Below are positions 1-45,078 of a stretch of DNA of 45,078 nucleotides, piece by piece (position 1 is the stretch's first letter; each line of letters starts with the position of its first letter). Position numbers and translations under genes: made by a program. The stretch comes from a virus. The stretch is from positions 1 through 45,078 of IMG/VR virus record IMGVR_UViG_3300027747_000047. One strand, given 5' to 3'. The notes under the pieces were generated by a model that worked only from the letters and a program-made list of their open reading frames with translations, was not told the DNA's origin and did not search any database.

Positions 1-1
1 G

Positions 2-190
2 GAATCTGGTAAAGCTGACATGGCGCAAGACAAAGCCCTTATCAAAAAGGCCTTCAAGCAACATGATATGCAAGAACACAAGGGCGGCAAAGGCACTTCT
101 TTGAAGCTCAAAAAGGGCGGCGTGACTGGCGAGATGATGAAGTCTATGGGTCGTAACATGGCTCGTGTCGCAAACCAAAGGGGCAAATAA
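2..190 (+). CDS. C-terminal end of a small basic virion-region protein (partial)
   Basis: The reading frame is open from the left edge and stops at TAA 188-190, which overlaps the ATG of the next gene (TAATG). The visible 62 residues are rich in Lys and Gly, with a KGGKGTSLKLKKGG segment that I recognise as recurring in small proteins just upstream of the head-tail adaptor in uncultured aquatic phages. No enzymatic motif is visible. A role as a small head or internal virion component is inference from position only. The true start lies outside the window or at an internal ATG (for example position 20), so the full length is unknown. Confidence 0.6.
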   Translation, partial: ESGKADMAQDKALIKKAFKQHDMQEHKGGKGTSLKLKKGGVTGEMMKSMGRNMARVANQRGK

Positions 191-450
191 TGGCTACTTT
201 CAGTAAAAAAATGATGGGCAAAGAAGTTGGCGATGGTGCTTTCTACGCTCAACCACATGGCGAAGCTAATAAAAAAGCAAACGTAGTTGACCCTAACACT
301 TTGTCTGCTAAAAGCGTAAACCCATACACCCCTGCTCAACGCGTCAGTGCTGGTGATCCAGCCGCTGATGATGTTAAAACTACCGGCATCAAAGTCCGTG
401 GTACTGGCGCAGCTACTAAAGGCTTGATGGCACGAGGCCCGATGGCATGA
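190..450 (+). CDS. Conserved small structural-region protein, function unknown
   Basis: This 86-residue protein begins at an ATG overlapping the previous stop. An AAGGGG ribosome-binding site ends six bases upstream. The C-terminus (TTGIKVRGTGAATKGLMARGPM) resembles a basic Gly/Arg tail that I know from hypothetical proteins at the head-to-tail junction of uncultured aquatic podoviruses. No domain, signal peptide or membrane segment is visible. Its stop overlaps the adaptor start (ATGA at 447-450), so the two genes are probably translationally coupled. Minor head or head-tail protein is the most that context allows. Confidence 0.7.
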   Translation: MATFSKKMMGKEVGDGAFYAQPHGEANKKANVVDPNTLSAKSVNPYTPAQRVSAGDPAADDVKTTGIKVRGTGAATKGLMARGPMA

Positions 451-1175
451 CCTATTCTGAGTTACTAACAGCGATTCAGACGTATACAGAAAATACGTTT
501 CCTGCCACTACGTTGGCGGATAGCACAGTTGTGTCTTCAACGACCCAGTTGAATCGCTTTATTACTCAGGCTGAACAGCGTATCTATAACACTGTTCAGT
601 TTCCGTCGTTACGCAAAAACGTGACAGGTAGCGTGACTACTAGCAATAAATATTTATCTTGCCCCGATGATTTCTTGTCTACGTATTCTTTGGCTGTAAT
701 TGATACAGCAACGGGTAACTACGAATACCTGTTAAACAAAGATGTGAACTTCATCCGTCAGGCGTACCCCAACCCAACCACAGATACAGGTATTCCTAAA
801 TACTACGCGCTGTTTGGCCCAACTGTTAATACCAGCACAATTACTAATGAGCTCTCATTCATTGTTGGTCCAACCCCTGATGCGTCTTACTCCGTAGAGT
901 TGCACTATTACTATTACCCCGTGTCAATCACCGTTTCGTCTACTGGTCAGACTTGGCTGGGGGATAACTTTGACACAGTCCTTTTGTATGGTTCGCTGGT
1001 TGAAGCATATACCTACATGAAGGGCGAACAAGACATCATTACTTTGTACGATACCAAGTACAAAGAAGCACTTGCATTGGCTAAACGCCTCGGAGATGGG
1101 CTGGAGCGCAGTGATGCGTATCGTAGTGGTCAGGCTCGCGTGGCTCCGCTACCGCAAAATAGCGGGGTCCAATAA
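447..1175 (+). CDS. Head-tail adaptor/connector protein (P22 gp4 / SU10 adaptor type)
   Basis: This 242-residue protein has the layout of podoviral adaptors that bind under the portal ring. An N-terminal helix (TYSELLTAIQTYTEN) is followed by an FITQAEQRIYNTVQFPSLR helix, a beta-rich centre (LSFIVGPTP, YSVELHYYYYP) and C-terminal helices around YGSLVEAYTYMKGEQDIITLYDTKYKEALALAK. This pattern is known for the SU10-adaptor family. In the virion such proteins connect portal to nozzle and help retain DNA. It sits between small head genes and the fibre array, which fits. The start overlaps the upstream stop. The family assignment is by pattern recognition; the exact fold would need a profile search. 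Confidence 0.7.
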   Translation: MTYSELLTAIQTYTENTFPATTLADSTVVSSTTQLNRFITQAEQRIYNTVQFPSLRKNVTGSVTTSNKYLSCPDDFLSTYSLAVIDTATGNYEYLLNKDVNFIRQAYPNPTTDTGIPKYYALFGPTVNTSTITNELSFIVGPTPDASYSVELHYYYYPVSITVSSTGQTWLGDNFDTVLLYGSLVEAYTYMKGEQDIITLYDTKYKEALALAKRLGDGLERSDAYRSGQARVAPLPQNSGVQ

Positions 1176-1618
1176 TGGCGTTTACGGGTAATTGGGCAAC
1201 CAATACATTCAAGACCGGTTTACTTGATGGGGTGTTTAACTTCAATACTGGGACGTCTCAAGTATTTAATATTGCGTTGTATACCAACGCCGCTACGTTA
1301 GATGCCACTACTACAGCTTACACAAGCACAGGCGAAACATCTGGTGGTAACTATGCGGCGGGTGGACAAACACTGGTTATTAGCCAAATCCCCACAATCG
1401 GTAACCAGACCGGTGCGGCAACAACCTATCTGTCTTTTACTAATGCTGCATGGACAGGCTCCATCACCGCGAGAGGTGCTTTGATTTACTTGGCTAATGG
1501 CACGACTAACCCAACAGTTTGCGTGTTAGATTTTGGCGCAGATAAGACCTCAACTAACACATTCACCGTACAATTCCCAGCAGTCACTAATACGTCTGCA
1601 ATCATCCGACTCTCATAG
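1175..1618 (+). CDS. Small beta-rich tail/fibre protein, function unknown
   Basis: This 147-residue protein is rich in Thr, Ser, Asn and Gly with few charged residues, typical of beta-structured virion proteins. It starts at an ATG overlapping the adaptor stop (TAATG). The N-terminus (FTGNWATNTFKTGLLDGVFNF) and a central YLSFTNAAW segment match proteins I have seen directly after adaptor genes in aquatic phages, but no function is established. It heads the fibre array, so a minor tail or fibre-attachment role is plausible. No catalytic motif, signal peptide or membrane segment is visible. Confidence 0.65.
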   Translation: MAFTGNWATNTFKTGLLDGVFNFNTGTSQVFNIALYTNAATLDATTTAYTSTGETSGGNYAAGGQTLVISQIPTIGNQTGAATTYLSFTNAAWTGSITARGALIYLANGTTNPTVCVLDFGADKTSTNTFTVQFPAVTNTSAIIRLS

Positions 1619-1626
1619 GAGCACAT

Positions 1627-2226
1627 ATGCACAAAGAACAATCCGGTTTTGGCGATAACGCCGTAGCCACACTGCAAGCTAACGCATCCATCCCAGAGGG
1701 TATGGGCATTGAAGGCTTTTACAAAGTAGAGTGCCGTGACGCACAAGGCAACCTCAAGTGGGACGAAGCATTCCCTAACTTGGTCGTTGCTATTGGTAAG
1801 CAGTTGTTGCTGGACACCTTGCTCCGCACATCTGGCACTTACACCACAGTTGGCCCATTCTTGGGTTTGATTAACAACAGCACTACGTTTGCAGCCGCAG
1901 ACACTATGACTTCTAAGACATGGACTGAGTTGACTACCTATACCGTGGGCGGTTCAGCAGTGCGTGGAACAGCAGTGTTTGCAGCATCTACCTCGTCTGG
2001 TACGACTCCATCAAACGTCACTACGTCAACGGCTACGGCTATCACCTACACAATGACAGGTTCTGCTACTGTGTATGGATGTTTCTTGGTAACAGGTTCT
2101 GGCGCAGTCAGCACAATCTCTAGCACTGCGGGTACTTTGTACTCAGAAGGCAACTTCAGCACTGCCAAGACTGTTACATCTGGCGACACCGTAACTGTTA
2201 CTTACTCGACTACTGCGACTTCTTAA
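1627..2226 (+). CDS. Tail/fibre-associated protein, function unknown
   Basis: This 199-residue protein has a well-placed AGGAG site before the ATG. Residues 1-60 are mixed-charge and probably a folded anchoring domain (GIEGFYKVECRDAQGNLKW, then NLVVAIGKQLLLDTLL). The remaining two thirds are Ser/Thr-rich beta repeats ending in a TVTSGDTVTVTYS strand, as in fibre or decoration domains. The same architecture recurs in hypothetical proteins of uncultured aquatic phages. It lies between two other beta-rich tail genes with an 8-bp gap. Function beyond virion component is not supported. Confidence 0.65.
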   Translation: MHKEQSGFGDNAVATLQANASIPEGMGIEGFYKVECRDAQGNLKWDEAFPNLVVAIGKQLLLDTLLRTSGTYTTVGPFLGLINNSTTFAAADTMTSKTWTELTTYTVGGSAVRGTAVFAASTSSGTTPSNVTTSTATAITYTMTGSATVYGCFLVTGSGAVSTISSTAGTLYSEGNFSTAKTVTSGDTVTVTYSTTATS

Positions 2227-2236
2227 GGAGTCTTAA

Positions 2237-3280
2237 ATGGCTCTAGCCCTCAATGATCGGGTACAACAGACTGGCACAGCCAACACAACGGTAAGTTTTA
2301 CCTTATCGGGCTCTGTCACGGGCTTCCAATCCTTTGCCGTAGTGGGCAACGGGAACACCACCTATTACTCTGCCTTTGATGCTACGGGTAACTGGGAGGT
2401 GGGGATTGGCACGTACTCAACGACTGGCCCGACTCTCACGCGCACGACTATTCTGGCCTCTAGCAACTCTGGGTCAGCGGTTACGTTCTCTGGTACGGTC
2501 AACGTCTTTGTAACTTACCCTGCTGAGAAGTCCGTCAATCTAGACGGGTCTAACAACGTCAGCGCGTTGGGTACTGTGTCTTCTGGTACTTGGCAAGGTA
2601 CAACTGTAGGCGTGGCGTATGGTGGCACGGGCGTAACCGCATCAAGTGGCGCTAACTCGGTGATGCTGAGAGATGCAAACCAGAACGTATCTATTAACCG
2701 TTTAAATCAAGGCAGCACAACAGTTACTGCGGCGGGCGGCACAACTACCTTGACAGCGGCTTCTACATTTAGCCAGATTTTGACCGGTACGGGCGGACAG
2801 ACATTTAGATTGCCCGACGCTACGACACTGACAGCAACAACTGCTTTCCAGTTCAACAACAACGCTACTGGCACGCTAACGATTGTTGACAATGCTTCTG
2901 GCGCTGTGGGTACGATTGCCCCCGGTGGCGCGGCTGATATTGCCTTGCTTTCTAACGGCACAGTAGGCGGAACATGGGACGTCCATGCTTATATACCTGA
3001 GAATGTGCAGTGGGGCACTAACTCTCTTGCGCTTGGTTCTACTGTAATTTCTGGCGGTACATGGCAAGGCGGCACTATTGCTACTGGCTACGGCGGTACA
3101 GGGCTGACAAGTTATGCCGCAGGCGACTTGCTTTACTACGTGTCTGGTACGGCTCTATCTAAAGTGCCAATCGGTGCTAACGGATATATTTTGACTTCTA
3201 ACGGTAGTGCGCCAACATGGGCTGTTAACACAGCAGCTACAGCAGACCAAGCGTACTACCTAGCTTTTATGATGGGATAA
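2237..3280 (+). CDS. Tail fibre protein with repeated GGTG trimer-type motifs
   Basis: This 347-residue fibre-like protein has an AAGGAG site upstream. The N-terminal 110 residues (ALNDRVQQTGTANTTVSFTL, WEVGIGTY, TLTRTTILASS) match a tail-fibre anchor domain common in siphoviral and podoviral fibres, where the C-terminal part projects away from the virion. Two copies of a SGTWQG(T/G)T-x-GYGGTG motif (around 105-130 and 270-300) and a GANGYILTSNGSAPTWA motif near the end are typical of beta-helical or collagen-like phage fibres. Receptor binding is inference from class. It shares the xLxSNGSAPTW motif with the fibre at 3611-4942, suggesting module exchange. Confidence 0.7.
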   Translation: MALALNDRVQQTGTANTTVSFTLSGSVTGFQSFAVVGNGNTTYYSAFDATGNWEVGIGTYSTTGPTLTRTTILASSNSGSAVTFSGTVNVFVTYPAEKSVNLDGSNNVSALGTVSSGTWQGTTVGVAYGGTGVTASSGANSVMLRDANQNVSINRLNQGSTTVTAAGGTTTLTAASTFSQILTGTGGQTFRLPDATTLTATTAFQFNNNATGTLTIVDNASGAVGTIAPGGAADIALLSNGTVGGTWDVHAYIPENVQWGTNSLALGSTVISGGTWQGGTIATGYGGTGLTSYAAGDLLYYVSGTALSKVPIGANGYILTSNGSAPTWAVNTAATADQAYYLAFMMG

Positions 3281-3283
3281 GAA

Positions 3284-3610
3284 ATGGCAACCTACACCAA
3301 CGTATCGTATGGAGTAAAGAACGTCAGCACGGGCGGCTCTACTGCAACGACAGTAGCGGCATCGACCACTTTGGCTATAGCCAGCCTTGTGGTATCTAAC
3401 ACCTCTACTTCACCTATCACTTGTGACGTTTACTTTACCCGTTCAGCGGTCAACTACTACCTAGTCAAAGGCGCAACAGTGGCGGTGGGCGGTTCAAACG
3501 AATGTATTCAAGGCAACAGGATTATTTTGCAAGCAGCAGATGTTCTGGTTGTGGTCTCAAGTGCGGCATCTTCAGCCGATGCTTGGGTATCAGGATTGAC
3601 GGTGGTCTAA
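3284..3610 (+). CDS. Small beta-sandwich-like fibre-region protein, function unknown
   Basis: This 108-residue protein is almost free of charged residues and rich in Val, Ser and Thr. Alternating hydrophobic strands (TLAIASLVVSNTST, ITCDVYFTRS, YYLVKGATVAVGG, DVLVVVSSAAS) suggest a single small beta-sandwich. Such one-domain proteins occur between fibre genes in aquatic phages and may cap or decorate fibres, but this is inference. It starts four bases after the upstream stop and its stop abuts the next ATG (TAAATG). No signal peptide or catalytic motif is seen. Confidence 0.6.
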   Translation: MATYTNVSYGVKNVSTGGSTATTVAASTTLAIASLVVSNTSTSPITCDVYFTRSAVNYYLVKGATVAVGGSNECIQGNRIILQAADVLVVVSSAASSADAWVSGLTVV

Positions 3611-4942
3611 ATGGCAGTAATCGGTAACTCCTCTACACAACAGGCTTTCACGCCAGCCGTTGATTACTTCAGCGGTACGGGTTCCGCCACGGCATTCACG
3701 CTGTCTCGCCCAGTTGCGTCTGTGGCGCAGGTGCAGGTGGTTATTGATAACGTAGCCCAGAACCCCAGTTCAGCCTACACAGTAAGCAGCAACACCATCA
3801 CATTTACGTCTGCTCCACTGAGCGGGACAAATAACATTTATGTTTACTACACAAGTCCAATAACGGATGTAATTGCACCGGGGCAAAACACAGTAAACAC
3901 AAACTCTCTGACTTCCAGCCTATCGCTGACTACGCCTACTCTTGTAACACCAAACATAACTACAGGCTTAACTCTTACTGGTTCTGCTGGAACGGCGGGT
4001 CAGTATTTACAGTCTAATGGTTCTGGCGCGGCTCCTACTTGGGTTACGGCTTCTACGCCATTAGTAAATTATTTAATTGTTGCTGGCGGAGGCGGAGGCG
4101 GCGGCGCTGGCGGTGGTGGAGCAGGTGGAGTTCTTGCTTCTACTACTTCTGTTACACCGGGGACTTCTTACACAATTACTGTTGGTGGAGGTGGTTCTGG
4201 GGCAACTCAAGGCGCTGCCACACAAGGAGCAACTGGTTCTAATACAACGGCTTTCGGGCTAACCGCATCTGGCGGTGGTGGTGGTGGTGCATATGCTAAC
4301 GGTAGTAGCACATCTCAAAACGGATTATCTGGTGGTTCTGGTGGAGGCGGTGGTTGGTATTACGCAGGGGCATCTAGCGGAGGTTCTGGCACATCTGGTC
4401 AAGGCTATGCTGGCGGTTCAAACGCTTATTCATCTGCAAACCCATACTCATCTGGAGGTGGCGGAGGTGCTGGCGCTGTTGGCGCAAATGCTGTTTCTAA
4501 TAGTGTTGCTGGTGCTGGTGGAGTTGGAATTGTTTCTGCAATTACTGGTACTTCCTATTATTGGGGCGGTGGTGGTGGAGGTGGCGGGCAAACTGGAACC
4601 GCTGGAAATGGTGGTTTAGGCGGTGGCGGTGGCGGTGCTTGCTGGAATACCGGAACCGCTGGCACAGGCGGTGGCTCGGCGCTAAATACGGGGGGCAATG
4701 GTCAACTAAACGCAGCCCAATCAGGTGCCTGCGTAGGTGGCGCTGGCGGAACAAACACAGGGGGTGGTGGTGGCGGAATGGGCATTTCCGTTACTCTAGG
4801 TGGTGCGGGAGGTTCTGGAATAGTTGTAGTTGCCTACTCAACCGCATACAAGTTAGCCACAGCCACAGGTACATACACGCAAACATCTTCTGGCGGTAAT
4901 TACATATTTCAATTCACAGGGTCGGGAACGATAACTTTCTAA
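3611..4942 (+). CDS. Glycine-rich tail fibre/adhesin protein
   Basis: This 443-residue protein has three parts. Residues 1-90 form an anchor domain with the pattern FSGTGSATAFTLSRP, V-x-Q-x-PSSAYTVS and TFTSAPLSGTNNI. Residues 95-150 form a linker ending in QYLQSNGSGAAPTWV. From about residue 158 a long glycine-rich domain begins (LIVAGGGGGGG) with regularly spaced GGGGG runs, ending in GSGIVVVAYS and a final beta strand. This matches the phage glycine-rich domain family, whose best-studied relatives are the polyglycine-II adhesins at the tips of T-even fibres (gp38). A receptor-binding role is inferred. The anchor is paralogous to that of the gene at 6179. Overlapping same-strand frames in the GGN-rich stretch are shadows. 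Confidence 0.75.
   Translation: MAVIGNSSTQQAFTPAVDYFSGTGSATAFTLSRPVASVAQVQVVIDNVAQNPSSAYTVSSNTITFTSAPLSGTNNIYVYYTSPITDVIAPGQNTVNTNSLTSSLSLTTPTLVTPNITTGLTLTGSAGTAGQYLQSNGSGAAPTWVTASTPLVNYLIVAGGGGGGGAGGGGAGGVLASTTSVTPGTSYTITVGGGGSGATQGAATQGATGSNTTAFGLTASGGGGGGAYANGSSTSQNGLSGGSGGGGGWYYAGASSGGSGTSGQGYAGGSNAYSSANPYSSGGGGGAGAVGANAVSNSVAGAGGVGIVSAITGTSYYWGGGGGGGGQTGTAGNGGLGGGGGGACWNTGTAGTGGGSALNTGGNGQLNAAQSGACVGGAGGTNTGGGGGGMGISVTLGGAGGSGIVVVAYSTAYKLATATGTYTQTSSGGNYIFQFTGSGTITF
4084..4824 (+). repeat. Degenerate GGTGGCGG-type repeat coding for polyglycine
   Basis: This stretch is built from near-repeats of GGTGGTGGCGG/GGAGGTGGC separated by Ser, Thr, Ala and Asn codons. It encodes the glycine-rich domain of the surrounding fibre gene. 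Similar stretches occur at about 5419-6075 and 11014-11570 in two other fibre genes. Such low-complexity DNA is a natural substrate for slippage and for recombination between fibre genes. Confidence 0.7.
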
Positions 4943-4954
4943 GAGGAAAAACAC

Positions 4955-5308
4955 ATGTCACATTTTGCAAAAGTAGTAGACGGCATCGTTACACAAGTTA
5001 TCGTTGCTGAACCTGAGTTTTTTCAAACATTTGTGGACTCAAGTCCCGGTGAGTGGATTCAGACTTCGTACAACACACACGGTGGTGTTCATGCTAACGG
5101 CGGTACTCCACTGCGTAAGAACTACGCTGGTATCGGCTATTCATATGACCGCACAAAAGACGCATTCATCCCACCAAAGCCATTTGCAAGTTGGGTATTG
5201 AACGATGACACTTGTCTATGGGGCGCACCAACTCCAATGCCAACAGACGATAAGTTCTACGAGTGGGATGAAGCCACTACGTCTTGGAAAGAATTAACAG
5301 AGGCTTAA
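4955..5308 (+). CDS. Conserved fibre-associated protein (tail assembly or tip accessory)
   Basis: This 117-residue protein starts after a good AGAGG site. The sequence is highly characteristic: MSHFAKVVDGIVTQVIVAE, then WIQTSYNTHGGVH, LRKNYAGIGYSYD, DAFIPPKPFASWVLN and a final YEWDEATTSWKEL. I recognise the same order of motifs in small proteins and fibre C-termini of cyanophages and other aquatic phages, but no biochemical role is established. It contrasts with its neighbours in being rich in aromatic and charged residues, so it folds differently from the fibres. Lying between two glycine-rich fibre genes, it may be an assembly chaperone or a separately encoded tip; this is inference. Confidence 0.65.
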   Translation: MSHFAKVVDGIVTQVIVAEPEFFQTFVDSSPGEWIQTSYNTHGGVHANGGTPLRKNYAGIGYSYDRTKDAFIPPKPFASWVLNDDTCLWGAPTPMPTDDKFYEWDEATTSWKELTEA

Positions 5309-5309
5309 T

Positions 5310-6182
5310 ATGGCTATAAGCACCATAGACCTAACCAAAGCGGTAGTAAATGTATTGCCCGTTGCTAACGGGGGTACTGGTAATGGTTCTTTATATTCCA
5401 CTGTAATTTTAGTTGTAGGTGGCGGTGGAGGAGCCAAATCTGGCGGAGGCGGTGCAGGTGGAGTTATACAAACAACTACCAACTTTACTTCTGGCACTTC
5501 TTACACAGTAACTATAGGCGCTGGCGGTGCTGGGCTATCTTCAAATGGCTCAACTGGATACGGAAACACAGGTGGAAATTCTGTTTTGGGTTCGTTCACT
5601 GCTATTGGCGGTGGCGGCGGCGGAAACTCTGCGGATGCTAATCCTCCGGGTGGTCCCGGTGGTTCTGGTGGCGGCGGTGGCGGAACCGGAAGCGCTTCAT
5701 ATGCAACTGTAGGCGGAGCAGGCACTGCTGGGCAAGGATTTAATGGTGGGTCAAACAACGCACTTTCTGGTGCGCCTTATCCATCTGCTGGTGGCGGCGG
5801 CGCTGGAAACCCCGGGGGAAATGCATTTTTAGGACAAAATTCTGCTGGTAATGGTGGAAATGGAATAGCCTCTTATATTTCTGGGACGATTGGTTATTAT
5901 GGAGGTGGGGGTGGCGGTGGAACTCCTACTTCTGGTACTGGAGGGTCTGGTGGCACAGGTGGCGGAGGCGCTGGTTCTGGTTCTGGCAATGGTACTTCTG
6001 GTACGGCTAATACCGGAGGCGGTGGCGGCGGCGCACTTAATGGCGCTACTGGTGGGTCAGGCGGTTCTGGAATCGTAATTGTTTCCTATCCCGGTTCTCA
6101 ACGCGGTACAGGTGGAACAGTAACTACTTCTGGTGGAAATACCATCCATACGTTTACATCAAGCGGGACATACACAGCATGA
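5310..6182 (+). CDS. Glycine-rich tail fibre/adhesin protein (second copy)
   Basis: This 290-residue protein has a short N-terminus (about 30 residues with VVNVLPVANGGTGNGS, a fibre trimer-type motif). It then passes into the same glycine-rich domain as the gene at 3611: STVILVVGGGGGA at the start, GGVIQTTTNFTSGTSYTVTIGAGG next, and SGGSGIVIVSYPG plus a terminal beta segment at the end. Relative to the 3611 protein it lacks the large anchor domain, so it may be a tip subunit that sits on another fibre. A GAGG site precedes the ATG. Its end overlaps the next start (ATGA). Antisense frames rich in Pro are shadows. Confidence 0.75.
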   Translation: MAISTIDLTKAVVNVLPVANGGTGNGSLYSTVILVVGGGGGAKSGGGGAGGVIQTTTNFTSGTSYTVTIGAGGAGLSSNGSTGYGNTGGNSVLGSFTAIGGGGGGNSADANPPGGPGGSGGGGGGTGSASYATVGGAGTAGQGFNGGSNNALSGAPYPSAGGGGAGNPGGNAFLGQNSAGNGGNGIASYISGTIGYYGGGGGGGTPTSGTGGSGGTGGGGAGSGSGNGTSGTANTGGGGGGALNGATGGSGGSGIVIVSYPGSQRGTGGTVTTSGGNTIHTFTSSGTYTA

Positions 6183-7168
6183 GTTACATAGGCAACGCCC
6201 CAATCTCAGCAGCCTTCCTGACTGATACGTTCAGCGGGACAGGCTCACAAACAGCGTTCACCATGACGGTGGCTCCTGCCAACACGTCTTCAATCATCGT
6301 TGCCGTAACGGGCGTACTCCAAGACCCATCAACCTATTCTGTATCAGGCACAACCCTGACCTTCTCTGCCGCGCCTCCAAGCGGTACAAGCAACATCAGC
6401 GTCAGATACCTTGGCATTCCAGCCAGCGGAGTAACGACTACAGCCTACAGAACAGTAACCGAGTTCACAGCAACATCGGGGCAGACATCATTCAGTGTGC
6501 CTTCTTATACCGTTGGCTACATTGATGTTTATCGTAACGGCGTGATGCTTGGTACTGCCGACTTCACAGCCACAACAGGTACAACAGTAGTACTAGCGTC
6601 AGGCGCAACAACAGGCGACTTAATCCGTACAGAGAGTTTCTATGTAAGTTCGGTGTTGAATGCTATTCCTGCTACTGCGGGTAGCGTGAGTTCTACTTAT
6701 TTGGTAGATGCTTCTGTGACTCAGGCTAAGTTGTCAACCAATGTGGCGGGTAATGGGCCAGCGTTTAGTGCTTGTGCATCAGGTAGTCAAGCATTGACAC
6801 AAAGTACTTGGAATAAAGTTAATTTTGGAACTGAAATATTTGATACTAATAACAACTTTGCGTCTAGTCGTTTTACCCCTACTGTTGCTGGCTATTATCA
6901 AATTTCTTCAAATATAAATTTTGGTTCTGGTGCCAGCGTAACTGACAGCAGAGTTTCTTTATATAAGAATGGTTCAGTATATGTATCTGGAACGGCTATT
7001 GGCGCAACAAATTCAAATGGTACTCCGTTTACTGGATTGGCTTATGCAAACGGGTCAACTGATTATTTTGAAATTTATGCTTACACGGGTACTGCTTCTA
7101 CAACATTGTATGGTGATGCAGGTGGACCATACACTACGTTTCAAGGCGTTTTGGTAAGGAGTGCGTAA
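6179..7168 (+). CDS. Tail fibre with C1q/TNF-like C-terminal domain
   Basis: This 329-residue protein starts with an anchor domain (FSGTGSQTAFTMT, V-x-QDPSTYSVSG, TFSAAPPSGTSNISVRY) paralogous to residues 20-85 of the gene at 3611. A second beta segment follows (VTEFTATSGQTSFSVPSYTVGYIDVYRNGV). The C-terminal 130 residues look like a C1q-like jelly roll: WNKVNFGTEIFD, FTPTVAGYYQISSNINF, RVSLYKNG and a final TTFQGVLVRS strand. C1q-like domains form trimers and bind ligands, so a receptor-binding tip is likely. The ATG overlaps the upstream stop and no clear ribosome-binding site precedes it, suggesting coupled translation. Confidence 0.72.
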   Translation: MSYIGNAPISAAFLTDTFSGTGSQTAFTMTVAPANTSSIIVAVTGVLQDPSTYSVSGTTLTFSAAPPSGTSNISVRYLGIPASGVTTTAYRTVTEFTATSGQTSFSVPSYTVGYIDVYRNGVMLGTADFTATTGTTVVLASGATTGDLIRTESFYVSSVLNAIPATAGSVSSTYLVDASVTQAKLSTNVAGNGPAFSACASGSQALTQSTWNKVNFGTEIFDTNNNFASSRFTPTVAGYYQISSNINFGSGASVTDSRVSLYKNGSVYVSGTAIGATNSNGTPFTGLAYANGSTDYFEIYAYTGTASTTLYGDAGGPYTTFQGVLVRSA

Positions 7169-7335
7169 TGAGTTTATATGAAAAAATAATAGCCATTTAT
7201 CCAGAGTTACAAAATCATAACTTTGCTTTTGGAACTATCCTTTTGCAAAACGACTCTGACGGCAAAGGCGATTACATTTCTAAGTGGGAACACCCAACAT
7301 TGCCACGCCCAACTGAGGAGCAACTAAATGACTAA
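7168..7335 (+). CDS. Short XkdW/tail-fibre-assembly-like protein
   Basis: This 55-residue gene starts at ATG 7168, overlapping the previous stop (TAATG) and preceded by AAGGAG with six-base spacing. It ends at TAA 7333-7335, overlapping the next gene by eight bases. The protein has YEKIIAIYPELQNHNFAFGTILLQND followed by YISKWEHPTLPRPTEEQL. The W-x-HP-x-x-P-x-PT-x-EQL ending is a hallmark of XkdW-like and tail-fibre-assembly chaperone-like small proteins encoded beside phage fibres. A role in folding or attaching the adjacent fibre (7328-8395) is the likely reading. Confidence 0.65.
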   Translation: MSLYEKIIAIYPELQNHNFAFGTILLQNDSDGKGDYISKWEHPTLPRPTEEQLND

Positions 7336-8395
7336 TGCTGTAGCACTAGCACAGAGCGGTTCAAGCAACGTAACCTTCCGCAACCGCATCATAAACGGGG
7401 CTATGGTCATAGACCAGAGAAACGCAGGGGCTAGTGTTACTCAAACAACTGGCAATTTGTTTCCAGTAGATAGATTTTTTATTACTGGTTCTGTCGCTTC
7501 TAAATTTACTGCACAACAATCTTCTACTGCTCCAGCAGGATTTAACAAGTCATTATTGATTACTTCATCTTCCGCTTACAGTGTTGGCTCAGGTGATTTT
7601 TTTGTCCTTGCTCAAAATATTGAAGGCTACAACGTTGCCGATTTAAACTGGGGAACGGCTAACGCAAAGACTGTTACTTTATCGTTTCAAGTTTATTCAA
7701 GCCTTACTGGTACTTTTGGTGGCGCTTTAGTAGGTGGTTCAACATACTCTTATCCGTTTACATACACAGTTTCCTCTGCAAATACTTGGACAACCATTAG
7801 CGTAACTGTTGCTGGGCCGACATCAGGTGGAACTTGGGACATAACAAATGGCTCAGGGTTGATTGTTAGGTTTGGATTAGGTGTTGGTACTACATATAGT
7901 GGAACTGCGGGCTCATGGACTGCAAATAACTATTTTTCTGCTACTGGCGCAGTCTCAGTCGTAGGCACATCAGGCGCAACCTTCTACATCACAGGTGTGC
8001 AACTAGAAGCAGGGACAACAGCATCCCCATTTGAGTACCGCCAGTACGGTACGGAGTTTATTCTTTGCCAAAGATACTATCAAACTTTTGGTAATACCTC
8101 TTATGCAGGAATTGCAGCAGGTTTAAACAATAATACAAATACAAAATCCGCGTTTGCTATGGCATACAACACAGCAATGCGAGCCGCGCCAACAGTTACT
8201 TTTTCAAATTTAATTGTTACTGATAGAACTGCCTATGACACAACCGTTAGTTCTATTAGTCTTACACAGGCAGGTGCAAATAGTTTGTTTATATTTTTTA
8301 ATTTATCTTCTACTGCGGGGGGAAATAATACGCCTACCTTGCTTTGTGTAACAAACGGAACAACAGGTTCTTTGATGTGTTCATCGGAGTTATAA
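7328..8395 (+). CDS. Tail fibre/receptor-binding protein with carbohydrate-binding-like fold
   Basis: This 355-residue protein begins after GGAG and overlaps the preceding small gene. It follows a widespread fibre-domain pattern: NVTFRNRIINGAMVIDQRNAG near the N-terminus, LFPVDRFFITG, a galactose-binding-like beta sandwich in the middle, then GVQLEAGTTASPFEYRQYGTE and FILCQRYYQTFG. In known phages this LEAG-x-TA-x-PFE-x-R-x-YG-x-E-x-x-LCQRYY block closes a carbohydrate-binding-type domain. The last 90 residues form another Ser/Thr-rich beta domain that would be the distal tip. Binding to a host surface polysaccharide is inference from the domain class. Confidence 0.72.
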   Translation: MTNAVALAQSGSSNVTFRNRIINGAMVIDQRNAGASVTQTTGNLFPVDRFFITGSVASKFTAQQSSTAPAGFNKSLLITSSSAYSVGSGDFFVLAQNIEGYNVADLNWGTANAKTVTLSFQVYSSLTGTFGGALVGGSTYSYPFTYTVSSANTWTTISVTVAGPTSGGTWDITNGSGLIVRFGLGVGTTYSGTAGSWTANNYFSATGAVSVVGTSGATFYITGVQLEAGTTASPFEYRQYGTEFILCQRYYQTFGNTSYAGIAAGLNNNTNTKSAFAMAYNTAMRAAPTVTFSNLIVTDRTAYDTTVSSISLTQAGANSLFIFFNLSSTAGGNNTPTLLCVTNGTTGSLMCSSEL

Positions 8396-8551
8396 ATGTA
8401 TAAATCCACACCTATACCATTTGGTCAAACAGAACCTTCTTGCGTTATTCGCACAAGCGATGGAGCGGCTATCCCCTTTGACCCAGACAACACCGACTAC
8501 CAAGAATACCTTCGCTGGCTTAAGGCTGGCAACACACCAGAACCCGCATAA
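8396..8551 (+). CDS. Short fibre-associated protein, function unknown
   Basis: This 51-residue gene begins at the ATG immediately after the fibre stop, with GGAG six bases upstream, and ends at TAA 8549-8551, nine bases before the next ATG. The protein ends IPFDPDNTDYQEYLRWLKAGNTPEPA. I recognise this motif (IP-x-D-x-x-N-x-DYQ-x-YL-x-WL-x-x-GN-x-PEPA) from small proteins and tail-fibre C-termini in many phages. No structure-based role is known to me. Its position between two fibre genes parallels the small gene at 7168, so it may be another fibre accessory. Confidence 0.6.
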   Translation: MYKSTPIPFGQTEPSCVIRTSDGAAIPFDPDNTDYQEYLRWLKAGNTPEPA

Positions 8552-8560
8552 GGAACAAAC

Positions 8561-9094
8561 ATGGCTTTAACGCAAGTAGCAGCAGGGTTGCTGGCAGGCA
8601 GCATAACCTCTAGCCAAATTACATCTGTAGCGGCTTCAACGCTTACAGGAACACAAACCATTCCAAGGGGTACATTGCCTACGGGTTCTGTGTTGCAAGT
8701 GGTAAATGCTCAATCTACTACGCCAACGGCAGTTAATAACACAGCAACTTATTCATCATTAAGTTTATCTGCTTCTATTACACCCAGTTCTGCAACAAGT
8801 AAAATTCTTGTTTTATTGTCCGTTACAGGATTATCAAATAATGCGGCTATTGCTGGCGTTAAGATTCAAAGAAATGGCTCTGATATTAGAACTTACGGAT
8901 TTATTGGACATTTTAATGCGGCTACAACTATTGCTTATACCAGTGCAATGAATTATTTAGATTCTCCAGCGAGCACTTCAGCTTTAACATACTCAGTTCT
9001 TGGAAATTCAACTCAGGGATTAACAACATTTCAGTATTCTGATGGTAACGGTACACAAGTTAGCTCAATCACACTCATGGAAATCGCCGCTTAA
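8561..9094 (+). CDS. Tail fibre tip-like protein
   Basis: This 177-residue protein has an AAGGA site upstream. A short N-terminal segment (MALTQVAAGLLAGSITSSQITSV) carries an SSQIT-type fibre linker seen in many phage fibres. A single beta domain follows, with strands VLQVVNAQS, ITPSSATSKILVLLSVTGLS, IAGVKIQRNGSDI and ITLMEIAA at the very end. The ITPSSATSKILV and ITLMEIA pattern is common to terminal fibre domains of aquatic phages. A C-terminal receptor-binding or trimerisation tip is likely. Its stop overlaps the next ATG (TAATG). Confidence 0.65.
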   Translation: MALTQVAAGLLAGSITSSQITSVAASTLTGTQTIPRGTLPTGSVLQVVNAQSTTPTAVNNTATYSSLSLSASITPSSATSKILVLLSVTGLSNNAAIAGVKIQRNGSDIRTYGFIGHFNAATTIAYTSAMNYLDSPASTSALTYSVLGNSTQGLTTFQYSDGNGTQVSSITLMEIAA

Positions 9095-9996
9095 TGTTCG
9101 GTTACGCCGCCTTTGCCCAATCTACCTTTGCCGGTCTCGGCGGGTCTGCGTTCGCCTTATCTATATCTGAAAACATCTCTCTCGCCGACTCCAGCAGTCA
9201 ATCTTCCACCTTCTTGCAGTCCATAGCCGAGAACATCGGGATAGCAGACGTTATCAATGACGCAGGGGCTAACTACTTCGGTAGTTTGACAGAGAACATA
9301 ACGCTGGCTGATTCCAGCACCCAAGCCTCAACCTTCCTGCAATCCATAGCAGAGAACATTACCCTAGCGGACAGCCAGACAATCACAGCGCAGTTTGCCG
9401 TGAGCCGTGCAGAACCCATAACGATAGCAGACAGCCAAGACGTTTACACAGCGATGCTGCAATCCCGTGCGGAGCCATTCACAATCGCAGACACCCCTGC
9501 CTCACAGTTTGCTTACCTTGCCTCGGTAACAGAACCCATAACCCTAGCCGACACACCAAGCATCACGGCGCAGTTTGCTCTAGCCATTTCCGAAACCATC
9601 ACGGTTGCCGAAGCCGAAGCCATAGCCGCCCAGTTTGCAGCCAGCGTGTCTGAGAACATCACAGTTGCAGAAGCCATCACGATTTTCTCTGTGTTCTTCT
9701 TTAGCATTACGGAGAACTTTGGCATAGATACGGCGCTGGTTGCATCTGGTAATTTCTTGCAAAGCATCGTAGAAAACCTCAACCCAGCAGACGCACCAAC
9801 CATCACTGCTCAGTTCCGTGCCTCCATTGCCGAGAACATCAATATGGCAGACAATACACAGGTAGCGGGCTGGATAAAAATCATCGACGATCAGACAGCA
9901 AACTGGGCGTTAATCAGCAACACAGAGACAGCAAATTGGACAGTGGTAAGTACCACCAACAACGCAGGCTGGACAGATATAAACAACCTTCAATGA
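9094..9996 (+). CDS. Repeat protein of the fibre array (12 x ~20-aa ENITLADS repeats)
   Basis: This 300-residue protein is dominated by twelve head-to-tail repeats (residues 23-259). Their consensus is S-x-x-E-N/P-I-T-x-A-D-S/T followed by about ten variable residues, often ending AQFA or TFLQ. Unit length is 20 residues in ten of twelve copies, implying one beta turn or a two-strand rung per repeat. The last 40 residues carry a different short repeat with Trp every 11-14 residues (GWIKI, ANWAL, ANWTV, GWTDI). No signal peptide is visible. A rod-like spacer or adhesin role is inferred from the regular repeat and the fibre-gene context. Confidence 0.65.
   Translation: MFGYAAFAQSTFAGLGGSAFALSISENISLADSSSQSSTFLQSIAENIGIADVINDAGANYFGSLTENITLADSSTQASTFLQSIAENITLADSQTITAQFAVSRAEPITIADSQDVYTAMLQSRAEPFTIADTPASQFAYLASVTEPITLADTPSITAQFALAISETITVAEAEAIAAQFAASVSENITVAEAITIFSVFFFSITENFGIDTALVASGNFLQSIVENLNPADAPTITAQFRASIAENINMADNTQVAGWIKIIDDQTANWALISNTETANWTVVSTTNNAGWTDINNLQ
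9160..9870 (+). repeat. Tandem ~60-bp coding repeats
   Basis: Twelve consecutive units, mostly 60 bp, encode the S-x-x-ENIT-x-AD repeats. Units differ at the DNA level, including at synonymous positions, but the GA(A/G)AACAT / GCAGAC core recurs. The best-conserved pairs are units 1, 3 and 4 (FLQSIAEN, ITLADS), consistent with past duplication by unequal exchange. Confidence 0.7.
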
Positions 9997-10004
9997 GGTA
10001 AACC

Positions 10005-10751
10005 ATGTCAAGTACGTACTCAACCAACCTAGCGCTCGAGCTTATCGGTACTGGCGACCAAGCAGGTAACTGGGGATCAACGACCAACACCAACCTCGGC
10101 ACCTTGCTTGAACAGGCTGTCTCTGGCTACGTGACCCAGTCTGTCACCACTGGCACGGATACCACGCTGGCTATGACCAACGGCGCATCTGCTACGGCTC
10201 GTAACATGTTCATTGAATTAACGGGTACAGGCGGAGCAAGCACTAACTTAATCGTACCATCCAACAAGAAGTTGTACTTCATCTACAACAACTCTACTGG
10301 CGCAGTCACAGTCAAAGTTACTGGATTGACTGGGGTTTCAGTCCCGGCCGCAGCCAAAGTGGTTCTTGTATCTAACGGCACAGACATAGTTAGTGCCACA
10401 AACTATATGGCTACCCTGACCCTTGGCGCTGCTTTGCCGACTGGCTCAGGTGGCACAGGTTCTACATCCGCTTCAACAGGCACGGGAGGAGTGGTTCTCG
10501 CTACTAGCCCTACGTTGGTAACACCTGCTCTGGGAACGCCAACTGCTTTAGTCGCAACAAACGCATCGGGCACTGCGGTTAACTTATCTGCTGGTAGCCT
10601 GACTACTGGCGCTTCTGCTGGTACGGCTTGGACTGTTACTCAGTCCAGCACTAAATTGAACTTTGCCTACGGTGGCGTAACGGTTTTCTCTATCGACTCA
10701 TCTGGCAATATCATTGCCAAGGCTAACGTAACTGGATACGGAACACCGTAA
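10005..10751 (+). CDS. Tail fibre protein with GTGDQAGNWG N-terminal module
   Basis: This 248-residue protein has a GAGG site with ideal spacing. The N-terminus (STNLALELIGTGDQAGNWGSTTNTNLGTLLEQAVSGY) is a very widely conserved opening of phage tail proteins in aquatic metagenomes. It is followed by a beta domain (FIYNNSTGAVTVKVTG) and a fibre stalk with LPTGSGGTGSTS and TSPTLVTPALGTPTAL. The C-terminus (LNFAYGGVTVFSIDSSGNIIAKANVTGYGTP) is a common fibre end segment. The TSPTLVTP linker is also seen in the 3611 protein (TTPTLVTP). Stop and next start overlap. Exact position in the tail is unknown. Confidence 0.7.
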   Translation: MSSTYSTNLALELIGTGDQAGNWGSTTNTNLGTLLEQAVSGYVTQSVTTGTDTTLAMTNGASATARNMFIELTGTGGASTNLIVPSNKKLYFIYNNSTGAVTVKVTGLTGVSVPAAAKVVLVSNGTDIVSATNYMATLTLGAALPTGSGGTGSTSASTGTGGVVLATSPTLVTPALGTPTALVATNASGTAVNLSAGSLTTGASAGTAWTVTQSSTKLNFAYGGVTVFSIDSSGNIIAKANVTGYGTP

Positions 10752-11647
10752 TGACATTACCAGTCTCGCCACCAGCGTCGCTGTCTTTTTCTCAGGTAAA
10801 TGCTGAGTTATTAGTTAGCTCAACTACGCTAATTACGCTAAACGACACCAATGTACGTTTTTTGGCGGGACAGACTACACCTGCATCACAGATTTCGTTT
10901 AGCCAACTAAGTGGCAAGTCCTATGTGATTGCAGCCAATAGCGGTATTTTGACTAGCGGTTCGTCGTACACACTCCCAGCTACATCGGGTACAAGCATTA
11001 AGGTCTTGGCTATTGGTGGTGGTGCGGGTGGCGGCGGCGGTTCTAGCCGTTCATATGCTCGCGGATATTTAACCGGAGGTGGTGGAGGCGGAGCAGGCGG
11101 CAACGCATATACAACTGTTTCTGTAACACCCGGTCAGACTGTCTATTTTTCTATTGGCGGCTCAGGTGCTGGTGGCGCATCGCGTGATGGTATATATGGT
11201 AGTGGCGGCTCAGGTGGAAGTGCGGGCGGTACTACAACCATAACTGTAAATAGTTCTAACGTAGCAGTTGCAACCGGTGGCAGCGGCGGTCAAGTTTCAG
11301 AAAACCCCACAAGGTATGGCGGCGCTGCTGGAGGTGCATCAGCGGGTTCAGCACTTGTTACTCCTGTTGCTGGGCAAAATGCGCCAGATGACACGCAGGT
11401 AGGTGGCTACGGCGGAAACTCTTATGCAATAAATACATCTGTAGGCGCGTCAACAATTCTTACTTCTGGAAGCACGGCGGCTGGAGCAAATGGCCCTTAC
11501 GGAGGTCCCGCTACAGGAGGATACGCTTATGGTGGTGGCGGTGGCGCTGGGGGAACTGCTCAATCCGACGTTGGCGGTCAGCAAAACGGTGCTTGGATTT
11601 CCGCTGCTGGCTATCAAGGCGCAGTCTTTATCTGGTGGGGCTACTAA
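10751..11647 (+). CDS. Glycine-rich tail fibre/adhesin protein (third copy)
   Basis: This 298-residue protein starts in the TAATG overlap. Residues 1-70 (LSFSQVNAELLVSSTTLITLND, ASQISFSQLSGKSY) form a conserved fibre module in which repeated SFSQ segments lead into the stalk. From about residue 85 the protein becomes a glycine-rich domain (AIGGGAGGGGG onward) with runs alternating with Tyr, Arg and Ser, ending GYQGAVFIWWGY. The final GA-x-x-IWWG-type strand is typical for these domains. It is the third glycine-rich product of the array and the last fibre gene before the lysis cassette. Confidence 0.72.
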   Translation: MTLPVSPPASLSFSQVNAELLVSSTTLITLNDTNVRFLAGQTTPASQISFSQLSGKSYVIAANSGILTSGSSYTLPATSGTSIKVLAIGGGAGGGGGSSRSYARGYLTGGGGGGAGGNAYTTVSVTPGQTVYFSIGGSGAGGASRDGIYGSGGSGGSAGGTTTITVNSSNVAVATGGSGGQVSENPTRYGGAAGGASAGSALVTPVAGQNAPDDTQVGGYGGNSYAINTSVGASTILTSGSTAAGANGPYGGPATGGYAYGGGGGAGGTAQSDVGGQQNGAWISAAGYQGAVFIWWGY

Positions 11648-11650
11648 AGT

Positions 11651-12367
11651 GTGGACCCGTTCTCTGCCCTCCTCATTGCCCAAACTGCGGTTGGTTTCAT
11701 CAAGCAGGGGTGCGCTTTCCTGCATGAAGGCCGCATGGAACTTGAGGGCGCAAAGAAGACGGCAGAGCAGGTCATCGGAGATGTCAAGGCAATCAAAGGA
11801 ATTTTTGATTGGTTCATTGGTCTATTTGTTAGTAAACCAGCCGCCGAGACGCCCAAGCCTGTGGCGCAAAAGAAAGCCAAGCCAGCAACCAAACAGCAAC
11901 AGTCCTACGAGGAACTTGAACTCAAACTTATCAGCGAGATTGGGGCAAACCTCGGCGTCCTTTTTGACACACAACAAGAGATAAGCAACTACTACGCAGA
12001 ACTTGAAGAGACAAGCAAAACCAACTACGACCCAGCGCAGAACACCAGCAAAAAGGCTATTGAGCGTGCTTTGATTGAGTTGCAGATGGAGAAGTTGATG
12101 GAGCAGACCAGAGAGGCAATGGTCTACGCCCCGCCAGAACTAAAAGATTTGTACAGCAGATTTCTGGTGATGCACGGCAAGATTGAACGTGAGCAGGAGT
12201 GGGCTAGGGCAGAAATGATTCGCAGGGCTAGGATGGCAAGGTGGAAGCAAGAGCAGGACGAGATTGAATTTATTGGGTTGGTAAGTAGTGGAGTCGCAGT
12301 TGTGTTTATATCTTTGTTTTTTGGATGGATGATGTGGCAACTACGAAGCTGGTCTACTGGGTTTTGA
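11651..12367 (+). CDS. Membrane-anchored coiled-coil protein of the lysis region, function unknown
   Basis: This 238-residue product uses a GTG start, the only reasonable start near the frame's beginning. It opens DPFSALLIAQTAVGFIKQG, which I recognise in conserved phage proteins located before lysis genes. A charged, Pro/Lys-rich linker (residues 61-85) is followed by long helical segments (about 85-205) with coiled-coil character. A single membrane span lies at residues 207-229 (rich in Val, Ile, Phe), followed by a short tail. Topology and position suggest a lysis accessory or spanin-like role, but there is no lipobox and no proven homology. Its 3' end overlaps the next small gene by 43 bases. 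Confidence 0.6.
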   Translation: MDPFSALLIAQTAVGFIKQGCAFLHEGRMELEGAKKTAEQVIGDVKAIKGIFDWFIGLFVSKPAAETPKPVAQKKAKPATKQQQSYEELELKLISEIGANLGVLFDTQQEISNYYAELEETSKTNYDPAQNTSKKAIERALIELQMEKLMEQTREAMVYAPPELKDLYSRFLVMHGKIEREQEWARAEMIRRARMARWKQEQDEIEFIGLVSSGVAVVFISLFFGWMMWQLRSWSTGF

Positions 12368-12501
12368 TTGGAGTCGCAATATGTATTGTGGTAGGAGTTA
12401 CTTCAATGGCATACGTAGAAACCCTATACATGCGAGCACAACTCAAACAAGAAATGAAAGAGTTGCGCAAACTTAAACGTGAACTAAAGGAATCAAAATG
12501 A
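12325..12501 (+). CDS. 58-aa single-pass membrane protein with basic coiled-coil tail
   Basis: This small gene lies in another frame across the end of the 238-residue gene. It starts at ATG 12325 and stops at TGA 12499-12501, overlapping the holin-candidate ATG (ATGA). The protein has one membrane span (residues 10-31, VYWVLIGVAICIVVGV), then Met/Tyr residues, then a strongly helical Lys/Glu segment (QLKQEMKELRKLKRELKESK). A short N-terminus, one TM and a periplasmic coiled coil is the plan of inner-membrane spanins, although this is shorter than usual. The upstream ribosome-binding site is weak, so translation may be coupled. Spanin is a possibility, not a conclusion. Confidence 0.55.
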   Translation: MDDVATTKLVYWVLIGVAICIVVGVTSMAYVETLYMRAQLKQEMKELRKLKRELKESK

Positions 12502-13004
12502 TGACACTATTCTCAACCCTACTGTCTTTCCTGATGGGTGGGTTACCGAAACTGATGGACTTCTTCCAAGACCGTGCTGATAAGAAGCATGAAATTGCCC
12601 TTGCCGCCATGCAGACGGAGAGGGAACTAACTTTACGTAAAGCTGGTTTAGAAGCGCAAGAACGTATTGAGCATATCCAAACAGAGCAGATACAGATTAA
12701 CGCTGAAGTAACCAACGCGCAGACTGCTATGCAAGAGCGCCAAGCCCTGTATGCCCACGACATTGCTATTGGTCAAGGAGCCAGTTTGTGGGTAATCAAT
12801 GCCCGTGCTATGGTGCGCCCCGCCATAACTTATGGAATGTTTATTCTGTTTGCCTTTGTGGAAATATTTGGTTTCTGGTTTGCTTATCACAAGGAAGTGC
12901 CGTTTGATGTGGCGCTAGACCTGCTATGGGATAACGAGACTCAGATCATCTGGGCATCTGTGGTGTCGTTCTGGTTTGGTACACAAGCATTTGGCAAGAA
13001 ATGA
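12498..13004 (+). CDS. Putative 3TM-type holin
   Basis: This 168-residue protein has AAGGA upstream and an ATGA overlap on its 5' side. The N-terminal hydrophobic stretch (residues 2-20) is followed by an Ala/Gln/Glu-rich coiled coil (25-90). Two strong membrane segments follow, at 108-130 (begins RPAITYGMFILF) and 148-164 (IIWASVVSFWFGTQAF). The RP-x-ITY motif and FWFGTQ ending match the holin family with three transmembrane segments first described for gene-transfer-agent release. It lies directly before the lysozyme with a four-base overlap, as holins usually do. It would permeabilise the inner membrane to let the endolysin out. Confidence 0.6.
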   Translation: MMTLFSTLLSFLMGGLPKLMDFFQDRADKKHEIALAAMQTERELTLRKAGLEAQERIEHIQTEQIQINAEVTNAQTAMQERQALYAHDIAIGQGASLWVINARAMVRPAITYGMFILFAFVEIFGFWFAYHKEVPFDVALDLLWDNETQIIWASVVSFWFGTQAFGKK

Positions 13005-13477
13005 AAATAAGCGCCCTTTGTATTGAGGATATAAAGCACCATGAGGGGGTGAGGCAGAAGCCTTATCGGGACTCGGTGTACCTCTGGACAGTGGGCGTTG
13101 GTCATTTAATGTATGACTCACAGGCTAGGTTGCCTGTAGACCAAAGGGCGGCAATACAGTTGCTACCAGAAGATAACCGCGTGTACTCGATGGAGGAAGT
13201 TGATGCAATTCTTAGAGCAGATTTGGCTAGGTTTGAGCGGGGTGTATCAACTCTATGCCCAGTTCAACTTACCCAAGGCAACTTCGATGGTCTTGTATCT
13301 TTTAGCTTTAATGTTGGTTTGGGAACACTACAGCGCTCAACCCTCCGTCAAAAGGTTCTTCGCGGCGATATTGAAGGTGCGGCAGACGAGTTCTTGAAAT
13401 ACACTAAGGCAGGCGGAAAAGTGTTAAAAGGGTTAGTGACGCGACGCAACGATGAGCGTGCCCTTTTCTTGTCATAG
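13001..13477 (+). CDS. Endolysin, GH24 (T4-type) lysozyme
   Basis: This 158-residue glycoside hydrolase family 24 muramidase cleaves the MurNAc-GlcNAc bond of peptidoglycan. The catalytic triad is complete and correctly spaced: Glu15 (HHEG), Asp24 (YRDS) and Thr30 (WTVGVGH), with 9 and 6 residue intervals as in T4 lysozyme Glu11, Asp20 and Thr26. The C-terminal lobe has the family's LVSFSFNVGLG and GLVTRRNDERALFL motifs. There is no N-terminal signal or SAR segment, so release should depend on the upstream holin. The start overlaps the holin stop (ATGA). Confidence 0.92.
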   Translation: MKISALCIEDIKHHEGVRQKPYRDSVYLWTVGVGHLMYDSQARLPVDQRAAIQLLPEDNRVYSMEEVDAILRADLARFERGVSTLCPVQLTQGNFDGLVSFSFNVGLGTLQRSTLRQKVLRGDIEGAADEFLKYTKAGGKVLKGLVTRRNDERALFLS

Positions 13478-13485
13478 GAATAGAA

Positions 13486-16053
13486 ATGCCATTACAAAAA
13501 CTACAGTTTAGACCCGGCGTTAACCGCGAAGGCACTACCCTATCTAACGAGGGCGGTTGGTTTGACTGCGACAAAATTCGTTTCCGTTCTGGCTACCCAG
13601 AGAAGATTGGTGGTTGGCAACGTGACGGCGGTTCGATTGCTACAACAGAACCCGTTACAACCCTTATATCTACTAGCGGGCTTACGACTGCCGCTACTGT
13701 AACGTCTAGTACTGGCTCGTATTGGGGTATTGCTAAGGCTATGTGGAATTGGATTAACCTGACTGGCTACAACCTTTTGGCAGTAGGAACTAACCTCAAG
13801 TATTACATCCAAAACTCTTCTGGCGGTGCGTATAACGACGTAACTCCTATACGTTTAACAAGTACAGGCGTAGCCAACGCTTTTACTACAACAAATGCTT
13901 CAACAAGTGTCATAGTTAATGACCCCGGACATGGGGCGCAGGTAGGGGATTTTGTAAACATCACTAGTGTGTCTGGTACTGTTAATGGCATACCCGCTAC
14001 CGATTTAACTGGTGAGTTTCAAATTGTTACCTATGTAAGTTCTAGCCAGTACACAGTCACTGCAAAGAGTGCGGCAACATCCGGTAGCACATCTGCTGTT
14101 ACCGCTACATTTAATTATCAATTAACTACGGGTAATACAACTTTTACTTATGGTACGGGTTGGGGTGTTGGCGGTTGGGGTGGCTCTAGCGGACCTTCGG
14201 CTTCATCTACGATAAATGGTGGTACGGCAGTTACTGCTAGTTCAACAACTGCAATCACGCTTGCATCTACTACAAGTTTTAACAATGGTGCAGCGTCCAT
14301 GACGACTTCTACCATCTCGGCTACGGGTGTGTTGACTGTCGGAACACTTGCCTCTGGAACTATTTACGTTGGCATGGTTGTTACTGGCACAGGTGTTGCC
14401 GCAGGTACATACATTCTTTCTAACGTGTCTGGTACAGGTACGGGTTCTATTTGGAATACTAATACAACCACTGCGGTAGCCTCTACAACCATCACGGGCG
14501 CTGGCGGAGTTGTGTTTATTGGAATTGAAACTATTACATACACAACGGTTAGCGGAAGCACGCTTGCTGGAACTATTACCCGTGGCGTAAGCAATACGCC
14601 AGCATCTGCCCATGCTAGTGGTGAATTAGTTTCTCAGTTTCCTTCTACTGCATCAGGATGGGGACTAGCTGCACCAGCGGGTCTTTCTGTGGGTATTCAG
14701 TTGCGTTTATGGAGTCAGTCTAACTACGGCGAAGACTTAGTGTTTAACCCGCGTGGCGGCGCTATGTACTACTGGGCAAATAACGGAAGCCCTAACGTCT
14801 ATGACCGTGGACAAATTGTTAAAGCAAGTACGGCTATAGTTACAAAATCTGGTTCGTTTACACCTGATACAACCTGCCCATCCGTTGCTAACTTTGTGTT
14901 GGTATCTGATGCTTCACGTTTCACTTTTGCTTTTGGTTGTAACGACCCAACGGGTGTGTATGCGACGGTAGCCCAAGACCCTTTGCAAGTTCGCTGGTCT
15001 GACCAAAACACGCTTGTTACATGGACTCCGTCTATTACCAACCAAGCAGGTGGTATCCGTCTAAGCCACGGTTCTACTATTGTTACTGCAATACAAACAC
15101 GCCAAGAAATATTGGTAGTAACTGATGCGGCTATCTACTCATTCCAATATCTAGGCGCTCCATATGTTTGGGGTAGTCAAATTCTTGCCGACAACATTTC
15201 TATTGTTAGCCCTAATGCAATGCAAGTGGTTAACAACGTCACTTATTGGATGGGGACAGATAAGTTCTATATGTACTCTGGTCGCGTGGAAACACTACCT
15301 TGCGCGTTACGTCAGTACATCTATGGCAACATTAACTTGACAGAAGCGTTCCAAGTGCATTGCGGAACTAATGAAGGTTACAACGAAATCTGGTGGTTCT
15401 ACCCGTCTATTACAGGAACCACTTCTGATGGTGGTAATGGGACAGGGACAGCGGGTACACCCAATAGTTTGATAGACCGCTATGTAATCTATAACCACCT
15501 TGAGCGCACTTGGTACTACGGCACATTTAACGGCACAACTGTGCGCCCACGTACTGCTTGGTTGGATAGCCCATTACGTGCCGAACCTATGGCGGCTATT
15601 GGATATAACGCTAGTGGTGCTTACACAAATGGTGCTGTTGTGTACCATGAAACTACTGTGGACAACAACGAGACTAGCACGCCCACTGCTATTGATGCCT
15701 ATGTTCAATCCTCGGATTTTGATATTGGTGACGGTCATAATTTTGGTTTTGTTTGGAGACTTATTCCCGACATCACTTTTGATGGCTCCACCTCAGCAGC
15801 GCCCTCCACTAACTTTACAGTAAGACCGCGTCAAAACCCCGGAGCAAATTACGGTTCTTCAGATAATCCCTTTGTAAACAGCGCGCAGTCTTACGCCAGT
15901 ACAACAACATATAACGTCCAGCAATTTACCCAACAGGTCTATGTGCGGATTCGTGGACGTCAGATGGCATTTAAGATTTCTTCATCAGACCTTGGTACGC
16001 AGTGGCAGTTAGGCGCTCCACGTATTGATGTTCGCCCAGATGGTAGGAGATAA
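13486..16053 (+). CDS. Tail nozzle / packaged-DNA-stabilisation-type protein
   Basis: This 855-residue structural protein follows an AGGA site. The conserved N-terminus (LQFRPGVNREGTTLSNEGG, then WFDCDKIRFRSGYPEKIGGW) and C-terminus (YVRIRGRQMAFKISSSDLGTQWQLGAPRIDVRPDGRR) are a signature I know from large tail proteins of aquatic podoviruses. They compare with P22 gp10-type stabilisation and T7 gp12-type nozzle proteins. The middle has Ser/Thr-rich inserted beta domains (about 130-300) and a propeller-like region with repeated W-x-D and VTDAAIYSFQYLGAPYVW segments. It would close the tail below the adaptor and hold the packaged DNA. The P22/T7 correspondence is inference. Confidence 0.6.
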   Translation: MPLQKLQFRPGVNREGTTLSNEGGWFDCDKIRFRSGYPEKIGGWQRDGGSIATTEPVTTLISTSGLTTAATVTSSTGSYWGIAKAMWNWINLTGYNLLAVGTNLKYYIQNSSGGAYNDVTPIRLTSTGVANAFTTTNASTSVIVNDPGHGAQVGDFVNITSVSGTVNGIPATDLTGEFQIVTYVSSSQYTVTAKSAATSGSTSAVTATFNYQLTTGNTTFTYGTGWGVGGWGGSSGPSASSTINGGTAVTASSTTAITLASTTSFNNGAASMTTSTISATGVLTVGTLASGTIYVGMVVTGTGVAAGTYILSNVSGTGTGSIWNTNTTTAVASTTITGAGGVVFIGIETITYTTVSGSTLAGTITRGVSNTPASAHASGELVSQFPSTASGWGLAAPAGLSVGIQLRLWSQSNYGEDLVFNPRGGAMYYWANNGSPNVYDRGQIVKASTAIVTKSGSFTPDTTCPSVANFVLVSDASRFTFAFGCNDPTGVYATVAQDPLQVRWSDQNTLVTWTPSITNQAGGIRLSHGSTIVTAIQTRQEILVVTDAAIYSFQYLGAPYVWGSQILADNISIVSPNAMQVVNNVTYWMGTDKFYMYSGRVETLPCALRQYIYGNINLTEAFQVHCGTNEGYNEIWWFYPSITGTTSDGGNGTGTAGTPNSLIDRYVIYNHLERTWYYGTFNGTTVRPRTAWLDSPLRAEPMAAIGYNASGAYTNGAVVYHETTVDNNETSTPTAIDAYVQSSDFDIGDGHNFGFVWRLIPDITFDGSTSAAPSTNFTVRPRQNPGANYGSSDNPFVNSAQSYASTTTYNVQQFTQQVYVRIRGRQMAFKISSSDLGTQWQLGAPRIDVRPDGRR

Positions 16054-16055
16054 GC

Positions 16056-16391
16056 ATGGCAAATAAAGGTGTAATAGCTCCACGACTCCCAGCCGCTCCT
16101 GTTGAATACGACCGCGTATATATGGATGCACTTACTAGTATTTTGCGTCAATACTTTAATGGCTTAGATAACCCCGGACCAATACTTGCATCAACACAAA
16201 GACGACCCGCAATTGGGTCTACGCCTGCTGTAGTAATCTCAGCTTTAAGTTGTACCGAGCCAAACAACGCTGGAGTCTCTGTTATTAGTTTGCCGACAGA
16301 CGCAGATTTTGCTCTTTTGCGCTCAGGTGATATTTACTACGATACGTCTGGTGGTGTAGCAACAAGTTACCCATTAAGGATTAAGGCATGA
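16056..16391 (+). CDS. Conserved virion-region protein, function unknown
   Basis: This 111-residue protein has a TAGGAG site and lies two bases after the nozzle gene. It opens with ANKGVIAPRLPAAPVEYDRVYMDALTSILRQYFNGLDNPGP, a motif repeated in short proteins next to the nozzle gene of aquatic phages. The rest is a small beta domain ending in DIYYDTSGGVATSYPLRIKA, similar to fibre knob strands. It may be a minor tail protein attaching fibres. No catalytic or membrane feature is present. Confidence 0.6.
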   Translation: MANKGVIAPRLPAAPVEYDRVYMDALTSILRQYFNGLDNPGPILASTQRRPAIGSTPAVVISALSCTEPNNAGVSVISLPTDADFALLRSGDIYYDTSGGVATSYPLRIKA

Positions 16392-16425
16392 TAAACTCGA
16401 TTAACCCCCCATCTACGAGGCAAAA

Positions 16426-18183
16426 ATGAGCCTACAACTTGCTGCCAAACATTTAGCATCCCACGGTCGTGGCAAAGACAAGATGCTCGTCCATATGGAC
16501 AAAGGCGAAGTAGCCAGCCTTCAAAAAATTGCTATGGCTCATGGTGGGTCTTTAACTATCAATCCGCAAACTGGACTTCCTGAAGCGGGATTCCTTTCCG
16601 CTATTTTGCCTATGGTTGCTGGCGCGGGCCTAATGATGATTCCCGGTATGCAAGCATGGGGAGCCGCTGGTATTGTTGGCGCACTGCAAACAGCGCGTAC
16701 AGGTAGTTTGAAGCAAGGCATTATGGCTGGCCTCGGCGCTTATGGTGGCGCTGGTCTGGCTGGTTCGGCTGGTGCTGCCGGTGCTTCGCAAGTGGGAGTA
16801 AATGCAACAAACGCAGGGGCATCGGCTGCTCAGGGGCTAGAGGCTACAGAAGCCGCACGTTCCGCCGCTAATATTGCCGCTCAACAAAGTGCTGTACCTT
16901 CTATAGCAGCAACAACTGGAAACGTGGCGGCGGGGGCAACGCCTCTTGCAAGTTCTACTCAAGCTTTTAATGCTGCTACGCAAGGTGGGGTCAATGGGCT
17001 TACGATGACTCCCGCAGAATCATTTGGGGCAACAAACCCGACAGCAGGTATCCAACCGGCTCAAGCAGTACAAGCAGCGGGTGGGCCACAATATAACATT
17101 GATGGCATGGGGTTAAGTTCTCCCACACCGACACCGACGGCAACACCATCATCTTTTGCAGACATGAACGCCGCCGATCGTGCTTCAGCTATTAGAAGCG
17201 GTGCATCGTTTAGTAACGCAGGTGATTTTATTTCTGCAAACCCCAAAACTTCCGTTGCTGCTCTTGGAAGCGTAGCCTACGGTATGAAAAAAGATCCCGC
17301 AGCGCCAGCCGCACCAGACAAAGATATGGGTCAGCGGTATTCATACAGCGCGGACAAAACAAACCCATTACCTGCCCCTGACGTACCTTCGTACGATCAA
17401 ATGTTATACGGAAGTGGTAATTACGGTCGTCAACAAAAGTATTTCAGCCCTTCGTACTCCCCAATTTCTGCTTCTGCGGCTAAAGACCTCTACCATTTTG
17501 CTGGTGGTGGACCTGTTGAGCAGATGTCTAACCAAGCCACGTTAGGTGCAAATACCATGTACCCAATGGCAAACATGACTACATCGTCTTTTGCTACGCC
17601 CTATCAAGACCCCCGCTCTACTAATATGATGCAAAGCATGGCTCCGTCTGGTGGCGGCACTGTGGACGCTATGTCTGGTGAACCTAACATGCAGGGCACT
17701 CGGTTGGCTGGGGGTGGTATTGGACGTTCAGATTTTGACGTACCTGATGATCAACCTGTTGGTCCTTTAGGCTCGTTGCTTCGCGGGTTAAGAACAAAAC
17801 AACAAGACGCAAACCCCGGGCTTAAATACGCTTACAACCCTGACGATCAGCAGTATGTTCAACAGCAGGCAACAGGAGGACTCTCCGATGCGCACTATAA
17901 CTTGGGTGGTTATTCTGATGGCGGGCGCTTACTTCGCGGGCCGGGGGATGGCGTATCTGATTCGATACCTGCTGTGATTGGCAAAAAGCAACCCGCTCGT
18001 TTAGCCGACGGTGAATTCGTAGTTCCAGCCCGTATTGTTTCTGAGTTGGGCAATGGCTCCACTGAAGCTGGTGCTCGTAAGCTATACGCAATGATGGACA
18101 GAATCCAGTCAGCACGTAAGAAGACAGTAGGTAAAGATAAGGTTGCACATAACAGCCGTTCTTCTAAATATTTACCTGCATGA
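16426..18183 (+). CDS. Putative internal virion (ejection) protein
   Basis: This 585-residue protein follows GAGG. Residues 1-60 have the motif HGRGKDKMLVHMDKGEVASLQKIAMAHGGSL...NPQTGLPEAGF. A hydrophobic, Gly/Ala-rich stretch (54-125) could insert into membranes. A low-complexity Ala/Gln/Thr region follows, then several (A/L)GGG elements. The conserved C-terminal block runs RGPGDGVSDSIPAVIGKK, RLADGEFVVPARIVSELGNGS, KLYAMMDRIQSAR. This block recurs in large virion proteins of many phages. Together with the two genes downstream it resembles a set of proteins ejected with DNA, but that assignment rests on composition and order, not on a catalytic motif. Its stop overlaps the next start. Confidence 0.5.
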   Translation: MSLQLAAKHLASHGRGKDKMLVHMDKGEVASLQKIAMAHGGSLTINPQTGLPEAGFLSAILPMVAGAGLMMIPGMQAWGAAGIVGALQTARTGSLKQGIMAGLGAYGGAGLAGSAGAAGASQVGVNATNAGASAAQGLEATEAARSAANIAAQQSAVPSIAATTGNVAAGATPLASSTQAFNAATQGGVNGLTMTPAESFGATNPTAGIQPAQAVQAAGGPQYNIDGMGLSSPTPTPTATPSSFADMNAADRASAIRSGASFSNAGDFISANPKTSVAALGSVAYGMKKDPAAPAAPDKDMGQRYSYSADKTNPLPAPDVPSYDQMLYGSGNYGRQQKYFSPSYSPISASAAKDLYHFAGGGPVEQMSNQATLGANTMYPMANMTTSSFATPYQDPRSTNMMQSMAPSGGGTVDAMSGEPNMQGTRLAGGGIGRSDFDVPDDQPVGPLGSLLRGLRTKQQDANPGLKYAYNPDDQQYVQQQATGGLSDAHYNLGGYSDGGRLLRGPGDGVSDSIPAVIGKKQPARLADGEFVVPARIVSELGNGSTEAGARKLYAMMDRIQSARKKTVGKDKVAHNSRSSKYLPA

Positions 18184-18662
18184 GCGACAACCGCTTAGCC
18201 CCAGAATGGGTGGAGAAACGAAACGAGCTACGTGAAAGAGCTTGTTGCGGGGATAGCAACGCTTTGGTATTCCTAAGCACCGTTATGGATGCGGTTGAGA
18301 TTTGGGACGATCTTGTAGATAAGGACAAAGATGTTAAGGGTGACGACATAAATCGAGTGTTCCTAAACCTAATGTTCTTTATGCCTCAGAATCCGTTCTT
18401 TGAACGTAACAAAGGGTACTTGTTGCCCATAATGATGACTTGTATAAACGCTTGGTTAGACTCAAACGACTTGCAGAAATCTCCTGTCAAACGTGATCTT
18501 CAAGCTGCGTGGTGGTTAAAACAAATGGGCGTTGAGCTATATGGCTCAGTCGCATTCTTAATGGGTGGCTTTAGCCACATGCGTGAAATCTCACTAGAAG
18601 CCCGTACTGTACTGGCGCACGAAGATTTCGCGGATTTCTTACAGGAGCATAACCATGCCTGA
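18180..18662 (+). CDS. Conserved all-helical virion-region protein, function unknown
   Basis: This 160-residue protein begins at an ATG inside the stop of the previous gene (ATGA), with no obvious ribosome-binding site, so coupling is likely. The sequence is predicted helical throughout: EWVEKRNELRERACCGDSNALVFL, WDDLVDKDKDV, NLMFFMPQNPFF, INAWLDSN, AWWLKQMGVELYGSVAFLMGG. I recognise this protein from other aquatic phages, always between the two large internal virion genes, but no activity is known. It could be a chaperone or minor partner of these proteins. Eight bases overlap the next gene. Confidence 0.6.
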   Translation: MSDNRLAPEWVEKRNELRERACCGDSNALVFLSTVMDAVEIWDDLVDKDKDVKGDDINRVFLNLMFFMPQNPFFERNKGYLLPIMMTCINAWLDSNDLQKSPVKRDLQAAWWLKQMGVELYGSVAFLMGGFSHMREISLEARTVLAHEDFADFLQEHNHA

Positions 18663-20931
18663 TTTAGGTAACAGCCAACAACCAGCCGCAGAACAAAAGG
18701 CTAGTACAGAACTGCCCGAATGGGCGAAACCGTATGCTAAAGACATACTGGCTAAAGGTCAGGCGTTAACCGACGTCACCCAAAACCCCTATCAACAATA
18801 CGACCAAGCACGTATTGCAGGGTTTTCCCCAATGCAGCAGCAGGCTATGCAGAACGCCCAAGGCATGACAGTTGCCCCACAAACAGGTGAGGCTACTGCT
18901 GGCGCGACTATGGCTGGCATTGGTGGTTTAGGTGTTGCAGGTCAGGCTAACCCTTACGGATTCCAAAACCAAGTCGGTGGGTACATGAACCCCTACTTGC
19001 AAATGTCCTTGGCTCCTCAGTTAGCGGAGGCTAATCGTGCGTATGATATTGGTGCTACTAAACAGCAGAGCGCAGCTACGCAAGCCGGTGCGTTTGGCGG
19101 TTCCCGTGAAGCAATCATGGCTGCGGAGAATGAACGTAATCGTAATACGGGTCTAAACCAAATTGTCGGTCAAGGCTACAACACTGCATTCAATAACGCT
19201 CAACAGCAATACAACCAGAATTTGCAGAATCAACTTGCAGGTTTTGGTTTGATGAACCAAGCATCGTCCAATTTAGGCCAATTAGGTCAAAACCAGTACG
19301 GTCAAGAAATGGGTATCAATCAGTTGCAAGCTGGATACGGCGCGCAACAACAAGCCCAAGCACAAAAAGGTTTGGATACTGCGTACCAAGATTTTACCAA
19401 CCAACAGAACTATCCATACAAACAGTTGGGCTTCATGTCCGACATGATTCGTGGTTTACCACTGGGTCAGCAATCTACTACGCAGATGTATCAGGCTCCT
19501 CCTACTGGGCTGCAAGCTGCGGGTTCTTTGGGCTTGACTGCGTATGGACTTAACCAATTAAACAAAGCTGACGGCGGTTCAGTTTACGGGTACGCCGATG
19601 GTGGAGAAGTTAAACGCTATAACGGCGCTCATGATGACTCAGTAACAAGTTCGGATAACACCGAAGATATTATTGGTACGCTCAGCTTGAAACAACTACA
19701 AGACGCATTTCAAAATGCACAAGCGCGTGGTGACAAGCAAATGGCCATGTTGATTGCTCAACAGATAGAAAAAGTACAAGGGCAAGAAACAAACAAATCT
19801 ATACAAAATGGTATCGCTGGCGCTATGCCACAGCAAATGGCCGATGGTGTTGTGAACGCTGCTAAGGGTGGCATATTGGCTTTTGATGGTGAAGAAGGCT
19901 CACTTGTTGATTCTTCCCAAGGGCTCGGTGCGTTGTTGCCATCTAGAGGTAATCCAACTCAGTACGCTGCACTTACTAACATATACCCACAACTCCTTGC
20001 AAATGTGGCTGGGCAAAGACCCAAATACATGACTGATGACGAATACGATACCCGTACAAAAAAAGAAATGGCGTTGTATAGAGAAGCCGCAGGGCCAAGT
20101 TCCTACGGCAACATTGGTGATTTAGTTACCAAACTGGGTGAGCAAGGTAAAGAAAACTTATCACAAGGTAAAGGTCTAAGCGCTTTAAGGGCGGCACGTG
20201 GTATGTTAAAAGGTAACAATTTCTTGCGTGGCGTAGGCGAAGCCAGCGGAGAGTTTGCCGATGCTTATGCACCTATCCTTAAAGCCGACCAAGACCTCCA
20301 ACGCTCAATGATTGGCATGAGAATTAACTTGGCCGACGCAGAGCGCAAAGAAAACATTGGCGCATTTACTCAAGCCCGTACCGCAGCAGACGCAGCACGC
20401 AAATCTAATGATGCCGCAGAAGCCGCTCGCGGTAAGAAGGCTATGGACGTCGCTAACTTGGCGGCTCGTATGGCGTCTACTGTTAAACCGACTGGCACAG
20501 GTGGGGCTGGCGGGGCTGGCAAAGAACCTAAGTTCAACGAAGCTGCGCTTAAATTCAACATTGAAGACATGTTGAACAGAGAGAAACCAAAAGAAGGCGA
20601 ATCACCGAAAGCGTTTGAGGCTCGTATTAAAGCTGCTGCTGTTGCCAAAACTGCAACACAAATTAAGAACGATCCGCAACTTAAAGCTGCGGTTGATACA
20701 TTCCGTACCTCTGCAACTTCGGACACTGAGGTTGAGAAAGTAGTTAAGAGTTCTAAGTTTTCTGATCCAGATTGGACAAGGGCGTACGAAAACGGAGATA
20801 CTCAAGGCATGGCTAAAGCAGAAGACGCACTTGCTGCTAATATACGGAGTCGTCAAACTGCTACAAACCCAACAAAACCGGGTGGTGGCGGTGGAGGTTC
20901 TAACATAATCAATCTCGATAACCAACGATAA
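18655..20931 (+). CDS. Large internal virion (ejection) protein candidate
   Basis: This 758-residue protein has AGGAG with good spacing. The first 130 residues contain conserved WAKPYAKDILAKG, NPYQQYDQARIAGFSPMQQQAM and NPYGFQNQVGGYMNPY motifs, followed by a Gln/Ala/Asn-rich helical region (130-260; GGSREAIMAAENERNRNTG). A short ADGG repeat (ADGGSVYGYADGGEV, about 305-320) separates it from a mostly helical C-terminal half with Ala-rich, charged segments and a Gly-rich end. This arrangement and the location before the giant protein suggest an ejected or core protein comparable in role to T7 gp14/gp15. Sequence homology to those proteins is not visible. Confidence 0.5.
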   Translation: MPDLGNSQQPAAEQKASTELPEWAKPYAKDILAKGQALTDVTQNPYQQYDQARIAGFSPMQQQAMQNAQGMTVAPQTGEATAGATMAGIGGLGVAGQANPYGFQNQVGGYMNPYLQMSLAPQLAEANRAYDIGATKQQSAATQAGAFGGSREAIMAAENERNRNTGLNQIVGQGYNTAFNNAQQQYNQNLQNQLAGFGLMNQASSNLGQLGQNQYGQEMGINQLQAGYGAQQQAQAQKGLDTAYQDFTNQQNYPYKQLGFMSDMIRGLPLGQQSTTQMYQAPPTGLQAAGSLGLTAYGLNQLNKADGGSVYGYADGGEVKRYNGAHDDSVTSSDNTEDIIGTLSLKQLQDAFQNAQARGDKQMAMLIAQQIEKVQGQETNKSIQNGIAGAMPQQMADGVVNAAKGGILAFDGEEGSLVDSSQGLGALLPSRGNPTQYAALTNIYPQLLANVAGQRPKYMTDDEYDTRTKKEMALYREAAGPSSYGNIGDLVTKLGEQGKENLSQGKGLSALRAARGMLKGNNFLRGVGEASGEFADAYAPILKADQDLQRSMIGMRINLADAERKENIGAFTQARTAADAARKSNDAAEAARGKKAMDVANLAARMASTVKPTGTGGAGGAGKEPKFNEAALKFNIEDMLNREKPKEGESPKAFEARIKAAAVAKTATQIKNDPQLKAAVDTFRTSATSDTEVEKVVKSSKFSDPDWTRAYENGDTQGMAKAEDALAANIRSRQTATNPTKPGGGGGGSNIINLDNQR

Positions 20932-20939
20932 GGCGCGCC

Positions 20940-23900
20940 ATGCCTATTTATGAGTACAAAGGCCAGCAGTATGAAATGGCTACCGAAGACCCTGCTGCGG
21001 CTAAAGCCAAGATATTAGGTTATCTAGAAAAACAATCTGCCCCTGCTGAGGAAAAACCAGCGCCCGCCGAAAGAAAATTAGGGCTTTCATCTGCGTTGGC
21101 TAAGGATGATTCGTTTTCATCAATGCTATCCCGCGACAATAGCGGTATTCGTGCGCCTATTACTGCCGAAGATTACCTAAAAATTAAAAAAGAAAAAGAA
21201 CAAAGTGTCTTAGAAAAAACGCCGCTTCCACCTATTGCCTCTACGGAAGATAAACTTTTAAACCCTCAGTTTGTTAGCGCAGTAGAAGCACACCTTAATG
21301 CACTGCCCGCAGAAGAACGCGCTGGAGCATTAGCAAAACTAGCCGAATCTCCCACTGTTTATGGCCGCGCGGCTAAAGTAGTCGCTGGTAGGTATGAAGC
21401 GCTTGATAAAAATGTAAGCCCTACTCTGTCTAAATTTGATCCTCGACTTGAAGCGCAGAAACAGCGCTTTATGGAGCAAGGTAGATCGGAAGAAGACGCC
21501 ACCCGCGATGCTATGGGGCAGTCTACAGGAAATTTAAAGCGCGATTACCAGCAAATGACACGCGATGTGGTTGGAGAAAAAGCTGGGTTTTATGCTGCGG
21601 AACGCGCTAAAGAACTTGAAAACGCCGACTTCTTGGACCGAGTTGGTGCTGGAGTTCGTTCACAATATACAAAATCGGGTCTAGGTTTATTAAGTGCTTA
21701 CGCTGACTTAACTGGCGACAAACAGTTCAGTAAAGACTTGATGGGTGCACGCCGCATTGAGGATGCTCGTGAAGGTGCTATCCCACAGGGTAAGAGTATT
21801 TTTGAGAAGTCGGCTCAGGGAGCGATGACTAGTTTGGCTTCCCAAGCGCCATTCATAGCCATGACTGCAATGACTGGAGGCTCAGCGCCTTTATTAGCCC
21901 AAGCAGCCATCCAACAATTTGGCGACTCTTATAGCGAAGGCCGTTCCGCTGGTTTATCTGGTCAAGCTGCCGCTACGCGAGCAGTGGCTATGGCTACTGC
22001 CGAGGTGTTCTTTGAGCGTTTCGGTATGACTAAAGCCCTTGCAGGGTTGAAAGCGCACATTGCTAAGTATGGTGTAGATAGTGTTCCAAAGTATTTAGCC
22101 AGAGCTATTGCTACAGAAATTCCACCTGAATTAGCTACCACTGCTACGCAATACCTTACTGATATGGCCCCCAAGATTGGCCTCAATAAGAACCCAAGCC
22201 TTGCCGACTTCTACAAACAGATGGAAGAAACTGTACGCCAAACAGTGTTACAGGCGGGTGTTACTGCTGGCGGAACTGTTGCCCTTACTAAAGGCGCTCA
22301 AAAAGCAGGTGAAGCACTATCTAAGATTGGTGCCCCCCGTGAAGGCGCATATCAACGTGACTCAAGTTACGAAGGCTTGTCTGAACTAATTGCTAGGCAA
22401 AAAGGATTCTTGACTCCGCAAGATCAGCAACAGCGCCAGCGACAACAAGAAGAACAGCAACAAGAACAAGCCGCGCCACCTGATACTAGCCTAGGTGAAT
22501 TAGGAGAAGTGCGCCCAAGCACAGACTTACAACAGCCAGCACCACTTGCCGTAGCACCAGAAGCAAGGGAAGCTACGATTGCTCAGTTAGCCACAGAGAT
22601 TGCCGAGACACAAGGCGTCCCTGATGAAGACGCACGTCGTATGGCTGAGGCTAGGATTACTGCGCAAGAGCAACAACAAAAGCGCGACACCGCCAAACTT
22701 GCAGCTAAACCACAAGACGACAGAATCAGAGCCAGAGCGCAGGAGTTACTGTCAGAAGGCTATGTGCAAGACGCTCAAGAAGCTATTGATACAGCAAAAA
22801 CTCAAATACAAGACGAAGATGAAGCCGATGCGCTTGCCGAAAGTGAAGCTAAAGGAGAAACAAATGTTGGACAACCTAACGCAGCCCCAAGTGGAACAAG
22901 CGCTAAAGTGGCTGGCGCAACCAATAAAGAACCCACCGCCACAGGAGTTGGAGGAGGTGAACGACCTAGAGTGGTTCCTACTAAACCGGATGCTACTAGC
23001 GCTAATGGAAGAGAAACTCCAAAGCCCGCTACAGTAAGTTACGAAGGGCAAGATTACCTAGATACACCCCGTATTCGTTCGCTGATTAAAAAAGCCGACA
23101 ACATTAACAAGGCTGTGCCGTCTGTACCTGAGGGTATGACTCGTTTGTGGCGTGGTAACCGTCCCGGTGAAGTTGGTCAAAACCCATCGTTTACTAATTC
23201 TTTAGTCGGTATTGCGCTCCCATTTAATGAGTCATATGGCGGCGATCTATCCTATGTGGATGTGCCAACTGCAGACTTAAGTAAGTACGAATCTGTTGGG
23301 GCAGTAGCAAAAGGCGCTGAGTTTAGAGTTACTCCAGAGATTGCCGCCACTGCGCAAGTAGTCCCAGCTAAAAAGCGTGGGCCAAAAGGTCCTCGGTTAG
23401 CCGCAGAAGAAAAAGAAAAGAAGGCGGTAGAGAAGAAAGCCACCGATGCTTTGATTGGCAGAGCACGCCGTGCGCTTACTAGTATTACAAAACTATTTGA
23501 GGAACTGCCTAAGCAGTTAGCCGAAGGTAAAACTAATGAGGCTGCTGCGCGTGCAAAGATAACTACTGAAGTTACAAAGCTACTTAAAAACCAACAAGAG
23601 CTACGCGATGCTGGGTTGGCCGGTTCAGCAGAAGGCAAGCGCATCAAAAAGTTTTTAGAAGCCAACGCACGCGAAGTTTCAGCCGTACAAGCCAACTTAG
23701 CCGCTCAAGAAGAAAGCTTAACCGCTCAAGAATCTGGTGAAGAGGAAACTGGTGCATCTTCAACAATCAACAAAGAACCCGCCGACGAAAGAATAAGTAA
23801 GTTCACAACTGGCGCTCAAGCTGTAACGCATGTCATCAAGACAGGCTCGCCATTCCAAGCTCGGTTGGCTAAGCGCCTTCGCAGTTTTGTGCAGGGTGTT

Positions 23901-26900
23901 AAGTTTGTTGTACTGGAAGAAGGTCAAGAAATACCTGAGCAACTCAAGACTCCTAGAAATGCTAAGGCATGGGATCGTTCGATTGCGCTCTATATTGAGA
24001 ACTACAAGACAGGTGACCGCGTTATCTATGTGCGTGGCGCGTCATTTGGCAATTCTCAAGGTATCAACAACATCACTATCTTGCATGAACTCTTGCACGC
24101 TGCGACTAACCGCAAGTTGGCTATTGCATTTGAGTACATCAAAAAGGGTGTCTACCTAAACACTCCGGCAGTTAGAGCAGCGCAAGATTTAATCCGCATC
24201 ATGAACAGTGCGGCTCGTACATACGAAGACCTAGCTAAGCAGAAGAAGTTGTCGATGGATATGGTTGCGCTTCGCTATGACGGAGACATCTTCAACGACC
24301 CCCGTGAGTTTGTGTCCTATGGTTTAACCGACCCACAGATGCAGAACTTCTTGATGCAAGCGCACGGCTACGAGGCAGACATGCCATTCTTTACTCGGTT
24401 TGTTTCTGCACTGCGTGATCTGCTTGGTATGAAAGATACCGACATCAACGCACTGACCGACCTCATTGTCGCAACCGACAACATTTTGAAAGCGCGTGTC
24501 CCCGGAGTTCAAATAAACGGCCAGTCCGTCAGTAGCATGTTTGGATTTGGCAAAGGTAAGGATACGGAAGCTGACAGTACGTTTTCTATCAGTGGAGAAA
24601 CAGTAAGTGCTAAACCAAGTGCTAACGTCCAACGTCTTGCAAAAATGCTTGGTACTAAGTTATATGGCACACCCGAAGACATTACTACGGTATCGGTCAA
24701 AGAGCTGTTTCAAAACTCTTTTGATGCTATTAAAGAAGCTATTGAAAACGGTCAGGTTAAAAACGGTAAGGTTGCAATTAAGTTAGATAAAGATAAACGG
24801 ACTATCAACATTACTGACAACGGCCTCGGTATGCCCACTAGTGTGATGGGTAATCAGTTCTTGCAGATTGCTGGTACTGTAAAAGGTACATCCCGTGCGT
24901 CAGGTGGTCTTGGTGTTGCCAAGATGTTGTTCTTGTTTGAGAACAAAAAATTAGAAGTTGTTTCTTTACGCGATGGCAAACTGTCTCGATTGATTACTAC
25001 GGGCGACGAATTAAAAGCTGCTATGGCGGCAAACCCAGCTACTCTTTTAGAACAACTAAAAGATTTTCTTTCCCCGGAAGACATTCAAATTATTGCGCCC
25101 GCAATACAGGCAGCTATTACTCGTATGCGGGAAAATGGAGAAGTTGTACCCGAAATAAAAATTGAAACTTCTTCTGATTCAAAAGAGATTGAAAAATACA
25201 AAAACATATTCCCTGATGGGCATGGCACGTCTGTAACTGTTCAGATTCCTGAGACGTATGTTGACTCTTCCAGTGGCGACGAAAAGGATATTAAATTCCC
25301 CATTTCAGCTCATTACTATCCTGTGTTGGGGAAAAGCCCTTTATTTGACGACATAGAAGTTACGTTTGATAGAGGCTATGGTCCAGATAAATTATCTCTT
25401 GGTAAAAATTTTCCAATTGATGATTTCACACCTTTTGCAAATGTAAATTTTGCTTGGGGCACTGCGCGTGTCTATGTATCTAAAAAGATAGAAAGAAATT
25501 ATGGTGATAACACCCATGTACTATCTAATGGTTTATGGCAGTTTGATAGAACTATTTCAGATCGTCCCGGATTTGGTGGTAAGGCAATTCAACGCGATTT
25601 TTATATTGATGTATCTCCTTCTCCAGACGTTAAGCCTGAAGATGCTGGCTATCCGTTTGAATTAAACCGCCAAGGATTTTCAAAACAAGCCAATTCCGAC
25701 TTTGAAAAAATCTTTAATTACATCACTGCAATCTATAGCCAACTAGATTTGGCCGCAGGTATTAAAAACTTTGGCACAGTTCAGTATGTCAATCTAGACG
25801 GTAGCCTGACTACCGCAGAAATCCTTGAACCTAAAACGCCAGTATCTGATAACGCTTTTACTCTGATTAAACCCGGAGATAGCGTAGAAGTTCGTGAAGG
25901 AATTTTGTATGTCAACAATAGAAAGTTGCCGGAGCTTACTGCCGATGACTTGAAGAATACTGCGGTGCGCATTGATGAGTTGACTATTCCACAGAAAGAT
26001 ATCAACCCAAAGAAGGTCATGATTCATGACAACACTCGGTTCGAGATAGACGATAAAGTTTTAACGCAGCAGGGCTGGGATGTAGTAGTAATAGACAACG
26101 CATGGGTCGCTGTTAAAAACGGTAAAAAATACACTGAACCCGGTACGATGGAAGAGTTAGTAGCTCAGATGGAAGCTGACGGGGCAATAAAAACCGAATC
26201 TCTTTCTGACCGTGCTCGTGAAAAGTTTGGCGCTCGGTACGACAAATATCTTGCTGAGATAGGCCAAACATTCCAATTACTTCGTGGTGCTCTAGTAGCC
26301 GGTGGCCGTGGCGAATATGGTGATTTAGCAAGCCAAGCAATCGGTACAAGTATTGACAACGAGTATTACGGTGTTAGTATCATGGTCCCATTCAAGGGTA
26401 TGTTCATCAATCCGACGACGACCGACATGCGCGGCAGTCCTGAGGAAATTGCCATATCAATGATTGGTACAATGATCCACGAATTGGCTCACTTTAAAGC
26501 ACGCAATCACGGTGCCGAGTTTGCTAGTGAGATGCAGAGGGTAATGACCTTATTGAAGGTCTACCCTGCTATTGATTTAGACCAAGTCGAGAAAAACTTA
26601 ACTAAGCATGTCGCTAAGAACAAAGACATTTTTGACTTTTTAGATAAGGAGTTCCGTAGTGGAAATCTCAAACCTCGTGGAAACCGCTTCAAAGACGCTG
26701 GTGGGTACCAGCAAATTGAAAATGAAGGCTCTACTGAGTCAGTGGAAGGCACTAGCGGAGCAAGAGAAGGGTGGCGACCCAGCCTATCCCAAATCGCTGG
26801 GCCTAGCGATCAGAACGCTGGACAAATCGGCATCGGTGAAGGACTTGATAACGAAGCTCAAGAAGTCGGAGAGGTAGTAAGAAGTCAAAAGGCTATTGAG

Positions 26901-29840
26901 CGTGAGGCTCAGGTAGTCGGTGAAAAGTTCAATGAGTCCGTAAAGGGCTACGAGTTTGGCAAAGCTGCAACGGCTTTGCAGATGGCACAGGACCCCCGTA
27001 AAGTTATACCTGCTTTAGCAGCGTTATGGAAGAGAGCAAACGCGGCGCAACGTAGAGCTTTGGTAGCTGCACCTACTACGGAATTCTTAGCTGATTGGGC
27101 TGGCAACAACGTCCCGCAATTAAAGACGGTTTCTAATCTGCTTCAACGCATGAACGGCATGACGCTGCAACTGTTGAGGTCAGCTGGTGAATTAACAAAC
27201 GAAATTGAGCGGGCATTCCGCGCAGACAAAACTTTGCGGGCTAAGCTCGACAAGATTGCGTTCATGTCTACTTTGATGGAGATTGATCCGTCCAACCCCA
27301 ACGCAAAAGAACGTAGTCTTAACTTAGACAAGATGTACGCTGAACTTGGCACAGACGGTCAACGCGTATACAAGCGCATCAAGAATCATTTTGAAGTCCT
27401 GTCTGAGTACATGTCCCGTTTGTTGGACGATCAGATTACAAACTCCAAGTTGCCGATTGCTGAGCAAGCTAACCTGATGAAAAAAATCAGGGCAATTTAC
27501 GAGACGGGGTCAAAGATTAGCCCATACTTTCCGTTGGTACGTGAAGGTGATTACTGGCTGTCTATCGGCTCAGGGAAAACCCGTAAGTTTTTTATGTACG
27601 AAACGGAAGCTCAGCGCGATGAGGCGATGCAGCAATTTGCAGACGAGCGCGTTAAAAAGAAACCCAACGAAACTACTGAAGAGTTTGAAAAGCGTAGGGC
27701 TGAAAACTTAGAAGAACTAATCGGCGACCAAGAGTACAACTTTGGTAACGATATCAGCACTCTGCGCAGAGCCTCTGGTAATACAAGCGTGTTACTTCGT
27801 GACATCTTTGTAACGATTGACGGTGCAAGTTTAGGTGACAGTGAGGCCAAAGAACGCTTGAAAGACGCTGTGTATCAGGTGTACCTACAGTCCATGCCTG
27901 AGCAAAGTTTCCGTCGGCAGTTTATCCACCGCAAGGGAACAACTGGATTCCGTCCTGACCTCCTGCGTAACGTAGCACACACATCTACAAAGATGGCTAC
28001 TCAGCTTGCCCGTATTAAGTATGCTCCGCTGTTGCGTAATGCTATATCTGCTGCGCAGGATTCGATTGCTAACCGACCAAGTATGCAACCGTTCGTGACT
28101 GAGATGCGGGGCCGGGTTGACTCTTCTCTTTCTCCTGTTAAAGAAGGCGTAGCAGCCAGCATAGTTGGCGGTATCACTAAAGCTTCCTACATCTACTATT
28201 TGGGTGGCGCATCTTCTGCTTTGCTACAACCCTTAAGTATTTTCCAGACTGGTCTGCCTGTACTGTCTCGCTACGGCGCGTTCAATGCTACCCGTGAATT
28301 GGGTACTATGCTAAAGGTATGGCAGCAGTACGGCGTGTACAAAACCAACAAAGACGGAACTCAATCATGGGTCGCACCTTCCATTGAACACGCTAAGGAT
28401 TTAACTCCGTTAGAGCGCAAGGCTATACGCGAGATGCTGGCGCGTGATGTGACTACTTCCACTTATGCGAGCGCAGTGTTTGACTATAAGAAGACGCCTA
28501 CCGAGAACCTAAGCTCGCCTATCACAAACTTTGGCAAAGGTACCGTGGACTTGTTAGTGCTTGGTGGCCTGATGCACTCGACCGAGCGCTTGTCTCGTGA
28601 GATCATGTTCATGAGCTCGTTCCGCTTAAACATAAAAGAAGGCAAATCTTTTGAAGAGGCGGTAGACCAAGCAACCTACGATACCAACGAAGCTCTGGGC
28701 AACTATGGCGAGTACAACCGACCTACATTCATGAAGGGTTTGGGCGGCAAGTTACTGACGCAGTTCATGATGTATCCGTTGCATGTAACGCTATTCTTGC
28801 TCAAAAACTTTAAAGAGATGATTAAGCCGATGGACGGACGCACCCGTGTTGAGGCAGTGCAGAAGTTCTTTGGTACTCTAGGTACGACTTACATCCTCGG
28901 CGGCTATGTCGCTTTACCAATGTTTAGCACTATCATGGGCTTGCTTGGCTGGGCATGGGAAGCATTGAAAGATAAAGATTGGCCTGAGGATTTACGGTCT
29001 ATGAGCTTTGAGTTCTGGTTCCGTACTGTTTGGATGCCTAAGCAACTTGGCGAAACTGAAATTGGTGGTAAGAAGCTGTCCGACATCCTTGAGCGCGGTC
29101 CTGTTAACGCATTGACTGGGCTTGATATTTCTGGCCGTACCAGCCTCAACAACTTATGGTTGCGAGACACTAAAGAAGCCAAGACAATCAAAGAAGAGGT
29201 CATGAACATGATGCTCGAGAAGTCTGGTGCTGGCGTGAATATGATGGTGTCTATGGCTGAAGGGCTTTCTGCTCTGGCGCATGGGGACACGGCCAAAGGT
29301 GTGAAAAAACTATTGCCCGCTGGCTTTAGAAACTTTGTCACTGCAAATGAGTATTGGAAAGAAGGCGCTAAGGACAACAAAGGCACTCGGATTCTGTCCA
29401 AGGATGCGTTTACTACTGGTCAAATAATTGGTCAAGCTGTCGGCTTCCGTTCTGATTTACTGGCTAACACGCAATACGTAAACTTCAAGGCGATCGGTAT
29501 TCAGCAACGCATCCTCAATGAACGTCAGGCATTGCTAAACAATCTTGATCGTGAGTTTAGAAACAAAAACATGAAGAAGTTTGGCACCTACATGAAGGAC
29601 ATGAACGAGTTCAATCGCAAGTTCCCAACGTACCAAATCAGTGGTGACAACCTTTCAGATGCGCTCGAAGGTAATGCCGAGAAACGCGCAAAGGCTTTAC
29701 GTGGGTTTGAACTCAACGAGAAGAACATGCCTCTACTTGGTAATGCACTTGCTCCGTCTCGTAAAGCGGCTAGGACGGCAGAAGCTAAAGGTCGCGTAGA
29801 AAATACAAGAGAAGTCTCTGGCCGACTAGAACGCCCATAA
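20940..29840 (+). CDS. Giant polyvalent virion protein: ART-like, two HExxH, GHKL ATPase segments
   Basis: This is an uninterrupted 2,966-residue frame, likely injected with the DNA. Seen in order: N-terminal MPIYEYKGQQYEM module; helical membrane-like segment (about 299-370); Gln/Glu-rich linker (about 490-515); ADP-ribosyltransferase-like segment with R735 (RLWRG), S750 (SFTNS) and E794 (GAEFRV). Next are zincin motif H1049-E-L-L-H1053 with E1123 (DPREFVSYG); GHKL/Hsp90-type ATPase with N-box E1255-N1259 (ELFQNSFDAI), G1 box D1293-N-G-L-G1297 and G2 box SGGLGVAK (1321-1328); and a second zincin, H1847-E-L-A-H1851 with H1857 and NHGAEF, like SprT/YgjP proteases. The last 950 residues are helical (SPYFPLVREGDYWL is typical). 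Polyvalent proteins are known as multi-effector ejected proteins; targets here are unknown. Confidence 0.75.
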   Translation: MPIYEYKGQQYEMATEDPAAAKAKILGYLEKQSAPAEEKPAPAERKLGLSSALAKDDSFSSMLSRDNSGIRAPITAEDYLKIKKEKEQSVLEKTPLPPIASTEDKLLNPQFVSAVEAHLNALPAEERAGALAKLAESPTVYGRAAKVVAGRYEALDKNVSPTLSKFDPRLEAQKQRFMEQGRSEEDATRDAMGQSTGNLKRDYQQMTRDVVGEKAGFYAAERAKELENADFLDRVGAGVRSQYTKSGLGLLSAYADLTGDKQFSKDLMGARRIEDAREGAIPQGKSIFEKSAQGAMTSLASQAPFIAMTAMTGGSAPLLAQAAIQQFGDSYSEGRSAGLSGQAAATRAVAMATAEVFFERFGMTKALAGLKAHIAKYGVDSVPKYLARAIATEIPPELATTATQYLTDMAPKIGLNKNPSLADFYKQMEETVRQTVLQAGVTAGGTVALTKGAQKAGEALSKIGAPREGAYQRDSSYEGLSELIARQKGFLTPQDQQQRQRQQEEQQQEQAAPPDTSLGELGEVRPSTDLQQPAPLAVAPEAREATIAQLATEIAETQGVPDEDARRMAEARITAQEQQQKRDTAKLAAKPQDDRIRARAQELLSEGYVQDAQEAIDTAKTQIQDEDEADALAESEAKGETNVGQPNAAPSGTSAKVAGATNKEPTATGVGGGERPRVVPTKPDATSANGRETPKPATVSYEGQDYLDTPRIRSLIKKADNINKAVPSVPEGMTRLWRGNRPGEVGQNPSFTNSLVGIALPFNESYGGDLSYVDVPTADLSKYESVGAVAKGAEFRVTPEIAATAQVVPAKKRGPKGPRLAAEEKEKKAVEKKATDALIGRARRALTSITKLFEELPKQLAEGKTNEAAARAKITTEVTKLLKNQQELRDAGLAGSAEGKRIKKFLEANAREVSAVQANLAAQEESLTAQESGEEETGASSTINKEPADERISKFTTGAQAVTHVIKTGSPFQARLAKRLRSFVQGVKFVVLEEGQEIPEQLKTPRNAKAWDRSIALYIENYKTGDRVIYVRGASFGNSQGINNITILHELLHAATNRKLAIAFEYIKKGVYLNTPAVRAAQDLIRIMNSAARTYEDLAKQKKLSMDMVALRYDGDIFNDPREFVSYGLTDPQMQNFLMQAHGYEADMPFFTRFVSALRDLLGMKDTDINALTDLIVATDNILKARVPGVQINGQSVSSMFGFGKGKDTEADSTFSISGETVSAKPSANVQRLAKMLGTKLYGTPEDITTVSVKELFQNSFDAIKEAIENGQVKNGKVAIKLDKDKRTINITDNGLGMPTSVMGNQFLQIAGTVKGTSRASGGLGVAKMLFLFENKKLEVVSLRDGKLSRLITTGDELKAAMAANPATLLEQLKDFLSPEDIQIIAPAIQAAITRMRENGEVVPEIKIETSSDSKEIEKYKNIFPDGHGTSVTVQIPETYVDSSSGDEKDIKFPISAHYYPVLGKSPLFDDIEVTFDRGYGPDKLSLGKNFPIDDFTPFANVNFAWGTARVYVSKKIERNYGDNTHVLSNGLWQFDRTISDRPGFGGKAIQRDFYIDVSPSPDVKPEDAGYPFELNRQGFSKQANSDFEKIFNYITAIYSQLDLAAGIKNFGTVQYVNLDGSLTTAEILEPKTPVSDNAFTLIKPGDSVEVREGILYVNNRKLPELTADDLKNTAVRIDELTIPQKDINPKKVMIHDNTRFEIDDKVLTQQGWDVVVIDNAWVAVKNGKKYTEPGTMEELVAQMEADGAIKTESLSDRAREKFGARYDKYLAEIGQTFQLLRGALVAGGRGEYGDLASQAIGTSIDNEYYGVSIMVPFKGMFINPTTTDMRGSPEEIAISMIGTMIHELAHFKARNHGAEFASEMQRVMTLLKVYPAIDLDQVEKNLTKHVAKNKDIFDFLDKEFRSGNLKPRGNRFKDAGGYQQIENEGSTESVEGTSGAREGWRPSLSQIAGPSDQNAGQIGIGEGLDNEAQEVGEVVRSQKAIEREAQVVGEKFNESVKGYEFGKAATALQMAQDPRKVIPALAALWKRANAAQRRALVAAPTTEFLADWAGNNVPQLKTVSNLLQRMNGMTLQLLRSAGELTNEIERAFRADKTLRAKLDKIAFMSTLMEIDPSNPNAKERSLNLDKMYAELGTDGQRVYKRIKNHFEVLSEYMSRLLDDQITNSKLPIAEQANLMKKIRAIYETGSKISPYFPLVREGDYWLSIGSGKTRKFFMYETEAQRDEAMQQFADERVKKKPNETTEEFEKRRAENLEELIGDQEYNFGNDISTLRRASGNTSVLLRDIFVTIDGASLGDSEAKERLKDAVYQVYLQSMPEQSFRRQFIHRKGTTGFRPDLLRNVAHTSTKMATQLARIKYAPLLRNAISAAQDSIANRPSMQPFVTEMRGRVDSSLSPVKEGVAASIVGGITKASYIYYLGGASSALLQPLSIFQTGLPVLSRYGAFNATRELGTMLKVWQQYGVYKTNKDGTQSWVAPSIEHAKDLTPLERKAIREMLARDVTTSTYASAVFDYKKTPTENLSSPITNFGKGTVDLLVLGGLMHSTERLSREIMFMSSFRLNIKEGKSFEEAVDQATYDTNEALGNYGEYNRPTFMKGLGGKLLTQFMMYPLHVTLFLLKNFKEMIKPMDGRTRVEAVQKFFGTLGTTYILGGYVALPMFSTIMGLLGWAWEALKDKDWPEDLRSMSFEFWFRTVWMPKQLGETEIGGKKLSDILERGPVNALTGLDISGRTSLNNLWLRDTKEAKTIKEEVMNMMLEKSGAGVNMMVSMAEGLSALAHGDTAKGVKKLLPAGFRNFVTANEYWKEGAKDNKGTRILSKDAFTTGQIIGQAVGFRSDLLANTQYVNFKAIGIQQRILNERQALLNNLDREFRNKNMKKFGTYMKDMNEFNRKFPTYQISGDNLSDALEGNAEKRAKALRGFELNEKNMPLLGNALAPSRKAARTAEAKGRVENTREVSGRLERP

Positions 29841-29863
29841 AAAATCCCCGCACTAGGCGGGGA
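29839..29863 (-). terminator. Intrinsic terminator of the leftward (early) operon at the convergent junction
   Basis: A perfect 7-bp stem, TCCCCGC (29845-29851) and GCGGGGA (29857-29863), encloses the loop ACTAG. On the minus strand the hairpin is followed by six T residues (complement of A 29839-29844). On the plus strand no T-run follows. It therefore stops leftward transcription just past the last minus-strand gene. For rightward late transcripts it can only be a weak hairpin. Confidence 0.85.
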
Positions 29864-29914
29864 CAAAGGAGGGATGGAGCTAACATCCTAGACAACTGAT
29901 AAGTGGATTTTACA

Positions 29915-30109
29915 TTAGGTTCGCCAGACTCGAAGCCCTTTGATACCATCTAGCAACACTACTTTCGTAACAATATCCATCTTTAATCTTTTAGCCACAC
30001 GGTTTAGTTCTTCCCGTGCGGCCTTCTCGTCTATGCAGGGTACAAAGAAGCTGTACCCTTTGCGGAACTTCTTCCACTCAATCTGATACGACACTGTCTC
30101 GATTTGCAT
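29915..30109 (-). CDS. Small conserved early protein, function unknown
   Basis: This 64-residue protein begins inside the last codons of the primase-helicase gene (32-base overlap in another frame) and is the final gene of the leftward operon, about 50 bp before its terminator. The sequence opens MQIETVSYQIEWKKFRKGYSFFVPC, followed by a helix rich in Ala, Arg and Lys (EKAAREELNRVAKRLK) and a short strand-rich end (VTKVVLLDGIKGLRVWRT). A beta-alpha-beta mini-fold with basic surface suggests nucleic-acid contact, but this is inference. The ribosome-binding site is weak, so coupling to the upstream gene is likely. Confidence 0.65.
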   Translation of the reverse strand: MQIETVSYQIEWKKFRKGYSFFVPCIDEKAAREELNRVAKRLKMDIVTKVVLLDGIKGLRVWRT

Positions 30110-32924
30110 CTGCGGTCAATGTATCAAGTTGTAGATATTCAGACTTACCCGCGTCAAACTTTAATGTCCGTACGACTGGTGACGACAACTTCATACCCTT
30201 AGACATACGCTTGTTGACGGTTTCCAATAGGATTTGCTGGTCGGTCATGGTTTTAAGCAGGCTCTTGTAGTTGATCTGCTGTTTAACGCAGAACTCTTTG
30301 AACTGCTTTGCAGCTACATATAGATGTTTGGTATCTGGCTCGTAGCGTATTAGTAACTCTCCACGCGGTTCCATACCCGGCATTGCCTGCATGTTTGTCC
30401 GTGCATCAACTTCACCGTTAACCACCAATGTGTTCATTGCTAAGTGAGCGTTCACAAACTCGCCAAGGGCTGTAACTGGAGAATCTGTCGGTGGCTTAAC
30501 GTCAAGGCGCATCTCAGACAACATGCTTTTCATCCACTTATAGATTTCTTTCATGTCATAGTTATGCAGACCAAGTTCTTTGGCTATTAAACCGCCAGTA
30601 ATGATGGTGGCGCATACGGCTGACCAAAAACGTTCGCGTGATGTGAACTGGACTTCTTTGTCAATCTTGGCTTGAATCTGTTTATATGTATTCTTGGCTT
30701 CTTCAAGGTTGTTAACTAACCAAGTAATGTAGATTTCCCCTGCGTGGCCGTAGTTCTCGTTGAGTTGATGGTCAAACATCTCCTTGCCGTAAGCCATACC
30801 AATCACGTCGTTAGGCTCAATCTTGTACTCTAGTAGACGCACTGACTCACCATCCGGAGCGTTCTTTAACATCAGTAGCTTTTCATGGAAGCTGGCGTTA
30901 GCCGATGCCAGAGTCATGTTCTGCCAAGAAGTATTGTTAACGCGCAGTGCATTCTCTGAACCTTTAACTCGGTGTTTGCCTCGACCTTGACTGATGCCGT
31001 ATGCCAAGTCGGAAAACTCCTTGGGTAGCATGTTGGTAATCTCGTCAATCGTGTTGGGCAGGTTGTTCATCACACCCAGTTGTTGCATCTTGGCGTTGAG
31101 CGTATCTTTCTCAATCGCCATCATTTCGTACGGCATTCCGTACACGCTGTTGCACATGCGCAGAATCGTTGATTTTCCTGATCCAGCCTGCTCGTAGATT
31201 ACGTTAATGATTGCACCCTTTAAGCCAGTGAACTTGAACAATGGGGCACCGAATGCCGTAAGAGCGGCAAACGCATGGGGCTCCATGCCCGGTTTTGCAT
31301 ACAGATTAAATACTTCTTTCCACTTCTCCATGTCGCCTTTGGTGTGAATCTTTTCTGCGAAGAAGTCTGTTGTTGATGACGGCGGGCTATAGAACGTCCC
31401 GTCTTTGGTGATCTCTTTGTCACCCATAATAAATTTGCTGTCTCCATCTACCCATCCGAATTGTGTTCTCATTAGCTCTGCTTTCTTTGTGTACTGTAAG
31501 TTTTTGACTGATGTAACGACATACGTAGCAAGGTTTTCATACTGCTTGTGGTGTGCCATCACTCCCTGTTGTGCAAGATGCTTGCGCAGCTCGTCTTTAG
31601 AAGATATAGCTGCTGTCGTAATAGCAAACTCTTTCATACCGTCGTGCGGTAGGTGATGCCTAAACAGCGCCATCTCTCCTAACTCTTTGTCCCGCATCCG
31701 CTTAATCACATACAGATCATGTTCATAGACTAGCTTTGGCTCGCCCTCTTCATCATCTTGTTGTGGTCTGACGTAGATGCCACCTTTTTTCCCACGAAAA
31801 AATGGGAATGGGTACTCAGGTATTTGGTGCTTGACTACACCTTGTTTGGTTTCAACTTCAACTTCGTTATCTTCTTCGGTGGCTTGCTCAATCTCCACAC
31901 CTAAAACAATAGGTGACTTGAACTTACCTCGGTGTGGGCAACCCTCACAACCTCCGGGATTTCGCTCCTCAAATGTGTCGCAGTGGTGTGGCCCACCGTT
32001 CTTTCTTATATTCTTTAGTTTCTGGTTAACCTCTGCGGGGTCATACTCGGGATGCTTCTCTGACATTTTGTGGGCGGCTTTGTCTCCATCTACGCAGAAA
32101 GCGGGAATAGATAACGCAGACATCCACAGTGGTTCGCTAAGTTCTTCTTGATTCTCATAGCAGTAATTGAGTTGGGCGCAACCCTTCTCGCCTAGCATCA
32201 TGATTGTCTTGAACTTCTTAACCTTGTTACCCAGTAATGCTTCCATCATTGGGCTCATCGCTCTCGGTACAAAGTCAGGCTGTTCTTGCTCAGGCGCATC
32301 TGCACCGAGTAATTCTTTGTAGGCTTCGTACGATAGAGGCTTCGTGTGCTCGTTCCAAACTGTGACGGATTTAGGGTCATCTTTGTTCTTGAAATTAGCC
32401 GAGTGCATCGGGCGCAAGATACGTGAGGCTTCGAAGACGTGTGGGTCAACGATTAGTCCATGCTCTTTACACAATGCTTTTAGTCGCTTAGCTAACGGCG
32501 TCCACTCTTGACGAGTAACCGTGCGGTCGAGCAACCAGTAGGCGTGAATTCCGTTGCCAGAGTTCACCAGTATGGGTCTATGCAGTCCAGCGGTTTTGCA
32601 AAACTTTTGTAATTCTGCTAGTCCAGTCTGTTGATCTAGATAGCCCTCAATAATCCCTTTGGAGTTAGGTACGCCCTTGGTGGGGCCGCAATCAATATCC
32701 ATCCACAATGCGCGGAAGTATTGAGCGTTACCGTGAGTCCTGTCGTTCGCTGGTCCAAATTTAGCGCATCCGAAAAACGCGTCAATCTTCTTACCTACAA
32801 ACTCTTGAATTATTTCTTCAGCTTCTTCTCTAGTATCTACAAATCTTTGATCTGGAAACGTGCCACCCCCGAATACACAGTACCGTCCCTCCGTTGGGAG
32901 CACTGCATTGAGTAGGTCAAACAT
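30078..32924 (-). CDS. Primase-helicase (AEP-like primase fused to DUF927-type helicase)
   Basis: This 948-residue fusion is expected to prime and unwind DNA at the phage fork. The N-terminal archaeo-eukaryotic-primase-like half shows the metal-binding D76-x-D78 (WMDIDCG), the nucleotide motif N121-S-G-N-G-I-H127 and the third motif SRILRPMHSANFKN (167-180). A cysteine cluster, H314-C315 and C326-x-x-C329-x-H331 (NPGGCEGCPH), probably binds metal. The C-terminal half carries Walker A EQAGSGKST (Lys584) followed by DEITNM-type acidic residues, in the arrangement of DUF927/COG5519 phage and plasmid helicases. The start overlaps the HTH gene stop (TAATG). It serves the same fork as the family A polymerase and SSB-like protein of this module. 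Confidence 0.82.
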   Translation of the reverse strand: MFDLLNAVLPTEGRYCVFGGGTFPDQRFVDTREEAEEIIQEFVGKKIDAFFGCAKFGPANDRTHGNAQYFRALWMDIDCGPTKGVPNSKGIIEGYLDQQTGLAELQKFCKTAGLHRPILVNSGNGIHAYWLLDRTVTRQEWTPLAKRLKALCKEHGLIVDPHVFEASRILRPMHSANFKNKDDPKSVTVWNEHTKPLSYEAYKELLGADAPEQEQPDFVPRAMSPMMEALLGNKVKKFKTIMMLGEKGCAQLNYCYENQEELSEPLWMSALSIPAFCVDGDKAAHKMSEKHPEYDPAEVNQKLKNIRKNGGPHHCDTFEERNPGGCEGCPHRGKFKSPIVLGVEIEQATEEDNEVEVETKQGVVKHQIPEYPFPFFRGKKGGIYVRPQQDDEEGEPKLVYEHDLYVIKRMRDKELGEMALFRHHLPHDGMKEFAITTAAISSKDELRKHLAQQGVMAHHKQYENLATYVVTSVKNLQYTKKAELMRTQFGWVDGDSKFIMGDKEITKDGTFYSPPSSTTDFFAEKIHTKGDMEKWKEVFNLYAKPGMEPHAFAALTAFGAPLFKFTGLKGAIINVIYEQAGSGKSTILRMCNSVYGMPYEMMAIEKDTLNAKMQQLGVMNNLPNTIDEITNMLPKEFSDLAYGISQGRGKHRVKGSENALRVNNTSWQNMTLASANASFHEKLLMLKNAPDGESVRLLEYKIEPNDVIGMAYGKEMFDHQLNENYGHAGEIYITWLVNNLEEAKNTYKQIQAKIDKEVQFTSRERFWSAVCATIITGGLIAKELGLHNYDMKEIYKWMKSMLSEMRLDVKPPTDSPVTALGEFVNAHLAMNTLVVNGEVDARTNMQAMPGMEPRGELLIRYEPDTKHLYVAAKQFKEFCVKQQINYKSLLKTMTDQQILLETVNKRMSKGMKLSSPVVRTLKFDAGKSEYLQLDTLTADANRDSVVSD

Positions 32925-33157
32925 TATTGGTGCTTCAAAATCGTGATGTATTCTTTGATGGGCTCAACCATTCGACTGTTTGGAATTACCCGCCCTTCGA
33001 ACCAGTTGTAAACCGTCTGACGACTGACGTCGAATCTCTCCGCAATAGAAGAAACGCTAACGCCAGTCTTTATACAAATACGTCCCAAAGCTACACCTAT
33101 ATGTTTTCCGTCAGCGGATTTATTCGCCAACATCAAATTTAAGCTGTAGCCTGACAC
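32924..33157 (-). CDS. Helix-turn-helix DNA-binding regulator
   Basis: This 77-residue protein starts at GTG 33157 with GAGGA six bases upstream. A helix-turn-helix is clear at residues 31-55 (TGVSVSSIAERFDVSRQTVYNWFEG), with SRQTVYNW as the recognition helix. That layout resembles phage XRE/terminase-small-subunit-like HTH proteins. With little else in the protein it is probably a dimeric repressor or activator. It sits between the SSB-like and primase genes, in the unit driven by the 34,540-34,567 promoter, so feedback on the paired early promoters is a natural hypothesis. No binding data exist. Confidence 0.72.
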   Translation of the reverse strand: MSGYSLNLMLANKSADGKHIGVALGRICIKTGVSVSSIAERFDVSRQTVYNWFEGRVIPNSRMVEPIKEYITILKHQ

Positions 33158-33159
33158 GC

Positions 33160-34071
33160 TTATTCCTCGTCAGTCCAAGCGGCAACTACAGAGTCCAAAC
33201 TTTTCTTGACTGTAGGTGCGGGTGCTTCGGCTTTCTTAGACTCGCGCTTCTTTGGTTCCTCGACTGCATCGTCATCAGTCACAGGAATTGCTTTGACCAC
33301 GGGTTTAGGAGCAGGTGCTTCTAACTTAGGTCTGCCAGCAACGTCGGCTTGGTATGGTGTCATAACTACCATCTTCTGCACTTCGGGCTTGGCCGCAACT
33401 TTGCTAGTCACTGCGTACTCACCCTTGTTGATGAAGCGAGTCGGCGTGAACAGAATAGACTGGTTGTCGTTGTCTTCGTTGAAGCTCAACTGTGTAACGA
33501 CGTAGTCCAAGCTCTTGCCGTTGTTAGCCAAATACTTGGTGTAGCTCTCGAATGGGTGGGTGTTGTCGCCAACGCTTTCACCAAACAAAGATTTAGATGC
33601 CAAGTTCATTTGATAAACCTCACCCTCGAGTGAAGAACCAAAGTCCTCTTCTAACACTACGGCAATACGACGTGAGTAACGGCAAGCCTTAGAGTTACCT
33701 TGGCCTGAGCCCTTGATGTTTTGTTGGCATGAATCGCAACGCTCTGCTTGTGGACTCGCTGAACTTTCATCAGGTGACTGACCATTGTTTGAGAAACAGT
33801 CTGGTGCAGATGGCTCTACCTCGGGTGTCCACTGCTTAGCGTAGAAGATACGACCAACTTTAGGAGATGCACTCACAACGATAACATTAAGGTTACCCTT
33901 GACCTTGCCCATCTCTTCACCACCAACCGTCTTACGGAAGATTCCGTTCTTCGGTACGATGCGCTTGACGCCAGCGGTTTTACGGCCAGCTAATTGTTTT
34001 GTAAGCTCGCTGACTCCTGCTGTTTGCAAAAAGTCTGGGAGGTCTTGGTTTAAAAGTGTTAAGTCACTCAT
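33160..34071 (-). CDS. SSB-like zinc-binding early protein with acidic C-terminus
   Basis: This 303-residue protein has an AAAGGA site. The core looks like a beta-barrel (LNVIVVSASPKVGRIFYAKQW, then RRIAVVLEEDFGSSLEGEVYQMNLASKSLFG). It is interrupted by a Ser/Gln-rich loop containing Cys92, Cys112-x-x-Cys115 and Cys130 (ERCDSCQQN, GNSKACRYSRR), a likely zinc knuckle. The last 70 residues are Pro/Ala/Lys-rich and end in an acidic tail (DSVVAAWTDEE), as in single-stranded-DNA-binding proteins such as T7 gp2.5, where the tail docks polymerase and helicase. Abundance is unknown. The SSB assignment is inference from layout and from its place in the replication unit. Confidence 0.5.
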   Translation of the reverse strand: MSDLTLLNQDLPDFLQTAGVSELTKQLAGRKTAGVKRIVPKNGIFRKTVGGEEMGKVKGNLNVIVVSASPKVGRIFYAKQWTPEVEPSAPDCFSNNGQSPDESSASPQAERCDSCQQNIKGSGQGNSKACRYSRRIAVVLEEDFGSSLEGEVYQMNLASKSLFGESVGDNTHPFESYTKYLANNGKSLDYVVTQLSFNEDNDNQSILFTPTRFINKGEYAVTSKVAAKPEVQKMVVMTPYQADVAGRPKLEAPAPKPVVKAIPVTDDDAVEEPKKRESKKAEAPAPTVKKSLDSVVAAWTDEE

Positions 34072-34072
34072 C

Positions 34073-34510
34073 TCATTTTTCCTTTGAACGTCTAACTACC
34101 ACGGTAAATTCGTTTTCGACATTAAGTCCTTTCGGGTAAATGTCTGGATTCTCTGCAAGAAACTCTTTCATGTGTGTCTGATGAAGTCTCTTCTCTAACA
34201 GGCCATAGTCGCCAACTTCTTCAATGAAGGCGTACATAGAATCCCAATCGTTAGTCCAGTACCGTGACTTAACTGTACGAACGATCGTGCCATGTGGGGT
34301 GCGTATGCTATCAGCGCCTTGCTCTTTGCAAGTGTCTAGCATCTGTTGTTCGAGCACTTCGAGTTGTTCTTCTAACTCTGCGTGGTCGGCTTTGTATTTT
34401 GCGGTGAGGTTGTCACGCGCATCACGAATCTTTATGTAGATCATCGTAAGTTTGTCTAGGGATATGTCGGGTCGGACGGGGGTGACTTCGTCCTGAACTT
34501 CTGCGTCCAT
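34073..34510 (-). CDS. Conserved early protein of unknown function (coiled coil + DNA-metabolism context)
   Basis: I choose ATG 34510 (145 residues) over the ATG 12 bases upstream. GGAG then lies six bases before the start, and the leader from the promoter at 34,540-34,567 becomes about 23 nt, matching the other early promoter. A helical N-terminal half (DKLTMIYIKIRDARDNLTAKYKADHAELEEQLE) reads as a coiled coil. It is followed by the conserved GADSIRTPHGTIVRTVKSRYWTNDW and LEKRLHQTHMKEFLAENPDIYPKGLNV motifs. I know this protein from many aquatic phages, normally next to the SSB-like gene, but without function. It is the first gene of its transcription unit. Confidence 0.65.
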   Translation of the reverse strand: MDAEVQDEVTPVRPDISLDKLTMIYIKIRDARDNLTAKYKADHAELEEQLEVLEQQMLDTCKEQGADSIRTPHGTIVRTVKSRYWTNDWDSMYAFIEEVGDYGLLEKRLHQTHMKEFLAENPDIYPKGLNVENEFTVVVRRSKEK

Positions 34511-34539
34511 CGTTAGCTCCATTTTGTTTTTGGTTGGTC

Positions 34540-34567
34540 AGTATATCACAACATTTGACATTGTCAA
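34540..34567 (-). promoter_or_regulatory. Early sigma70-type promoter with palindromic operator (P2)
   Basis: Read on the minus strand, TTGACA (34567-34562) is separated by 16 bp from TATACT (34545-34540). The -35 box is the first half of the palindrome TTGAC-AAT-GTCAA (34555-34567). The block TTGACAAWGTCAAAT and the downstream ACTGACC are shared with the promoter at 41,061-41,089. It overlaps the stop of the SNF2 gene and drives the unit that begins at 34510. Confidence 0.75.
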
Positions 34568-35952
34568 GTACTTTCAGAAATAATTTCTTGTTTGTACAGG
34601 TCAATGATCTCGCTGTGGTTTGCTACGTTACCCCGTAGTAGGGAATACATCCTTCGCTCAACTTGACTACCACTGAGGTGGACGATAGTCATTGCATTAA
34701 CTTGACCGGGTCTGTCAATGCGAGCGTTGGCTTGGAGGTATGTTTCTACACTAGTACACGGAGCGTACCAGATGATTGTGTCGGCGGCAGTTAGGGTTAG
34801 TCCGTGAGATGCGGCCTGAGGCTGGATGATTAGAACCTTTGGTTGCGAGTTGTTTTGGAAGTGCGTAACTATGTCGGAACGTCTATTGACAGAGACATTC
34901 CCATTGATAATTTCATTGGTTATGCCGTGCTTAGTTAGATACTTTTGTAGCAATTCAATCGTATGCGTAAAGGGTACGAACACCAATACTTTATTGCTAG
35001 TCTCATCTATAACCTCATGCACCACCTTGAGTCGGCTTGATACATCAAACTCTAAGACTTCACCCGTGTCGGTATAGACCGCGCCGCCTGAGATTTGTAA
35101 TAGCTTGTTGATTTTTACGGCAGCATTGACTGCGGAGATTTCTTCCCCGTCGGCCTCAATCAGCATCTCTTGCTTTAGCTTTTTGTAATACACCAACTGT
35201 TGCGGGGTTAGTGGGGCATCACGGTCAATGAATGTCACAGGCGGTAGGTCTAGGCAATCCTTCTTCTCAAACCTGATCGCGGGTTGTAGAGCTTTATGCA
35301 CGATTTGCTTAGCCACGGGGCGTGGTATCCACCGATACTCGCTAACCTTCTCCATAACTAAATCTTTAAACTGCGATACAAATATAGGCACAGCCGTTGG
35401 GTTGACTAGCTTTGCCAATCCGAAAGCATCCACAGGAGATTGAGCCGCTGGTGTTCCGGTCAACATCCATAAACCCTTGACGACTTTCATTACGTCACGC
35501 AGGTCTTTCCACCGCACAGTCTTATTGTTCTTGTAGGCTGACGCCTCGTCTACGACAACTAAGTCAAAGCCACCATCCATAACTTCTTTTTTAACTATGC
35601 CTACACCGTCGAAGTTGATGATGACGAACTCGTTGCCCGCATTAACAATCTCTTTACGCTTTTTGGCTGAGCCATAAGCAATCGACACGGTGCGATGAAT
35701 GGCAAACTTGAACAAGTCTTGTTGCCATGCGGACTTCATGATTGACAGCGGGCAAATCACTAACACTCGCTTCACTAACCCTAACTGCATGAGGTAATCA
35801 ACTGCCCATATAACTGATGCCGTTTTACCTGTGCCCTGCTCGTTGAAGCAGAACGCTTTGCGGTTATTAACTAAAAACTCTGATGTTGTCTTCTGATGAT
35901 CGAACGGGGTGAACCCGTGAGGACGGGGCCACTCATACTCTGATAATTTCAT
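34564..35952 (-). CDS. SNF2-family DEAD/DEAH-type helicase
   Basis: This 462-residue superfamily 2 ATPase has motif I N37-E-Q-G-T-G-K43-T, motif II D135-E-A-S, motif III LTGTPAAQSP and, in lobe 2, IIQPQAASHGLTLTAADT and the arginine-finger motif QANARIDRPGQ. The spacing and the GxGLTLTAA-type motif are those of SNF2/RapA-like translocases. It lacks accessory domains, as is usual for phage versions. It may remodel recombination intermediates or clear host proteins from DNA; neighbours include an HNH-like protein and a Cas4-like nuclease. The start overlaps the upstream stop (ATGA), and the end overlaps promoter P2. Confidence 0.88.
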   Translation of the reverse strand: MKLSEYEWPRPHGFTPFDHQKTTSEFLVNNRKAFCFNEQGTGKTASVIWAVDYLMQLGLVKRVLVICPLSIMKSAWQQDLFKFAIHRTVSIAYGSAKKRKEIVNAGNEFVIINFDGVGIVKKEVMDGGFDLVVVDEASAYKNNKTVRWKDLRDVMKVVKGLWMLTGTPAAQSPVDAFGLAKLVNPTAVPIFVSQFKDLVMEKVSEYRWIPRPVAKQIVHKALQPAIRFEKKDCLDLPPVTFIDRDAPLTPQQLVYYKKLKQEMLIEADGEEISAVNAAVKINKLLQISGGAVYTDTGEVLEFDVSSRLKVVHEVIDETSNKVLVFVPFTHTIELLQKYLTKHGITNEIINGNVSVNRRSDIVTHFQNNSQPKVLIIQPQAASHGLTLTAADTIIWYAPCTSVETYLQANARIDRPGQVNAMTIVHLSGSQVERRMYSLLRGNVANHSEIIDLYKQEIISEST

Positions 35953-36263
35953 TTTTTCTTTCGCTCTCTCGTGCTTACTTCTGATACAACTTTGTGGTTT
36001 GACCCACGCTTGAATGAGCGGTTAACAGATGCGCTCTCTAAGCGCACACCGTTTTTGTTTGACCCACCTTTTGATAGTGCCATACGATGCGCGACATCTT
36101 TACCTTCTCTAACATCTGCACGACCATCTTTATCACGGTCAGGGTTCTTCTTGTCAATGTTTTCTCTAGCACGCTGACGCTCTAAGCGTTCGTCGGATTC
36201 GCCTCGAGCAACTTGTTGTTGGTATTCTTTTTTATATGGACGGGGTTTGTTCACGTATGGCAT
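35949..36263 (-). CDS. HNH-endonuclease-like small protein
   Basis: The start is set at ATG 36263 (104 residues), where AGGA has good spacing; an in-frame extension to 36335 would run back into the upstream nuclease gene. The first half is a basic, charged helix (YKKEYQQQVARGESDERLERQRAREN). The second half carries DVAHRMALSKGGSNKNGVRLESASVNRSFKRG. The H-x-x-x-LSKGGSN-x-x-x-x-L/R-x-x-x-x-x-NRS pattern is that of HNH-type phage proteins, in which the first His and the late Asn build the beta-beta-alpha metal site. No zinc cysteines are present. Nicking activity is an inference. It lies between the Cas4-like nuclease and the SNF2 helicase. Confidence 0.6.
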   Translation of the reverse strand: MPYVNKPRPYKKEYQQQVARGESDERLERQRARENIDKKNPDRDKDGRADVREGKDVAHRMALSKGGSNKNGVRLESASVNRSFKRGSNHKVVSEVSTRERKKK

Positions 36264-36265
36264 GG

Positions 36266-36928
36266 TTAGTTCCTGTTGTATTCGCATGATTTCACTGCAC
36301 AGAACTTGCACAGCGGGCCTTGTATGGGGTTCCATACTCCATTGTCCAACGCCGCCTCAATTCTTGCAACGTCTCGTGCTGGTTTCTCTATGTACTTATC
36401 TAGCATCTCTCTGTGGTGCTCGGCACGAACGAACTCTTTAGATACGGTGAAGATCAAAGCAGACTTCACTCGCCCGATCTCCGGAAACTTGGCGAAAAGC
36501 CCACAGGCCACCAAATCCAATTGCTTTACGTCCGCATATCTCGCACTCTTGCTTGTCTTGTAGTCCGCTGAGTGCGCTAGACCCTTCTTCCGATTGATAA
36601 CTACCAAGTCGGCTATCCCATGCCACCAAACATTCGGTGCATTGAATTCGCAAGACTCCAAGTTCTTGGTCAGTCCCAGTTTCACTTCGCATAACTTCTC
36701 TCCTTCAATTCTGTTGAGGGCATCCAGTGTGTCCTTCATATACTCGAACGCGGGCGGTATAGGTTTACCGTCCTTGATGTATTCCTCTGCCACAGTATGT
36801 GCAGTTTTGCCGTACAACGTAGCTGTTGTGTCAGGCTCAACAATGTCTTTAAGTATCTTGGTGTGGTGATACTTGCGCGGGCACTGCTGAAATGTCTTTA
36901 AGCTACTGAACGACCAAACAATATTCAT
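36266..36928 (-). CDS. PD-(D/E)XK nuclease, Cas4/RecB-like with Fe-S cluster
   Basis: This 220-residue nuclease has all the hallmarks of the Cas4/RecB C-terminal family. These are Cys16 (FQQCPRKY), His44 (GKTAHTVAE), Asp107 (GIADLVV), Asp122-x-Lys124 (ADYKTSK) and Gln136 (VKQLDLVA), then Cys207, Cys210 and Cys215 (LCKFCAVKSC). Cys16 with the three C-terminal cysteines would hold a 4Fe-4S cluster. Related enzymes are single-strand exonucleases used in recombination and end processing. No cas1, cas2 or CRISPR repeat lies nearby, so a replication or recombination role is more likely than adaptation. The start overlaps the stop of the small zinc protein (ATGA). Confidence 0.85.
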   Translation of the reverse strand: MNIVWSFSSLKTFQQCPRKYHHTKILKDIVEPDTTATLYGKTAHTVAEEYIKDGKPIPPAFEYMKDTLDALNRIEGEKLCEVKLGLTKNLESCEFNAPNVWWHGIADLVVINRKKGLAHSADYKTSKSARYADVKQLDLVACGLFAKFPEIGRVKSALIFTVSKEFVRAEHHREMLDKYIEKPARDVARIEAALDNGVWNPIQGPLCKFCAVKSCEYNRN

Positions 36929-37104
36929 CTTTTATCCTTGTATCTATCCCACAACTCTAACGCTAACTTGCGCCATAGGGCTCGAGCTTCTTTGTGTTCA
37001 GCACATCTTGGGCAGTCATGTGGCTCGTACATAGCACGCACCATCTCTTGCTTTACTTTACTTCTACGCTCAATCTCGTTGAAGGCTTCGTCTTCGGGTG
37101 TCAT
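36925..37104 (-). CDS. 59-aa protein with CxxC motif, function unknown
   Basis: The gene starts at ATG 37104 with AGGAG five to six bases upstream, and ends at TGA 36925-36927. It overlaps both neighbours by four bases (ATGA on each side). The protein reads EDEAFNEIERRSKVKQEMVRAM, then CPRC, then a helical AEHKEARALWRKLALELWDRYKDKR end. Only one Cys pair is present, so zinc binding would need a dimer or the nearby His residues. It was probably retained because it fits an operon of tightly coupled early genes. No function is known to me. Confidence 0.6.
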   Translation of the reverse strand: MTPEDEAFNEIERRSKVKQEMVRAMYEPHDCPRCAEHKEARALWRKLALELWDRYKDKR

Positions 37105-37805
37105 CGATTGCTCCTAAAAAATAAATCAATACGTGACTTAGCCATGTCGTACAGCACAGGAAGCGTTATGCTCTTCAACCTTTTCTTTACCGAAACACAT
37201 GAATTAACCATGTGTTGCACATCCTTGCTAAACGCAACGCGCTCTAACTCAACGCGGTCTTGGCATTTAAACCTAACAAAGTACAAAGGGTCACCTCGGG
37301 TTATTGTTATCGGTTTCCTGTAGTCTTTGGGCACGAAAGAAAAATCAACAGGGCGAATCCATTTACCAATATCAAAAGATGCGGGTAGAAGATGTGTATT
37401 TTCTATGGAGGGTGAATTCAACAAGAAGACAGGTAATACTTCCATCTCCAAAGATTCTTTTGCGTAGAACAAATAAGTTGGGGGTAGCCCTACTGTTTTA
37501 TCTTCTCTGATATGGCTAAATGCTTCGTAATAAGTTTGGTCCCATCCGTAACCAGTAAGAGTAATACTAGCTGAACCATCTTTGTTTTCACCGATATCAA
37601 TTACTCCACTCATAGGGGCAGTGATAACAAATGTATTTCTGTAAAACGCTTGTGTAGCGGGGCACTGCAAAAACACATGGTCTTTGTATGCCGTGGCTAT
37701 TTCTTTGGCTAGAGACTTTGGTTCACCAAACAAAATATCTGCTTCAAACAACTCTTCTCCTTCTTTGCTTTGAGTTGTTGTTGGAGTCCAATAAACAGTA
37801 GTCAT
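37101..37805 (-). CDS. Conserved phage protein of unknown function
   Basis: This 234-residue protein has an AAGGAT site. The pattern is W-TPTTTQSKEGEELFEADILFGEP, KDHVFLQCPATQAFYRNTFVITAP, WIRPVDFSFVP, then LYFVRFKCQDRVELERVAFSKDV. FL-x-CPA-x-x-x-FY-x-NT is a motif I have seen in hypothetical proteins of marine T4-like and podoviral phages, with no established activity. The fold appears mixed beta and alpha, with no nucleotide-binding or nuclease motif. Its base composition is more A+T-rich than the polymerase gene next to it, so it may be a later acquisition; this is an impression by eye. Confidence 0.6.
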   Translation of the reverse strand: MTTVYWTPTTTQSKEGEELFEADILFGEPKSLAKEIATAYKDHVFLQCPATQAFYRNTFVITAPMSGVIDIGENKDGSASITLTGYGWDQTYYEAFSHIREDKTVGLPPTYLFYAKESLEMEVLPVFLLNSPSIENTHLLPASFDIGKWIRPVDFSFVPKDYRKPITITRGDPLYFVRFKCQDRVELERVAFSKDVQHMVNSCVSVKKRLKSITLPVLYDMAKSRIDLFFRSNR

Positions 37806-37984
37806 GTGTTCTTATCCTTTAATTTGGCTTCAACTTCAAGAATCAAATCCCAACTACCTAATTTCATTTCTGAAAGTTCTATCATTTCTCCGTTTGACAA
37901 CCCAACCCAAGGCTTCTTGTAGTCTTGGATGTCATCATCTTCTTCTGCTTTTAATTCGTACTCTATTTCTATGCGACTAGTCAT
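37802..37984 (-). CDS. Small acidic protein, function unknown
   Basis: This 60-residue gene overlaps both neighbours by four bases (ATGA). An AAGGGG site is properly placed. The protein is strongly acidic (EYELKAEEDDDIQDYKK), with a short hydrophobic core (GSWDLILEVEAKL). Small acidic early phage proteins sometimes mimic DNA or inhibit host enzymes, but nothing specific supports that here. No known family was recognised. Confidence 0.55.
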   Translation of the reverse strand: MTSRIEIEYELKAEEDDDIQDYKKPWVGLSNGEMIELSEMKLGSWDLILEVEAKLKDKNT

Positions 37985-38298
37985 GCTTGTCCCCTTGCTC
38001 TGATTGCTTTGGCGTATCCATCAAGTATTGTTGCTGTGTAATTTTGAAGCCATACATCGCTTTTAAGTCCGCTCAAATCTGTTAACTCAAACAACTTTGC
38101 ACACGCCTCACGCTCAAGAGCAACTGCTACATCAACTGCTTTCTCAGCCGCTTTCATTGCGGCATCAGTTAATCGCTCACGCTCTTTCTCTGCTACCAGT
38201 TTGGCAAAAGTTTCAAGTTCTTTTTTATGAAAGTCAATTACAGGACCACGAATACCCACTTGTTTAGCCATCTCAATGATTTCATCTTCTTTAGTCAT
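37981..38298 (-). CDS. Helical protein of unknown function
   Basis: I choose ATG 38298 (105 residues) because GGGGAG lies upstream at a usable distance; a start at 38328 would add residues that lie in the upstream small gene. The sequence is helical and alternates charged and Ala residues (ETFAKLVAEKERERLTDAAMKAAEKAVDVAVALEREACAKLFE), ending AIRARGQA. Such short helical proteins are frequent in aquatic phage early regions and are not characterised. The ATGA overlap with the downstream acidic gene suggests co-translation. Confidence 0.55.
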   Translation of the reverse strand: MTKEDEIIEMAKQVGIRGPVIDFHKKELETFAKLVAEKERERLTDAAMKAAEKAVDVAVALEREACAKLFELTDLSGLKSDVWLQNYTATILDGYAKAIRARGQA

Positions 38299-38458
38299 CT
38301 TCTGTTTCTCCCCACATTGCTTCGTCAATTAACTGACGCTTTACTAACTCTAATACGCCAATCACAGTAGATGTGTATAGCGTCTCGTCATACTTGTGTA
38401 GCACTTCTAGCAGTTCCTCTGCCAAACCACCCGCAATTTGTCCTTGGTTAAGAATCAT
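38291..38458 (-). CDS. 55-aa early protein, function unknown
   Basis: The gene runs from ATG 38458, preceded by GGAGG (7-base spacing), to TAA 38291-38293, overlapping the next start by eight bases. The protein is predicted to be two helices (QIAGGLAEELLEVLHKYDETLY and VIGVLELVKRQLIDEAMWGE) ending acidic. No recognised family. The strong ribosome-binding site and clean fit between neighbours, rather than similarity, are the basis for calling it. Confidence 0.55.
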   Translation of the reverse strand: MILNQGQIAGGLAEELLEVLHKYDETLYTSTVIGVLELVKRQLIDEAMWGETEDD

Positions 38459-38460
38459 GT

Positions 38461-38877
38461 TTACCCTCCGTGCGCTACTGCGCTATCTGCGTAGTCGGCT
38501 TTCTTCTGATACTTCGGCTCGTGTACCGACAAGAAGAAACATGTGTCACCTTCAAATCGTACTGTGTCGCCACGATAAGTCCATGCCCACTTTGGTATCC
38601 CTATACCTTGCGTAATAAATGCAAAGCCCTTAGCAGTTAGTGTCCACTCACCATCTACCCTAGTTCTACTAGCCAAACCCCAGTAGCGTAGCTTTTGAAA
38701 GTTAGTCCATTGTGTTCTTGTGATACGCAAAGCACGCAAACTAACAGGGCCACCGCCCGCAGAGAATAGTTCGTACAACCCATGCGCCAAACCTTTGTTG
38801 AACACATGCCGATACTCAACCATCTTCGCGTCGCAATGAGGGCAACGCTTCTTAACACTCGCCGTAGCTTTTTCCAT
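38461..38877 (-). CDS. Zinc-ribbon plus winged-helix-like early protein
   Basis: The start is set at ATG 38877 (138 residues) with GAGG at ideal spacing; the GTG 12 bases upstream has no site. It begins inside the end of the DNA polymerase gene (26-base overlap). An N-terminal C12-PHC15 motif suggests half a zinc site. The middle contains RALRITRTQWTNFQKLRYWGLASRTRVDGEWTLTAKGFAFI, a pattern typical of winged-helix phage proteins in which KLRYWGL is the conserved core and the wing follows. DNA binding is plausible and its target is unknown. Position next to the polymerase supports a role in replication or transcription. Confidence 0.55.
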   Translation of the reverse strand: MEKATASVKKRCPHCDAKMVEYRHVFNKGLAHGLYELFSAGGGPVSLRALRITRTQWTNFQKLRYWGLASRTRVDGEWTLTAKGFAFITQGIGIPKWAWTYRGDTVRFEGDTCFFLSVHEPKYQKKADYADSAVAHGG

Positions 38878-40672
38878 ATCCCGCCTCACAGTTTAAAGGT
38901 AACTCTTGTGCCCACTTGGGGCGTAGCCGCATACATAACTCTACGTATTCCACAGCAGTCGCAACTTCCTGCTCCGGGACAATCAGTGCAATCGCATCAT
39001 GCACTGTCATTACTACTTTATATTTCTTAGCAACCATGAGCATTTGCTCACCGATGATGATTCGGGCTAGTGCTTGGCAGACGTTCTCGATTAACTTACC
39101 GCCATAGATTCGGTTGGGTATAACTGCTTTGCCCTTCTTGGTGTCGTATACAAGTTCGGCCTTCTCGCTGTCCTCAGCCTGATACATACGTAAGTTGGGG
39201 TATCGAATATATAACTCGTTGGGTAGGTATACGCCTTGCTTGCCGTGAATCTGCAAAACACCGCCCCGACCTAGCTGAGTCATTTGCCCTTGGAGTATGG
39301 CTTTGAGCGCATAGCCCGCATCTTTCCATAGTTGAGTAATTTTCGGATATGTATTTCGGTACGTATTGATAATTCGCTGTGCTTCTTCAGCCTCAACCGT
39401 AACACCAAAATTTTTAAGTTGCGCTTGAAACTTTGTCGCCCCCATGCCGTAGCCCGCTCCAAGAATCGTCGTTTTACCGACAAAGCGCTCGTCCTTTGTA
39501 ATCTCTTCGATTCTCTTGCCATAAATAGCCGATGCCATGATTTTGTATACGTCTTCGCCATCTTCAAATGCCTTTACTAAGTCGTCTTGCCCCGCTAACC
39601 ATGCGAGTGTGCGGGCTTCAATCTGTGATGAATCTGAGTCAATCATCATGTAGCCTTGTGGGGCTCTGATCGCCCTCTTGAGCATTGACCCCCTCGGCAG
39701 GTTTTGTAGGTTTAGTTTGTCGTCTCCGCCCCATCGTCCAGTATGTGCCGCGTAATATCTAAGCGGGACGGGCATTGTGCCTCTGTCAGCAATACCAATG
39801 AATCGTTCTGTCCGTGTCTCTTCAATCGTAGACTTCATGCCTAGCCTTGCGGTAGCTAATGTTTGTACAACTGGGTTCACATGGTCAAGTAACTCTTTGA
39901 ACCCCTCGTCCGTCTTAGCGAAGGCATAGGTTTCTTTGCCAGTAGTAGGGCTCTTTTTCATCGGGGGCACAACGCCATTCGCAAAAAGTAACTGGGCAAA
40001 CTTTGGGTTGCTCATCAAGTCATCTTTATCGTAATGGGCAAGCAACTTAATCTTTGTGGACTGAATCAGGAGTAGGTGCTCGTCAAGCAAGTCCCCATCC
40101 AACTCGAGCGTAGGTTCAGTGAACATACGGATGGTTAGGTCAATTAAACGTAACTCCGCTGCGGGGAAGTCGTTACTCATAAGCAAGAATATGGAGTAGG
40201 TCAGCTTAACGTCGTTCTTGCAATACTCCCCATAAGTGGCTAGATGCGTAGGAGTAAAGTCCTCACGGCGCAGGCCCTTGGCATCCTCTACCTCTGTGCC
40301 CTTTATGCCAACATCGTAGTGCGTAGCTAATACTTTGAGGCTACCGCCCACCTCAGTACCGTGCAATGCACGCCCCATCGAGAGAGTGTCAAGCCAACCC
40401 TTGGGTTTGATGCCGTAGACCCAGTTCAAAATTGCCCCATCAAACATTGCGTTGTGGGCTAGGGCAAGAGAATTGTCCCAATCAAATTGGTCTAGGAACT
40501 GGTGCATGTCCTCACGGCTTCCGCTAAACCATGCTGGTTCACCATCGTTTACTTGTATTGAAACACCGATAACTTCAAAACGCTGATCCCGCACATACTC
40601 CTCAGTGGTCTGCTTGGCGAAACCTAGGTCGGCAGAGTAGTAGGTTTCAAAGTCGATTGTGAGGATGTTCAT
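38852..40672 (-). CDS. DNA polymerase, family A (T7/Pol I-like), with 3'-5' exonuclease
   Basis: This 606-residue replicative polymerase has Exo I Asp7/Glu9 (IDFETYY), Exo II Asn74-x3-Asp78 (HNAMFDG) and Exo III Tyr150-x3-Asp154 (YCKND). It has motif A with Asp347 (DSSQIEAR), motif B Arg396-x3-Lys400-x7-Tyr408-Gly409, and motif C His558-Asp559 (VHDA). The 5'-3' exonuclease domain of bacterial Pol I is absent. The residue equivalent to E. coli Phe762 (four after the motif B Lys) is Leu404. Both proofreading and polymerase sites look intact. The gene overlaps the nuclease before it (ATGA) and the zinc-ribbon gene after it. Confidence 0.93.
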   Translation of the reverse strand: MNILTIDFETYYSADLGFAKQTTEEYVRDQRFEVIGVSIQVNDGEPAWFSGSREDMHQFLDQFDWDNSLALAHNAMFDGAILNWVYGIKPKGWLDTLSMGRALHGTEVGGSLKVLATHYDVGIKGTEVEDAKGLRREDFTPTHLATYGEYCKNDVKLTYSIFLLMSNDFPAAELRLIDLTIRMFTEPTLELDGDLLDEHLLLIQSTKIKLLAHYDKDDLMSNPKFAQLLFANGVVPPMKKSPTTGKETYAFAKTDEGFKELLDHVNPVVQTLATARLGMKSTIEETRTERFIGIADRGTMPVPLRYYAAHTGRWGGDDKLNLQNLPRGSMLKRAIRAPQGYMMIDSDSSQIEARTLAWLAGQDDLVKAFEDGEDVYKIMASAIYGKRIEEITKDERFVGKTTILGAGYGMGATKFQAQLKNFGVTVEAEEAQRIINTYRNTYPKITQLWKDAGYALKAILQGQMTQLGRGGVLQIHGKQGVYLPNELYIRYPNLRMYQAEDSEKAELVYDTKKGKAVIPNRIYGGKLIENVCQALARIIIGEQMLMVAKKYKVVMTVHDAIALIVPEQEVATAVEYVELCMRLRPKWAQELPLNCEAGYGKSYGEC

Positions 40673-41031
40673 TTGTATCTGCCGTCCTTGCCTATTGGGG
40701 GTTGTATTTGTTGTGGGTCGTATTCGGACTCTTCCCCCATGTTTGCTAATATCGCTTCCAGAATCTTGTTCTCTAAGGATTCTTCGTTAATCACAAGCGT
40801 CCAACCGCCAGCTTTGTCGATTTCTCGTAGGTTCTTTTCTTGTAGCGCAGTAGGAACACCCCTACCCGCCTTGGCTTCAACGCCTAAGAAATATCCGTTG
40901 TGACACACAAGGAAGTCGGGCACACCGCTATTGCCTAACCCTGTGCCAATCGGCATAGCGTAGTAAGCCCCGTGTGCTTTAAGGATTGCTTTGATTTTGG
41001 CCTTGACCTTGGCCTCAGGAGTTTGTGCCAT
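40669..41031 (-). CDS. VRR-NUC PD-(D/E)XK nuclease (Holliday-junction-resolvase-like)
   Basis: This 120-residue nuclease is the first gene after promoter P1, with GAGGG before its ATG. Active-site residues are in the VRR-NUC order: Asp39 (SGVPDFLV), Glu52-x-Lys54 (GVEAKAG) and Gln64 (ALQEKN). YAMPIGTGLGNSGVPD is the usual pre-motif loop. Standalone VRR-NUC proteins resolve branched DNA, suiting concatemer processing and recombination in phage. It overlaps the polymerase start (ATGA), so both are expressed together. Confidence 0.88.
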   Translation of the reverse strand: MAQTPEAKVKAKIKAILKAHGAYYAMPIGTGLGNSGVPDFLVCHNGYFLGVEAKAGRGVPTALQEKNLREIDKAGGWTLVINEESLENKILEAILANMGEESEYDPQQIQPPIGKDGRYK

Positions 41032-41060
41032 CTAACCCTCGAATTTGTTTTCAAGCGGTC

Positions 41061-41089
41061 AGTCTAACACAGTGATTTGACTTTGTCAA
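41061..41089 (-). promoter_or_regulatory. Early sigma70-type promoter with palindromic operator (P1)
   Basis: Read on the minus strand, TTGACA (41089-41084) and TAGACT (41066-41061) are separated by 17 bp. The -35 is the first half of the palindrome TTGAC-AAA-GTCAA (41077-41089). The expected leader to ATG 41031 is about 23 nt. The shared TTGACAAWGTCAAAT block and ACTGACC link it to P2. It starts the polymerase unit. Confidence 0.75.
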
Positions 41090-41100
41090 CTACGGACAAT

Positions 41101-41123
41101 AAAAAAGCCACCGATAGGTAGCT
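41101..41123 (-). terminator. Intrinsic terminator upstream of P1
   Basis: On the minus strand AGCTACC (41123-41117), loop TATC and GGTGGCT (41112-41106) form a 7-bp stem with one G-U pair, followed by TTTTTT (41106-41101). It ends transcription from the right-hand early genes 11 bp before the -35 of P1, giving a clean unit boundary. Confidence 0.8.
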
Positions 41124-41131
41124 AGGATATA

Positions 41132-41148
41132 CCCTAACAATGTTAGGG
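41132..41148. repeat. Palindrome CCCTAAC-AAT-GTTAGGG (copy 1 of TAACAATGTTAG family)
   Basis: This is a perfect inverted repeat with 7-bp arms and a 3-bp spacer. Its 12-base core TAACAATGTTAG recurs at 43,109, 44,095 and 44,877. This copy lies in the intergenic region between the DUF3310-like gene and terminator/P1. Likely a protein-binding site; the binder is unknown. Confidence 0.7.
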
Positions 41149-41194
41149 GGGTTGGGGGGTTGATAGATTACGTGCCCCCCGTCACGCTAAAGGT

Positions 41195-41231
41195 TCAAGC
41201 AGAGTGAAATCTCAAGGGGGACTCTGCTTGA
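41195..41231. other. Long intergenic hairpin and G/C-run region
   Basis: TCAAGCAGAGT (41195-41205) pairs perfectly with ACTCTGCTTGA (41221-41231), an 11-bp stem with a 15-base loop. On the plus strand this lies just after the run G6-TT-G6 (41146-41159) and a C6 run (41175-41180) that could pair with it. No gene fits in 41,124-41,290. On the minus strand the hairpin falls in the 3' UTR of the DUF3310 gene, before the terminator. It may stabilise the transcript end or be part of a small RNA. Confidence 0.55.
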
Positions 41232-41290
41232 GAAAGACACCGTCACATCTATCGGCTAGGTCATCCTCCAATTTACGATACCCCCTTAGA

Positions 41291-41770
41291 TTAGTTCAGT
41301 TTCTCAATGGCTCGGCTGAGATACCACTGTGCCTTCTTCAAGTCTTCCAACTTGTTGCCCTTGTGGTCAGCGCGTGTTATGTATTTCACAACATTGCCAA
41401 GGTGATAGCCTAATTCTTTCGCCTCAATGAAGTCGATAGTCTCTATTCCACCTGCTTTGTAATGCGGAGGATGGTTGACCATGTCGGTGTGATGCGTAGA
41501 AACAATGTCTCTAGGTGTAGCACTCTGCATACGCTTTTTAGGTTTCGTGTGTTGATGCACTAACTCTTTCATGCGCTCGGGTGTTATCTGCGTGACTGTA
41601 TCTACTGCGGTAGGTATCTTGGCATCACCCTTCATTTTGTGGACTACCTGATGCACATACTGCGGTATCAGCTTCAGTGCGTCTGCTACCTCTCGTGCTT
41701 TCGCAGTCGGGTGCTTAGCAATGTAGGCACGGATTTGTTGTGACTTGTTTGGTTTTGTGGCTGTAGCCAT
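41291..41770 (-). CDS. DUF3310 protein with N-terminal winged-helix-like segment
   Basis: This 159-residue protein is preceded by AGGAG. The C-terminal 60 residues are a textbook DUF3310 domain: NHPPHYKAGGIETIDFIEA (98-116), HLGNVVKYITRA (123-134) and a DLKKAQWYLSRAI end. DUF3310 is common in phages and often annotated as nucleotide-kinase-like, but its activity is not established. The N-terminal half (IRAYIAKHPTAKAREVADALKLIPQYVHQVVHKM) reads as a winged helix, giving a DNA-binding fusion. It is the last gene before terminator 41,101-41,123. Confidence 0.8.
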   Translation of the reverse strand: MATATKPNKSQQIRAYIAKHPTAKAREVADALKLIPQYVHQVVHKMKGDAKIPTAVDTVTQITPERMKELVHQHTKPKKRMQSATPRDIVSTHHTDMVNHPPHYKAGGIETIDFIEAKELGYHLGNVVKYITRADHKGNKLEDLKKAQWYLSRAIEKLN

Positions 41771-41773
41771 GTG

Positions 41774-41977
41774 TTAACTCCTGTTGGTTTGTTGTTTAAC
41801 GAATTCAGTAAGAACTTCTCTCATCTTGGCTTGCTTTGTATACGCATAGTTTGTGTTGAAGTAATCCATCACATCCTTTGGTAGACGCAAGCTCGTGCAA
41901 TAGAGTGCGGGCTTCTTACCAAGACCCCTACCCTTGCGTTTTGTTATTGGTTTTAACTCTTCAATTCCTGTTGTCAT
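41774..41977 (-). CDS. Ribbon-helix-helix-like small DNA-binding protein
   Basis: This 67-residue protein has AAGGAT upstream. A basic N-terminus (KPITKRKGRGLGKKPA) is followed by a strand and two helices (YCTSLRLPKDVMDYFNTNYAYTKQAKMREVLTEFVKQQ). The S-LRLP-x-DVMDYF and VL-x-EFV features match RHH domains close to BrnA antitoxins and MetJ/Arc repressors. There is no BrnT-type toxin next to it, so a transcription-regulator role is preferred. It is separated from the DUF3310 gene by three bases. Confidence 0.65.
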   Translation of the reverse strand: MTTGIEELKPITKRKGRGLGKKPALYCTSLRLPKDVMDYFNTNYAYTKQAKMREVLTEFVKQQTNRS

Positions 41978-42001
41978 AGCAGTGCATCCTTAAAATCATT
42001 C

Positions 42002-42247
42002 TTAGTAAATTTTCGCTTTATTTTTTCTAACACTTTTGGGTCGGCTCGCTCGAATGGATTCCAGTCGTTTTTTATTATTAGCGAGATGGTTTCGTCTCTC
42101 TTCGTCGATTTCCTCTTGCGGGATAGCGACTTCTTTGGTTGTAAATCTGTGTTCGTTTGCACATTCTCTCCTTCGTATATGCCCAAATGTGGGCGATGTT
42201 GTTGTTTGCTTTACTAGTGTCCATGCACCGCATGTCGGGCACTTCAT
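42002..42247 (-). CDS. NrdR-like zinc-ribbon protein
   Basis: This 81-residue protein opens MKCPTCGAWTLVKQTTTS and continues FGHIRRRECANEHRFTTKEVAIP. Cys3-x-x-Cys6 with Cys29 and His33 (replacing the usual last Cys) form the zinc ribbon of NrdR-like transcription factors; the ATP-cone domain of NrdR is absent. Many phages carry this truncated version. A frame overlapping in another register (41974-42186) is a shadow. The spacing is 24 bases to the RHH gene and ATGA overlap with the gene upstream. Confidence 0.72.
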   Translation of the reverse strand: MKCPTCGAWTLVKQTTTSPTFGHIRRRECANEHRFTTKEVAIPQEEIDEERRNHLANNKKRLESIRASRPKSVRKNKAKIY

Positions 42248-42690
42248 CTCCTTCTTATCCTCACTGCGCCCTTAGTCACTCCCCAATCTGTCGCTTGGTT
42301 TCTAACTGAGCGTTGCAAAGAATTCATAGCCATTCGCTTTCTGTTGGTCAAGGTTCTATTTCTCTCGTTGTTCATCTCTTTGTCAGGATTAGTGGCTTGC
42401 TCGGTTGTTGTGTATTTAGAGGTTTGCAACTTCTTCAGTAGGGCTACGTCATGCTCAGGTGCGTAGTCCCACAGTCGTCTGCTTATCTTCTCTAAATGTT
42501 GTGCAACATACGGACGCACTCGTATTTTTAGGGGGACGCCTTCTAGAGGGGTGCGCAGTAGTGGTTCTTCTCTACCAAACACTAAACGCCCCGTAATGCT
42601 TTTAAACATTTGCAATGCGTCCAAAAAGCATCCATCATTGCGCCATGTCTTTATCAGACACGCATCCCAGTATTCTTGGTCGGTGCTCAT
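42244..42690 (-). CDS. Conserved early protein of unknown function
   Basis: This 148-residue protein has GAGG at ideal spacing. Conserved segments are DQEYWDACLIKTWRNDGCFLDALQMFKSITG and PLKIRVRPYVAQHLEKISRRLWDYAPEHDVALLKKL, helical with a basic, Arg/Asn-rich tail (NNERNRTLTNRKRMAMN and RIRRR). I recognise this gene next to zinc-ribbon genes in aquatic phage early regions; no activity is known. It overlaps neighbours on both sides by ATGA. Confidence 0.6.
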   Translation of the reverse strand: MSTDQEYWDACLIKTWRNDGCFLDALQMFKSITGRLVFGREEPLLRTPLEGVPLKIRVRPYVAQHLEKISRRLWDYAPEHDVALLKKLQTSKYTTTEQATNPDKEMNNERNRTLTNRKRMAMNSLQRSVRNQATDWGVTKGAVRIRRR

Positions 42691-42854
42691 TCTTCCCTCG
42701 CTTTTAACATTGCGTCTGCTACCTTGTAAGCAAAATCTACAAGTTCATCAGTTGGATATCTGATGCCTGAGTTTTCTGACAACATCCCTTGCATAGCATG
42801 AGTAGCAAAGAAATCACGCAGGGTAATCGCAGAAATCATTTCATGGTCTTTCAT
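42687..42854 (-). CDS. 55-aa early protein, function unknown
   Basis: The gene starts at ATG 42854 (GGGGAG five bases upstream) and ends at TGA 42687-42689, overlapping the next start. A start three bases upstream (42857) is also possible. The protein contains ITLRDFFATHAMQGML and TDELVDFAYKVADAMLKAREE. TLRD-x-FA-x-x-AMQG and YK-x-ADAML-x-ARE are recurring motifs of a small phage protein family. I know no function for it. Confidence 0.65.
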   Translation of the reverse strand: MKDHEMISAITLRDFFATHAMQGMLSENSGIRYPTDELVDFAYKVADAMLKAREE

Positions 42855-42951
42855 CATCACTCCCCAACATAAATATTGCTACACCCACAATCACTACGAT
42901 TGCACCACCAAGGCACATCAGCATTACCGCCCATGCAATTGTTTCTAGCAT
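42841..42951 (-). CDS. 36-aa single-pass membrane protein
   Basis: ATG 42951 has GGAG with six-base spacing, and the stop is TGA 42841-42843. The product is almost entirely one membrane span (IAWAVMLMCLGGAIVVIVGVAIFML), with an acidic end GSDDERP. An alternative ATG at 42963 would add four residues but has no clear site. The gene overlaps the next one by 14 bases and the preceding one by seven, so it forms a nested chain of small early genes. Confidence 0.5.
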   Translation of the reverse strand: MLETIAWAVMLMCLGGAIVVIVGVAIFMLGSDDERP

Positions 42952-43115
42952 AGCCAACTCCATAACCCCACGGCTGTGAGACAAACTATTACTGCTATCC
43001 CTGCTAGGGTAGGCAAATCACTCTCTGCTCTATACGGGCCCTCTACTGTTAAGTAAGAGTCCGTGCGCCTGAGTGTTCGTGAATAGATTTCTGTTGTTTG
43101 GTTGTTATCTAACAT
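42945..43115 (-). CDS. 56-aa protein with C-terminal membrane anchor
   Basis: Start ATG 43115 lies inside palindrome copy 2, with only TAACA between the upstream stop and the ATG; a longer frame to 43166 has no site and overlaps the upstream gene. The soluble part (MLDNNQTTEIYSRTLRRTDSYLTVEGPYRAES) is followed by a membrane span (LPTLAGIAVIVCLTAVGLWSW) near the end. Tail-anchored topology. Function unknown; proteins of this type can alter the host membrane. Confidence 0.5.
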   Translation of the reverse strand: MLDNNQTTEIYSRTLRRTDSYLTVEGPYRAESDLPTLAGIAVIVCLTAVGLWSWLC

Positions 43116-43121
43116 TGTTAT
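43109..43121. repeat. Palindrome copy 2, CTAAC-ATT-GTTAT, spanning a stop-start junction
   Basis: This is the 12-base core TAACAATGTTAG on the minus strand. It includes the stop codon TAA of the gene at 43118-43984 and the start ATG of the next gene. Twelve of thirteen bases agree with the palindromic consensus CTAAC-ATT-GTTAG. Confidence 0.7.
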
Positions 43122-43984
43122 GCCCCTTCTGTTAATACTACAAAGATTTCGTCGTTGATACGACACCCTATGTCCGATACAAAGTGCTCGGCTTCAACTA
43201 ACTTCAACATACCTAGCTTTCCTCGCATCTCTACGGGGAGCGTATTATCATCGTAAAGTTGCACATCTTGTCCAATCTTTACCAAGTATTTACCCTCATC
43301 CTTGATAACAAGTGCGGCTTTGTTATCACCAAACCTTTCACGGATTGATTCAATAGTCAACATGTCATCTTTGAACTTCTTGGTCTGCTCCATCTTCTTT
43401 AGCATGGGCTTCTTCTCTGCTTCAGGTAGTCCGTTTACATGCGCTAAGAACAAGTGAAAGCCACTACCCATGATGAATTCTTGCGCAGAGTTTTGCGTAT
43501 CCCTCTCGGAGTAGCGATGCTCTCTACTTTTCTCGTGCGCTTGGTTGTTCATCACTTGCTTCGCCTTGTCATACGCCTTGTCGATACGCTCGTTGGGCTT
43601 GAGACGAAAGAACATCTTCTTCGCCATGAGCACCGCCTTGTCCACATCTCCTGTGCGGTATGACTCTGTGCGTTCTCTCTTATCACTAATGCGGTCGTTG
43701 GTAAGCGATAGTTTGAAGTCACCTCGGTAATACTGTCTACCAATCTTGCCAATAGTCTCACCACTATCAATCACACTGAACCCCACGGGCTTGTGCCCAC
43801 TCAGGGTATCGGTAACGACGAACCGCCACAATGGATTCGCCATCGCTAGATTCATTACCAGTCTGCACATATCCGTAGGTGGGTCACCTATCGACTCCTG
43901 ACCCAACTTCTTAGATACATCGGGATGCAACTCCACATTGCTCAATGCAAATAGATTCATACTTACTCCTAGTGATTCACTCAT
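43118..43984 (-). CDS. Conserved early protein of unknown function
   Basis: This 288-residue protein has two usable starts: ATG 43984 (AAGGAA upstream) and ATG 43960 (AGGAG with five-base spacing, giving 280 residues). The sequence opens MNLFALSNVELHPDVSKKLGQESIGD from the second start and has ANPLWRFVVTDTLSGHK, a helical basic centre (VLMAKKMFFRLKPNERIDKAYDKAKQVM) and an EIFVVLTEG end. I know similar proteins next to DUF3150/VWA genes in aquatic phages, so a link with that chaperone-like set is plausible but unproven. No catalytic motif is apparent. Confidence 0.6.
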   Translation of the reverse strand: MSESLGVSMNLFALSNVELHPDVSKKLGQESIGDPPTDMCRLVMNLAMANPLWRFVVTDTLSGHKPVGFSVIDSGETIGKIGRQYYRGDFKLSLTNDRISDKRERTESYRTGDVDKAVLMAKKMFFRLKPNERIDKAYDKAKQVMNNQAHEKSREHRYSERDTQNSAQEFIMGSGFHLFLAHVNGLPEAEKKPMLKKMEQTKKFKDDMLTIESIRERFGDNKAALVIKDEGKYLVKIGQDVQLYDDNTLPVEMRGKLGMLKLVEAEHFVSDIGCRINDEIFVVLTEGA

Positions 43985-44002
43985 ATCATTTCCTTTGTTT
44001 AA

Positions 44003-44857
44003 TTACCAATCGAACTTACCTAAGATAGCATCTACCTTAGACTTCAATGCGCTCCGTGAGTCTGCATCTTCTTTGATACTCTCTATGTCTGCCCCTAACA
44101 TTGTTAGTTCTAGTTGGCGTCGTGCTTCCTCTAACTTCGGGTCGTTGGTCACATTCAGTTTAGTTAGCAGTCCACACAACTCTATGGGGTTAGAGATAAG
44201 TGTGTCGTGGTAACGCTTCTTGGAATCATCACCCTCAATATCAGTCAACTTCTCCGACATTCCTACTAGCGTCTTATGCAGACGCTCCCACGGCTCACGC
44301 ATAGCCTCGGCTAACCTGTCGCTGTATTGTTTCTCGTAGTCGTTCTTCATCTCCACTAAGTCATGCGCAGGTATATCTAAGCGGAAGTCACCAGACTCAG
44401 GTATTGGTTTAACTGCTCGTCTAAACCCGAACTTCAATCGCACCTCTTCAATCTCGGGATAGTCCTCTGCCTTATACATACTGCCTAGGTTGTTAGGTGC
44501 ATCTGCAACAAGACGCGGATACTCAACAAAGAAGTTGGTGCACATCATGTTGAATGTCTGCTCGAACCCATTCATGGTCTGTTTGTATTCCATGAACAAC
44601 TTGGTCGGTAACATACGCTCACCCTTGTCTGCCCAAGGCAATGTATGCTTGTTGTGATACAGACGAACACGCGCGGCGAAGTCTGATATGTCTTTGCGTA
44701 GGCTAGTCCCCGCAAATAGATTCTTCTTGGTCTGACTCGCACCTCTGACTGCTGACGCATCTGTATTGACCTTATCAGTTACCTCTCGGTCTAACTTAGA
44801 CGCAGGCCATACGCTGATATTCAATTCCACTAATAACGCTGATGAACTAATACTCAT
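44003..44857 (-). CDS. DUF3150-family-like protein
   Basis: The start is set at ATG 44857 (284 residues) because AGGAG lies six bases upstream; an extension to 44941 would read into the VWA-like gene. The order SALLVELNISVWPASKLDREVTDKV, then LPWADKGERMLPTKLFMEYKQ, EYPRLVADAPNNLGSMYKAEDYPEIEEVRLKFGF and NPIELCGLLTKLNVTNDPKLEEARRQLE fits DUF3150. This family is found beside MoxR/CobS-type AAA ATPases and CobT-type VWA proteins. The VWA-like gene directly upstream supports this. Function of DUF3150 is not established. Confidence 0.65.
   Translation of the reverse strand: MSISSSALLVELNISVWPASKLDREVTDKVNTDASAVRGASQTKKNLFAGTSLRKDISDFAARVRLYHNKHTLPWADKGERMLPTKLFMEYKQTMNGFEQTFNMMCTNFFVEYPRLVADAPNNLGSMYKAEDYPEIEEVRLKFGFRRAVKPIPESGDFRLDIPAHDLVEMKNDYEKQYSDRLAEAMREPWERLHKTLVGMSEKLTDIEGDDSKKRYHDTLISNPIELCGLLTKLNVTNDPKLEEARRQLELTMLGADIESIKEDADSRSALKSKVDAILGKFDW
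44095..44107. repeat. Palindrome copy 3, CTAAC-ATT-GTTAG, inside a coding region
   Basis: This perfect 13-base copy lies within the DUF3150-like gene, where the minus strand reads LTML as codons. It matches copies 1, 2 and 4 in the 12-base core TAACAATGTTAG. Confidence 0.7.
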
Positions 44858-44883
44858 TTGATTTCTCCTTTGTTGCCTAACAT
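44854..44883 (-). CDS. Possible 9-codon leader mini-ORF
   Basis: An ATG inside palindrome copy 4 opens MLGNKGEIK and stops at TGA 44854-44856, overlapping the DUF3150-like start (ATGA). It contains the AGGAG of that gene. No site precedes the mini-ORF itself. It may be accidental. Confidence 0.2.
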   Translation of the reverse strand: MLGNKGEIK

Positions 44884-44889
44884 TGTTAG
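44877..44889. repeat. Palindrome copy 4, CTAAC-ATT-GTTAG, at a stop codon
   Basis: This perfect 13-base copy covers the stop codon TAA (44886-44888) of the VWA-like gene and the intergenic start of the DUF3150-like leader. As in copy 2, the minus strand reads stop TAA, CA, ATG. Confidence 0.7.
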
Positions 44890-45078
44890 TTGCTGTCGAT
44901 ATGAATAGTTTTGCCGTTGTCGGCATCACCGTCATACCCACCCACGATGCACCACATTACAGGTGCAGTCCACTCACTACCCCAGTCACCACCTACATAA
45001 CCATCGGTCAAGACAATCACGCACTCGGGCTGGATGTTCTTCTCTTTCAGATACGCTGATACACAAGACGGGCTCGTG
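44886..45078 (-). CDS. VWA-like (CobT/DUF2201-type) protein, C-terminal end (partial)
   Basis: The frame is open at the right edge, and 63 residues plus stop are visible. NIQPECVIVLTDGYVGGDWG followed by APVMWCIVGG and GKTIHID is the end of a VWA-like domain of the DUF2201 type, where TDG follows the last core strand. It fits a CobT-like protein paired with an AAA/MoxR ATPase, which would lie just outside the window. The N-terminal MIDAS residues are not visible, so metal binding cannot be judged. The DUF3150-like gene downstream belongs to the same known gene group. Confidence 0.6.
   Translation of the reverse strand, partial: TSPSCVSAYLKEKNIQPECVIVLTDGYVGGDWGSEWTAPVMWCIVGGYDGDADNGKTIHIDSN

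Follow-up and report, generated by a model that had tools for sequence, protein, structure and literature searches.

A minus-strand phage gene cluster at the end of a viral contig probably encodes an ATP-powered protein-remodelling and cutting machine

Genes at the edge of the window

The window, that is, the whole stretch of 45,078 nucleotides analysed here (IMG/VR virus record IMGVR_UViG_3300027747_000047), ends inside a gene group. A partial VWA-like gene, a DUF3150-like gene and a 288-residue gene had been described there as consecutive in the original prediction; this proved to be the case, and all three lie on the minus strand:

43118-43984, minus strand: U288, a conserved 288-aa open reading frame (ORF)
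44003-44857, minus strand: D3150, the DUF3150-like third component, most likely 284 aa with an ATG start
44886-45078, minus strand: 3' end of the VWA-like protein gene (last 63 codons plus stop), partial at the window edge

The ORF listing gives D3150 as 44003-44941 (312 aa, GTG start). Since the alignment with many of its relatives starts only at about residues 25-29, and a ribosome-binding-like AAAGGAG lies upstream of the ATG at 44857, the shorter version is most likely correct.

A longer contig, L005, matches the window at 100% over 7,073 bases and extends past its end. On it, a gene named A337 here is followed by that of an AAA ATPase; then come two small ORFs and, after them, the genes of an HExxH-VWA protein of 410 aa, D3150 and U288. 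The ATPase that had been anticipated beyond position 45,078 is thus present, its gene ending about 1.7 kb past the edge. No named phage matched the 1,961-base edge region by direct DNA similarity. The cluster shares a minus-strand replication arm with PolA, DUF3310, primase-like and helicase-like genes; the virion-type genes tested (tail, head and ejection-like) are all on the plus strand. Scans for promoter-like sites (2, versus 5.0 in shuffles) and terminator-like sites (3, versus 1.9) were uninformative. The window end cuts one minus-strand cluster, which probably encodes an ATP-powered protein-remodelling and cutting machine.

Linkage of the genes in viral and bacterial loci

Co-occurrence of the genes, proposed in the original prediction as a check, was observed throughout the viral loci with room for the gene in question. 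D3150-bearing loci carried the AAA gene in 42 of 42 cases, the VWA gene in 59 of 59, A337 in 38 of 38 and U288 in 79 of 79; U288-anchored loci carried D3150 (74/74), VWA (44/44) and AAA (34/34); and all 69 A337-anchored loci carried AAA, these counts not being independent, since the phages are related and several loci share a contig or a sampling series. The small ORFs in or near the cluster were variable (16/51, 21/53 and 8/64). Genes downstream of the cluster were about as constant as its members (a 67-aa ORF in 44/44, DUF3310 in 41/44), so that constancy alone singles out neither U288 nor A337.

Relatives of D3150 have the same ATPase and VWA genes in their vicinity, whether in phages, in plasmids (mostly of Burkholderiales) or in several bacterial phyla. 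Among 48 bacterial D3150 loci, AAA was present in 46 and VWA in 44; at two loci (L118 and L119), D3150 and AAA were found with no VWA gene within 6.8 kb. A search of 398 Pseudomonadota genomes for D3150 returned one match, the centre genome itself.

The ATPase and the metallopeptidase-VWA protein

The phage ATPase matched PF00004 with 27.9 bits (cut-off 21.2). Walker A, in the form GEPGIGKS, and a DE-type Walker B were present in 38 of 38 ATPases of the window's group, and the Walker A regular expression matched 43 of 46 ATPases from bacteria and 5 of 8 from annotated phages. A tblastn search with the ATPase matched 381 phage records. Of the 'MoxR-type' ATPase anticipated, the upstream AAA gene is present; no MoxR-specific Pfam model was matched, AAA_3 and bpMoxR giving nothing at E<=1, and there was a match to phrog_1297. 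One plasmid ATPase had a bpMoxR match below cut-off (E 0.0065). Pfam matches to bpMoxR or to the domains of MoxR-vWA ternary conflict systems (VMAP, iSTAND, FtsH, beta-propeller) were absent from the ATPase, the VWA protein, D3150, U288 and A337. Against the PADLOC defence families, the last four of these gave no match and the ATPase short partial matches only; the one to mad8 (E 9e-6, best stretch residues 7-49) is a P-loop match and was dropped.

Taken alone, the VWA fragment in the window matched phrog_1314 (E 8e-10) and, below the Pfam cut-off, PF09967 (E 0.064). The full 410-aa protein of L005 matched PF13203, DUF2201_N (E 6.8e-24, 85.3 bits, cut-off 23.2) and PF09967, DUF2201 (E 1.1e-15, 58.3 bits, cut-off 26.4), and is a member of the DUF2201_N/DUF2201 metallopeptidase-VWA family. 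Its HExxH and MIDAS motifs sit past the window edge. Within the window's group, HExxH was kept in 42 of 42 phage proteins and the MIDAS motif DTSGS (regular expression D[TS]SxS) in 39 of 42, one more having DASGS; both were less constant in bacterial VWA ORFs (35/42 for each regular expression). Judged by these motifs, the core consists of an AAA protein with intact Walker motifs and a partner combining a zincin-like HExxH motif with a MIDAS-bearing VWA domain. With the VWA protein, tblastn matched 760 phage records, many of which, among those listed, carry the label 'HNH endonuclease', which is likely wrong.

Pfam contains models of CobS as well as CobT. That the latter were within the searched library is shown by locus L169, where the neighbour of a true DUF3150 on its VWA side scores above the Pfam cut-off for CobT. 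This neighbour lends some substance to the comparison with CobS/CobT made in the original prediction, as does the suggestion of Liu et al. 2021 (PMC8651126), made for cobST clusters of tailed viruses, that viral CobST borrows the host CobN and raises vitamin B12 production; cyanophage cobT, according to the same source, is usually annotated as a peptidase. However, the Pfam and NCBIfam matches (E<=1) of the phage ATPase and VWA protein included neither a CobS nor a CobT model, the VWA protein instead matches DUF2201_N with HExxH in 42 of 42 proteins of the window's group, and the pair is accompanied by a different third protein, D3150. The likeness thus stands as an analogy, and a vitamin B12 function for the present cluster appears highly improbable.

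D3150 is remotely related to DUF3150

The name 'DUF3150-like' was borne out by profile-profile comparison but not by PF11348 itself. At its cut-off (24.9 bits), this model matched neither the window D3150, nor the protein of Synechococcus phage MinM2, nor five plasmid relatives; at E<=10, none of 8 records was matched. In 8 genomes with bacterial D3150 relatives, all PF11348 matches were sub-threshold (best 22.0 bits). Aligned with hhalign to a profile of bona fide DUF3150 proteins, D3150 gave E 3.9e-6 and a score of 49.1, the best of 100 column shuffles reaching 20.0; leaving out one member at a time gave E values from 6e-4 to 2e-6. The first comparison, with three DUF3150 sequences, had been weak (E 0.0016, probability 16%), and the value of 3.9e-6 was obtained on adding the pCAR1 protein. 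The phage-only profile A2 gave E 0.03, which does not support homology. The top structural match of D3150 in BFVD is named DUF3150 domain-containing (TM 0.86). Together, these comparisons support D3150 being a remote homologue of PF11348, below the cut-off of that model.

D3150 is predicted to be mostly helical, and the PDB chains retrieved with its predicted fold were helical-bundle look-alikes, with Z reaching 9.6 at best, over 95 residues. In sequence searches for solved structures, its best match was the helix-rich apolipoprotein A-IV (E 0.0018), which we do not trust; the VWA protein and the ATPase gave no trusted match. In the literature searched, which left out most subscription journals, the term 'DUF3150' did not occur and no publication was found on a three-gene unit with D3150 or U288.

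U288 and A337, two proteins of the window's phage group

All 80 of the D3150-bearing viral loci that were kept contained a relative of U288, with identities of 31-100%. The predicted model has an N-terminal alpha/beta domain, a long helical hairpin and a C-terminal beta domain, the last being the most conserved. BFVD returned three matches at E<=0.001, all of them uncharacterized proteins of uncultured phages. Two candidate relationships were rejected: the resemblance of the N-terminal part to YdhG/frataxin-like folds was too weak (Z 6.6, rmsd 3.0 over 93 residues), and the best solved-structure sequence match, survivin (E 0.066), was not trusted. A test of kinship between U288 and A337 was negative. 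Nor were U288, A337 or D3150 convincing as distant versions of AAA/VWA neighbours in other loci, when three profiles were compared by hhalign with ten proteins from MinM2, LUZ7, Vibrio K479, Thermus phiFa, Rhizobium TM29, KpCHEMY26 and one plasmid.

In a wider set, A337 was present in only 32 of 80 loci, several others having about 7 kb upstream without it. Of these 32 loci, 22 have it upstream of AAA and 8 have it between D3150 and U288; in the other 2 it follows D3150, and no U288 was seen. A337 has thus moved and yet stayed within the cluster. U288 was absent from phages with the order AAA-D3150-VWA (0/8) and from one AAA-VWA-D3150 locus (L190), so that it is not needed for the core.

U288 and A337 might be ordinary core genes of the lineage that adjoin the cassette without acting with it. 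The comparable constancy of other replication-arm genes agrees with this, as does the failure to find either protein at the cassette loci tested (plasmid, bacterial, N4 and MinM2-type), or by tblastn in named phages. Against it, no more than 50 nt separate D3150 from U288 in 71 of 80 loci (ORF starts being set mechanically), A337 shifted inside the cluster rather than leaving it, and neither gene was seen without the cassette among viral loci with room. We therefore consider such mere adjacency unlikely. In the window's phage group the cluster includes two further, group-specific proteins, neither of them seen apart from it, and it is this linkage that speaks for the earlier proposal of U288 as a third or fourth component.

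A possible remodelling and proteolytic machine

The reading we favour, to which we give about an even chance, is that the edge genes form one cluster for an ATP-driven protein-remodelling, probably proteolytic, machine of which D3150, U288 and A337 are parts. The ATPase would form a hexameric ring; docked on it, the VWA protein would use its MIDAS site to hold a substrate, in the manner of NorQ/NorD, for the metallopeptidase domain to cut. D3150 could be a third subunit or an adaptor. U288 might serve as an adaptor specific to the phage group, its conserved C-terminal domain possibly binding the core while the variable N-terminal domain and the hairpin reach the target, and A337 would be a second accessory gene.

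During replication or takeover, the machine may act on a complex of the host or of DNA processing, and not on virions. Two observations make us lean, less firmly, towards replication or host takeover: the cluster is part of the replication arm, although this location is no proof of the time of expression, and the three-gene version is also found on plasmids, which make no virion. The role of such pairs in phages was called unclear in the original prediction; two papers propose roles in viruses (PMC7824862, PMC8651126). In the first, Iyer et al. 2021 propose virion assembly for the MoxR AAA+ and metallopeptidase-vWA pair that they describe in group 2.2 jumbo phages, with reference to the pair of Acidianus two-tailed virus; transferred to the present cluster, the AAA/VWA chaperone would assemble structural proteins and the metallopeptidase would trim them during maturation. 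In roseophage RPP1, moreover, four virion proteins are encoded near homologues of gp24/gp25, the corresponding pair of phage N4 (PMC4193335). The strand arrangement and the plasmid cassettes argue against this reading, as do the N4 genes themselves, given as middle transcripts in the same source, and we regard it as possible but doubtful.

Comparison with known systems

Pairs of ATPase and VWA proteins are already in print. NorQ/NorD, a MoxR-type ATPase ring and a MIDAS-bearing VWA adaptor that insert the iron cofactor into nitric oxide reductase (PMC9976466), may serve as a model of how the favoured machine works, the available part of that text mentioning neither an HExxH domain nor a DUF3150-like protein. 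The jumbo-phage pair has the same layout, its ATPase being accompanied by a vWA protein whose N-terminal domain is a metallopeptidase, but in the accessible portion of its description it has two components, with no third named.

Plasmid pCAR1 has a comparable three-part layout in ORF101-103: AAA (CbbQ_C), a true DUF3150 in the middle, and a VWA protein that also has HExxH near its N-terminus (HECSH). It differs in having a CbbQ_C-type ATPase and, in place of DUF2201, a VWA/CoxE-type domain; the kinship of its DUF3150 with D3150 is no more than remote, and its three cassette proteins matched neither U288 nor A337. ORF100-103 are reported as conserved in R478, Rts1, SXT and R391 (PMC2642839). 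In five of five fetched plasmids and in phage MinM2, AAA, D3150 and VWA are all homologous to the window genes; these cassettes are ordered AAA-D3150-VWA rather than AAA-VWA-D3150, and showed no U288 or A337 match. As a tentative extension, a machine of AAA, DUF3150-like and HExxH-VWA proteins may exist in two remotely related lineages of mobile DNA, one of them found in phages and in plasmids, mostly of Burkholderiales, and the other in pCAR1 and similar conjugative elements. The machine might help DNA that enters a new cell to become established there, through remodelling and cleavage of a protein complex that belongs to the host or is bound to DNA, with the phage adaptors U288 and A337 choosing the target.

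Phage N4 and seven other annotated phages have AAA and VWA genes, and no D3150 or U288 match; in the N4 stretch 7,000-28,000, D3150, U288 and A337 had no match at E<=0.05. The N4 pair is nevertheless homologous to that of the window: among ORFs of the fetched stretches, profiles of the window's group found gp24 (29.2 bits, E 3.6e-9) and gp25 (67.1 bits, E 1.1e-20). The two genes are neighbours in N4, whereas two small ORFs separate the partners on L005. The gp24 P-loop, SSPGMGKS, keeps GKS and lacks the first glycine; gp25 (vWFA/DUF2201 metallopeptidase) carries HExxH and DTSGS as in the window's group. Both are listed as core proteins of N4-like phages (PMC4193335, PMC7650795), gp25 by one of three methods in the second source, with no function given in the available parts of either. 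Since gp24/gp25 fall within a wider layout with a DUF3150-like partner that is common to plasmids, a core pair of a classic laboratory phage becomes a testable machine, and the same layout flags the doubtful endonuclease label in many phage records.

Genes beyond the right edge of the window

The window is a complete virus record of 45,078 bases. At its right edge, the original prediction placed three consecutive minus-strand genes, all of which were found, and it anticipated an ATPase gene outside. This gene was located upstream, at the expected place, on the contig IMGVR_UViG_3300027749_000173 (L005), which matches window 38006-45078 with 100% identity (7,073 bases, 0 mismatches, 0 gaps).

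Genes on L005 extending the edge group
A337, protein of unknown function, upstream of the AAA ATPase: 337 aa
AAA ATPase, ending about 1.7 kb beyond the window edge: 358 aa
Two small ORFs, upstream of the VWA gene: 130 aa and 70 aa
Full VWA protein, whose 3' end lies inside the window: 410 aa

The L005 ATPase scored above the Pfam AAA cut-off and matched phrog_1297 (E 3e-47); the VWA protein scored above the cut-offs of both DUF2201_N and DUF2201. Walker A and B were present in 38/38 ATPases of the window's phage group, HExxH in 42/42 VWA proteins and MIDAS in 39/42 (strict regex). The VWA protein (L005:4824-6056; phrog_1314) is often labelled 'HNH endonuclease' in phage records despite its DUF2201_N and DUF2201 matches, and this label looks like a propagated error.

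The ORF of the DUF3150-like protein (D3150), as listed, opens at GTG 44941, with an alternative ATG at 44857. The latter is most likely the start, judging from the sequence, because the alignments of many relatives begin only at about residues 25-29 of the longer version and AAAGGAG stands before this ATG. The gene of the 288-aa protein (U288) starts 18 bases past the end of D3150, with AAAGGAA before its ATG.

Conservation of the cluster in viral loci

Co-occurrence of AAA, VWA, D3150 and U288 in phages, which had been proposed as a check, was borne out. Among the best 80 of 166 D3150 relatives, wherever there was room, we found AAA in 42/42 loci, VWA in 59/59, A337 in 38/38 and U288 in 79/79, and the five genes shared one strand wherever found. 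D3150 and U288 were at most 50 nt apart in 71/80 loci (ORF starts set mechanically). The downstream genes were similarly constant (67-aa ORF 44/44, DUF3310 41/44), and small ORFs in or near the cluster were inconstant (16/51, 21/53 and 8/64). The VWA-D3150 spacer, 28 nt in the window, reached 920 nt in other loci of this set, and may be a point where genes insert into the cluster.

Scans were also run in the reverse direction. Loci anchored on U288 (best 80 of 268 relatives) had, where room allowed, D3150 in 74/74, VWA in 44/44 and AAA in 34/34; those anchored on A337 (best 80 of 89) had AAA in 69/69, and the six without any partner all stop inside A337. Since the viral loci are related phages, in part from the same contigs and sampling projects, these counts measure linkage, not independent events.

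Scanning with a divergent D3150 as query (best 80 of 354 relatives) yielded a more varied set. With iterated profiles, U288 was found in 66/80 loci. Among the 14 others, eight had the order AAA-D3150-VWA of Synechococcus phage MinM2; in five (L176, L180, L192, L243, L250) the sequence stops soon after; and in L190 U288 was absent across 7 kb. A337 was found in 32/80 loci. In 22 of them it lies upstream of AAA; in eight (L177, L184, L185, L186, L194, L204, L239, L248) it stands between D3150 and U288; in two (L176, L180) it follows D3150, and no U288 was seen. Judged from gene order, the altered position is a rearrangement within the cluster. A337 is the less constant member, because it was not found in several loci of this set with about 7 kb of upstream sequence.

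U288 is predicted to have an alpha/beta domain at its N-terminus (about residues 17-125) and a beta domain at its C-terminus (223-284), with long helices (130-219) between them. The model has a mean pLDDT of 88.3 and a pTM of 0.56, so that the domain arrangement is uncertain. Column identity peaked in the C-terminal domain, at 0.58 (0.69 at 241-265); the N-terminal domain had 0.40, and the helices had the lowest values, 0.31 and 0.27. The predicted fold and this conservation would fit an adaptor docking via its C-terminus.

Relation of D3150 to DUF3150

The name DUF3150 given to the edge gene fails by the Pfam rule, as the PF11348 model did not match the window protein, MinM2 or the plasmid relatives tested, and holds in the sense of remote homology. 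A profile of 48 D3150 sequences matched four true DUF3150 proteins over residues 4-123 with E 3.9e-6 and a score of 49.1; out of 100 column shuffles, the best scored 20.0. U288 and A337 gave no signal in the same test. Omission of one DUF3150 member lowered the support to E 2.5e-4, 8e-5, 6e-4 or 2e-6, and it was lost with a narrow phage-only D3150 profile (E 0.03). When PF11348 was run on eight genomes with bacterial relatives, six of ten sub-threshold matches were D3150 genes (E 1e-4 to 0.04), as judged in part from their position, and four were not (E 0.0016 to 0.7). In BFVD, the predicted D3150 structure (mean pLDDT 89.9, pTM 0.84) came closest to a phage protein that carries the name DUF3150 domain-containing (TM 0.86). 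On these profile and model comparisons we call D3150 DUF3150-like, a remote homologue.

Distribution in phage records, plasmids and bacteria

Among 50,697 phage records, tblastn found D3150 in three, namely MinM2 plus two others of equal length; among 72,556 plasmid records it found D3150 in 44. Of these 44, 39 are in genera of the Burkholderiales; the others were Candidatus (3) and Rhodovastum (2). All five plasmids examined carried AAA-D3150-VWA. The 48 bacterial loci were mostly Burkholderiales, with Acidobacteria, Cloacimonadota, Armatimonadetes, Pseudoflavitalea and others; 46 had AAA and 44 VWA. The two without AAA lie at contig ends. Where VWA was missing, L114 and L121 had 0.3 and 1.8 kb of room; L118 and L119, from one Acidobacteria bin, have D3150 and its ATPase, with no VWA detected within 6.8 kb downstream. 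Gene order in the 42 loci with both partners was AAA-D3150-VWA in 40 and that of the window, AAA-VWA-D3150, in two; the ATPase lay 1.8 and 4.9 kb away in L117 and L140. Walker A was present in 43/46 bacterial and 5/5 plasmid ATPases, and HExxH and the MIDAS regex each in 35/42 bacterial VWA ORFs of at least 360 aa. The U288 and A337 profiles had no match at E <= 1e-3 in the five plasmid or 48 bacterial loci.

The AAA/VWA pair of phage N4 was also recovered: profiles of the window's group matched gp24 at 29.2 bits and gp25 at 67.1 bits, and those of D3150, U288 and A337 had no match at E <= 0.05 in N4 7,000-28,000. Seven further annotated phages likewise had the ATPase and VWA protein, with D3150 and U288 not found. 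The gp24 P-loop, SSPGMGKS (L174:2939-3997), is missing the glycine that normally opens a Walker A motif; 3/8 annotated phage ATPases failed the strict Walker A regex.

Possible role of the cluster

The cluster shares the minus strand with DNA polymerase A, DUF3310, and primase- and helicase-like genes; the virion-type genes tested are on the plus strand. For an AAA/VWA-metallopeptidase pair of this kind, Iyer et al. 2021 (PMC7824862) suggested a role in virion assembly. The minus-strand replication neighbours, the class of gp24/gp25 in N4, where they are middle genes (PMC4193335), and the plasmid homologues favour action in replication or takeover, with virion assembly the less likely alternative. 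Family tests of this phage's proteins did not support the hypothesis on B12 put forward by Liu et al. 2021 (PMC8651126).

Two other genes of the window were noted:
20940-29840, plus strand: 2,966-aa ORF immediately following that of a DNA ejection-like protein (18655-20931, phrog_4287); possibly a giant internal protein of the virion
30078-32924, minus strand: 948-aa DUF927 protein matching phrog_25314 (E 5e-110, unknown function) and primase/helicase families; a probable replication protein

A mechanism can be envisaged for the ATPase and the VWA protein. In the window's group the Walker, HExxH and MIDAS motifs are intact and the genes are linked. In NorQ/NorD, PMC9976466 describes the VWA domain as modelled to plug the ATPase ring, with the MIDAS site binding the target. 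The AAA and VWA of the window's phage could adopt a similar geometry, and the HExxH domain could cut the target.

Comparison with conjugative elements

The AAA/VWA-metallopeptidase pair of phages is already in print; in the literature searched, we found no report of D3150 as third member, of the five-gene phage version or of the parallel with plasmid pCAR1. There, a true DUF3150 (307.6 bits) has on one side an AAA ATPase carrying a CbbQ_C domain and on the other a VWA protein with HECSH near its N-terminus. Of two further true DUF3150 genes examined, one (L170) adjoins a CbbQ_C-type ATPase and the other (L169) a protein above the Pfam CobT cut-off with HECGH. The pCAR1 DUF3150 matched 1,139 plasmid records. 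Of these, 983 are typed as conjugative, and in 17 the coverage was at least 80%. According to PMC2642839, transcription of the pCAR1 ORF100-109 operon is raised in the transconjugant relative to the original host, and ORF100-103 are conserved in R478, Rts1, SXT and R391; a role in transfer is suggested there. There are thus two remotely related cassettes with one common layout, AAA, DUF3150-like and HExxH-VWA, and they may work by one mechanism.
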